Assembly: GCA_029861425.1 (NCBI GenBank) | Contig: JAOTZH010000011.1 | Span: 1-40,283 of the forward strand | Direction: 5' to 3' | Origin: Gemmatimonadota bacterium | GTDB taxonomy: Bacteria > Gemmatimonadota > Gemmatimonadetes > Palauibacterales > Palauibacteraceae | DNA: 40,283 nt | Program-made: the position numbers and the translations under genes | Shown: positions 1 through 40,283 of the stretch, piece after piece | Layout of the letters: each line of letters starts with the position of its first letter | Position numbering within the stretch: the first letter of the stretch is position 1 | Notes under the pieces: model-generated | Seen by the model: only the letters and a program-made list of their open reading frames with translations | Told to the model about the DNA's origin: nothing | Databases searched by the model: none

Positions 1-1328
1 TTGGTCTCGACGATGTCGGCCATTGCCTCGAAGTGGTTCGCGACTTCGAGATAGTCGTGCAGCAGCTCGGACTCCCGGGGACGCATCTCGCTTCGTGAGA
101 GTCGCCCGAGATAGGACACGATGGAGTCGTGCAGGGAATCGATGTCCTCATCCATGCGCGCGAGGTCGCGCAGCTCGAAGACCGATGCTCGCGTAATCGC
201 CGGCGGCGCCCTCTGGATGATCTCGACGACCCGGTCAGAGAGCCTTCCGAGCTCGAGCCTGGCCCGGTCGAGTGCCAGGGCCGGCGCGTCCAGGAGGGCG
301 TCGTCGAGGAACCTCGGTCGCGCCCCGACGCCTGCCGTCTCGGGGCGCTCTGGCACCAGGAAACGGGCCCACTTCGCGAACAGCGGCGTGAACCCGATGA
401 ACAGCAGGGTGTTCGCGAGGTTGAACGTGGTATGCGCGTTGGCGACCTGACGTGGCACTTCCGAGGCTGCCCTGGCCGCCCCGACCAGGCCCTCCGCCGA
501 AGGCGAAATAAGTGTGACCCAGGCGGCGAGATGCGGGATCAGACCGAACCACACGACCACGCCAGCCACGTTGAAGGTCACGTGGACGAATGCGGTTCGA
601 ACCGCTTCCCGGGGCTTGCCGAGCGACGCTAGAAGGGCCGTTACACACGTGCCGATGTTCGCGCCCAACACCAGGGCGATCCCTGCCTCCAGGCTGAGAA
701 AGCCCTGGCTGGCAAGCACGATGATCACGCCCGTCGTGGCGGAGGAGCTTTGCACGAGGGCGGTGAACGATGCGCTGAGCAGAACGGCCACCAGCGGTCG
801 GTCCATCGATTGCATGAGATCGATGAACGGCTGGTACGTCCGGAGCGGGCGAGTCGCGTCGCCCATCAGGTTCATCCCGAAAAAGACGAGCCCCAGCCCG
901 AGCACCATCAATCCGTACTGCTTGATGAGGTCTTTCTTCGAGGCGAAGTGCATCAGGAAGCCGATGGCCACCGCGATCAGCGCGAGGTGCGTGATCTTGA
1001 ACGCGATAATCTGGGCGGTGATCGTGGTGCCGATCGAGGCGCCCATGATCACCCCGATCGACTGCTCGAGGGTCATAAGCCCGGCCGAGACGAACCCGAC
1101 GAGCAATACGGTCGTGACGGATGAGGACTGAATCGTGGCCGTCACCACCGTGCCGGCCACGACCGCCTTGAAGCGGTTCGTGGTGAGCCGCGCCAGGAGG
1201 TTCCTCATCCGGGAGCCCGCGACGACCTTCAGGGCATCGGTGAGGTGCTCCATGCCATAGAGGAAGATCGCCAGGCCACCGACGAGGCCGATGATGATCC
1301 CTCCGACGTTCAGCGCCTGATCGTCCAT
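1..1328 (-). CDS. Na/Pi cotransporter family protein (NptA/PhoU-domain type), 3' end outside window
   Basis: Inner-membrane sodium:phosphate symporter-type protein. The frame is open from an ATG at 1328 to the window edge (442 codons, no stop). A purine-rich GGGAGAAGG precedes the ATG. Residues 10-30 form a first membrane segment. The two inverted family repeats each carry a QSSS motif (residues 67-70 and 193-196) followed by a glycine-rich segment, GASIGTT (about 97) and GANIGTC (about 222). These are the hallmarks of the Na/Pi cotransporter family. After about residue 345 the sequence turns soluble and helical, consistent with the C-terminal PhoU-like domain that many family members carry. 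It could import phosphate, or act as a phosphate-homeostasis protein as proposed for YjbB-like members; the sequence does not settle this. It is divergent from the lipoprotein at 1595 and apparently unrelated to the glycan locus. Confidence 0.9.
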   Translation of the reverse strand, partial: MDDQALNVGGIIIGLVGGLAIFLYGMEHLTDALKVVAGSRMRNLLARLTTNRFKAVVAGTVVTATIQSSSVTTVLLVGFVSAGLMTLEQSIGVIMGASIGTTITAQIIAFKITHLALIAVAIGFLMHFASKKDLIKQYGLMVLGLGLVFFGMNLMGDATRPLRTYQPFIDLMQSMDRPLVAVLLSASFTALVQSSSATTGVIIVLASQGFLSLEAGIALVLGANIGTCVTALLASLGKPREAVRTAFVHVTFNVAGVVVWFGLIPHLAAWVTLISPSAEGLVGAARAASEVPRQVANAHTTFNLANTLLFIGFTPLFAKWARFLVPERPETAGVGARPRFLDDALLDAPALALDRARLELGRLSDRVVEIIQRAPPAITRASVFELRDLARMDEDIDSLHDSIVSYLGRLSRSEMRPRESELLHDYLEVANHFEAMADIVET

Positions 1329-1594
1329 CCTTCTCCCTCATCCAGTCCGGGCACGCTGTGGCGCGCGAACCGGGGAACGGTCACCGATGCGGGCCGAAAC
1401 CTGTACCGGCGTTTGGCGGGATGAAAGCCCCGGGACATCCTGTCTCAGGCGCGAGTCTGCTCCCTGCAGCGGGGCGGCCGGTCCCGGGCTCTCCGCGCCC
1501 TCGATCGGGGCGGTGGTGGAATCAGACCAGTCACCACGTGGCTTGGGGGATGTGACAGTCGCGACGAGCGTGACGCATCGCGATACTTCAACTC
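1329..1594. promoter_or_regulatory. Divergent intergenic region with two short palindromes
   Basis: This 266-bp region separates the minus-strand transporter from the plus-strand lipoprotein and should hold both promoters. I see no convincing -35/-10 pair. Just upstream of the lipoprotein start lie two perfect 8-bp palindromes, GTCGCGAC (1558-1565) and ATCGCGAT (1577-1584), with centres 19 bp apart, close to two helical turns. They could be a dimeric operator or chance in GC-rich DNA. No tRNA or riboswitch was recognised, and the short reading frames here lack coding character. Confidence 0.3.
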
Positions 1595-2077
1595 ATGAAC
1601 AAACACTTCAGGAGGACGCTGTCGATGGTGCCCGGGTTCGTCGCGCTCGGGGCATGCGGCTCGGCGACCGGACCCGGCGGGGAGTGCGAGGTCTCGGGGG
1701 GCCTCGAGATCTGTGTCGACCGGGGCGAGTACGCGCCGGGAAACACGGTGCGGCTCACGCTGACCAACCGCGCGGGGGCCGTCACGTACGTCGACACCTG
1801 CGCGACGGTGTTCGTCGAGCGCACGACGCGAGCGGTATTCGGCTCGACATACAATCCGGAACGCCGCTGCGGGGCCGATCCCGCGCAGTCCGAGATCGTG
1901 GCGAACATGCACACGCTCGAGCCGGGGCAGGCGACGACCGAGTCTCTGCGCGTGACCCCGGGGATCCCGCAGGGGTTCTACCGTATCGACTACTGGATTC
2001 TGGACTCGGCGGGCGATCTCCAGTCGGAGGACCCGGTCAGCTCGTCCGAGTTCGACGTGTTCCCCTCCGCCGGCTGA
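1595..2077 (+). CDS. Small secreted lipoprotein, unknown function
   Basis: A 160-residue protein with a short basic N-terminus, a hydrophobic stretch and a lipobox ending ALGAC (Cys21), followed by GSATGPGG, a linker style common in Gemmatimonadota lipoproteins. The mature part (about 30-160) alternates hydrophobic and polar residues like a beta-sandwich and contains four cysteines (31, 40 and two further on), which could form disulfides. The pattern Y-x-P-G-N-x-V-R-L-T-L-T-N resembles small immunoglobulin-like or BsuPI-like domains; that is a weak fold-level resemblance, not an assignment. The ribosome-binding site is poor, but the lipobox position supports this ATG. Its last 88 bp overlap the 3' end of the convergent rfbD gene. 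Confidence 0.75.
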   Translation: MNKHFRRTLSMVPGFVALGACGSATGPGGECEVSGGLEICVDRGEYAPGNTVRLTLTNRAGAVTYVDTCATVFVERTTRAVFGSTYNPERRCGADPAQSEIVANMHTLEPGQATTESLRVTPGIPQGFYRIDYWILDSAGDLQSEDPVSSSEFDVFPSAG

Positions 2078-2997
2078 TCGATCTTGTCCGCACTCTCCCG
2101 GATGCATGCGGAGACGCCTTCCGTCCAATCCGGGAGGCGGAGCCCGGTCTCGGCCGCGAGTCTTTCGCTCGAGAGCCGGCTGTTCAGGGGCCGCGGTGCG
2201 GTGGATGGCCATTCGCTGGCGGGAATCGCGATGATATCGCGGACCCGGAGAGGCGCGGGGCCGCTCGCCGCGCTGGCGAGAATCTCTTCGGCGAACCCGT
2301 GCCACGACGTCTCTCCCCCGGGCGAGAGGTGATACAGGCCGCCGCGGCTTTCCAGCGCCGCCCGGAGTGACGCTCTGGTCCACGCCTCGGGGGGGCCAGC
2401 CATTGCCTCGAGGACCCGAACGGTCGCCCGGGCGATGTCCCGGCTCCACGTGGGTGCACCGAACTCGTCGGCGACGACGCGCAGCCTCTCCCGCTCGCGC
2501 ATGAGCCTCAGCATCGTGGTGAGGAAGTTTCCGGACCGGCTGCTGTAGACCCAACCGACCCGCAGCGTCAGGTACGCCGCGCCGGAGGAGGCGAGCGCCA
2601 CCTCGCCGAGCCGCTTCGTGCGACCGTAGACGCTGAGCGGGGCCGGGGGGTCGTCTTCCGTGTACGGCGTCGCCTGCGAGCCGTCGAACACGTAGTCGGT
2701 GGAGTAGTGCACGATCGCAATGCCACGACCCGCGGCGACCTCGCCGAGCACGTGCACGGCTCGTGCGTTCAGTGCGAGGGCGACATCTGGGTCGTCCTCG
2801 GCACGATCGACGGCTGTATAGGCAGCGGCGTTGATGATGAGGTCCGGTCGGGTCTCGCAGATGAACCGGGGGATCCGCTCGAGGTCGGCGAGGTCAAGCT
2901 CATCGCGGCCCGTCGCGACGACATCCACGCGGTCTTTCAACTCGCGACAAATCGCCGAACCGACCTGACCGGTCCGACCGGTGACGAGGACCTTCAT
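1990..2997 (-). CDS. rfbD: dTDP-4-dehydrorhamnose reductase
   Basis: Last enzyme of dTDP-L-rhamnose synthesis; reduces dTDP-4-dehydro-L-rhamnose with NAD(P)H in the cytosol. This is an extended SDR protein of 335 residues. It has the Rossmann motif VTGRTGQVGSA (5-15), the conserved STDYVFDG (99-106) and the catalytic Y124-x3-K128 in SVYGRTKRLGE. The start is the ATG at 2997, 5 bp after the rfbC stop; the longer open frame upstream lies inside rfbC and is not coding. The family usually has about 290-300 residues. The extra 30-odd residues after CIRES are low in structure and lie mostly where the frame runs antisense into the lipoprotein gene. The tail may reflect loss of an earlier stop codon. 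Last gene of the rfbBACD operon (also called rmlD). Confidence 0.95.
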   Translation of the reverse strand: MKVLVTGRTGQVGSAICRELKDRVDVVATGRDELDLADLERIPRFICETRPDLIINAAAYTAVDRAEDDPDVALALNARAVHVLGEVAAGRGIAIVHYSTDYVFDGSQATPYTEDDPPAPLSVYGRTKRLGEVALASSGAAYLTLRVGWVYSSRSGNFLTTMLRLMRERERLRVVADEFGAPTWSRDIARATVRVLEAMAGPPEAWTRASLRAALESRGGLYHLSPGGETSWHGFAEEILASAASGPAPLRVRDIIAIPASEWPSTAPRPLNSRLSSERLAAETGLRLPDWTEGVSACIRESADKIDQPAEGNTSNSDELTGSSDWRSPAESRIQ

Positions 2998-3002
2998 GAA
3001 CG

Positions 3003-3629
3003 TCAGCCTCCCGTGGCCGCGTCGAGACTGGCCAGCCAAGCGACGACCCGGTCGGCGCGCTGGGAGTCTTCCCATTCGGGGAGCTGCCCGGTCGCGGCCA
3101 GCTCCTCCAGCGTGAGGCCTTCCCGATCCTTCGGTGAGAGTACCGGAGCGTCGAGGGGCCAGTCGACTGCGAGCGAGGGGTCGTTCCATACGAGCGTGTG
3201 CTCGGCTCCCGCGTCGTAGGTGGCCGTGCAATGGTACAGGAGGTCGGCCTGGTCGCTCAGGGCGACGAACCCGTGCGCGAAGTCGGGCGGCACCCAGAGC
3301 TGAAGACCGTTCTCCCCGGACAGCTCGACGCCGAACCAGTGTCCGAAGGTCGGCGACCCGACCCGGATGTCGACGGCGACGTCGAACACGGTCCCTCGCG
3401 TGACGGAGACGAGCTTCCCCTGGGCTCCCGGGTTTTGAAAGTGCAGTCCGCGCAGGACTCCGCAGCGCGACGATGACCGGTTGGTCTGGACGAACCGCGC
3501 TTCGAAACCGAGGGCCCGATACCGCTCCTCATGGAAGTCCTCGACAAACGCCCCGCGTTCGTCGGTGTGGACGGTACGCTCGAACAGGATCGGTCCGGCG
3601 GGATCATCGATCTGGACGGCTTCGGGCAT
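3003..3629 (-). CDS. rfbC: dTDP-4-dehydrorhamnose 3,5-epimerase
   Basis: Epimerises C3 and C5 of dTDP-4-dehydro-6-deoxyglucose, the third step of the dTDP-L-rhamnose pathway. The 208-residue cupin-fold protein carries the conserved RGLHFQ with the catalytic histidine, the strand GTVFDVAVDIR and the PPDFAHGF segment. LLYHCTATYD contains the conserved tyrosine of the active site. Total length is somewhat above the family's usual 180-190 residues because of a C-terminal extension after about residue 180. The ATG at 3629 places the usual short lead before the first conserved strand. It lies 24 bp downstream of rfbA and 5 bp upstream of rfbD, so it is clearly one transcription unit (also called rmlC). 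Confidence 0.95.
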   Translation of the reverse strand: MPEAVQIDDPAGPILFERTVHTDERGAFVEDFHEERYRALGFEARFVQTNRSSSRCGVLRGLHFQNPGAQGKLVSVTRGTVFDVAVDIRVGSPTFGHWFGVELSGENGLQLWVPPDFAHGFVALSDQADLLYHCTATYDAGAEHTLVWNDPSLAVDWPLDAPVLSPKDREGLTLEELAATGQLPEWEDSQRADRVVAWLASLDAATGG

Positions 3630-3653
3630 GGTACGCGTTCTCTTCCGGCGTGA

Positions 3654-4565
3654 TCAGCCGAGGGCCGCTACGGGCGCGCGCTCCACTCCGCAGGCGCGCC
3701 TCGCGATCTCCTCGAGATAAGAGCCGTACGAGGTGTGCCGGATCGGATGCGCGATCCGGTCCACCTCATCGGCAGAAATGAACCCCATATGCAGGGCGAC
3801 CTCCTCGGGACAGGAGATCTTCAGCCCCTGCCTGGCTTCCACGGTGCAGATGAAGTGTGCGGCCTCGAGCATGGACTCGGGGGTCCCGGTGTCGAGCCAG
3901 GCGAACCCCCGGCCAAGCCGCTCGAGCCGAACCGCCCCCAGTTCGAGGTAGCGGCGGTTCAAGTCCGTGATCTCGAACTCACCCCGCTCCGACGGCGCGA
4001 GATCCGCGGCCAGGCGCGGCGCCGATTCATCGTAGAAGTACAGTCCGGTGACCGCGTAGTTGGACGGGGGGACCTCCGGCTTTTCCACCAGGCCGACGAC
4101 CCGACCGTCGGATTCGAACTCCACGACCCCGTAGCGTTCCGGGTCGTGCACGCGGTAGCCGAAGAGGGTGGCCCCATCCACGCGGGCCGCGGCCCCCTGG
4201 AGGATCTCCGGCAGGCCGTGCCCGTAGAAGATGTTGTCGCCCAGAACGAGCGCCGAGGGCGAGTCGTCAAGGAACTCCCGCCCGATGATGAGGGCCTGGG
4301 CGATTCCGTTCGGCTCCGGCTGGACCGCGAACCGCAGATCGATCCCCCACTGGCTCCCGTCCCCCAGCAGCCGCCGGAACGCGTCGGCGTCCTCGGGGGT
4401 CGTGATCACGAGCACGTCCTGGATGCCCGCGTGCATCAGGGTACAAAGGGGGTAGTAGACGAGCGGCTTGTCGTAGATGGGCAGCAGCTGTTTGCTCGCC
4501 GCCAACGTCATCGGGTGCAGGCGGGTGCCCGAGCCTCCCGCGAGGAGGATTCCGCGGCGCGTCAT
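3654..4565 (-). CDS. rfbA: Glucose-1-phosphate thymidylyltransferase
   Basis: Makes dTDP-glucose from dTTP and glucose-1-phosphate, the committing step of dTDP-rhamnose synthesis. The 303 residues match the family length. The nucleotide-binding signature [14 protein letters not shown] sits at 7-20. VLGDNIFYG (about 107-115) holds the metal-binding Asp110, and [20 protein letters not shown] is the standard sugar-binding region. The ATG at 4565 was chosen because it forms an ATGA overlap (4562-4565) with the rfbB stop and starts directly at the first beta strand. The 28 codons open upstream are within rfbB. Second gene of rfbBACD (also called rmlA). Confidence 0.96.
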
Positions 4566-5629
4566 GCCGGCACCTTCAGGCCGAGTCGCTCGCCTCCGTA
4601 GCGATTCTCCCGGATCGCGCTCCACCACGATTCGTTCGACAGATACCACTCGACGGTGCGGCGGATTCCGGTCTCGAAGGACTCGCGCGGCGTCCAGTCC
4701 AGCTCACGTTCGATCTTTCCGGAGTCGATCGCGTATCGCCGGTCGTGTGCCCGTCGATCGGACACGAACTCGATCTGCTCGCGATAGCTCGTCCCGAGGG
4801 GAGCCGGCCGCAGGCCGTCGAGGATATCACACACGTGGTGAACGATCTCGATGTTCTCCCGTTCCGCGGCGCCCCCGATGCAGTACGTCTCGCCGGGGAC
4901 GCCGCGCTCCAGGACCCGAAGCAGTGCCCCTACGTGGTCATCGACGAACAACCAGTCCCGCACCTGCCGTCCGTCTCCGTACACCGGGAGCGAGCGTCCC
5001 TCGAGCGCCCGCAGAATCATGTTGGGGATCAGCTTCTCGGGAAACTGAAAGGGGCCGTAGTTGTTCGAGCAGTTCGTCACGATGACCGGCAGGTCGTAGA
5101 CGCGCTCCCATACGCGTGCGAAGTGGTCCGCCGCCGCCTTGCTGGCGGAGTACGGGGAATTCGGATCGTAATGCGAGGTCTCCGAGAAACGACCCTCCGG
5201 TCCGAGCGATCCGTAGACTTCGTCCGTCGACACATGCAGGAAGCGGAATCGGGCCCTGTCACCCTCTTCCAGCCCCAGGTAGTACCGTCGGGCCTCGGAG
5301 AGCAGGGTGCAGGTGCCGACCACGTTGGACTGGACGAACACCAGGGGGCCGTCGATCGAGCGGTCCACGTGCGATTCGGCGGCCAGATGGATGACCGCGG
5401 ATGGCGCATGCCGCTCGAAGAGCGCGCGCAGCGCGGGGCCGTCGCACACGTCGACTTCCGCGAACTCGTATCGTGGCGAGTGGGCGACGGTCTCGAGCGA
5501 TGAGATGCTCGCGGCGTACGTGAGACAATCGACGTTCACGACACGCCGATCGGTCGCGTGTATCAGGTGGCGGACCAGGGCAGACCCGATGAAACCGGCG
5601 CCGCCGGTCACGAGAATGGGGCGCTCCAC
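4562..5629 (-). CDS. rfbB: dTDP-glucose 4,6-dehydratase
   Basis: NAD-dependent dehydratase that converts dTDP-glucose to dTDP-4-dehydro-6-deoxyglucose. This extended SDR protein of 355 residues has [10 protein letters not shown] (7-16), [11 protein letters not shown] (81-91), the catalytic T135-D136-E137 in STDEVYG, and Y160-x3-K164 in [12 protein letters not shown]. The start is GTG at 5629, directly behind a strong GGAGGAGA ribosome-binding site. The longer frame to the right is inside the neighbouring gene. First gene of the four-gene rhamnose operon, 26 bp after the stop of the DUF5916 gene, so read-through from the upstream glycan genes is likely. Confidence 0.96.
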
Positions 5630-5655
5630 GTATCTCCTCCGTTTGCGATCTTGAT

Positions 5656-8600
5656 TCAACGGAATGCCAGCCAGTAGCTGACCTTGGCGACGAAGACGTG
5701 CTGCCCGGGGTCGCCGATCGAACGGGCCAGAGCCCCTGCTCCCACCGGGTCCCCGTTGTCGTTCCAGTACCATCGATCCTGCTGCCAGATCAGATGGAGC
5801 GTGCTGCCCGGCAACCACTCCCACCGGAGAACCGCGTTGGTGCGAAACGAGCGCAGGTTGAAATCGGAGTTCCAGAGCGTGAACTGGTCTTCGCCGTCGG
5901 TCACCAGCTTCGAGCCGTCCTCGAGGGTCTCGATCGTCGTGCCGTCGGTGCCGTAGACCCGGAGTGTGCTCTCCCCCGCGCCCGTCAGCTCGCCGAAGTC
6001 GTGGTAGCGCCCCGACGACGCGAACGGCTCTCCGTAGAGATCGAGGGTCAGATCCGGCGTGATGGCGTAGCCGACCCTCAGCTGCGCGTAGATTTCACTC
6101 CGCTCGATCCCGCCGAAGACGTAGCGCTGTCCGAACGTCGATTCGGGGCCGCCCGCCAACATGTCGAAGTACTGTCTGGACGCATCCCCGATCGTGAAGC
6201 CGGGGCTGAGCGAGACATCGAGCTTCGGATCCGGCTTCATGGAAACCCTGGCGTTCACGGATGTCGACCAGCCTCCGATCGCGTCGAAGAACGTCGAGAC
6301 GTCGAGTCCCCACTGGGTTGGCTCGGCGTGCGAGCCCGAGAGCCCGAAGTCCATGGACACCGCGCGTGGCGTCCCCATCAGCGGGCCACCTCGTGTCAGG
6401 TCGTCGCTGAGCGCGGCGGTGTGAAGCTGCACCTGCCCATACGTGCGCCAGAAGTTCTTCCAGACGGCGTTCCCGAAGAGTCCGAACGACGTGCTGCGAC
6501 GGTCGCCGTCATGGTTCCAGCCGGCGTCCGCGAACGTGCCCACCGAGAACTGCCGGGCCGCGCCTCCCAGGCCGAGCCGACGATGTGTGAGCGAGCCCGC
6601 CACCCGGTGCTCGTCGGCCCGGCGCAGGATGCCCACGTCATTCAGCTCGAAGCCGGGAGACGTCGTCCCCGCCGACAACTCCCAGAGCCACGGTGCCCCC
6701 GCGACTTTCGCCAGCGAGATCCCGCCCGAGTATCCGGTGAGCGAGGTGGCCGACGGGTCGAGCGCGACGTGGCCGGCGTCGGGACGCTGGAAATAGCGCA
6801 CGCTCGACGCCTGGAGTCGCCCGAGTGCCGCGGAGTCGCCCGCGACGTGACTGAACCCCGCGTGCCCCCTGACCTCGTAGGTGCCGCGCCCCAGACGGAG
6901 GTTCCAGTCGCCACCCCCGGTGATCGCGGTCCTCGGCAGTAGGGGAGCGAGCGTCGGATCCAGGTCCCGCTGGATGCCCGTCAGCATGAACCCGGCGGTG
7001 GAACCGCCCCGGCCGACCTCCTTCTGTACTCGGGCGACGCCGAAGGCGGTGGCGGGCGAGATCGGCTCGGCCGGCAACGTGTCGCCGGGGACATCCAGAG
7101 GCAGGGTCTCGGCGGCTGTGACTGCCGCGAGCGCGCCGACCGACAGCCCCGACTCGAGCCGTCCTGTCAGCTTTCCGGCCCCGAGGATCGTCACCCCGCC
7201 GGGCGTTCCGGCAGCTGACGTCCCGCTGACTCCCCGGGGCAGCGATCCCACGCGCCGGGAGTAGAAGTAGTCGGGTCCGCCGCCTCGAAGCAGCTGGCTA
7301 CCCTCCTGAAAGAAAGGGCGCCGCTCGGGAAAGAAGGTCTCGAACGCCGTGAGGTTCACTTCGGCCGGATCGGCCTCGATCTGGCCGAAGTCCGGGTTGA
7401 AGGTCGCGTCCACCGTGAGGTTGGTCCCGAGACCCAGCTTCAGGTCCGCGCCGAACCGCATGTCACCATCGTCGAAGCCGCCCACGCCACCAGCCGCGCG
7501 GTCGAGCCGGGTCGTGGTTCCAAGCACGTACGGAGCGAACTCGATCCGGCGTCCCACGCTCCCGGTCTCGATTCCGACGAGCTCGCCGAAGCGAGACGCC
7601 CAGCCCGACTCATAGGTCGGCACCACAACCCAGTAGAGGCTGACAAAGCGAGACGGATTCTCACGCTTGATGTTCACGCCCCACACCTGGCGTCCTTCCT
7701 CGGGAAACCGCAGCTGCGAGAACGGGATCCGCAGCTCCGCCGTCCACCCGGCGGAGTCGGCGGCCGTCCTAGCTTCCCAGACCGGATCGAACGTGCGATC
7801 GGCCGGGTGCTCGCGGTCCGAAGGATGGTAGTAGTCAATGCGGGTGCCGGCCTCGGTCACGCCGAATGTGTACGCGGTTTGCAGGTCGTGGAAGGTGTCC
7901 AGGGAAAGCAGCAGACGGTCGTCGCTTCCGGGATCGTCGCGGCCTCGGACCTGGCCGGCCGGCCGGTCGTCCGCGGCCAGCATGCGCGCTCCGACGTACA
8001 GCGCGTCTTCGTCGTACAGGAAGGCCACCTGGGTCTGGACACGTGACCGGTAGCCCTGGTCGTGTCCCTTCTGAAGGAAGTCGTCGCGGAACGTCGCGGA
8101 GGCCCAGGCGGGGTCGTCCAGACTTCCGTCAAGCGATATCGAGGCCCCACGCCGCGATGCGCGCGCGGTCTTCGGGGCGACCCGGACGGTGCCCGCTGCG
8201 ATCGGCTCGCCGTCGGTCGTACAGGCGAGCTCTCGGGGGCTCGCCATGAGGAGCAGGTCCTCGCCTCCGACCCGCAGCGTGATCTCGTGCATCCGGCCAT
8301 CCCACAGAGACTCCGGGTGCTCGATATAGAAGGCGTGCGAACCGTTTCCCTTGCCCTTCTGGTCCAGCCCCTTTCGATACACGTCCGCGACGGCCGTCCC
8401 GATCCTCTGCCCGTTGTCAAAGATCTCGACCGAGAGAGGCAGATCGGGCCGCGTGTTATCCCACACCCAGCCGGCGCTGCGCCGACAGTCGCTCGCCTCG
8501 TGGTGCCCCTCGTACGCACCACGCCCATCGGCGCGGAGCTCGAAGGCCGCGATCGAGTCGCCATCGAGACCGAACCCGGCCAGCGTGCTGTCGCGGGCGG

Positions 8601-9075
8601 CGTCCGCCGTCCTGGGGTACGACGCCCGCGTGAAACCCGCTTCAGCGCGTGGATCGTCTTCGGCCGTTGCGTCCCCGTCCGTTTCCGGGGCACTCGCGGC
8701 GAGCGTCAGGATCGTCGGCATGGGTTCGGTGCGGGCAAGCCACGCGTCGCCGTATCCGAACCCCCGAACCTGCCTGAGCGTCGGGCGGGCGGAGTCGGCC
8801 GTGCCGAAATCGCCGACCCGGACGCGGTGTCGGGATCGCCAGCGCTCGACGTAGACCGGTAGCTGTCTCTCCAGGAGCTCGTGGAGGCGCCGGGCCTCTA
8901 CCACCGCCGCCTCGGACTCGTCGAGGATCGCGACCTGGACCCGGTACTGCGACGGCGCCTGCCCCACCGCAGGAGCCGCGACGCCCGCCACGGCGGCTAC
9001 GAACGCGAGGACGACGCCCGCGATCGACTCCGCTACCCGAGACCGCCGATGCACGCTGCGCCCCGCCGCGTTCAA
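5656..9075 (-). CDS. Outer-membrane DUF5916 protein with SPOR, beta-sandwich and CBM9-like domains
   Basis: A very large exported protein of 1139 residues. In order: a signal peptide (1-40, ending AVGQA); a SPOR-like domain (about 43-117; YRVQVAI ... HRVRVGDF ... GYGDAWLART), a fold that binds denuded peptidoglycan strands; a low-complexity acidic linker; and a beta-sandwich (about 195-285) with GWVWDNTRPD, VEIFDNGQRIG and DVYRKGL, of a kind I associate with glycosyltransferase-linked modules. These are followed by a CBM9-like domain from about 312 (ISLDGSLDDPAW) and a long beta-rich DUF5916 outer-membrane region with the family signature FFPERRPFFQEG. The start is TTG at 9075, overlapping the deacetylase stop as TTGA; a GTG at 9054 is the alternative. 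No substrate can be named. The position between deacetylase and rfb genes suggests a role at the cell surface with the glycan. Confidence 0.88.
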   Translation of the reverse strand: MNAAGRSVHRRSRVAESIAGVVLAFVAAVAGVAAPAVGQAPSQYRVQVAILDESEAAVVEARRLHELLERQLPVYVERWRSRHRVRVGDFGTADSARPTLRQVRGFGYGDAWLARTEPMPTILTLAASAPETDGDATAEDDPRAEAGFTRASYPRTADAARDSTLAGFGLDGDSIAAFELRADGRGAYEGHHEASDCRRSAGWVWDNTRPDLPLSVEIFDNGQRIGTAVADVYRKGLDQKGKGNGSHAFYIEHPESLWDGRMHEITLRVGGEDLLLMASPRELACTTDGEPIAAGTVRVAPKTARASRRGASISLDGSLDDPAWASATFRDDFLQKGHDQGYRSRVQTQVAFLYDEDALYVGARMLAADDRPAGQVRGRDDPGSDDRLLLSLDTFHDLQTAYTFGVTEAGTRIDYYHPSDREHPADRTFDPVWEARTAADSAGWTAELRIPFSQLRFPEEGRQVWGVNIKRENPSRFVSLYWVVVPTYESGWASRFGELVGIETGSVGRRIEFAPYVLGTTTRLDRAAGGVGGFDDGDMRFGADLKLGLGTNLTVDATFNPDFGQIEADPAEVNLTAFETFFPERRPFFQEGSQLLRGGGPDYFYSRRVGSLPRGVSGTSAAGTPGGVTILGAGKLTGRLESGLSVGALAAVTAAETLPLDVPGDTLPAEPISPATAFGVARVQKEVGRGGSTAGFMLTGIQRDLDPTLAPLLPRTAITGGGDWNLRLGRGTYEVRGHAGFSHVAGDSAALGRLQASSVRYFQRPDAGHVALDPSATSLTGYSGGISLAKVAGAPWLWELSAGTTSPGFELNDVGILRRADEHRVAGSLTHRRLGLGGAARQFSVGTFADAGWNHDGDRRSTSFGLFGNAVWKNFWRTYGQVQLHTAALSDDLTRGGPLMGTPRAVSMDFGLSGSHAEPTQWGLDVSTFFDAIGGWSTSVNARVSMKPDPKLDVSLSPGFTIGDASRQYFDMLAGGPESTFGQRYVFGGIERSEIYAQLRVGYAITPDLTLDLYGEPFASSGRYHDFGELTGAGESTLRVYGTDGTTIETLEDGSKLVTDGEDQFTLWNSDFNLRSFRTNAVLRWEWLPGSTLHLIWQQDRWYWNDNGDPVGAGALARSIGDPGQHVFVAKVSYWLAFR

Positions 9076-9827
9076 GCTTCTGCCCCTGCGAGCATGGCGG
9101 CCGGATCGGCGACCTCGTTCTGGCCCGTGCCGAAGCCCGCGAGGCCGACTCCGCAGGAGACCAGTCCTTCACGTATCCGCGGGTCCGTCAGCGTTCGGAC
9201 CTCGACCGATCGCTCCACACCGTAGTCGCTCTCGACATCGTGGGCCTCGCCGGGGTGGCAGCCGAGCTCGGTCCAGCCGTCGCCGAGCCGATCGATGATC
9301 TCGAGCAGATGCCCGGTCGTGATCAGCTCGCGAGCGGGCTGTCCGATCCCCGTTTGCCCGTAGAACTCGCCGCAGTAGCGAATCCGCGGTTCGAGCCCGC
9401 GTACGGGCACTCCGAGCCGCTCGCCCGCTTCGCGAACGATGCCCCGGACAGGCTCGGTCAGATGCACGTGCTGGTGCGAGTCCAGATGGGTCGGGTCAGC
9501 GCCGAGCAGACCGCGAAACAGGTCCAGCTGGGCCTCGACTTCGTTTCGGACCGACGCGGGGTCGGAAAGATCGACGACCTCGTACTTCGGCGTCCACTCG
9601 CCGCCGCGATAGACCCACTCGCCCAGGTCGATGTGAAGCCCCACCGAAAGCCCCGGATGTTCGGCGGAGATGGCTGCGGCAGACCCGGCCGACGGCTGCC
9701 TCACCATCAGGCTGGCGCTGGTGACGACGCCGTCAAGGAAGGAGCGCCGGATGCCCGCGTTCACGCCGGCGGACAAACCGAAGTCATCGGCGTTCACGAT
9801 CAGGGTTCTTCGTTTGGCGTGCGGCAC
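9072..9827 (-). CDS. YdjC/ChbG-family carbohydrate deacetylase
   Basis: Predicted metal-dependent deacetylase of N-acetylated sugars; ChbG itself deacetylates chitooligosaccharides. With the GTG start at 9827 the protein has 251 residues, typical for the family. LIVNADDFGLS (9-19) carries the two metal/catalytic aspartates, GLHIDLG (63-69) supplies a metal-ligand histidine, and DSHQHVH (116-122) and ELGCHPGEAHD are conserved. I prefer GTG 9827 because GAGG lies 8 nt upstream and the protein then begins just before the first strand. A GTG at 9917 would add 30 arginine-rich, non-conserved residues. There is no signal peptide, so it is cytosolic. The real substrate in this locus could be a precursor of the glycan made by the upstream genes. 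Confidence 0.88.
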   Translation of the reverse strand: MPHAKRRTLIVNADDFGLSAGVNAGIRRSFLDGVVTSASLMVRQPSAGSAAAISAEHPGLSVGLHIDLGEWVYRGGEWTPKYEVVDLSDPASVRNEVEAQLDLFRGLLGADPTHLDSHQHVHLTEPVRGIVREAGERLGVPVRGLEPRIRYCGEFYGQTGIGQPARELITTGHLLEIIDRLGDGWTELGCHPGEAHDVESDYGVERSVEVRTLTDPRIREGLVSCGVGLAGFGTGQNEVADPAAMLAGAEA

Positions 9828-10086
9828 GTGGGCGACCTCGGCGTTGCGAATCGAGTGACGACATAGCGCGTCGCGGGAGCGGGTCCGGCGAGTGTCGACG
9901 GGAGTCTCGGAGAGCACGGTTCGTTCCCCACGGATTCGTCCGGTCCGGCACCGGCCCGTCGAGCCGTCGCGAGGCGTCTGACCGCGTGGTTGAGGGGTTT
10001 TCTGGCATACGCCGTGTGGGGGTCGAGACCCTCATCGCCGGCCCGGTCCTGCCGCCTGTGTAGACTTTGCAGGCGGAGGGCAGTTT
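9828..10086. promoter_or_regulatory. 259-bp gap in the glycan cluster with a GC-rich hairpin
   Basis: This is the only long gap in the minus-strand glycan cluster. Behind the stop of the kinase gene lies an inverted repeat with arms CCGCCTG (10052-10058) and CAGGCGG (10070-10076) and an 11-nt loop. It has no T-tract, so it would be at best a weak or Rho-assisted terminator, or an mRNA processing site. The rest may carry a promoter for the deacetylase/DUF5916/rfb part. I recognise no clear -35/-10 elements. Confidence 0.35.
10052..10076 (-). terminator. Possible transcription terminator or attenuator hairpin
   Basis: A perfect 7-bp stem (CCGCCTG/CAGGCGG) with an 11-nt loop, starting about 10 bp downstream of the stop codon of the minus-strand kinase gene. 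The absence of a following U-run on the minus strand keeps this tentative. Confidence 0.3.
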
Positions 10087-11136
10087 CTAGCGGCGCGTCT
10101 CGCGAGACATGGCCGCGCCCGGACCCGCGAAGTCCGCTGCTGCCGCTTCGGCCTCCACGAGCCAGTCGCGGGCATGATGGCTGGGAGCGCGCCATCGTGA
10201 CGACCAGCCCAGCCACTGCACGGCGTTCACCATTCGGGCAGCCGCCAGTCCTCGAGGGCAGACGACTCTCGTTTCTGCGGCGCGGTCTCCGCGTGCGCCG
10301 CCCACAAACGCGGCTTCATACGCTTCGTAAAAGGCGGCACGCTCCTCGTCGTCCCAGTCACCGGTCGTGAGCGCCGCAAGATCGAGCAGGAGGGGCCCGA
10401 CTCCGATGGACTCCCAATCGACGGGGCGTACCCTCCAGCCGCCCGATCCTCGTTCGACGAGAATGTTCGACGGGTAGAACTCCCCGTGGACGAGCCCGGT
10501 CAGCGTCGAGGAAAGAGCGACCACTGCCTCCCGGTAGGCGGCCTCGATGGCCCGCAGGCGCTCGGCGGCCCTCGTTCGTCCACCCGCCGTCGCTCGCCGG
10601 AGGGCGCGGCGCCACCAGCGAAAGTGCAGAGCCTCCGACTGGCGCAGGAGCCGATCCTCCGCGCCGGCGGGCAGTGTCCGCGCGCGGCCCCACTCGTGGA
10701 ATCGGCCTAGCCAGCGCGCGGCCTCCCGCCACGGCCTTCGCTCGCCCCTCTCCGCCAGCGACCGACCCGCCACGGTTTCGAGAACCAGACGCTCCCGTCC
10801 CGTTCCCGCATGGAGGACCCCAAGGAACCGCGGGGTGCCGAAGCGGATCGGATCGAGAAGCGACCGATACGCCCAGCCTTCGCGAGCGTCGTCCCGGACG
10901 AGCCTCGGCCGCTCGAATCCTCCCGCGACGTGGGGGACGCGGGTTCCCTTCAGCACCAGGTCCAGACGCCGTCCGCCCGGGAGCTCGACGAGGGCGCGCT
11001 CGAGCGCGTGGGTGGAGCGATCCATCGATTCGCGGCAGTCGATTCCGAGGACCCGCTCGCCCAGCAGGTGCTCGAGCGCCCGAACATCGACGCGGACGGG
11101 GAGGTCCCCAACGGGACCCGACCCTGGCCGGATCAC
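10087..11136 (-). CDS. APH-family (aminoglycoside/choline kinase fold) phosphotransferase
   Basis: A 349-residue kinase-like protein. The catalytic loop LVHGEFYPSNIL (205-216) matches the APH HGD/E-x4-N pattern, with Asn214. VRPVDWESIGVGPLLLDLA (227-245) holds the metal-binding Asp230, equivalent to DFG. The N-lobe is poorly conserved but includes a beta strand with a plausible ATP-anchoring lysine in DLVLKGTR (59-66). The GTG start at 11136 forms a GTGA overlap with the upstream glycosyltransferase stop. Distant members act on sugars, choline, amino acids or antibiotics. Its place as last gene of an 11-gene glycan unit argues for phosphorylating a sugar, a glycan residue or a small headgroup, not for antibiotic resistance. 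Substrate unknown. Confidence 0.8.
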   Translation of the reverse strand: MIRPGSGPVGDLPVRVDVRALEHLLGERVLGIDCRESMDRSTHALERALVELPGGRRLDLVLKGTRVPHVAGGFERPRLVRDDAREGWAYRSLLDPIRFGTPRFLGVLHAGTGRERLVLETVAGRSLAERGERRPWREAARWLGRFHEWGRARTLPAGAEDRLLRQSEALHFRWWRRALRRATAGGRTRAAERLRAIEAAYREAVVALSSTLTGLVHGEFYPSNILVERGSGGWRVRPVDWESIGVGPLLLDLAALTTGDWDDEERAAFYEAYEAAFVGGARGDRAAETRVVCPRGLAAARMVNAVQWLGWSSRWRAPSHHARDWLVEAEAAAADFAGPGAAMSRETRR

Positions 11137-12275
11137 GCGACCCCCACCCGTTCCAGCAACCGGCCGACCACCACGCGCGCGTCGAGGTGAGCCTCGGCCA
11201 CATCGCGTGCCGCACGAGCATGCGCCGCGTAGTTCGCCTGGATCGCCTCGACTCCCGCGACCGCTTCGTCGATGTCCCGGAAAGCGATCAGTCCCTCGCC
11301 GGTGGGCAGGTGTCGACCGAACCCGGTGTCGAGGGCGAGGACCGGCTTGCCGGCGGCCAGGTAGCAGGCACTCCGGTCGCTGAACCAGCCGCAATCGGCT
11401 TCCACGTATCCCTCTTTTGCGACGCCGAGCTCCGCATACGACTCTGACACGAAGCGCCGGTATCGGTCGGGCGTCGACGAGACGTTCTCCGGATCGAGCA
11501 CGATCCAGCGGTTCGTTTCGAGGGCCGCGAGGTCGCTCGCCTCATCGGGATGGATGGCGAGCGCGAGCGCGAAGCGGGCGGACGTACGGCCGGGGAGCTC
11601 GAACAACGGGCGGAACGCGTGGGCCTTCTGGCCGTACCGACGTTCCCCGTCCGAGATCGATCCGTAGCCACGCCAATTGGCCACCGTGGTCCAGGCGTCG
11701 CCGGGATGGGTCTTCGAGACGGGCCATTGCTGGAGACAGACCGGCGGAAGCGTGGGGATCCACTCGCGGTCGAGCGTGGGGATGTCGCACGTGGGACGGC
11801 CGATGTCGAGCCCGACGCTCGCGTAGTGCGTGTGGCCGGCGAGCCCCATGTCGAGACCCTCCAGGCTCTGCCAGAGCTGGGTGAACGCGGGATCGAGGTC
11901 CACGTACACACGGGTGGGGATGCGGCCCAGCAGATCCGGATCGCGCAACGTGCCGGCGAGGTTGAGCAGCGCAGGGGCGCGCTCGATCAGGTCGACGAGA
12001 TCGGCGCGATCCATCCCGGACGTCCGTCCGGAGTCGTCGATCAGCGCGGAACGTCCCGAAAGCCCGGCGCGCTCGCAAACGCGAGAGAAATAGGCCCTGG
12101 CGGCCGGCGTGAAGTCCCGGGATGCCACGGCCTCGAGGAGTACCGGCTCGTACCCCAGGCCTCGCAGGCCGTGCACGTACTGGAGCACTGCCCACGTCGC
12201 GCCGCCATGTCCGGGGACTGCCCCGACCATGCCCGATACCACGACGGGGAGGCCCGGCTCGGGTGCGCGCCTCAT
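11133..12275 (-). CDS. GT-B-type glycosyltransferase, paralog A
   Basis: A 380-residue predicted cytosolic glycosyltransferase, one of four paralogs in the locus. The N-terminal half has GHGGATWAVLQYVHGLRGLG (about 20-39), an open-sheet nucleotide-binding-like start with no P-loop. The middle has YVDLDPAFTQLW and VANWRGYGSI. The C-terminal half has CGWFSDRSACYLAAGKPVL followed by DTGFG and PTGEGL, resembling the donor-binding half of CgeB/GT4-like enzymes. The ATG at 12275 shares one base with the preceding stop (TGATG). The stop overlaps the kinase gene by 4 bp. Donor and acceptor cannot be read from the sequence; the GT assignment rests on the fold-like pattern and the context. Confidence 0.75.
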   Translation of the reverse strand: MRRAPEPGLPVVVSGMVGAVPGHGGATWAVLQYVHGLRGLGYEPVLLEAVASRDFTPAARAYFSRVCERAGLSGRSALIDDSGRTSGMDRADLVDLIERAPALLNLAGTLRDPDLLGRIPTRVYVDLDPAFTQLWQSLEGLDMGLAGHTHYASVGLDIGRPTCDIPTLDREWIPTLPPVCLQQWPVSKTHPGDAWTTVANWRGYGSISDGERRYGQKAHAFRPLFELPGRTSARFALALAIHPDEASDLAALETNRWIVLDPENVSSTPDRYRRFVSESYAELGVAKEGYVEADCGWFSDRSACYLAAGKPVLALDTGFGRHLPTGEGLIAFRDIDEAVAGVEAIQANYAAHARAARDVAEAHLDARVVVGRLLERVGVA

Positions 12276-13465
12276 CACGGAGACACCCCCAGATCCTCGA
12301 GCATCGAACCGAGTACGCGATCGGAATCGAAGTATGTCTCGGCGAGTTGCCTCGCTGCGCTCGAGTGCCGCGCGTAGTCGTCCGCGATCGTCTCCACCGC
12401 GGCTACCGCGTCCGTCATGGTCTCGAACGCCAGGGCGCCCTCGCCCTCGGGGATCGAGTCGCGGAACCCGGTGTCCTGAACCACGACGGGCCGGCCCGCA
12501 GCCAGGTACCTGGCCGAACGGTCGCTGAACCACCCGCTCCGGGTCTCGACGTAGACACCCTGCGCGACGGAGAACTCCGCGTCCGAACACTCGACGTAGG
12601 TACGGAAGGCTTCGAGCGAACCGGCCCGCTCCGCCGGGTCTTCCAGATGCCACCCTGCGCTCTCGAGCAGGGTGCGGTCGTCCCCGTCGGCAGGGTGGAT
12701 GGCCAGAGCCGCCTCGAAGCAGTGGGCGGGCAGCAACGCCGGCAGAGCCCGGAAACGCCGCCATTCGTGCGCCTTGACCCCATAGTGGCGGTCGCCGTCC
12801 TCGATCGGGCCGAAGGCTCCGCGCCAGCTCGCCACGGTGGTGAACCGGACCCCGGCGACTTCCCTTTCGGCCGCGTCGGGGCCCGCGTGCGCTTCGCCCA
12901 CCTTCGTCGCGCGGTCGCCCCAGTCCTCGAGGACGACGGGTTGAAGCGTCGGTCGCCAACGGACGTCACCGGTGGGAAGATCGCACCCGGGGCGTCCGAC
13001 GTTGAGGCCGACGGTGTAATGATCCGTGTGGGCGGATACCTGATCGCCAAGGAGGCCGCGGGAGTCCCAGATCTGAGTGTACCCGGGGTCGAGGTCCACG
13101 TACGCGCGGTGTGGGATCCGGTGGAACCACTCGTCGGGCTCGAGGTGGCCGCTGATGTTCACCAGCAGCGCGCAGTCGTCCGCGAGTGCGTCCCACTCTT
13201 CCGGGTCGAGACCGCGCACGACCCCATCGACCACGAGGACGCTCCGGTCCCCGAGGGCGTTGGCCCGAGTCACCGCGTCGAAGAACTCCATGGCTCGTGG
13301 GTCCGGGCCCGCGATCCCATCCCCGCGGTCGGACGTCAGAGCTTCGACGAACCAGACGTCGAACCCGAGTCGTGCGAGCCCGCGAGCCCAGCTCATCCGG
13401 ACCCAGGCCTCCCCGCCGCTCCCCGGCTTATTCGCGAGGGCGCCCGCGACGATGACGGTCGTCAT
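12275..13465 (-). CDS. GT-B-type glycosyltransferase, paralog B
   Basis: A 396-residue paralog of the genes on both sides. Shared landmarks are GSGGEAWVRMSWARGLARLG near the N-terminus, YVDLDPGYTQIWD, VASWRGAFGPIEDGDRHYG in the middle, and SGWFSDRSARYLAAGRPVV then QDTGFRDSIPEGEG at the C-terminal donor-site region. It starts at ATG 13465, overlapping the stop of paralog C as ATGA. There is no signal peptide or membrane segment, so it is cytosolic. In this frame residues 8-27 read as a start of a Rossmann-like domain, consistent with a GT-B enzyme. Specific function unknown; retention of all landmarks suggests an active enzyme and not a decaying copy. Confidence 0.75.
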   Translation of the reverse strand: MTTVIVAGALANKPGSGGEAWVRMSWARGLARLGFDVWFVEALTSDRGDGIAGPDPRAMEFFDAVTRANALGDRSVLVVDGVVRGLDPEEWDALADDCALLVNISGHLEPDEWFHRIPHRAYVDLDPGYTQIWDSRGLLGDQVSAHTDHYTVGLNVGRPGCDLPTGDVRWRPTLQPVVLEDWGDRATKVGEAHAGPDAAEREVAGVRFTTVASWRGAFGPIEDGDRHYGVKAHEWRRFRALPALLPAHCFEAALAIHPADGDDRTLLESAGWHLEDPAERAGSLEAFRTYVECSDAEFSVAQGVYVETRSGWFSDRSARYLAAGRPVVVQDTGFRDSIPEGEGALAFETMTDAVAAVETIADDYARHSSAARQLAETYFDSDRVLGSMLEDLGVSP

Positions 13466-14670
13466 GCCGCACCCTCGACCGGGCAGGAGGCGCTTACGTC
13501 GGACACGGCTGTCGCGCGATCAGCCAGCCGTGCGAGGACACGATCCGAGTCGAAGTGCTCCGCGGCGACCGCGCGCGCCGCCTGCCGATGCCGACGAGGA
13601 TCGCTCTGCACCTCGGCGATCGCTGCGGCCGCCTCCTCGAGGCTCGTGAACCGGAGGAGCCCCTCGTCCCCGGGGTAGCGGTCGCTCCAACCGGTGTCCT
13701 GCGCGACGACCGGCCTGCCTGCCGCCAGATAGCACACGGACCGGTCGGAAAACCAACCGCTCGAGGTCTCGACGTACAGTCCCTTCGCCACCATCAACTC
13801 GCCCGACGAGCCCTGAATGAACTCACGGTACGCGACGGGATCGCCCGCGCTGGCGCGGGGATCGACCAACTCCCAGCCGGCGCCTACCAGTCGGTCACGG
13901 TCGGGCCGGTCGGTGTCGTCGATGTCGAGGGCCAGGCGAAACGGCTCGCCCGTGAGCGCGGGAAGGGGGACGAAGCGTCGGAACTGGTGGGCGCGCAGCC
14001 CATACTGCCGCCCCCTATGCTCGATCGGGTCGAATGGCCCCCGCCAGGTGCATATCGAGGTCCAGCCGAATCCGTCACCGGGGACGGGCACGAACGCGTC
14101 GAGGACCACTGGAGGTGGCGTCGGTATCCAGTCCAGACCGAGCGTCGGGATGAGACAGTCGCTGGCGCCGATCCGCTCGCCGACTGTCGCGTACGCGTCG
14201 TGACCGACGAACATCCGCGCCAACCCGAGATCCTCCCACATCTGCCCGAACCCCGGATCTATGTCGAGGAAGACCCGGCGCGTCGCCGCAGCGAGGATCT
14301 CCTCGTCGCGGAGGTATCCCATCACGTTGATGAAGAGGTCCGCCTCGCGGACGCGGTCGATCACATCCTGGCGCGCGAGTCCACGGACGGTCTGCGCCGC
14401 GGCCGGTCCGGGTCCGGACGCGCCCACGAGGAGCGAAGCGTGCTCCTCGATCCCGCCCAGTGCGCAGAATCGGTCGAACTCGTTCACCTCTGGCGAGTGG
14501 CGGCCGGTCGGCACTTGGTCGATCGAGTCGAGCCACAGCACGTCCCACCCGAGGCGCCTGAAGCCGAGGACGTACTGCAGAAACGCCCAGGCATGCCCGC
14601 CCCGGCCCGGACGGCGAGCCACCGCACCGGTGAGCACGACCGATCCGGCGGTCCGGCGCGACGACCTCAC
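13462..14670 (-). CDS. GT-B-type glycosyltransferase, paralog C
   Basis: A 402-residue third tandem paralog. Landmarks are GRGGHAWAFLQYVLGFRRLG, FLDIDPGFGQMWEDLG, CTWRGPFDPIEHRGRQYG, SGWFSDRSVCYLAAGRPVV and QDTGWSDRYPGDEG, aligned in order with paralogs A and B. The start is GTG 14670, which makes a GTGA overlap with the GT2 gene upstream. The open frame continues another 94 codons to the right but there it is antisense-like shadow of the GT2 gene. The first dozen residues (SSRRTAGS) are basic and not conserved. Cytosolic; sugar specificity unknown. Confidence 0.75.
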   Translation of the reverse strand: MRSSRRTAGSVVLTGAVARRPGRGGHAWAFLQYVLGFRRLGWDVLWLDSIDQVPTGRHSPEVNEFDRFCALGGIEEHASLLVGASGPGPAAAQTVRGLARQDVIDRVREADLFINVMGYLRDEEILAAATRRVFLDIDPGFGQMWEDLGLARMFVGHDAYATVGERIGASDCLIPTLGLDWIPTPPPVVLDAFVPVPGDGFGWTSICTWRGPFDPIEHRGRQYGLRAHQFRRFVPLPALTGEPFRLALDIDDTDRPDRDRLVGAGWELVDPRASAGDPVAYREFIQGSSGELMVAKGLYVETSSGWFSDRSVCYLAAGRPVVAQDTGWSDRYPGDEGLLRFTSLEEAAAAIAEVQSDPRRHRQAARAVAAEHFDSDRVLARLADRATAVSDVSASCPVEGAA

Positions 14671-16133
14671 GGAGTGGTCTCCGCGGCCGGCGCGAGGCGG
14701 TAGATGATGCACAACTCGTCCGCCAGCACCCGATCGTACCGACGGTCGAGGTGCGCCGAGAAGCGGCCATAGTGATCCAGCCACCAGAAGCTCGCCCGCG
14801 GGACCACGAGGTACCGGGCTCCGCGCGAGCGCTGGGCTTCGAGGTGGTCTATCGCGCCGTCGTCGTCGGCCGGGTATCCGTCGGGTGAGAGCGCCAGATC
14901 CGGAAAGTGCCAGCCCGTGCGCTGCGCCTCGTGCAGCAGCGACGGGTCCCATTTGTCGATGGCCGCCACGGACTCACCGGCGGGTACGACCCGCCGAATC
15001 CGACCGGCGACACCTGCCCGCTCGTCAGACCAGTCGTCCGTCGCCTCGAGTCTCGCGCGAAGCGCCTCGCCGAACCGCGTCCCTGTCAGCCGGGCGGCGG
15101 CCGTTCGGAGGACCGGACGGGCCGCTTCGTGGAAGCCGTGCTCGTCCGCCGCCGCCGCTCGATCCGCCGCCCCACCCAATGCGTCCCTCCGTGAGGCCGT
15201 GACCCTCCCGGCTCGAAGGACGATGCGGCACGCGAGATCCGGGAATCCGCGGGCGAGCGCGTCGCCGGCCGCCTCGAGGTGGCGAGCCGTGAGCGCCGCG
15301 TCGGCCCTGCGCTCGATCTCGTCGATGCCGGGCACCTGGCCTCGCGCCCGCTTCAGTGCCCGACGGACGACGAGTGTCTCGCTGGCCAGCCATGAAAGAC
15401 TCGACGCCCTTCGTGCGGAGGCGCCGCCCGCGTGGCAGCGGTATCGGGCGACGGGCCGGGCGCTGAACGCCACATCTCCCCGAAGCGACACGCGTAGCCA
15501 GGCGTCCCAATCTTCCGCGCGGTCTCCCAGATTCGTCGCGTACGGCCCTGCCCTCCTGTGGGCGTCGGCGCGCGTGACGGCGGTCGGAGCGCGGACATAG
15601 TTCGACAGCACGAGCTCTGAGAAGGCGTCGGCCCCCGGCTCGACGGTGTCCTGGCGGAACGGCGCTGACCAGGCGGGGCGGGGCATCCCGCGCCCGTCCA
15701 CGACCTCGACTGCGCCGTGTACGAGTACCACGTCCGGCTCCGTCTCGAGGACTTCGAGCTGGCGGCGGAGTCCGCCCGGCGTGTACGCATCGTCGTCATC
15801 GAGCCACGCCAGGTAGCGGCCGGTCGCCCCATCGAGACAGGCGTTCCGGTTCTCCGCGATCCCCACCCGGCGGTCGTGCCGGCGGTGGATGATGCGAGGG
15901 TCGGCGAATTCGCGGACGACGAGTCCGGTCTCGTCCCACGACGCGTCATCGAGAACGAGGATCTCGAGATCGTCAATGTCCTGACCCAAGACCGAGACGA
16001 GGGCGTCGCGCAAGAACGCCGCCCGGTTTCGCGTCGGGATGCAGACGGTGGCGAGCGGGCGCCGGGAGACGACCGCCGGTGCCGCCTGAACGTCGCGCGG
16101 GAGGGTGGGCGGAGCCACGCTAGTCGACGTCAT
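14667..16133 (-). CDS. Family 2 glycosyltransferase with a C-terminal accessory domain
   Basis: A 488-residue two-part protein. Residues about 26-240 form a GT-A/GT2 domain: ATVCIPTRNRAAFLRDALVS, the nucleotide-binding LVLDDASWDETG (60-70), GIAENRNACLDGATG, and the metal-binding acidic cluster WLDDDD (110-115). A helical stretch (about 245-365) follows. The C-terminal part (about 375-480) contains GWHFPDLALSPDGY, DHLEAQRSRGARYLVVP and FWWLDHYGRFSAHLDRRY. It matches the end of the GT-A protein at 17478-19469, so the two proteins share an accessory domain of unknown role. The ATG at 16133 overlaps the sulfotransferase stop by 14 bp. No membrane segments, hence cytosolic. Confidence 0.88.
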   Translation of the reverse strand: MTSTSVAPPTLPRDVQAAPAVVSRRPLATVCIPTRNRAAFLRDALVSVLGQDIDDLEILVLDDASWDETGLVVREFADPRIIHRRHDRRVGIAENRNACLDGATGRYLAWLDDDDAYTPGGLRRQLEVLETEPDVVLVHGAVEVVDGRGMPRPAWSAPFRQDTVEPGADAFSELVLSNYVRAPTAVTRADAHRRAGPYATNLGDRAEDWDAWLRVSLRGDVAFSARPVARYRCHAGGASARRASSLSWLASETLVVRRALKRARGQVPGIDEIERRADAALTARHLEAAGDALARGFPDLACRIVLRAGRVTASRRDALGGAADRAAAADEHGFHEAARPVLRTAAARLTGTRFGEALRARLEATDDWSDERAGVAGRIRRVVPAGESVAAIDKWDPSLLHEAQRTGWHFPDLALSPDGYPADDDGAIDHLEAQRSRGARYLVVPRASFWWLDHYGRFSAHLDRRYDRVLADELCIIYRLAPAAETTP

Positions 16134-17481
16134 ATCCGAAGGCCTCGAGCGCCTCACCGAACGCCGATCGGCAAACCGCGACGAGATCAGGGTCGAGCTC
16201 CTCGCGCCAGCGTCCGATCGAAGCGCGGGGATCCCGGCTCGTGCGGTGTCGCTCCATGTCGCCGCTCGCGCCCGAGGCGCGCGCGATCGAGTCGCGCACG
16301 GTGTGGGCGTCGTGTGCGAGGCCGATCCCCTCGTACAACGTCGCCAGGGTTCGCTCGGGCTCGACGACCAGATCCTCGTACCGGACGAGCTGAGCCCGAT
16401 CGGATCTCTCCTTCCAGTCGGCCAGGAGTGCTCGTGCCCCGCTCGCGAGGTTCCCCTCGATGAACCGGGCATCCGAGTCCACGTTCTCCCGCCCGAACGC
16501 GACGAAACCACGCTTGGCGTTGAAGGCCAGTATCGAGCAGACCATGTCCCTGAAGTCGCGCACGAGGACGATCTCCGAGCCCGACGGGTACAGCTCCCAC
16601 ATGAGCCGGGGGACGTGCCCGGGAGTCAGCTTCTCGGCGAAGCGGGTTGCCTCGGGCCGTGCGAGCCCCTCGGCCACGCGATCGTAGAACTCCTCGATGG
16701 ACTGGCGGGCCAGCCCGGCGAGCCGCACGGGATAGTCCCCTCGGAACCAGTCGCGAAGTCCCGGTTCGTCCGCGAGCGACTCCGCGTTGAACGGATGGTG
16801 CCCGATGGACCAGAGATCGTCGGGAAACGCGTCCGGGTGCGACGACTGGTGTGGATTCGCCGGATTCGACAGGACGCTCACCATGTGCAGCCAGTACGCC
16901 GCCGACCGGGTCTCGTAGGGGTACCCTCCGTGCACCGCGATCTCCGGGTGCTCGCGGAGGAGTCGCATGAGCCAGGTCGAGCCGGTTCGCCCGAGGGTCG
17001 TGAGCCCGAGCGGGTTCCAGCGGGTGTCGGGCGGGGCCGGCAGCGGCGTATGGGTCGCGCGGAGCGTCGCCAACGGCTCGACCGTGCCGTCGTCGAAAAC
17101 GACCCGAACCTGGATCTCGCACGGGCTCGGCAACCCGAGCATGCCGATCGAGGTGCGGAACCCACAGCGTAGCCGAACCGAGCCCTCGTGCCGGTCGGCG
17201 ACGTCTTCGCGCGACATGGCGAGGGGCGTCTTCCGGATCACGCGTCCCCGGTGGACGAAGTCGACGGCGACGGCCGGAACGTCGGTCCCGAGTGCCCACC
17301 CGGCGCACGGCAGGGCGGTCCCCCACCAGCTGTCGCCGGCCCGCGGTCGGTCGATCGACCCGCCCAGAAGACGGGAAGCATCAGCGGTCTGGGACTCCAC
17401 GGCTTCAATCGTGACGGCAGGCTCCGATGGGCGGAGTGCTTCGAGAGTGGTCTCCACCGCCGCCGAGCGCGCCGGGCTCAT
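16120..17481 (-). CDS. Sulfotransferase-family protein with N-terminal beta-sandwich domain
   Basis: A 453-residue protein. From about residue 155 it is a PAPS-dependent sulfotransferase: the 5'-phosphosulfate loop GLTTLGRTGSTWLMRLL (159-175) and the 3'-phosphate motif IVLVRDFRDMVCSILAF (304-320), with the expected arginine 308 and serine 316. The N-terminal 150 residues (WWGTALPCAGWALGTD, VDFVHRGRVIRKTPLAMSR, GFRTSIGMLGLP) look like a beta-sandwich. I have seen similar segments in front of other sugar-modifying enzymes; its role is unknown. The ATG at 17481 overlaps the upstream stop as ATGA. In this operon it would sulfate a sugar of the growing glycan. Cytosolic, as PAPS is. No PAPS synthesis genes are present in the window. 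Confidence 0.88.
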   Translation of the reverse strand: MSPARSAAVETTLEALRPSEPAVTIEAVESQTADASRLLGGSIDRPRAGDSWWGTALPCAGWALGTDVPAVAVDFVHRGRVIRKTPLAMSREDVADRHEGSVRLRCGFRTSIGMLGLPSPCEIQVRVVFDDGTVEPLATLRATHTPLPAPPDTRWNPLGLTTLGRTGSTWLMRLLREHPEIAVHGGYPYETRSAAYWLHMVSVLSNPANPHQSSHPDAFPDDLWSIGHHPFNAESLADEPGLRDWFRGDYPVRLAGLARQSIEEFYDRVAEGLARPEATRFAEKLTPGHVPRLMWELYPSGSEIVLVRDFRDMVCSILAFNAKRGFVAFGRENVDSDARFIEGNLASGARALLADWKERSDRAQLVRYEDLVVEPERTLATLYEGIGLAHDAHTVRDSIARASGASGDMERHRTSRDPRASIGRWREELDPDLVAVCRSAFGEALEAFGYDVD

Positions 17482-19469
17482 TGGGACACCTCCCGGCCAC
17501 TCGTCGCTCGATCGTGCGGGTCGGATCCGGTCAGGGAGTACGCCAGACAGACGGTCGGATCGTCGACCACCAGCTCGTACCGGCCGTCCAGATGGACGCG
17601 AAAGTCCTCGTAGTAATCCAGCCACCATGTCGCCGTAGCCGGAAAGAGCAGAAAGTCCGCCCCATCCGCGCGCAGCGTCTCGAGGTGCTGGATCGCATCC
17701 TGGCTCGTACGCGGATGATATCCGGCATACAGACCGGCCTCGGTGCGCGGGAAGTGCCACGCCTGCCGGCCCCCGAGGTGCATGAGCCGATAGTCACCCC
17801 GGCTCACGACCGCGACGGTCGCGCCCGCCGGGAGCGTCTCATCCGCGAGGCCGCGGATTCGGTCCACGAGCGCTCCGTAGCGGCGCGCCTCTCCGTGTTC
17901 GATCGCCGGCTCGGGGTCTTCGAGAGGCGCCGCGGCGTCGGTCTCGGCATCTGCCTCCTCGGGCCCCTGGACCAGTGAGGCGTCGTAGGACATCTCGAGC
18001 GGACCCTGTGTGCGGGCCCACTCCAGGAAGTGTGCGAGGTCTCGGCCGCGCACGTCGGGGAATGCGTCCTGGAGATCCACCCGTGCGTCGTAGATTTCCT
18101 GTAGGAAGTGACTGAGCCCGCCGGCTTCGGGCCGTGGGCGGGTGGCCCAGTCCCTGAACCCGCCGGGTCCGAGCTCGGTGAGCGGATCGGTGAAGCGGGC
18201 GCGAGCGTCGACCGGGAGGGCCAGATAGAGCTTCCGAAACAGCGGGTGGATTCGAAGACCATCGGCGAAGCGGTCGTAACCGTATTGCTCGAGGTGTGCC
18301 GCGTCCCAGCCGAGCCGTTTGAGCCGGTCGGCGTACTGCTCCAGCAAAGAGGCGAGGCCACTTCCGGCTGACACCGTCGTGCGAGTCTGGTGCCGGGAGA
18401 GGATGTCCGGCCGTTGCGGATTGAAGCCGCTGATATGGATGAAGCCGGCCGGGCGGCCGTTGATCTCGAACCCCTCTTCGCCGACTCGGACCTCGCGCTC
18501 GTGGAGGTTCCAGAACGCGACGTTGTACGCGGGGTCACGGAGCACCTCCGTGCCCGGAAAGAGCCCGGGCACCAGGTCGATCCACTTCTGGTCGGTGAAG
18601 AGTCCGTTCGCGACGTCGATGCGACACCCGTCTTCGAGCCGGCGCTCCCACCAGCCAAGGAACCGTCGAGCCTCCGCGGTGTGGCGGAGCGCGATGAAGC
18701 CGAGGTTGTAGGCGCCGGAGACCATGATGTCGGGTTCGGTCGGCGTGAGTCCGTCTTCAGGGATCGGACGGGTGATATGCGGGGTGAGCACGATGTCGGC
18801 GCGGGCGAGAGCGATCCGGAGCTCGTCGAGGCGACGCATCACCAGGATGTCCGGATCGAAGTAGACGACTTCCTCTTCTCCGTACTCCTCGAACAGGAGC
18901 GACAGGAGATACGGCTTTACGGCCGTGTTGAACTCGACGACGCCGTACTTGAAGGACATGCCTGCGAAGTCGGGCACCGCGAGACGCCCTGGCGATACGA
19001 CCTCGACCCCCGAGTCCACTTCGCCCTCCTCGACGTCGCCGTCGAGTACGAGCAGATAGCGACGCACCGTGGGCTCTGCCGCGGCGAGACTCTCGAGGAG
19101 GGCGCGGGCGTGGGCGAGGTAGTTACGACACACGATCGTGCACGCCGCGTAGGGCCGGTCGAGGTCCGCGATCCCGGGGGCTGCAGCCCCTCGGCCCACG
19201 GAGCCCAACTCCCGCTCGAGCTCCGCGATGCGCTCCTCGCACTCCACGACGCGGACTTTTTCCGCCAGCCAGCGCTCACGGAGCGCGTCCCGCGGACCGG
19301 ATACCTCTGCGGCCCCGGCCGAGTCGACGTCCTCGTCGACGGAGCGCCGGAGTCCTCGGATCTCGTCCTCGCGACCGGCAAGCGTCTCGAGAATGCGGCG
19401 CTGGAGACCCAGTTGCCTCTTCACCGAGATCGGGTCGGCCCCTGCCTCGGCCCGTGCGGAGTGACTCAT
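17478..19469 (-). CDS. Large GT-A-type glycosyltransferase with coiled coil and shared C-terminal domain
   Basis: A 663-residue protein. Residues 15-92 are charged and helical with a probable coiled coil near 58-90 (ERWLAEKVRVVECEERIAEL). Residues about 107-350 form a GT-A domain of the GT8-like type: YAACTIVCRNYLAHARALLE, VEFNTAVKPYLL, the metal-binding DPD at 205-207 in VVYFDPDILVM, SGAYNLGFIALR, and GFIHISGFNP near the end of the domain. Residues about 375-490 are a second region of unknown role. Residues about 530-646 are the accessory domain shared with the GT2 protein (AWHFPRTEAG, HLETLRADGADFLLFP, WWLDYYEDFRVHLDGRY). The ATG at 19469 overlaps the GT4 stop as ATGA. Donor and acceptor unknown. 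Confidence 0.85.
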   Translation of the reverse strand: MSHSARAEAGADPISVKRQLGLQRRILETLAGREDEIRGLRRSVDEDVDSAGAAEVSGPRDALRERWLAEKVRVVECEERIAELERELGSVGRGAAAPGIADLDRPYAACTIVCRNYLAHARALLESLAAAEPTVRRYLLVLDGDVEEGEVDSGVEVVSPGRLAVPDFAGMSFKYGVVEFNTAVKPYLLSLLFEEYGEEEVVYFDPDILVMRRLDELRIALARADIVLTPHITRPIPEDGLTPTEPDIMVSGAYNLGFIALRHTAEARRFLGWWERRLEDGCRIDVANGLFTDQKWIDLVPGLFPGTEVLRDPAYNVAFWNLHEREVRVGEEGFEINGRPAGFIHISGFNPQRPDILSRHQTRTTVSAGSGLASLLEQYADRLKRLGWDAAHLEQYGYDRFADGLRIHPLFRKLYLALPVDARARFTDPLTELGPGGFRDWATRPRPEAGGLSHFLQEIYDARVDLQDAFPDVRGRDLAHFLEWARTQGPLEMSYDASLVQGPEEADAETDAAAPLEDPEPAIEHGEARRYGALVDRIRGLADETLPAGATVAVVSRGDYRLMHLGGRQAWHFPRTEAGLYAGYHPRTSQDAIQHLETLRADGADFLLFPATATWWLDYYEDFRVHLDGRYELVVDDPTVCLAYSLTGSDPHDRATSGREVSQ

Positions 19470-20833
19470 GCGACACCTTCAAGGGTTTGTGTGGACGGCA
19501 CCTCGCCCGGGCTGTCGCCGAGCAGACGTTCCAGCGCTTCCAGTTCGTGGATCGCGGCTTCCGCGCCGACGGCGTTGGCCTCCCGTTCGCCGAGGGCCGC
19601 GGCGTATTCGGCGCGCACCCCGTCGGCGTGCTCTTCGAGGGTGGGGATGCGTGTGCTTACCGCGCCCCGTGCGAGCCGCTCGAGCAGACCCGGCTCTCTG
19701 GCCGAGCGCCGAAGCAGGTCGCCGAGCTGTGCCGGCTGATCGTGATCGTAGAGAAACCCGTTCACGCCGTGCTCGATGGCGGCCGGTAGCGCACCCAGAC
19801 GCGTTGTGATCGCGGGCACGCCTCGCGCGAGTCCCTCTCGCACCACCAGGCAGAACGTCTCCGGCCAGACGGAGGGCACGATCACCAGGTCGATCCCTTC
19901 CAGCAGAAGCGAGAGGTCTGCGGGCTCGTAGGCGCCGCAGATGTGGAGCCGGAGGCCGGGCACGTCGGCAGCCAGCGCGCGGAGCTCGCTCGCGAAACCG
20001 GCATCGCCCAACGGACCGTGGACGTAGAGATCGGCGTCGACTCCATCGCCCGCGAGGGCCTCGATCACGACGTTGTGCCCCTTGTGGCGAACGACGGCGC
20101 CGAGGATGGCGAGCTGTAACCTGCCCCGCGGACGCGCCGCCTCATCCCTCTCTTCCGCCGGCGCGGGAAGCCGGATGCCGTTCGGAAGAGGGCGCACGCG
20201 GCCTGCCTCGAGCCCCCAGCCCTCGAACCAGTCCGCCACGTAGCGAGAGGGGCAGAGCACCCGGTCGGGCACGTCGAGCAGGCGGCGGAAGTAGAGAGCC
20301 CGCAGCCGGAGCCGGTCGGTCGGCCCTACGTCTCCATCGACGATCCCGGGCTCCGGGCCGTAGCAGTGAGCGGCGCACGCAGCACCACCCTGCGGGCCGT
20401 CGCAGAGAGACCCATCCGGTCGCTGAAGCGTGATGCGGGGACACGGGAACCAGAAGTCGTGAAGCGTGAGCACGACGGCCGCCCCGGCGGCTCGGGCCAG
20501 CGCGAGAAAGCGGGGGGACAGATCGACGAGGTGGTTCACGTGCACGACGTCAGGCTGCAGCTCCTCGAGGATCGTCGAGAAGCTGTCTTCCATGGAGCGG
20601 GCGAGATGCAGCCACCGTTCGCGGTCCACACCACCCCCGACCAGCCGTATCACGTCCACGCCGGCCGTGCCCTGCTCGCGCACCGGCCGCACCGGCCCCG
20701 GTCCCGGCCGGCGCGTCAGGACGGTCACGGCGTCGCCACCCGCCTGAAGCTCGTCGGCCAGCGACTCGGTGTATCGTTCGACCCCGGCCACGGCATCGGG
20801 CGGGAACCGGTGACTGATCATCAGGACGCGCAT
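19466..20833 (-). CDS. Family 4 glycosyltransferase
   Basis: A 455-residue GT-B retaining glycosyltransferase. The N-terminal acceptor half begins MRVLMISHRFPPDAVAGVER with the glycine-rich loop, and LQPDVVHVNHLVDLS and LTLHDFWFPCPR are typical GT4 segments. Cysteines in FPCPR, SLCDG and AACAAHCYG recall the cysteine-containing insert seen in some GT4 proteins. The C-terminal donor half has LAILGAVVRHKGHNVVIEAL and the family EX7E motif within PETFCLVVREGLARGVPAI. The ATG at 20833 overlaps the preceding gene by 13 bp. The tail after about 420 is acidic and variable. Cytosolic or membrane-peripheral; specificity unknown. Confidence 0.92.
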   Translation of the reverse strand: MRVLMISHRFPPDAVAGVERYTESLADELQAGGDAVTVLTRRPGPGPVRPVREQGTAGVDVIRLVGGGVDRERWLHLARSMEDSFSTILEELQPDVVHVNHLVDLSPRFLALARAAGAAVVLTLHDFWFPCPRITLQRPDGSLCDGPQGGAACAAHCYGPEPGIVDGDVGPTDRLRLRALYFRRLLDVPDRVLCPSRYVADWFEGWGLEAGRVRPLPNGIRLPAPAEERDEAARPRGRLQLAILGAVVRHKGHNVVIEALAGDGVDADLYVHGPLGDAGFASELRALAADVPGLRLHICGAYEPADLSLLLEGIDLVIVPSVWPETFCLVVREGLARGVPAITTRLGALPAAIEHGVNGFLYDHDQPAQLGDLLRRSAREPGLLERLARGAVSTRIPTLEEHADGVRAEYAAALGEREANAVGAEAAIHELEALERLLGDSPGEVPSTQTLEGVA

Positions 20834-22002
20834 GGTGCCCCCACCCGGTCAAGAAGGGAGCCGAGCACGCGCTCGGCCTCGAAGTGCTCGGCGGCGATCT
20901 CGCGTGCCGCGGCCGAATGTTTCGCGTACCCGGCATTGATCGTCTCGAAGGCATCCAGGGCCTCCTCGGCCGTCCGCCAGGCGAAGAGCCCTTCGCCGAC
21001 GGGCAGCGCCGATCCGATGCCCGTGTCCTGAGTCACCACCGGGCGGCCCGCCGCCAGATAGGTCGCCGCCCGGTCGCTGAACCAGCCGGTGCGGAACCGG
21101 ACGTTCTGGTCCTTCGCCACGGTGAACTCGCCCCGCGACCGCAGGATGTACTCCCGGTACGCCTCCGGATCCGAGGAGAAGCCCAGCGAATCGCGCACCG
21201 TCCATCCGTTGCGGCGCAGCAGCTCGCGGTCCTCCGGCCCGCAGTTCGTCAAGGCGAGCTCGAGGGGCTGGTCGGTTCGGCCGGGCAGGTCCACGAGCTT
21301 CAGGAACTCGAGGTGCTTGCTCCAGTGGTAGGTATCTCCGTCCCACTCCAGCTCACGACAGTGCTGCCGCCAGTTCGCGATCGTCGTGAAGGCCGCACGA
21401 ACGTCCCCGTTGGGCGTCCAGAGGTCGGTGATGACGGGCTGCCGGGTCGGTTGGAGCTCGAACCGGTCGTTCATGGGAAGCGAACAATCCTCCTGTCCGT
21501 AGTTCTCCGCGAACGTGAAGAAGCTGCAGTGGGGCTCGAGGAACTCGATCGCTTCCGCGTCGCCCCGAGCGAGCTCGAGCTCGAGCTGCACGGGATCGGT
21601 CCCGAGATAGACCAGTCGACCGTTCGCATGGTGCTCGGGACGAGGCTTCGTTCCGCCATGCAGGTTGACGACGATCTCCGCCCGATCGAAGACGGCCCGG
21701 CGGCCCCCTTCGCTCAGTCCGTAGCATGAGCCGTCGTCGTGCAGGGCCTGGTACGCCCATCTGTCCGAGCGGTCGAAGCGACGCATGACGCCCGCGATGA
21801 ACGCCGCGGCGAGGACGCTGCTGTCGTCTGTCGGGGTCCGCATCAACATCGACGGCGTGCGTGCGTGCGCTTCCACGTAGTAGACGTCGTAGCCGAGCCG
21901 CTCGAAGCCCAGCAGGTAGTGGATCGTCTGCCAGACGACCCCCGCCACCGGCATCTTCGTCATGGATCCGAGGAGGACGAGCACGGGACGCTGCCGGATC
22001 AC
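20821..22002 (-). CDS. GT-B-type glycosyltransferase, paralog D (divergent)
   Basis: A 393-residue fourth member of the paralogous set, separated from A-C by four other genes. It keeps MPVAGVVWQTIHYLLGFERLG near the start in shifted form, IANWRQHCRELEWDGDTYHW in the middle and the best-conserved block TGWFSDRAATYLAAGRPVV with QDTGIGSALPVGEGL at the end. The segment equivalent to YVDLDP is YLGTDP, and the surrounding acidic region differs, so its acceptor or donor is probably different from those of A-C. The GTG at 22002 forms a GTGA overlap with the ABC transporter stop. Its stop overlaps the GT4 gene by 13 bp. Cytosolic. Confidence 0.75.
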   Translation of the reverse strand: MIRQRPVLVLLGSMTKMPVAGVVWQTIHYLLGFERLGYDVYYVEAHARTPSMLMRTPTDDSSVLAAAFIAGVMRRFDRSDRWAYQALHDDGSCYGLSEGGRRAVFDRAEIVVNLHGGTKPRPEHHANGRLVYLGTDPVQLELELARGDAEAIEFLEPHCSFFTFAENYGQEDCSLPMNDRFELQPTRQPVITDLWTPNGDVRAAFTTIANWRQHCRELEWDGDTYHWSKHLEFLKLVDLPGRTDQPLELALTNCGPEDRELLRRNGWTVRDSLGFSSDPEAYREYILRSRGEFTVAKDQNVRFRTGWFSDRAATYLAAGRPVVTQDTGIGSALPVGEGLFAWRTAEEALDAFETINAGYAKHSAAAREIAAEHFEAERVLGSLLDRVGAPCAS

Positions 22003-23819
22003 GGGAGTCCCCCGGAGATCGCCGCGAACGTGGAATCGGCCGGGGTCGCGCCGCGACCGCCGGACTGCATCTCCCACAGCTCACTGAAGAGACCGCCGGC
22101 ACGCAGGAGTTCATCGAGTGGGCCCTGCTCGACGATCCGTCCGTCGTCGATCACGAGGACGAGGTCGGGATCGCGAATGGTCGAAAGCCGGTGGGCGATC
22201 ATGAAGGTCGTCCGCCCCATCATGAGCCGGTCGAGCGCGTCGAGGATGACGGCTTCCGTGCGCGAGTCGATCGAGGACGTCGGTTCGTCGAGAATCAGTA
22301 TGGGCGCATCCTTGAGGAAGGCCCGTGCAATCGCGATCCGCTGACGCTCCCCCCCGGACAGCCGTGCACCGCGCTCACCGAGAGCCGTGCTGTAACGTCT
22401 CGGCAGGCTCATGATGAAGTCGTGCGCGTTCGCCGCCTTCGCGGCGTCGATCACCTCCTCGTCGGACGCGTCGAGCCGGCCGTAGCGGATGTTCTCCCGG
22501 ATCGTATCCGAGAACAGGAGAGGCTCCTGGAGAACGACGCTCACCTGCCGGCGCAGGGAAACCAGCGTCAGGTCGCGGAGGTCGGTGCCGTCGAGCAGCA
22601 CCCGGCCTTCGTGTGGATCGTAGAACCGGGAGATGAGGCTCACGAGCGTCGTCTTCCCGGCCCCGGTCGGCCCGACGATCCCGACGATCGATCCGGTGCT
22701 GACCGAAAAATGGACGTCCTTGAGTGTCTCGGTCCGTCCCTCGTAGCCGAACGACACATGTTCGAACGCGACTTCGCCGCGCGCCTGGTCGATCGCCCGC
22801 GCGCCGGGGGAGTCGGCGATCTCGGGCTCCTCGTCCAGCAGGTCGAACGCGATGTCGAGGCTGACGAATCGTTCCTTCAGGGACCCGATGGTCGTCGAGA
22901 TGGCCTCGAGCGGCGCGTAGATGGAGGTGACGTACGCGATCACGATCAGCAGCTCGCCGCTCGTCATTCGGCCCTGGAGGATCTCGTGGACCCCGAAGCC
23001 GAGCACCAGCGCGGCTCCCGCTGCGGTGGTCGTGTTGATCGCGAGGGAGAAGGCCGTCTGCCGTACCGTGACGCCGACCCGCGCGTCGACCGCCCGTTCG
23101 CCATGCTCGCGGAACCGCCGCTGCTCGTAGCGCTCGCGGCCGAACGCCACGATCACGCGCAGCATCGATACCGCCTCATGCACGATCGAGAGCGACTCCC
23201 CCTCGAGGTTCTTCACGTCGCGCACGCGGGCGTCGATGTGGCGCATGTAGTAGGCAACCGCGCCGTACATGAACGGCACGACGATCAGGGACAGGAGGGC
23301 CAACCGGGGCTGAATCACGTAGGTGATCCAGAACATCCCAACCAGCGTGAGCGCACTCTGGACGATCGGCTGGAGCGCCATCAGGAGGCCTGCGGCGCTG
23401 TCTGCCTGATGGTTGATCGCGAAAATCAGCCCCCCGGCGCGACGCTGGTCATGGTAGGCCATCGAGAGACGCTGGGCATGCGCGAACAGGTCCGTGCGGA
23501 AGTCGAGGATGATCCGCTGTTCCAGCTTCGTCTGGGCGTAGCTGTTCCAGACGCCCAGCAGATTCTCGCCGACCGTGATGAGGAACCCGCCGAGCACGAC
23601 CAGCACCAGGACCAGCATCGCGTCACCCGCGATCGGCGAGAGCAGCGGATCGAGAGGTCCGGGGAGCGGGTGATCTCCGAGGACGCTGTCGAACAGGATC
23701 TTCAGGGGCCACGGTGCGAGGAGTCCGAGGCTCGCGACGACCACGGTGAGGAATGCGCTGAGCGCGGCCAGACGGCCGTAGGGGCGTACGTAGCGGAGCA
23801 CCCGGATCAGGTGTCTCAC
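21999..23819 (-). CDS. ABC-type exporter, fused membrane and ATPase domains (MsbA/PglK-like)
   Basis: A 606-residue half-transporter that should work as a homodimer in the inner membrane. The membrane domain spans about 15-320 with six hydrophobic segments (clear at 17-36, 67-90, 150-190 and 255-305). The nucleotide-binding domain has Walker A GPTGAGKT (383-390), the Q-loop at Q431, the signature LSGGERQR (487-494), Walker B ILILDEPTSS (508-517) and an H-loop in MIAHRLST. This architecture fits lipid or lipid-linked oligosaccharide flippases such as MsbA and PglK as well as drug exporters. The context, between glycosyltransferases, points to a glycolipid or lipid-linked oligosaccharide. The GTG start at 23819 overlaps the upstream stop as GTGA. 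Confidence 0.92.
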   Translation of the reverse strand: MRHLIRVLRYVRPYGRLAALSAFLTVVVASLGLLAPWPLKILFDSVLGDHPLPGPLDPLLSPIAGDAMLVLVLVVLGGFLITVGENLLGVWNSYAQTKLEQRIILDFRTDLFAHAQRLSMAYHDQRRAGGLIFAINHQADSAAGLLMALQPIVQSALTLVGMFWITYVIQPRLALLSLIVVPFMYGAVAYYMRHIDARVRDVKNLEGESLSIVHEAVSMLRVIVAFGRERYEQRRFREHGERAVDARVGVTVRQTAFSLAINTTTAAGAALVLGFGVHEILQGRMTSGELLIVIAYVTSIYAPLEAISTTIGSLKERFVSLDIAFDLLDEEPEIADSPGARAIDQARGEVAFEHVSFGYEGRTETLKDVHFSVSTGSIVGIVGPTGAGKTTLVSLISRFYDPHEGRVLLDGTDLRDLTLVSLRRQVSVVLQEPLLFSDTIRENIRYGRLDASDEEVIDAAKAANAHDFIMSLPRRYSTALGERGARLSGGERQRIAIARAFLKDAPILILDEPTSSIDSRTEAVILDALDRLMMGRTTFMIAHRLSTIRDPDLVLVIDDGRIVEQGPLDELLRAGGLFSELWEMQSGGRGATPADSTFAAISGGLP

Positions 23820-26395
23820 GATGCGCGCTCCACGCGCTGCGGCACCGGCTCGAGGGTTCGGTCAGTTGAGTCCGGCGAGACTGCGCGGGGGTGCCCGCGC
23901 TCTCGCACGTCGGTCGTCTCGATCTCGTCCATCGCCTGGAGACAGCCGGACAGGACCGCCCCGGATTCGAGTGCCACGCGCAGCGTCAGCAAGGCCCCCG
24001 CGCCGAGGAAGACGAACCCCGCGACGAGAGCTCCGTCGACCAGCGCTCCGCCACCGAGTGCCAGCGGCACCCCGATCGCCGCCAGCGCGGGCCCCGATAC
24101 ACGGGGCACGAACCGGACGCGAATGAACTGCTGCCCGTTCCCATGTTCTTCGGCGCAGGAGTACACGAGTGCGCGGCCGAACATCCCCGACTTGACCGAC
24201 AGGTCCCAGCGATCGAACGGGCCGCCGCTCAGCACGCGAGCGCGCATGAGCCTGAGGGCGCTGTCGAGCTCGGTCACCCAGGCGTGAGGCGAGCGCCACT
24301 TCTCGGACCAGAGAAACGCGGACCGTACGGTCGGCCAGGCGACGCGGCGGGCGGATCGCACGCGCCACGGGGTCAGGCCGTATCGCAATCGGCCCCGAAG
24401 ACGCGCGGCCGGCTGTAACAGATGAAGGAGCGCCGTGACGACACGCCGGCGGCGGCCGAGCGCCGCATCGTAGCTGTCCGTCGGGAATCGCGCGGTCGCC
24501 GCGGCACCAACGGCCCGGCCGATGACTGGCGCAAGCGCCGCGCCGAGAAGGGGCAGGGCCAGCCGGAGTGGTGCCCATGTCGGACCGAGGGCGCTCAGAA
24601 GCGCCAGGCTCGCGATGACGAGATACCATTCGGGCGTCGAGGACAGGCCTTCCAACACTCCCGGCGGTGTGGGCTCGGCGCTCTGATACGGAGCGGATCC
24701 CCACACCCCGTGGTAGACGCGTTGACGTGGCAGGAGGCGGCGAAGACCGCTCTGATAGACCCTCCCGCCCCAGGTCACGTGGCCCGCCGTGTTGTACTTT
24801 TCGGGCCACTTCTCCTCGAGCAGCGCCTCGGCCCGGCCGTATCCAACTTGCTGGCGCCAGTAGGTGGCGACGGTGTCGCGCGGGTGGTGCCAGACTACGG
24901 CCACTGGGGAGAACCCGAGGCTCATCCCGGCGGCCTGGATCCTCCAGCACACGTCGACGTCGTCCCCCGCGATCCGGAAACGTGGGTCGAATCCCCCGAT
25001 CGCTTCGAGCGCGTCCTTCCGGAAGGCCATGTTGCAGCCGGGGATGTGCTCCGCCTCGTCGTCCGAAACCAGAACGTGGACCGGGCCGCCCGGCGCGTTC
25101 TCCACGCAGTCGGCGATCCAGCCATCTCCGCCCGGCGCGAGGTTCGGCCCGCCGATCCCCGCGTGGGTCGACGCCTCGAAGGCGAGCGCGAGGTGGGTCA
25201 GCCAGTCGCGGTCGGGCCGGGCGTCCGCGTCCGTGTACGCCACGATGCTCCCCTCCGCCGCCTCGAGACCCGTGTTCCGGGCGTGGCTGAGGCCACGATT
25301 GTGGGTCGAGATCAGACGGACCCGGAACTCGCGAGCGATAGCAGCCGTCCGGTCTGTCGAGCCGTCATCCACGACGATGACCTCGTAGTCCGGATACTCG
25401 ATGCGGGTGGCACCTTCCAGACAGTCCGCGAGCGTGGACTCGGCGTTGTACGCGCACACGACGACCGAGATGCGCGGCGGCCTTGCCACCTGCGTCAGCG
25501 GGTTCGCGAGGAATTCGCCCCGAACGGCGGCCAACGCGGGCTTGGGAGATCTCTCCCGATCCGTGACCCCGAAACGCCATTCGGTGACATTCTGCCCGCC
25601 GGCGTGCCACTCGTCCGTCCACGAAAAGACGAAGGACCCCGCGCACCCGGCGCGCCTCGCCTCCCGGACCTGCGATGCCAGCCCCCTCGCCTGCCCTTCC
25701 TCGCCATGACGCATCGAGTCCAGCCCCAGCTCGCCCATCAGGAGGGGACGGTCGCCTGCCAGGTTGTGGAGCCGCTTCAGGTAATCGGCCAGGCGGTCCA
25801 CCGATTCGAGGTAGACGTTGAAGCTCGCGAAATCGAGGTGCTCGAGCTCCAGATACTCGGTGGAGGGGTAGTTCACGTAGGTGACGAGCGCTGCCGGATC
25901 CTCTTCCTTCACTGCGCGGCAGAGGCGCTCGATGTGCCGCTCGATCCGCCGTTGTCCCGACCAGCGGACTACGGAGGCGGGAATCTCGTTCCCGACGGCG
26001 TAGCCGAGAACGGCCGGGTGGCCTCCGCAACGCCGTACCGCGCGCCGCACGCGGCGCTCGATCGAATCCGCGAGACCAGGTTCGTCCAGAAACGCCACGT
26101 GCTGTTCCCAGGGAATCCCCACCAGGACCCACAAGCCGTGTTCGGCGGCGGCATCGAGCATTCGCCTCGGAGGGACGGTGTATACGCGAAGCGCGTTGGC
26201 CCCCGCCCACCGCATGGCGCGGAAGTCCTGTTCCATGCGTTCGCTGGACCCTGACGCGGTCCCCGAAGTGGCGAAGGGGCCGTACGTGAATCCCCGGAGC
26301 TCGAGCCTCTCCGAGCCCGCATGGAGGAACTTTCCGCGCACGTACGGACGTGTGATGACGTCCGATGTAGAAGGGCCGGCGGGGTCCGGGCACAT
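23816..26395 (-). CDS. Glycoside-hydrolase-like domain fused to a family 2 glycosyltransferase, membrane-attached
   Basis: First gene of the glycan unit, 859 residues. Residues about 20-300 form a TIM-barrel glycosidase-like domain of clan A (GH2/GH5 type): RGFTYGPF, GANALRVYTVPP, the acid/base pair N136-E137 in YAVGNEIP, and a candidate nucleophile Glu222 in LLMGELGLDS. Residues about 307-560 form a GT2 domain: ISVVVCAYNAESTLADCLEG, VVDDGSTDRT (341-350), DAD (389-391), GGFDPRFRIAGDDVDV and QQVGYGRAEALL. Hydrophobic segments near 590-630 and 760-810 suggest membrane anchoring. There is no signal peptide, so the barrel is probably cytosolic. The ATG at 26395 is the most likely start, though its ribosome-binding site (GGAGAG) is rather far upstream. 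GH-GT fusions are known in bacteria, but their reaction is not established here. Confidence 0.88.
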   Translation of the reverse strand: MCPDPAGPSTSDVITRPYVRGKFLHAGSERLELRGFTYGPFATSGTASGSSERMEQDFRAMRWAGANALRVYTVPPRRMLDAAAEHGLWVLVGIPWEQHVAFLDEPGLADSIERRVRRAVRRCGGHPAVLGYAVGNEIPASVVRWSGQRRIERHIERLCRAVKEEDPAALVTYVNYPSTEYLELEHLDFASFNVYLESVDRLADYLKRLHNLAGDRPLLMGELGLDSMRHGEEGQARGLASQVREARRAGCAGSFVFSWTDEWHAGGQNVTEWRFGVTDRERSPKPALAAVRGEFLANPLTQVARPPRISVVVCAYNAESTLADCLEGATRIEYPDYEVIVVDDGSTDRTAAIAREFRVRLISTHNRGLSHARNTGLEAAEGSIVAYTDADARPDRDWLTHLALAFEASTHAGIGGPNLAPGGDGWIADCVENAPGGPVHVLVSDDEAEHIPGCNMAFRKDALEAIGGFDPRFRIAGDDVDVCWRIQAAGMSLGFSPVAVVWHHPRDTVATYWRQQVGYGRAEALLEEKWPEKYNTAGHVTWGGRVYQSGLRRLLPRQRVYHGVWGSAPYQSAEPTPPGVLEGLSSTPEWYLVIASLALLSALGPTWAPLRLALPLLGAALAPVIGRAVGAAATARFPTDSYDAALGRRRRVVTALLHLLQPAARLRGRLRYGLTPWRVRSARRVAWPTVRSAFLWSEKWRSPHAWVTELDSALRLMRARVLSGGPFDRWDLSVKSGMFGRALVYSCAEEHGNGQQFIRVRFVPRVSGPALAAIGVPLALGGGALVDGALVAGFVFLGAGALLTLRVALESGAVLSGCLQAMDEIETTDVRERGHPRAVSPDSTDRTLEPVPQRVERAS

Positions 26396-26674
26396 GGGCG
26401 CTACAAGTCTCTCCGATGGGGTGCGTTAGCGGGCTCGCGGTAGTGCCCTGAGCACCGGATGTGCCACCCGAGGGGTGATGCCGGAGAATGCCGGGGTGGC
26501 AAACGGGCGGTGCGCCCCGACGGCGCGTGGGTGCTGGGTCCCGGGGCGCGGCGGGCCGAAGTCGCGCGATCAGACATCGAGCGGATATCGCCCGCTGGCA
26601 ATCCCGAGACCGCCAGCTAGACGCAATCCTTTGTCGTTCCCTGTGAAAAGAAGTGTCAGCATACCTTGTGTTCC
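26396..26674. promoter_or_regulatory. Divergent promoter region of the glycan operon, rich in inverted repeats
   Basis: This 279-bp region lies between the head of the minus-strand glycan operon and the plus-strand transglycosylase, so it must hold the operon promoter. It contains arms TGCCACCC (26462-26469) and GGGTGGCA (26494-26501), with a shorter alternative CACCC-gag-GGGTG inside them. A direct repeat ATGCCGG also lies between the arms. A separate hairpin GCTGGC/GCCAGC spans 26594-26617. The alternative pairings near 26462-26501 could form an operator or a 5'-UTR switch. No sigma-70 consensus is evident on either strand. Confidence 0.4.
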
Positions 26675-27472
26675 ATGGCGCACGACTCGCGGCTCGATGG
26701 CGTACCTGCACGAGGGCAACCGGTTCATCGGGGTGGACGGGGGCGGAGGTTCGCCCGCTGGCTGCTCCGTGGTCCGCAAAGCCCCGACGAGGCGCCGCGC
26801 GGGTGGCGGCGCCGACTCTTCTCGGGACTCTCTCGGCTCCTCGTCGCATGGGTCATCGCGAGCGTTCTGTCGGTCGGAGCACTGCGCTGGGTCCGGCCGG
26901 CAACCACGGCGTTCGTGCTGCGGGAGCGAGTCTTCGGCGAGGTCCCCGTCTCTCATGAGTGGACATCGTGGGAGGAGATCTCTCCCCACCTGGCCGTGGC
27001 CGTCGTCGCCTCCGAGGACCAGCTGTTTCCCGAGCATCACGGGTTCGATCTCGTGCAGATACGCGAGGCTCTGGCCGATGGAAGCGGCAGGGGGGCCAGC
27101 ACGATCAGTCAGCAGGTGGCCAAGAACCTGTATCTCTGGCCCGGCGGAGGGTTCTTCCGAAAGGGCCTCGAGGCGTGGTTCACGGTGCTCATCGAAGCCC
27201 TGTGGCCGAAGCGACGCATCCTCGAGGTCTATCTGAACGCGGCCGAGTTCGGCCGGGGCGTGTTCGGAGTCGGCGAAGCCGCTCGCCGCTATTACGGAAA
27301 GGCGCCCGCGGCCCTGACTCCCTCGGAAGCCGCGCGCCTGGCCGCGGTGCTGCCGAGCCCCAAGCGAATGTCCGTCGAGCGACCCTCCGATTACGTGACG
27401 CGGCGGACCGCCGACATTCTCGTGCAGATGGAGCGACTCGGCGGGACCGCGTACCTGGCCGGACTCTGGTGA
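26675..27472 (+). CDS. mtgA: Monofunctional biosynthetic peptidoglycan glycosyltransferase
   Basis: Polymerises lipid II into glycan strands at the outer face of the inner membrane (GT51). The 265 residues comprise a basic cytosolic lead (1-50), one membrane anchor (about 52-72) and a GT51 domain. Catalytic Glu114 lies in VASEDQLFPEHHGFD; GASTISQQVAKNLYL (140-154), RRILEVYLNAAEFGRGVFGV (180-199) and ALTPSEAARLAAVLPSP are the other family motifs. There is no transpeptidase domain, hence the monofunctional type. The ATG at 26675 was chosen; an in-frame TTG lies 9 bp upstream. The ribosome-binding site is weak. It is divergent from the glycan operon and shares its intergenic region, so the two may be co-regulated. 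Confidence 0.93.
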   Translation: MAHDSRLDGVPARGQPVHRGGRGRRFARWLLRGPQSPDEAPRGWRRRLFSGLSRLLVAWVIASVLSVGALRWVRPATTAFVLRERVFGEVPVSHEWTSWEEISPHLAVAVVASEDQLFPEHHGFDLVQIREALADGSGRGASTISQQVAKNLYLWPGGGFFRKGLEAWFTVLIEALWPKRRILEVYLNAAEFGRGVFGVGEAARRYYGKAPAALTPSEAARLAAVLPSPKRMSVERPSDYVTRRTADILVQMERLGGTAYLAGLW

Positions 27473-27583
27473 CGCACACCCCCCGGCCCGGCCGGTAGGC
27501 GACCCCCTGCCCTCGTCTCGCCAGCGGCGTTCGGCACCCCTTACGTTTCGTTCAGACGCAGCTCACGAAAAGAGAGGACGACC
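27473..27583. other. Short intergenic spacer before the FAD-linked oxidase
   Basis: A 111-bp spacer between two plus-strand genes. A GC-rich self-complementary stretch CCGGCCCGGCCGG (about 27482-27494) follows the transglycosylase stop and could end transcription weakly. GAGAGGA, 6-12 bp before the next ATG, is a good ribosome-binding site for the oxidase. No clear promoter was recognised. Confidence 0.3.
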
Positions 27584-29056
27584 ATGGATCGACGCCGATT
27601 CTGCCAGACCACGCTCGCCGCGGGAATGACCGCCGCCCTCCCGGGCTTCGTGGCGTGCGATTCCCGAGGGTCCGCCAGGATCCCGGCCATCTCCCTGTCC
27701 GGGTCCGGTATCGAGCTCGAGGGAGCCGCCGTCAACGAGCTCGCGGAAGCCCTCGCGGGTGACCTCCTCCTCGCCGACCATCCCGACTACGACGTCGCCA
27801 GACGTATCTGGAACGGCATGCACGACAAGCGTCCGGCGTTGATCGCTCGATGCGCCAACGCGACGGATGTGAGCCATGCGGTCACCTTCGCGCGCGAGCG
27901 GGAGCTTCTGGTGGCCGTGAGGGGTGGAGGACACAGCTGGCCCGGGAAGTCGGTCTGCGACGGTGGCCTGATGATCGATCTCTCGCAGATGGACGCCGTT
28001 CGCGTGGACGCCGAGGCTCGTCGTGCGCACGCGAGCGGTGGGGCGCTCCTCGCGGGACTCGACACGGCGGCCCTCGAGCACGGGCTCATCACGACCGCCG
28101 GCGTCGTCTCACACACCGGGGTCGGAGGCTTCACGCTCGGCGGCGGCTTCGGCCGCCTGAACCGCAAGCACGGTCTGGCGATCGATAATCTTGTCTCTGC
28201 CGAGATCGTCACCGCCGATGGCGAGGTCCACCGGATCAGCGAGGAGCAGGACCCGGACCTGTTCTGGGCGATCCGCGGGGGCGGGGGCAACTTCGGCGTC
28301 GTCACCGAGTTCGAATACCGACTGCACCCGTTCGAGCCGAATGTGTTCTCGGGCGCGATCATCTGGCCGATCGCGCAGGCGCGTGAGGTGCTCGACTTCT
28401 ACGGTCAGTGGTACAGTGGGCTGTCGGACGACATGTACGTGGGGCCAACGATGGCGACGACGCCCGATGGCCAGGGCATCATCGTCATGGAGGTCGTGTT
28501 CGCGGGCGACCCGGCCGCGGGCGAGCGAGAGCTGGCCCCGTTGCGCGCGATCGGTCAGCCCATGGACGACGGCGTCGACCTGAACCCGTACATGGCGATG
28601 CAGACGAAGGACGACGTGGCGTTCGGGCACGGCGTCCGTTCGTACGTGAAGAGCGGGATGGTAAGAGAGGTGACGCCAGACCTGGTCGACGCGATGATCG
28701 GCACGCACCGAATCGATCCGCGGTTGGGCATGTTCACGCATACGGCCGGTGGCGCCGTGAGTCGAGTGGATGAGCTCGCGACCGCGTTCCCGCACCGGAA
28801 CGCCGAAACCATGATCATCATCGGTGGCGGCTGGGCCGATCCGGCGCAGGACGACGAGGCGATCGCCGCCTCCCGCGAGTGGTTCTATGAGCTGGAACCG
28901 TACACGGGCGGCTACTACGACAACATCGACTACGAGGGCGACGCGGCGTCAGGCAACTACGGACCGGCCTACGAGCGACTGACCCGGATCAAGGCCGCGC
29001 ACGACCCGACGAACCTGTTCCGGCTGAACTCCAACATCCAGCCGGCGTCCGGCTAG
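27584..29056 (+). CDS. FAD-linked oxidase (BBE type), Tat-exported, possible lipoprotein
   Basis: A 490-residue flavoprotein oxidase or dehydrogenase of the PCMH/BBE family. The N-terminus MDRRRFCQT is a twin-arginine signal, and GFVAC (Cys25) could serve as lipobox. The FAD-binding domain has AVRGGGHSWPG, with His117 as the expected covalent flavin attachment site, and GVGGFTLGGGFGRL. The second covalent site seen in bicovalent enzymes, a Cys in the segment before this motif, is replaced here (GVVSHTG), so single attachment is likely. The substrate domain spans about 240-430. The BBE motif YGPAYERLTRIKAAHDPTNL is close to the C-terminus. Relatives oxidise sugars, oligosaccharides or aromatic alcohols; substrate unknown. 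A clear GAGAGGA site precedes the ATG. Confidence 0.92.
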   Translation: MDRRRFCQTTLAAGMTAALPGFVACDSRGSARIPAISLSGSGIELEGAAVNELAEALAGDLLLADHPDYDVARRIWNGMHDKRPALIARCANATDVSHAVTFARERELLVAVRGGGHSWPGKSVCDGGLMIDLSQMDAVRVDAEARRAHASGGALLAGLDTAALEHGLITTAGVVSHTGVGGFTLGGGFGRLNRKHGLAIDNLVSAEIVTADGEVHRISEEQDPDLFWAIRGGGGNFGVVTEFEYRLHPFEPNVFSGAIIWPIAQAREVLDFYGQWYSGLSDDMYVGPTMATTPDGQGIIVMEVVFAGDPAAGERELAPLRAIGQPMDDGVDLNPYMAMQTKDDVAFGHGVRSYVKSGMVREVTPDLVDAMIGTHRIDPRLGMFTHTAGGAVSRVDELATAFPHRNAETMIIIGGGWADPAQDDEAIAASREWFYELEPYTGGYYDNIDYEGDAASGNYGPAYERLTRIKAAHDPTNLFRLNSNIQPASG

Positions 29057-29064
29057 GCCGCTCG

Positions 29065-29116
29065 CGGTTCCCGGGAGCCGGCCGTCTCCTCCAGGCTACG
29101 GCTGCTCCCGGGACCG
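29065..29116. terminator. Probable bidirectional terminator between convergent genes
   Basis: Arms CGGTTCCCGGGAGC (29065-29078) and GCTCCCGGGACCG (29104-29116) pair over 13 bp with a one-base bulge and a 25-nt loop. The structure starts 8 bp after the oxidase stop and reaches into the last codons of the convergent phosphatidyltransferase gene. There is no T-tract on either side, as is common in GC-rich genomes. Confidence 0.5.
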
Positions 29117-29641
29117 TCGGCGGTAGCGTACGACGTAGTCCAATCCCGCCAGCAGACTCACACCGGCCGTCAGGGCCAGCGCCCAGGCGGGCGGAGTCCC
29201 CGCGCGCAGCAGCCACCCGAGGTAGAGGAACTGGAAGACCGTCGCCGTCTTGCCCGTCCACCGCGGGCTGAAGGCGAGGACTTCACGCAGGTCCCTGCGG
29301 ATCCAGACCGTCAGAGCTCCGAGAAGTACGATCTCGTCCCGAAGACCGATGAGGACGAGGTGCCAGAGTGGGAGACGATCGCCCAGCAGGAGAATCAGCA
29401 GGAGCGAGAAGACGAACGCCTTGTCGGCGATCGGATCCAGCACCCGGCCGAAATCGCTCCGGGCGTTCAGGACCCTCGCCAGGAAGCCGTCCAGGAACTC
29501 GGTGGCCAGGGCGACCAGGAAGATGGGCCACCACAGCTCGTGCTCCACGAAGGGGAGGAGCACGGCGAGCACCAGACGGATGATCGTCAGCGCGTTCGGG
29601 ACGATCGATCGCGCGGGAAAGAACGAGCCTGGCTTCGTCAT
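29096..29641 (-). CDS. CDP-alcohol phosphatidyltransferase
   Basis: Inner-membrane enzyme that moves a phosphatidyl group from CDP-diacylglycerol to an alcohol. The complete family signature is DGFLARVLNARSDFGRVLD followed by PIAD, i.e. DG-x2-AR-x8-G-x3-D-x3-D with all residues in place. With the ATG at 29641 the protein has 181 residues, the usual size for PgsA-like proteins, with membrane segments at about 17-30, 35-52, 80-97, 103-115 and 140-165. The open frame extends 58 codons further upstream, but that arginine- and proline-rich extension is not family-like. PgsA (glycerol-3-phosphate acceptor) is the nearest guess; cardiolipin or inositol-phosphate activity cannot be excluded. Confidence 0.85.
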   Translation of the reverse strand: MTKPGSFFPARSIVPNALTIIRLVLAVLLPFVEHELWWPIFLVALATEFLDGFLARVLNARSDFGRVLDPIADKAFVFSLLLILLLGDRLPLWHLVLIGLRDEIVLLGALTVWIRRDLREVLAFSPRWTGKTATVFQFLYLGWLLRAGTPPAWALALTAGVSLLAGLDYVVRYRRRSREQP

Positions 29642-29818
29642 ATACCGGCCGGGAGTCGGAACGCCTGAAGGCGGCGGGTCCGTCGCGAGTGACCCGTCGA
29701 TGTTCGCATGCGGCGGCACCCGAGTGCAATCCCGGGCCCTCCTGTGGGGCGTCTGGCGTCGCCGGCCCAGGGTGGACAACCTTCGTAGCACCCTCTCTTT
29801 CCATGGAGTGTCCAACTC
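29642..29818. promoter_or_regulatory. Divergent intergenic region
   Basis: These 177 bp should hold promoters for the phosphatidyltransferase (minus) and the serine hydrolase (plus). A small inverted repeat CGGGTC/GACCCG (29675-29680 and 29691-29696) is present. GGAG at about 29806-29809 lies 9 bp before the GTG of the serine hydrolase and is a usable ribosome-binding site. No promoter consensus was recognised. Confidence 0.3.
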
Positions 29819-31300
29819 GTGAGCATTCGAACCGTAGTCGCACTGAGTCTCCTGGGCCTCGCGATCCCGTCCTCATCGCACGCGCAGGACCGTGCCGCGG
29901 CCGATTACATGGCCGCGATCGAAGGCCCCCAGGAATCAGCCGGCCCACGCGGCATGGGCGACAAGACGATCGAAGAGCTGATGCAGGAGTTCGGAGTGCC
30001 GGGCATCACCGTGGCGGTGATCAAGGACTTCGAGATCCACTGGGCGAAGGGCTACGGGGTCGCCGACGTCGAGACCGGGGCGCCGGTCGACACGGAGACG
30101 ATGTTCCAGGCCGCGTCGATCAGTAAGCCCGTCGCGGCCATGGCCGTCCTCAAAGCCGTCGAGGATGGACTGTTTACGCTCGACGACGACATCAACGACA
30201 TCCTCACCTCGTGGAAGCTCGACGGAGGAGAGTTCACACAGGACCGTCCTGTCACTCCACGCGGTCTGCACAGCCATACGTCGGGGCTGGGGGACGGGTT
30301 CGGCTTCCCGGGTTACGACCCCACTGAGCCACTCCCGACCGTGGTTCAGATCCTGGAGGGGAACGAGCTGTCCAACGTGGGTCCGATCTTCATGGAGCGC
30401 CCGCCCATGCACCTCGAGGAGTACTCGGGCGGCGGTGTGACGCTCATGCAGCTCGCGCTGAGCGACGCGCGGGGCGCCCCGTTCGCGGATGTCCTGCATC
30501 ATGACGTCCTGCAGCCGATCGGCATGACCCGAAGCTCTTTCGAGCAGCCGATCTCGCCGGAGAACGACCGCAACGCCGCGCGGGCCCACGACGGCGAGGG
30601 CCAGTCACGCGGATCGAAGTGGCACGTCTATCCGGAGCAGGCCGCTGCCGGTCTGTGGACCACCGCCACCGACCTCGCGAAGTTCGCGATCGAAGTCCAG
30701 AAGTCCGCCGTCGGCGAGGCGAACCGAGTTCTGTCCCGAACGACCGTCCAGCAGATGTTGTCGCCGGTCGGCGTCGGGAATTTCGCCGTAGGGTTCTCGA
30801 TCGCCAAAGAGGGTCAGGGCTGGTACTTCAGCCATGGCGGAGGCAACTGGGGATTCCGGTGCACCCTGCTCGCCCACAAGGTCAAGGGCTACGGCCTCGC
30901 CATCATGACGAACGCCGATCAGGGCGGAGCCGTGATGGCCGAGCTCAGCCGCCGGATCCAGATCGCCTACGAATGGGACTCGATGGCTGAGCCCGCGCCT
31001 CGCGGGTACGCGCCGCCTGTCGAGCGGACCGAGATCGAGGTCGCCCGGGAGATCCTCGAGACCTACGTCGGCGAGTATGACCTCGACGGCGAGATCGTGA
31101 CGGTCGGACTCGAAGACCGCGGACTGTTCGTGCAGCCGGAGGGACAGGGGCAGTTCGCGATCTTCCCCGAGTCGGAGGTCAAGTTCTTCCTGAGGGCGGT
31201 CAACGCACAGGTCACGTTCACGAAGGACGATTCAGGCACGGTGACGGGGGTGATCTTTCACCAGGGCGGGAGAGATGTGACCGCACCCAGGGTGAGGTAG
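29819..31300 (+). CDS. Secreted serine hydrolase (class C beta-lactamase/PBP-like fold)
   Basis: A 493-residue periplasmic protein with a signal peptide (1-22, SSSHA/QD). The catalytic SxxK tetrad is Ser100-Ile-Ser-Lys103 in FQAASISKPVAAMA. GLHSHTSGLGDGFGF is the usual segment after the first helix, YSGGGVTLMQLAL takes the place of the YxN motif, and FSHGGGNWGF is the KTG-equivalent HGG. The last 90 residues (about 400-493) form a small beta-rich C-terminal domain (YVGEYDLDGEIVTVGLEDRG), as in many esterase- or peptidase-type members. Most relatives are peptidases, esterases or amidases, not antibiotic-resistance enzymes. The GTG at 29819 gives a normal signal peptide. The next gene follows after 10 bp. 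Confidence 0.9.
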   Translation: MSIRTVVALSLLGLAIPSSSHAQDRAAADYMAAIEGPQESAGPRGMGDKTIEELMQEFGVPGITVAVIKDFEIHWAKGYGVADVETGAPVDTETMFQAASISKPVAAMAVLKAVEDGLFTLDDDINDILTSWKLDGGEFTQDRPVTPRGLHSHTSGLGDGFGFPGYDPTEPLPTVVQILEGNELSNVGPIFMERPPMHLEEYSGGGVTLMQLALSDARGAPFADVLHHDVLQPIGMTRSSFEQPISPENDRNAARAHDGEGQSRGSKWHVYPEQAAAGLWTTATDLAKFAIEVQKSAVGEANRVLSRTTVQQMLSPVGVGNFAVGFSIAKEGQGWYFSHGGGNWGFRCTLLAHKVKGYGLAIMTNADQGGAVMAELSRRIQIAYEWDSMAEPAPRGYAPPVERTEIEVAREILETYVGEYDLDGEIVTVGLEDRGLFVQPEGQGQFAIFPESEVKFFLRAVNAQVTFTKDDSGTVTGVIFHQGGRDVTAPRVR

Positions 31301-31310
31301 GGGTGTACAC

Positions 31311-32582
31311 GTGATCCGCTCGGGCATCTGGGCAGGCGCCCTCACATCCCTGCTGGTGGTAGGGACCGCGATGGCCCAATCGTCCGCGCAGACCCAGGCC
31401 GACGATTACACCCGGTATGAGCTGCAGGAGCCGGGGAGCGGGGCGTTCCGGATCTTCTACGACGTGTCGGCCACCACCGCCGGGGCCGCGTTCTACTACA
31501 ACACGATCCGGGTCGGGGCCGAGGAGGAAGTCCACGACGTCACCGATCTCCATACGGGCAGGCCCCTGGACTGGGAAGTAGTCGACGGCGCGCACGCGCG
31601 CGAGCACGGGCACCCACGGGCGAGCCCGGAGGGTCGCTACATCAAGGTGACGCTCGCCCGACCGGTGCCGGAGGGTGGGCAGGGGCGCATCCGGATCGAC
31701 AAGACGTATTGGGACCACGAGAGCTACCACGGAGACGGCGACGGAATCATCGTCTTCGATCGCTCGTTGGGGATCCGCCGGAACTCGGTCGTGCTGCCCT
31801 CGGGCTACGAGCCGGTCGGAGCGAACTATCCGGTGCAGGTCGAGACCGAAGACGACGGACGCGTCCGCTTGAGCTTCATGAGCCCGGGGCCGGCAAGCAT
31901 CCCGTTCCGCGTGCGTGCCCGCCTCCTGCCTGGGCGGGCGGCACCCACCGAGCGGCCCGGCTCGAGCGCAGGCTCCGTTCCGACCGCGGGCGGGGGATCC
32001 CCGACACGGGCCCGACTGGACTACGTCGTGCCGGAACGAGCGTTCCAGGATCGCGACATCACGTACTTCCTGAACCAGCCTGAGACGAGCTCGTTCCGTC
32101 TCTTCCACGACTATACCGAGACCCGTCCGGGCGTAGACCGTTACGTCAACGTGGTCCGGCCCGGCAGCTCCGCCTCGGATCCCGAGGCGTTCAACCTCGA
32201 CACCGGGGCCCGTCTGCAGGTCGAGCAGCTGCGCGGTCCGGCGATCGCCGAGCGAGGCATCGATCTCGGCCCCACTCCCGATCCCGAAACGGAGGTTGTC
32301 GTGATCTGGTTCGACCCGGTCCCCGAGGGCGCGTCGGTGCGCCTGCGGATCTGGGAGACGTACACGGATCCCGGCCGCTACGTCCTGAGCGGAGACGAAT
32401 TCGTCTGGGATCGAAACTTCGGGCGACCTCGTGACACGGTGGTCCTTCCCGAGGGATGGCACCTCGCCGCGAACGCGATCCCGGCCGTCATCGACGAGAC
32501 CGACGACGGTCGAGTTCGACTGCGCTACGTGAACCCCCGTCCGGACGGAATCCAGGTCTTCGTGAAGGGACGCCGGCGCTAG
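31311..32582 (+). CDS. Secreted protein of two homologous beta-rich domains, unknown function
   Basis: A 423-residue protein with a signal peptide (1-22, ending AMAQ). I recognise no named family. It consists of two repeats, about 33-207 and 238-420. Parallel landmarks, first versus second half, are SGAFRIFYDVS / SSFRLFHDYTE, FYYNTIRVG / RYVNVVRPG, LHTGRPLDWEVV / LDTGARLQVEQL, RIRIDKTYWD / RLRIWETYTD, VVLPSGYEPVGANYP / VVLPEGWHLAANAIP and ETEDDGRVRLSFM / ETDDGRVRLRYV. A Pro/Gly/Ser linker joins them (about 208-235). The dense strand pattern suggests beta-sandwiches. The GTG at 31311 lies 10 bp after the serine hydrolase stop, so the two probably form an operon and may act on the same material. 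Confidence 0.8.
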   Translation: MIRSGIWAGALTSLLVVGTAMAQSSAQTQADDYTRYELQEPGSGAFRIFYDVSATTAGAAFYYNTIRVGAEEEVHDVTDLHTGRPLDWEVVDGAHAREHGHPRASPEGRYIKVTLARPVPEGGQGRIRIDKTYWDHESYHGDGDGIIVFDRSLGIRRNSVVLPSGYEPVGANYPVQVETEDDGRVRLSFMSPGPASIPFRVRARLLPGRAAPTERPGSSAGSVPTAGGGSPTRARLDYVVPERAFQDRDITYFLNQPETSSFRLFHDYTETRPGVDRYVNVVRPGSSASDPEAFNLDTGARLQVEQLRGPAIAERGIDLGPTPDPETEVVVIWFDPVPEGASVRLRIWETYTDPGRYVLSGDEFVWDRNFGRPRDTVVLPEGWHLAANAIPAVIDETDDGRVRLRYVNPRPDGIQVFVKGRRR

Positions 32583-32623
32583 AAGCCCGGGTTCTCTTCT
32601 TTCTCCAGCAGCGAGATTTTCAG

Positions 32624-33958
32624 ATGCGCACTTCGACGACCGCCCGGTGGCTCACCAACGCTCTCCCGCTCGGGATTCTCGCGGGGATCATGGCGTGTTC
32701 GACAGACCCGGCGCCCACGCCGGAGATCGAGTCCGAGGAGGGCCTGGTCGAACGCGCGCGCGGCATTCACGAGCGGGTGATCACGCTCGATACGCATGAC
32801 GACATCAGCGCGGCCAACTTCACGGCCGAGCGCAACTACACGATGGATCTGCCGAATCAGGTGACCCTGCCGAAGATGGAGGCGGGCGGGCTCGACGTGG
32901 CGTGGTTCGTCGTCTACGTGGGCCAGGGAGACCTGACCGCCGAGGGGTTCGCCGATGCCACCGCGCAGGCGATCGAGAAGTTCGACGCGATTCACCGGCT
33001 GACCGAAGAGATCGCGCCGGACCGCATCGAGCTGGCTCTGACGTCCGACGATGTCCGCCGCATCGACGCGTCCGGCAAGAAGGTCGCGATGATCGGGATC
33101 GAGAACGCCTACCAGGTGGGGACGGACCTCGACAACATCCGGGACTTCGCCGAGCGCGGCGGCCGGTACATGTCCCTCGCCCACAACGGACACAGCCAGT
33201 TCTCCGATTCGAACACGGGCGAGCGCGATGACGTGTGGCTGCACGACGGACTCAGCGACCTGGGGCGTCAGGCGGTCGCCGAGATGAACAAATGGGGGAT
33301 CATGATCGACATCTCCCACCCCTCGAAACCGTCCAACATGGAGGTTTTCGGGCTCAGCCGTGCGCCGGTCATCGCGTCGCACTCGGCCGCGCGCGCGAGG
33401 TACGACCACAGCCGGAATCTGGACGACGAGCAGCTCATGGCGCTCAAGGAGAACGGCGGAGTCGTGCAGACGGTCGCGTTCCGGTCGTACCTCGACGGTG
33501 ACAAGCATCGCGCCTGGCAGGAGGCCTCGAACGCGGTTCTCGCTTCGGTGGCCGAGGAGATGGGGTTCGAGATGGTCGACGGGTTCGCGGCGATTCGGGC
33601 GATGGACGAGGCGGAGCGCGAAGCCTACATGGCCGGTCTGGCCGAAGTTCGGGAGGCCGCGGGGCCGAGAATCGCGGCCGAGGTCGAGGCGGACCCCGTC
33701 GACGTCGCCGATTTCGTGGACCACATCGACTACCTGGTCGACCTCATCGGGCTGGAGCACGTCGGCATCAGCTCGGACTTCGACGGAGGCGGAGGTGTGA
33801 CGGGCTGGGATGACGCGTCGGAGACGTTCAACGTGACGCTCGAGCTGGTGCGGCGCGGATACGCCGAGGAGGAGATCGGAATGCTCTGGAGCGGCAATCT
33901 CCTTCGCGTCCTCGACGAGGTTCAGGCCGTCGCGGCGCAGATTCAGGGCGAGGGCTGA
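32624..33958 (+). CDS. Membrane dipeptidase-like lipoprotein (peptidase M19)
   Basis: A 444-residue zinc dipeptidase of the M19 (renal dipeptidase) family, anchored as a lipoprotein: GIMACSTDP with Cys25. The amidohydrolase barrel keeps the binuclear zinc ligands: H58 and D60 in LDTHDD, the bridging E160 in MIGIENAYQ, H232 in DISHPS and H253 in IASHSAAR. SLAHNGHSQFSDS and VGISSDFDGGGG are further family signatures. The ATG at 32624 starts a normal lipoprotein signal; the open frame upstream is not coding. It would cleave dipeptides, possibly with D-residues, in the periplasm. It stands 41 bp after the two-domain protein, in the same direction. Confidence 0.94.
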   Translation: MRTSTTARWLTNALPLGILAGIMACSTDPAPTPEIESEEGLVERARGIHERVITLDTHDDISAANFTAERNYTMDLPNQVTLPKMEAGGLDVAWFVVYVGQGDLTAEGFADATAQAIEKFDAIHRLTEEIAPDRIELALTSDDVRRIDASGKKVAMIGIENAYQVGTDLDNIRDFAERGGRYMSLAHNGHSQFSDSNTGERDDVWLHDGLSDLGRQAVAEMNKWGIMIDISHPSKPSNMEVFGLSRAPVIASHSAARARYDHSRNLDDEQLMALKENGGVVQTVAFRSYLDGDKHRAWQEASNAVLASVAEEMGFEMVDGFAAIRAMDEAEREAYMAGLAEVREAAGPRIAAEVEADPVDVADFVDHIDYLVDLIGLEHVGISSDFDGGGGVTGWDDASETFNVTLELVRRGYAEEEIGMLWSGNLLRVLDEVQAVAAQIQGEG

Positions 33959-34032
33959 CGAACCGACTATCCCGGGAACCAAGGACTGCAGACATGATCT
34001 CCAGGTCGCGATGGCCCGGTGGCGCTGCTCCG
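33959..34032. other. Spacer between convergent genes
   Basis: This 74-bp spacer separates the stop codons of the M19 dipeptidase gene (plus) and the dehydrogenase-like gene (minus). I see no convincing stem-loop terminator in it. Confidence 0.3.
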
Positions 34033-35301
34033 TCAATAACCCCGCTGGAGGTCGACCACGTTCAGCATCTGGTCACCGGCTACGTAGCGACGGAGGTTCT
34101 CTCGATAGAGGAGGAACTGGTTGTCGCGGTACCGGTTGGAGTAGTCCGAGACGTGCGGCGTCATGATCACGCGCGGCATGTCCCACAGCTCGAAGTCGTC
34201 CTGGGGAAGATCGTCCGTCCCGAACCCGGCGATCGCGCCTGACCGGAGCGCGTCCTTCAGGTCCTCCCAGTTCACGACCGGGAGTCGCACGATGCTGACG
34301 AAGTACGCGGACTCCTTCATGGCGTCGAAGAATCGGGCGTCGAACATCTGCTGCGTATCAGGTGTGTTCGGCACTGATGCGAACACCACGTCGGCCTGAC
34401 CGGCGAGCTCGTATACCTCGTCCGGGAGACCTACGTAGTCGACGAACGCCGGCCCGGAGCGGCTGGTGTTCCGGGTCGCGATCACTCGCATTCCCAGGGC
34501 GTGCGCGAGCCGACCCACCTCCGTGCCGATGCTGCCGAGCCCGACTACCAGCAACGTCTGGTCCTGGAACTCCATGTCCAGGTTCCTGTCCTTCACAACG
34601 TCCGTCTGCGTTCTCCCCCAGACGTGGTTCTCCTGACGCTCGTCGTGGATGTCCATGCCACCGATCAGCGAGAGCATGATGGTGAGGGAGTGCTGCGCGA
34701 TGGCGCGCTTGGTCATGTCGCGGATCGACGTGAAGATGATCTCGCGCTCGCGAAGGATCCGGTTGGTCTCCCCGGGCGGCCTGCCGCTCAGGAAACAGCC
34801 CTCGACTCCGACACTGCCCGATTGGACCCAGTGCACCTCGGGACCGATCGCCGAAACCGTGCTCGCGGCGCATCCCAGACCGAGCACGACCTGGGCATCG
34901 GCCAGTACGCCGCGATCGACCGCATCCGATCGGTCCCTGACCGGAATGAGTTCGACGCCGGGAGCGACATCCTGCAGCAACGCCATCCGCGCCTCTCGGC
35001 GATCCCACTCCTCGGGAACGACGACGACCACTCTCTCGGGAGGCGCCCACCGGGGGAGCTCGCGAACCGGCACGTCGTGCTCGCGGAGCCCGAAGACGCG
35101 GATGAGCTCTTCCGGGCTGAAGTCTTCGTACGAACCGGTCGGAGGGGCGGAGGGCTCGCGAAGAGCGGAGGCCTCGGGGGCCGCCGGGGCGGGCTCGCGG
35201 GGCGACTCCCCTCCCCGGGAGCAGGCGATGCTCAGCGCGCAGAGGCTGACCACGAGCGTCGGCGCCGGGTGCGGCCGGCGGTTCGAATGCACGTTGGACA
35301 C
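34033..35301 (-). CDS. D-2-hydroxyacid dehydrogenase-like protein with a lipoprotein signal
   Basis: A 422-residue protein whose last 320 residues match NAD-dependent D-2-hydroxyacid dehydrogenases: LLVVGLGSIGTEVGRLAHAL (GxGxxG at 254-259), ASVPNTPDTQQMF and VIMTPHVSDYSNRY with the active-site histidine 383. Arginine 339 sits in VRLPVVN instead of the usual ARG(G/P)xxVD. The usual catalytic-Glu segment (DVFExEP) is replaced by TDDLPQD. The N-terminus has a basic start, a hydrophobic stretch and lipobox LSIAC (Cys27), then a Pro/Ala-rich linker. Export of a nucleotide-dependent enzyme would be odd. The start is uncertain: GTG at 35310, 35301 or 35292 all give the same lipoprotein signal. Only minus-strand gene in the exported-protein island. 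Confidence 0.82.
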   Translation of the reverse strand: MSNVHSNRRPHPAPTLVVSLCALSIACSRGGESPREPAPAAPEASALREPSAPPTGSYEDFSPEELIRVFGLREHDVPVRELPRWAPPERVVVVVPEEWDRREARMALLQDVAPGVELIPVRDRSDAVDRGVLADAQVVLGLGCAASTVSAIGPEVHWVQSGSVGVEGCFLSGRPPGETNRILREREIIFTSIRDMTKRAIAQHSLTIMLSLIGGMDIHDERQENHVWGRTQTDVVKDRNLDMEFQDQTLLVVGLGSIGTEVGRLAHALGMRVIATRNTSRSGPAFVDYVGLPDEVYELAGQADVVFASVPNTPDTQQMFDARFFDAMKESAYFVSIVRLPVVNWEDLKDALRSGAIAGFGTDDLPQDDFELWDMPRVIMTPHVSDYSNRYRDNQFLLYRENLRRYVAGDQMLNVVDLQRGY

Positions 35302-35422
35302 GAAGATCACCGCCTTTTCCGGCCGGGGAGATCCGGACCGCCGCGCCTGACTGGCCCTACGGCGGGTCGATCGATCACTTTCGGTGTCGATGACCTCCAC
35401 GCGCAACGGACGGGGCGGAAGC
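35302..35422. promoter_or_regulatory. Short divergent intergenic region
   Basis: A 121-bp region between the dehydrogenase-like gene (minus) and the cyclase gene (plus), expected to carry both promoters. GGGGCGGAA just before 35423 is a usable ribosome-binding site for the cyclase. No other signal stands out. Confidence 0.3.
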
Positions 35423-36217
35423 ATGCGACGAATTCTCTTCTGTATGATCGCGATCGGCGCGTCGGCGTGCTCGCCGACCGATGAAGCCCCGGCGGACACG
35501 CTCGCGACGCTCTTCGCCGACGGGATGACTGTAGTCGACCTGACGCACGCGGTGAGCGCCGACGCCCCGTACTGGCCCGGTCCGGACCGGAGCCCGTTCA
35601 GACACGACACGCTGTCCGCGCACGCGGACGGCGCCCCGAGCATGGCCGCATACTCGGCTCCGGAGCACTTCGGGACACACTTCGACGCCCCCGTTCACGG
35701 CGGGATGGGCCTCGCGTCGGTCGATCGCGTCCCGACGTCGGAGCTCTTCGGGCCCGCGATCGTGATAGACGTTACTGCGAGCGCCGCGTCCGATGAAGAC
35801 TACGCGGTCACCGCGGACGACCTGCGAGCATGGGAGTCCGAGCACGGTCCGATCCCGAGCGGCGCCATCGTCCTCATGCGGTCGGGCTGGGCCGCACGGT
35901 GGGAGCAGGGCGACCCCTACTACAACAGGGGCGAGGACGGCCGCCTGCACTTCCCCGGCTTCGGCGAGGACGCCGCGCGCTTCCTGGTCGAGGAGCGCGA
36001 CGTCGCCGGTATCGGCGTGGATACTGGCAGCGTGGATCCAGGAAACGCCCGCGGCTTCCCGGCGCACGGGATCGTGAACGGCTCCGGCAGGTACCACCTC
36101 GAGAACCTCGCGGATCTCGGCTCCCTGCCGGAGGCCGGGGCCTATCTGATCGTCGCCCCCATCAAGATCGAGGGGGGCTCGGGTGGGCAGGTTCGCGTCT
36201 TCGCCGTCGTGCCATAG
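35423..36217 (+). CDS. Cyclase-family (KynB/arylformamidase fold) lipoprotein
   Basis: A 264-residue metal-dependent hydrolase of the cyclase family (Pfam Cyclase), with a lipoprotein signal (IGASAC, Cys16). The family metal motif HxGTHxDxPxH is complete as HFGTHFDAPVH at 82-92. VVDLTHAVSADAPYWPG (37-53) is the typical start, and GAIVLMRSGWAARW and DVAGIGVDTGSVDPG are further conserved segments. Relatives hydrolyse N-formylkynurenine, isatin or similar amide and lactam substrates; the true substrate here is unknown, and it would act outside the cytoplasm. The ATG at 35423 has a GGCGGAA ribosome-binding site. A GTG 39 bp upstream would add non-signal-like residues. The next gene begins within a base or two of the stop. 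Confidence 0.92.
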   Translation: MRRILFCMIAIGASACSPTDEAPADTLATLFADGMTVVDLTHAVSADAPYWPGPDRSPFRHDTLSAHADGAPSMAAYSAPEHFGTHFDAPVHGGMGLASVDRVPTSELFGPAIVIDVTASAASDEDYAVTADDLRAWESEHGPIPSGAIVLMRSGWAARWEQGDPYYNRGEDGRLHFPGFGEDAARFLVEERDVAGIGVDTGSVDPGNARGFPAHGIVNGSGRYHLENLADLGSLPEAGAYLIVAPIKIEGGSGGQVRVFAVVP

Positions 36218-36218
36218 C

Positions 36219-37418
36219 GTGTGGCGGCCGTCGCTGATCCGGATCGGCTTCCTCGGTCTCGTCGTCGGATCGGCCGGCTGCGGGCCGGGATCCGGATCCG
36301 ATGACGATGCCGCGTCGGTCGCGAGCACCCGACCGGACGTGACCCCCCTGCCGAGCTTCGCGCTGGGACTTCCGCTGCTCGACCTCGATCGAGATGCGTC
36401 CAGGCAGACGGTGGTCGACCGGGAACCCGGCCAGTACCTCGGGCATCCGACGACTCAACTCCTCGCGGATGGGCGGACGATCCTTGCCGTCTACCCGAAG
36501 GGCCACGGCTCCGGCGAGATCGTCTACAAGCGCAGCCCGGATAGAGGACGGACGTGGAGCGAGCGGCTTCCCGTTCCCGACAGCTGGGCCACGTCCCGGG
36601 AGGTCCCGACCGTGTATCGCGTCGATCGGCGGGGCGGCGGCGACCGACTGCTCGTGTTCTCCGGGCTCTACCCGATCCGGCTCGCCCACTCGGACGATGA
36701 GGGCGCGACGTGGTCGGAGCTCGCGCCGATCGGGGAGTTCGGCGGCATCGTCGCCATGGCTTCGCTCCACCAGAAGCCCGATGGCGACCTGATCGCCTAC
36801 TTCCACGACGATGGACGCTTCCTTCGCGACGAGGGAGCGCCGGGGACGTTCAGCGTCTATGCCACCCGTTCGGAGGACGATGGGCTGACCTGGTCCGAGC
36901 CCTGGGTGATCGCGAGCCGTCCGGACGTGGACCTCTGTGAGCCGGGGCTCGTGAGCTCTCCGGACGGCACCGAGCTGGCGCTCCTGTTGCGTGAGAACAG
37001 CCGAACGAAGAACTCGTTCGTGGTGTACTCGAGCGATGGCGGCGAGACCTGGTCCGAGCCGCGCGAGCTCCCGGCGGCGCTGACCGGCGATCGACATACG
37101 CTGCGGTACGCGCCGGACGGGCGCCTCGTGGCGACGTTCCGGGACATGGCCGCCGACAGCCCGACTCGCGGCGATTGGTTGGTCTGGGTTGGCACCTGGA
37201 GGGATATCATGTCCGGAGAGCCCGGCGAGTACCGGGTGCGCCTTATCGACAACAAACACGAATGGGATGCCGCCTATCCGGGGCTGGAGCTTCTCCCTGA
37301 CGAAACGTTCGTGAGCACTACGTACGGGCACTGGACGGATGGAGAGGAGCCGTACGTCGTCAGTGTCCACTTCTCCCTCACGGAGCTGGACGCCCTCCTC
37401 GGGACCGAGGTCCCGTGA
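36219..37418 (+). CDS. Sialidase-like exo-glycosidase lipoprotein with four Asp-boxes
   Basis: A 399-residue six-bladed beta-propeller protein. Four Asp-box motifs are visible: SPDRGRTW (106-113), SDDEGATW (158-165), SEDDGLTW (218-225) and SSDGGETW (271-278). These mark the sialidase/neuraminidase fold. Catalytic residues cannot all be placed: an arginine in LLLREN (about 258) and a late tyrosine in STTYGHW are candidates. The lipobox VGSAGC (Cys21) anchors it in a membrane, facing the periplasm or outside. The GTG at 36219 is 1 bp after the cyclase stop. A GTG at 36183 would overlap that gene by 35 bp and lengthen the signal. Could be a sialidase, another exo-glycosidase or only a sugar-binding propeller. 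Confidence 0.86.
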   Translation: MWRPSLIRIGFLGLVVGSAGCGPGSGSDDDAASVASTRPDVTPLPSFALGLPLLDLDRDASRQTVVDREPGQYLGHPTTQLLADGRTILAVYPKGHGSGEIVYKRSPDRGRTWSERLPVPDSWATSREVPTVYRVDRRGGGDRLLVFSGLYPIRLAHSDDEGATWSELAPIGEFGGIVAMASLHQKPDGDLIAYFHDDGRFLRDEGAPGTFSVYATRSEDDGLTWSEPWVIASRPDVDLCEPGLVSSPDGTELALLLRENSRTKNSFVVYSSDGGETWSEPRELPAALTGDRHTLRYAPDGRLVATFRDMAADSPTRGDWLVWVGTWRDIMSGEPGEYRVRLIDNKHEWDAAYPGLELLPDETFVSTTYGHWTDGEEPYVVSVHFSLTELDALLGTEVP

Positions 37419-37446
37419 CAATGACCACCTAACCATGTGGAGAATC

Positions 37447-37896
37447 ATGTTTCGATCACTTGCATCGCTGTTCTGTGCCGGACTCCTGGGTCTGTCGCCC
37501 GCAGTGGCGGGGGCGGGCGCCGCGCAGGAGCTCGACCTGACCGGGGCCTGGGAGTTCGCGGTTCAGTCCCCAAACGGGGCCGGAACAAGAGAGGTCCAGC
37601 TCGTTCAGGTGGGGGACAGCATCTCCGGCACCATCTCGAGCTCTCGCGCCACCGGGGACCTGGACGGCGTGCTCGAGGGTGACCGGTTGTCTTTCACCGT
37701 CGTCCTCACGATGGAAAGCGGTCCGTTCGTGGTCACGTACCGGGCAACCGTCACCGGCGACGAGATGGTGGGTACCATCGACTTCGGAGACTATGGCTCG
37801 GGCACGTTCACGGGGCTGCGATCGAAGGCGAAACTGACGCCAGCGTTCGGCTCGAGGTTGCAGCGAGTTCCGGCTCCGAAAACATTCAGCACCTGA
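37447..37896 (+). CDS. Small secreted beta-rich protein, unknown function
   Basis: A 149-residue protein with a signal peptide (1-27, ending GAGAAQ) and a mature domain that starts DLTGAWEFAVQSPNG. The order of strands with GDSISGTISS, GVLEGDRLSFTVVLTM, TYRATVTGDEMVGTIDFG and GSGTFTGLR is like the small lipocalin- or calycin-like barrels often found as secreted proteins in this kind of genome. No catalytic motif is visible. The ATG at 37447 is preferred because GGAG lies 4 bp upstream; an ATG at 37435 would add four residues. It follows the sialidase-like gene by 28 bp and precedes the cytochrome gene by 39 bp, so it is likely part of one operon. Confidence 0.78.
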   Translation: MFRSLASLFCAGLLGLSPAVAGAGAAQELDLTGAWEFAVQSPNGAGTREVQLVQVGDSISGTISSSRATGDLDGVLEGDRLSFTVVLTMESGPFVVTYRATVTGDEMVGTIDFGDYGSGTFTGLRSKAKLTPAFGSRLQRVPAPKTFST

Positions 37897-37935
37897 TGGT
37901 CGGGAATCCTCCCGGACCGGATTAAAGGACGCCCA

Positions 37936-39384
37936 ATGCAACCGATCTGGACGCTCTCGACGGCCACGATCCCGATTCTGATCGCTTTCGCATCCCTGGC
38001 CGCCGGCTTCGAGGCGTCGCCGGTGGATCACTTGGCACGGGCGGGAGTCGCTGGCTACCCCGAGGTTCAACAGGCGCTCGATCGAGCCTGCACCAGCTGT
38101 CATTCGGGGGACGCGCCCGCACGTGGCCTGCGTCTCGATTCCTGGGAGCACATCGTGGCAGGGTCGGAGGACCGGACGGCGGTGATTCCCTTCCACGCCG
38201 AGCGAAGCCCGCTGCTCGCGTTGGCGACCCGGCTCGAGGGCGGTCCCCACCCGGCCGAGCTGGGAGAGGCGGAGTTGACCGAGACGGAGATCGAATCGAT
38301 TCGGGCGTGGATCGATGACGGAGCTCGGTCCGCAGAGGGCGAAGTCCCGTACTCCGAGCCCGGACAGCTGCTATACGTCGCAAATCAGGGCGTCGCGACC
38401 GTCGCCATCATCGACATGGGAACGAACCGGGTGGTTCGGATTATCGACCTTCAGGAGTTGGGCTTTCCGCCCAATTGCATGCCGCACCACATCGTGGTCG
38501 AGCCCGACGGGTCTCACTGGTATCTGTCGCTGATCGCGGCGGACGTGGTCCTGAAGTTCGACCGGTCCAATCAGCTCGTCGCGCGGCTCGATATCGAGCG
38601 GCCAGGGTTGCTGGCGCTCGATCCGGAGAGCGACCTCCTTTACGTCGCCCGATCCATGGTTGCCGTGAATCCGCCTTCCACGATCGGCGTGGTGCGGCGA
38701 ACCGACATGACCATGGAGCAGGTCGACACGTTCCTGCCTCGCCCGCACGCGGTCGCGATCCGACCCGGAAGCGCCACTGTGTTCACCGCGAGTCTGGCGG
38801 TGAACACAGTGGCGGCGATCGATCCGCTCGAGGAGACCGTCGAGCTCGCCGATCTCGGCGGCGATCGACCACACACCTTCATCGGTCTTGCGGTGTCGCC
38901 TGACGCCCGGTGGATGGTGGGGACCACGGAGCTCACCTCACAGGTCTTCGTGTTCGACCTCGATCGGCTACCCGACATGATCCCGGTCGATTCGATCCCG
39001 GTGAACCCCGCCCCGTGGCACCCGGTGTTCACGCCGGACGGCCGTCAGGTATACGTGGGGAACAACTGGGGCAACAGCGTGACCGTCATCGACATGGAGA
39101 CGCGCGAGGTGAAGACCGTCATCGAAGGCCGGGGCATTGCGCAGCCGCACGGGAGCGCCGTGTCGCCCGACGGGAAGTACGCCTACGTATCGAGCCGCAA
39201 CCTGGAGATGCCCGATGGTCACAGCAAAGCCGGGCATCGGTACGCTCCGCGCTACGATCTGGGCGACAACGCGACCGCGGGCACGGTGGTCGTGATCGAC
39301 ACGGATACACAGGAGATCGTCAAGGTGATCGAAGTCCCGGAATACGGATCAGGCCTCGGAACCGCCGCCCCGAGGACGCCATGA
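37936..39384 (+). CDS. Exported cytochrome c / YVTN beta-propeller protein
   Basis: A 482-residue protein with a signal peptide or anchor (1-24), one c-type heme site CTSCH (52-56) in a domain of about 100 residues like those in Planctomycete-type cytochromes, and a beta-propeller (about 140-475) of repeated YVTN-like blades: LLYVANQGVATVAIIDMGTN, LLYVARSMVAV, VFTASLAVNTVAAIDP, VYVGNNWGNSVTVIDMET and YAYVSSRNLEM. A distal heme ligand is not obvious. It probably acts in periplasmic electron transfer or scaffolding with the cupredoxin-like protein that starts in its stop codon (ATGA, 39381-39384). AAAGGA precedes the ATG by 7 bp. The gene contains a perfect 18-bp inverted repeat at 38772-38814, in the segment coding for blade residues VFTASLAVNTVAA. 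Confidence 0.9.
   Translation: MQPIWTLSTATIPILIAFASLAAGFEASPVDHLARAGVAGYPEVQQALDRACTSCHSGDAPARGLRLDSWEHIVAGSEDRTAVIPFHAERSPLLALATRLEGGPHPAELGEAELTETEIESIRAWIDDGARSAEGEVPYSEPGQLLYVANQGVATVAIIDMGTNRVVRIIDLQELGFPPNCMPHHIVVEPDGSHWYLSLIAADVVLKFDRSNQLVARLDIERPGLLALDPESDLLYVARSMVAVNPPSTIGVVRRTDMTMEQVDTFLPRPHAVAIRPGSATVFTASLAVNTVAAIDPLEETVELADLGGDRPHTFIGLAVSPDARWMVGTTELTSQVFVFDLDRLPDMIPVDSIPVNPAPWHPVFTPDGRQVYVGNNWGNSVTVIDMETREVKTVIEGRGIAQPHGSAVSPDGKYAYVSSRNLEMPDGHSKAGHRYAPRYDLGDNATAGTVVVIDTDTQEIVKVIEVPEYGSGLGTAAPRTP
38772..38814. repeat. Perfect 18-bp inverted repeat inside the cytochrome c/propeller gene
   Basis: Arm 1, CGCCACTGTGTTCACCGC (38772-38789), is the exact reverse complement of arm 2 (38797-38814), with a 7-nt loop GAGTCTG. 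Both arms are in frame coding sequence and fit the propeller blade, so the gene is not interrupted. In RNA this would be an unusually stable hairpin. Confidence 0.95.
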
Positions 39385-40145
39385 GCGCTCGCCGCACCCT
39401 GTCGGGCGTGCTGTGCCTGATCCTTTTCGCCTTTCCTGCCCCGGGTCGAGTCACAGCGCAAAACGCCGGTGGCTATCAGGTGGCCGCAGTCGAGAACGCG
39501 GCCACACTCGTGGGACGCGTCACGTTCGACGGTCAGGTGCCACGCGCACGACGCTTCATGATCACCAAGGATGTCGAGGTCTGCGGTCTGGGATATCGAG
39601 AGCGTCAGGAAGTGGACGTGTCCGACGACGGGGGTCTGAGAAACGTGGTCATCTCCATCCAGGGCGTCCGGAGCGGGAAGGCCTGGCCCGAACGAGAGGG
39701 GCGATACGAGCTTTCGCAGGAGGACTGTGTGTTCGCCCCGCATGTGCAGGTCGTTCGAGCCGGCGACGAGCTGGATATCCTCAACCCGGACCCGGTCCTC
39801 CACAACGTGCACGCGTTCGAGCTGATCGGCTCGGCGCAGCGGACGCTCTTCAACTTCGGGCAACCACCGGAAGAGCCGGTGATCACCCACGCGCTCAGAC
39901 CCCGGCGCGGTCGTGAGATCCGACTCGAGTGCGACGCGCACGATTTCATGCTGGGCTGGATCTTCGCGGCAGATACCCCCTACGCCGTGCTCGCCGACGA
40001 AGCCGGAGGGTTCGCTATCGACGGCGTCCCTCCGGGGACGTATACCGTACGGGCATGGCATCCGTATCTGGGCACGAAGGAGCAGGAGGTGACGCTGGCG
40101 CCGGGCGGGTCGGGCGAGATCGTCTTCACATACGTTCCGGAGTAG
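39381..40145 (+). CDS. Secreted cupredoxin-like protein with carboxypeptidase-regulatory-like domain
   Basis: A 254-residue protein with a signal peptide (1-26, GRVTAQ). Residues about 40-195 form a cupredoxin-like domain. The copper-type ligands are all in place: His141 and His144 in VLHNVHAFE, Cys184, His187 and Met190 in LECDAHDFMLGW. Two further cysteines (68 and 116) could form a disulfide. Residues about 200-253 form a small beta-sandwich like the carboxypeptidase regulatory domain (GGFAIDGVPPGTYTVRAWHP). The ATG overlaps the stop of the cytochrome/propeller gene as ATGA, so the two are translationally coupled and may form an electron-transfer pair. Similar plastocyanin/methylamine-utilisation-like proteins occur beside cytochromes. 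Confidence 0.87.
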   Translation: MSARRTLSGVLCLILFAFPAPGRVTAQNAGGYQVAAVENAATLVGRVTFDGQVPRARRFMITKDVEVCGLGYRERQEVDVSDDGGLRNVVISIQGVRSGKAWPEREGRYELSQEDCVFAPHVQVVRAGDELDILNPDPVLHNVHAFELIGSAQRTLFNFGQPPEEPVITHALRPRRGREIRLECDAHDFMLGWIFAADTPYAVLADEAGGFAIDGVPPGTYTVRAWHPYLGTKEQEVTLAPGGSGEIVFTYVPE

Positions 40146-40155
40146 GAGCGCCCCC

Positions 40156-40283
40156 ATGAACCGGTCGGGAGGGGGCGAATCGTCCACTCGTTTCGCCTTC
40201 GGTGGATCGACGCTCGTCGCACTCTCGCTCGCGCTGTGCTCATGCGGCGGGGCCGGCGAGCGATCGTCATCCGGCGGCGACGA
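40156..40283 (+). CDS. Lipoprotein, N-terminal fragment at the window edge
   Basis: The frame starts at ATG 40156, 10 bp after the previous stop and 7 bp behind TAGGAG, and stays open to the window end (42 codons). It encodes RFAFGGSTLVALSLALCSCGG, a typical signal with lipobox ending CSC, followed by GAGERSSSGGD, a flexible serine/glycine linker. The mature protein lies beyond the window, so its function is not visible. Its spacing puts it in the same operon as the cytochrome and cupredoxin genes, so it may be a further redox or c-type cytochrome component. Confidence 0.75.
   Translation, partial: MNRSGGGESSTRFAFGGSTLVALSLALCSCGGAGERSSSGGD

Follow-up and report, generated by a model that had tools for sequence, protein, structure and literature searches.

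In a Gemmatimonadota genome, a cassette of tandem glycosyltransferase, kinase and YdjC deacetylase genes is followed by the gene for a DUF5916 barrel protein with two extra N-terminal modules, a SPOR domain and a domain called GW here, and each of the four Gemmatimonadota genomes found to carry the cassette has a CBM9–DUF5916 gene in this slot. We see about an even chance that the barrel is dedicated to the glycan of the cassette and forms its outer-membrane station, either an exit port or a docking site, with the CBM9-like and GW domains handling glycan and SPOR resting on peptidoglycan. DUF5916 proteins are a large, abundant family of barrels in the Gemmatimonadota without a described function as far as we searched; no paper mentioning DUF5916 was found in the open-access literature, and no directly relevant work was found on CBM9 barrels, SPOR barrels or Gemmatimonadota surface glycans. 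A cassette slot that is always filled by such a barrel provides a concrete hypothesis for part of the family. The finding is of interest chiefly because it opens a way into the function of DUF5916 and of the GW domain, which lacks a Pfam name.

The DNA analyzed, referred to below as the window, is a stretch of 40,283 nucleotides (contig JAOTZH010000011.1, assembly GCA_029861425.1). A single minus-strand open reading frame encodes the barrel protein, in the order signal peptide, SPOR, GW beta-sandwich, CBM9-like domain and DUF5916 barrel:

5656-9075, minus strand: SPOR-GW-CBM9-DUF5916 protein, 1139 amino acids (open reading frame and translation; Pfam; G310 counterpart, L056/L102)
8962-9075, minus strand: signal peptide, residues 1-38 (RRSR...GVVLAFVAAVAGVAAPAVGQA), read from the sequence
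8725-8955, minus strand: SPOR domain, residues 41-117 (Pfam; fold and PDB match; residue comparison)
8527-8724, minus strand: linker, residues 118-183, predicted disordered (pLDDT 20-30)
8200-8526, minus strand: GW domain (GWVWDN...VEIFDNGQ), residues 184-292, core about 190-269 (tblastn and profile homologues; all-beta prediction)
7576-8139, minus strand: CBM9-like domain, residues 313-500 (Pfam CBM9_1 as an isolated segment)
5665-7548, minus strand: DUF5916 putative outer-membrane barrel, residues 510-1137 (Pfam)

An earlier note on this DNA had proposed a chimera of SPOR, a beta-sandwich, a CBM9-like domain and DUF5916, and all of these parts were recovered with Pfam, AlphaFold2, Foldseek and homologues. 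The note also placed the gene correctly, between a deacetylase and rfbB: it lies between YdjC (9072-9917) and the rfbB open reading frame (4562-5824), its start codon, TTG, shares bases with the stop of YdjC (TTGA), and AGGGG, resembling a ribosome-binding site, stands just upstream at a suitable distance. The linker of the G310 counterpart is longer and repeat-rich compared with that of the window protein.

The SPOR domain (PF05036) is matched by Pfam at residues 41-111 with 24.7 bits (E 2.9e-5), exceeding the gathering score of 21; the copy in L057 (G326) scores 45.7 bits and the copy in L056 (G310) only 13.4 bits. The earlier note had staked its reading on a SPOR fold being predicted for residues 43-117, and structure prediction gave that fold. 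Residues 41-118 are predicted as a beta-alpha-beta-beta-alpha-beta, RNP-like unit with pLDDT 69-79 in the full-length AlphaFold2 model, and a model of residues 39-298 made from a two-sequence input showed, at modest confidence, this same order of strands and helices for 41-117 and an all-beta domain for the GW part. The nearest PDB structures in Foldseek are the CwlC and RlpA SPOR domains, with target TM-scores of 0.74-0.78, and the DedD SPOR domain ranks fourth as a weak match. The RlpA residues that touch denuded peptidoglycan are Q270, R302, R309 and R311 (PMC6895207). Window residues Q47, R84 and R86 sit at the positions of Q270, R309 and R311 (HRVRVGDF versus HRVRLGPI). The G326 copy also retains the peptidoglycan-contact residues; the G310 copy has kept neither the conserved Gln nor the RVR pair. 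The window domain shares its fold and its Gln and RVR ligand residues with SPOR proteins such as RlpA, DamX, FtsN and CwlC (PF05036). It differs in lying N-terminal to a putative outer-membrane barrel instead of on an enzyme, a lipoprotein or an inner-membrane division protein, and no division genes are found nearby.

Across the full chain, CBM9_1 (PF06452) matches residues 315-467 with 20.7 bits, just below the cut-off of 23.4, whereas the segment alone reaches 25.7 bits, and 8/8 related segments match CBM9_1. A PDB profile comparison with xylanase CBM9 gave a weak match covering only about 60 residues. DUF5916 (PF19313) is matched with 166.4 bits (cut-off 22.6), over model positions 4-564 of 572. 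Most of the predicted barrel has a pLDDT of 20-30 in the full-length AlphaFold2 model, and searching the PDB by sequence with the full chain, a barrel profile and a glycosyltransferase profile gave nothing usable, with no solved barrel matched. The usual DUF5916 layout is a signal peptide, CBM9 and the barrel, in line with the CBM9-like domain plus barrel given in the earlier note. Ordinary DUF5916/CBM9_1 proteins of the same class are 45-49% identical to the C-terminal 830 residues of the window protein, which differs from them in having SPOR and GW in front, in being encoded within a glycan cassette and in forming its own clade with the G310 copy.

The rarity of the architecture was surveyed in Gemmatimonadota genomes, most of which have DUF5916 barrels, usually in several copies. 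DUF5916 was matched in 57 of 60 relatives; the best whole-protein matches among the 60 begin at about residue 260-310 and run to 1137, and none covers the N terminus. Searching 394 genomes of the class with the N-terminal part identified one full counterpart, in G310 (L056/L102) from another family, with the same architecture and 46-48% identity, and one DUF5916 fusion with SPOR only, in G326 (L057). No additional SPOR–DUF5916 case emerged when 395 genomes across the phylum were searched with a profile, and no relatives of the N-terminal part were found in viral contigs. A 925-residue SPOR match in G379 was considered as a further fusion and rejected, as it is not a DUF5916 protein. The L057 protein is very distant in the barrel tree, and fusion of SPOR with DUF5916 has therefore probably happened at least twice. 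The earlier note had asked whether this architecture occurs broadly and whether SPOR–DUF5916 proteins keep company with glycan genes. Among the Gemmatimonadota genomes searched, the full SPOR, GW, CBM9 and DUF5916 arrangement is rare and found only in the cassette (the window and G310), so for it the association stands; it does not extend to the G326 fusion, which has no glycan neighbors in its 8.9-kb contig.

The genes around the barrel gene in the window are as follows:

1990-5824, minus strand: dTDP-rhamnose set downstream of the barrel gene (Pfam and NCBIfam; frames checked), consisting of rmlB (rfbB; open reading frame 4562-5824), rmlA (3654-4649), rmlC (3003-3629) and rmlD (open reading frame 1990-3231)
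9072-9917, minus strand: YdjC/ChbG-like deacetylase (Pfam YdjC, 154 bits; G310 orthologue in the same place, 41%)
10087-11394, minus strand: APH-like kinase, gene shorter than the open reading frame (34% to L056 6420-7442, which has a Pfam APH match)
11133-12959, minus strand: tandem glycosyltransferase paralogue GT_C, gene shorter than the open reading frame (51% to the G310 orthologue)
12275-13465, minus strand: tandem glycosyltransferase paralogue GT_B (48-52% to orthologues in G310, G063 and G320)
13462-14952, minus strand: tandem glycosyltransferase paralogue GT_A (Glyco_trans_1_2; Pfam; 51% to G310)
14667-16511, minus strand: GT2 glycosyltransferase (Pfam)
16120-17760, minus strand: sulfotransferase with a GW-like module at about 17101-17310 (Pfam Sulfotransfer_3; iterated GW profile)
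19466-20833, minus strand: GT4 glycosyltransferase (Pfam)
20821-22077, minus strand: fourth paralogue of the GT_A/B/C family
21999-23819, minus strand: MsbA/ChvA-like ABC exporter (Pfam and NCBIfam; conserved in related loci)
23816-26395, minus strand: GH2-like TIM barrel fused to a GT2 glycosyltransferase (Pfam; conserved in many Gemmatimonadota loci)

The YdjC protein has no obvious signal peptide and is therefore probably cytoplasmic. A suspected frameshift in rmlD was rejected, the gene being intact in one frame, and contig chimerism is unsupported, as the tetranucleotide profile of the cassette matches the other contigs of the genome (0.95). Promoter and terminator scans of the locus gave nothing useful.

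The window and the G310 contig share a collinear run of seven genes at 34-51% identity, in the order sulfotransferase (36%), GT_A (51%), GT_B (49%), GT_C (51%), kinase (34%), YdjC (41%) and barrel (48%). Relatives of GT_B at E <= 1e-30 are present in 35 of the 394 class genomes, and the tandem GT_A/B/C cassette is found only in G000, G310, G320 and G063; their families, f6 (121 genomes) and f8 (21 genomes), yielded no further cassette when searched. In all four genomes a CBM9–DUF5916 gene comes next after the kinase or YdjC, and these slots span three families and two DUF5916 subfamilies. G320 and G063 have the APH-like kinase in the same place with the CBM9–DUF5916 gene directly after it, without YdjC, SPOR or GW; in this sample of four, these are the two whose barrels are truncated, the contig ending after CBM9 or inside the barrel. 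Cassette genes are found in none of 26 other DUF5916 neighborhoods of up to 19 kb (0/26), a control limited to relatives of the cassette genes in the window itself. The link to a glycan locus that the earlier note had drawn from one gene's position is thus upheld by 4/4 cassette slots against 0/26 other neighborhoods.

In the barrel tree, the window and G310 barrels group together as a clade (97/84) and stand apart from those of the genus to which the window belongs. With the CBM9 part, G320 joins the window copy (98/89) and G310 adjoins them with uncertain support. The G063 barrel is from the other DUF5916 subfamily and occupies the same slot. The presence of two subfamilies in one slot suggests that the cassette requires a DUF5916 barrel.

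GW domains likewise occur mostly in glycan-locus genes. The earlier note had singled out a second sandwich domain from the GWVWDN and VEIFDNGQ motifs, and this stretch indeed appears to form a separate domain, all-beta and about 80-110 residues long (AlphaFold2, low confidence), with no Pfam match over about residues 184-292. Its relatives are found in 98 plasmid records, mostly from Sinorhizobium and other alphaproteobacteria (best tblastn E 6e-11). Ten of these plasmid loci were opened, and eight lie in or beside glycosyltransferase or rfb genes; of the other two, one is in a Curtobacterium S53 peptidase and one is in a record without annotation. The GW proteins of rhizobial and Azospirillum glycan clusters have the same domain at 30-40% identity, encoded beside glycosyltransferases, but there it is stand-alone or fused to enzymes, whereas the window protein carries it on a putative outer-membrane barrel. 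A conservative GW profile, which gave 0 matches in reversed sequences, also found the domain ahead of GT2 domains in actinobacterial cassettes (L106, E 2e-6; L107, E 0.006) and in L099 (E 1e-5). Iterating the profile, a weaker step, adds the window sulfotransferase and an AlgX-like protein in L103; the sulfotransferase module was not matched by the conservative profile. Taking both profiles together, GW stands ahead of GT2 or AlgX-like domains in actinobacterial cassette copies. The GW domain joins barrels, glycosyltransferases and stand-alone glycan-locus proteins across phyla and merits its own family model.

In the proposed pathway, the glycosyltransferases, kinase and sulfotransferase would build sugars in the cytoplasm, the YdjC deacetylase would trim them, and the MsbA-like exporter would carry the glycan over the inner membrane. 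The DUF5916 barrel would then serve as exit port or docking station at the outer membrane, with its N-terminal modules in the periplasm, where SPOR would fix the protein to the denuded glycan strands of peptidoglycan and the GW and CBM9-like modules would meet the outgoing glycan or the enzymes carrying it. We infer the localization of the protein, its binding to sugar and peptidoglycan, and the export or anchoring step. Polysaccharide export barrels such as PgaA, BcsC and AlgK–AlgE pair an outer-membrane barrel with periplasmic glycan-handling domains and are encoded with glycosyltransferases and a deacetylase. The proposed logic is alike, and the barrel protein may work as PgaA or BcsC does while being built from unrelated parts. 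The comparison is one of mode of action only, as the window protein has no TPR (Pfam) and no PDB sequence match to solved barrels, and its YdjC-like deacetylase is apparently cytoplasmic, unlike PgaB of the PNAG system.

Two of the four cassette barrels (G320 and G063) have neither SPOR nor GW, indicating that this extension is not essential. So far SPOR and GW occur in both cassettes with YdjC and in neither of the two without it (2/2 against 0/2). This speaks against the strongest form of the earlier proposal: a single chain in contact with peptidoglycan, a carbohydrate and the outer membrane would be an optional feature of the cassette. A broader proposal, which we hold tentatively and below even odds, is that DUF5916 barrels can be glycan-specific outer-membrane stations, that the Gemmatimonadota fitted one to a cassette they share with Actinomycetota, Planctomycetota and Verrucomicrobiota, and that the window copy ties the pathway to peptidoglycan through SPOR and to the pathway's recognition module through GW.

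The same modules could instead describe an anchor, in which the protein tethers the outer membrane to peptidoglycan as OmpA-like proteins do, GW and CBM9 hold the finished glycan, and export is left to other proteins. The intact ligand residues of the window SPOR, the long, predicted disordered linker and the sugar-type accessory modules all fit such a role, and an open channel is not evident from the sequence. We nevertheless regard it as unlikely. With SPOR absent from two cassette barrels and degenerate in a third, tethering is excluded as the function common to the slot, and the 8-strand OmpA type is much smaller than a DUF5916 barrel.

The degenerate and missing copies speak for another reading, in which SPOR and GW are decorations with other jobs, with the SPOR-like fold reused for contacts with glycan or protein rather than peptidoglycan and the barrel working with CBM9 alone, as in its relatives. 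GW modules also sit on glycosyltransferases of the same cassette elsewhere, and the G310 SPOR lacks the Gln and RVR residues, as noted; the peptidoglycan-contact residues kept by both the window and G326 domains argue the other way, and we judge this account improbable. Least probable, and disfavored here, is a generic DUF5916 porin or uptake protein that came into the company of glycan genes by chance or by hitchhiking in an operon. Most Gemmatimonadota do have several DUF5916 copies, usually without a glycan cassette nearby, but for ~10 copies in a genome of a few thousand genes, adjacency by chance is expected at well under 1% per genome, whereas the slot is occupied in 4/4 cassettes across families and subfamilies.

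The preferred reading, a barrel dedicated to the cassette glycan, can also be set against the distribution of the cassette outside the phylum. Scanning 84,980 species genomes with an alignment of GT_B located the cassette in Actinomycetota, in Planctomycetota (including Singulisphaera acidiphila) and in a Verrucomicrobia MAG. No DUF5916 gene was seen beside the non-Gemmatimonadota cassettes, and nine of these cassette genomes gave no DUF5916 match, which is not proof of absence because control genomes gave no match either. Cassettes of this kind without DUF5916 fit the barrel as an outer-membrane add-on, and the most economical account has an older or widely traveling cassette to which the Gemmatimonadota added the barrel. 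Many of the non-Gemmatimonadota cassettes also have the kinase and YdjC.

The recurring part of the cassette, tandem glycosyltransferases together with the kinase and the YdjC deacetylase, is shared by four phyla. Within the window, the features of this set and its surroundings are as follows.

11133-14952, three tandem glycosyltransferase paralogues
20821-22077, a fourth paralogue of the same glycosyltransferase family
23816-26395, a fusion of a GH2-like TIM barrel and a GT2 glycosyltransferase, adjoining an MsbA/ChvA-like exporter
27584-39384, flanking genes for an FAD-linked oxidase, a beta-lactamase-like serine hydrolase, an M19 dipeptidase, a 2-hydroxyacid dehydrogenase, a BNR-repeat protein and a cytochrome c/beta-propeller protein

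NCBIfam offers no name for the three tandem paralogues or the fourth. The GH2–GT2 fusion and the exporter are kept as a pair in many Gemmatimonadota loci and in one Deltaproteobacteria MAG (L109). The flanking genes have no relation to the cassette.

DUF5916 proteins of other kinds were also found. In the Gemmatimonadota genome G063, the slot after the kinase is held by a DUF5916 protein from another subfamily (contig L101, 13415-14944), possibly a non-orthologous replacement. An SPOR–CBM9–DUF5916 fusion independent of the one in the window is encoded on another Gemmatimonadota contig.

L057 5004-8144, SPOR–CBM9–DUF5916 fusion (SPOR, 45.7 bits)

Aminotransferase-like, oxidoreductase and permease genes lie close to it, and no glycan genes were seen in its vicinity.

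The window sulfotransferase seems to carry a GW-like module (17101-17310) N-terminal of the catalytic domain, detected by the iterated profile only. Outside any glycan locus, an S53 family peptidase on a Curtobacterium plasmid (L142, 1766-4366) ends in three GW-like repeats.
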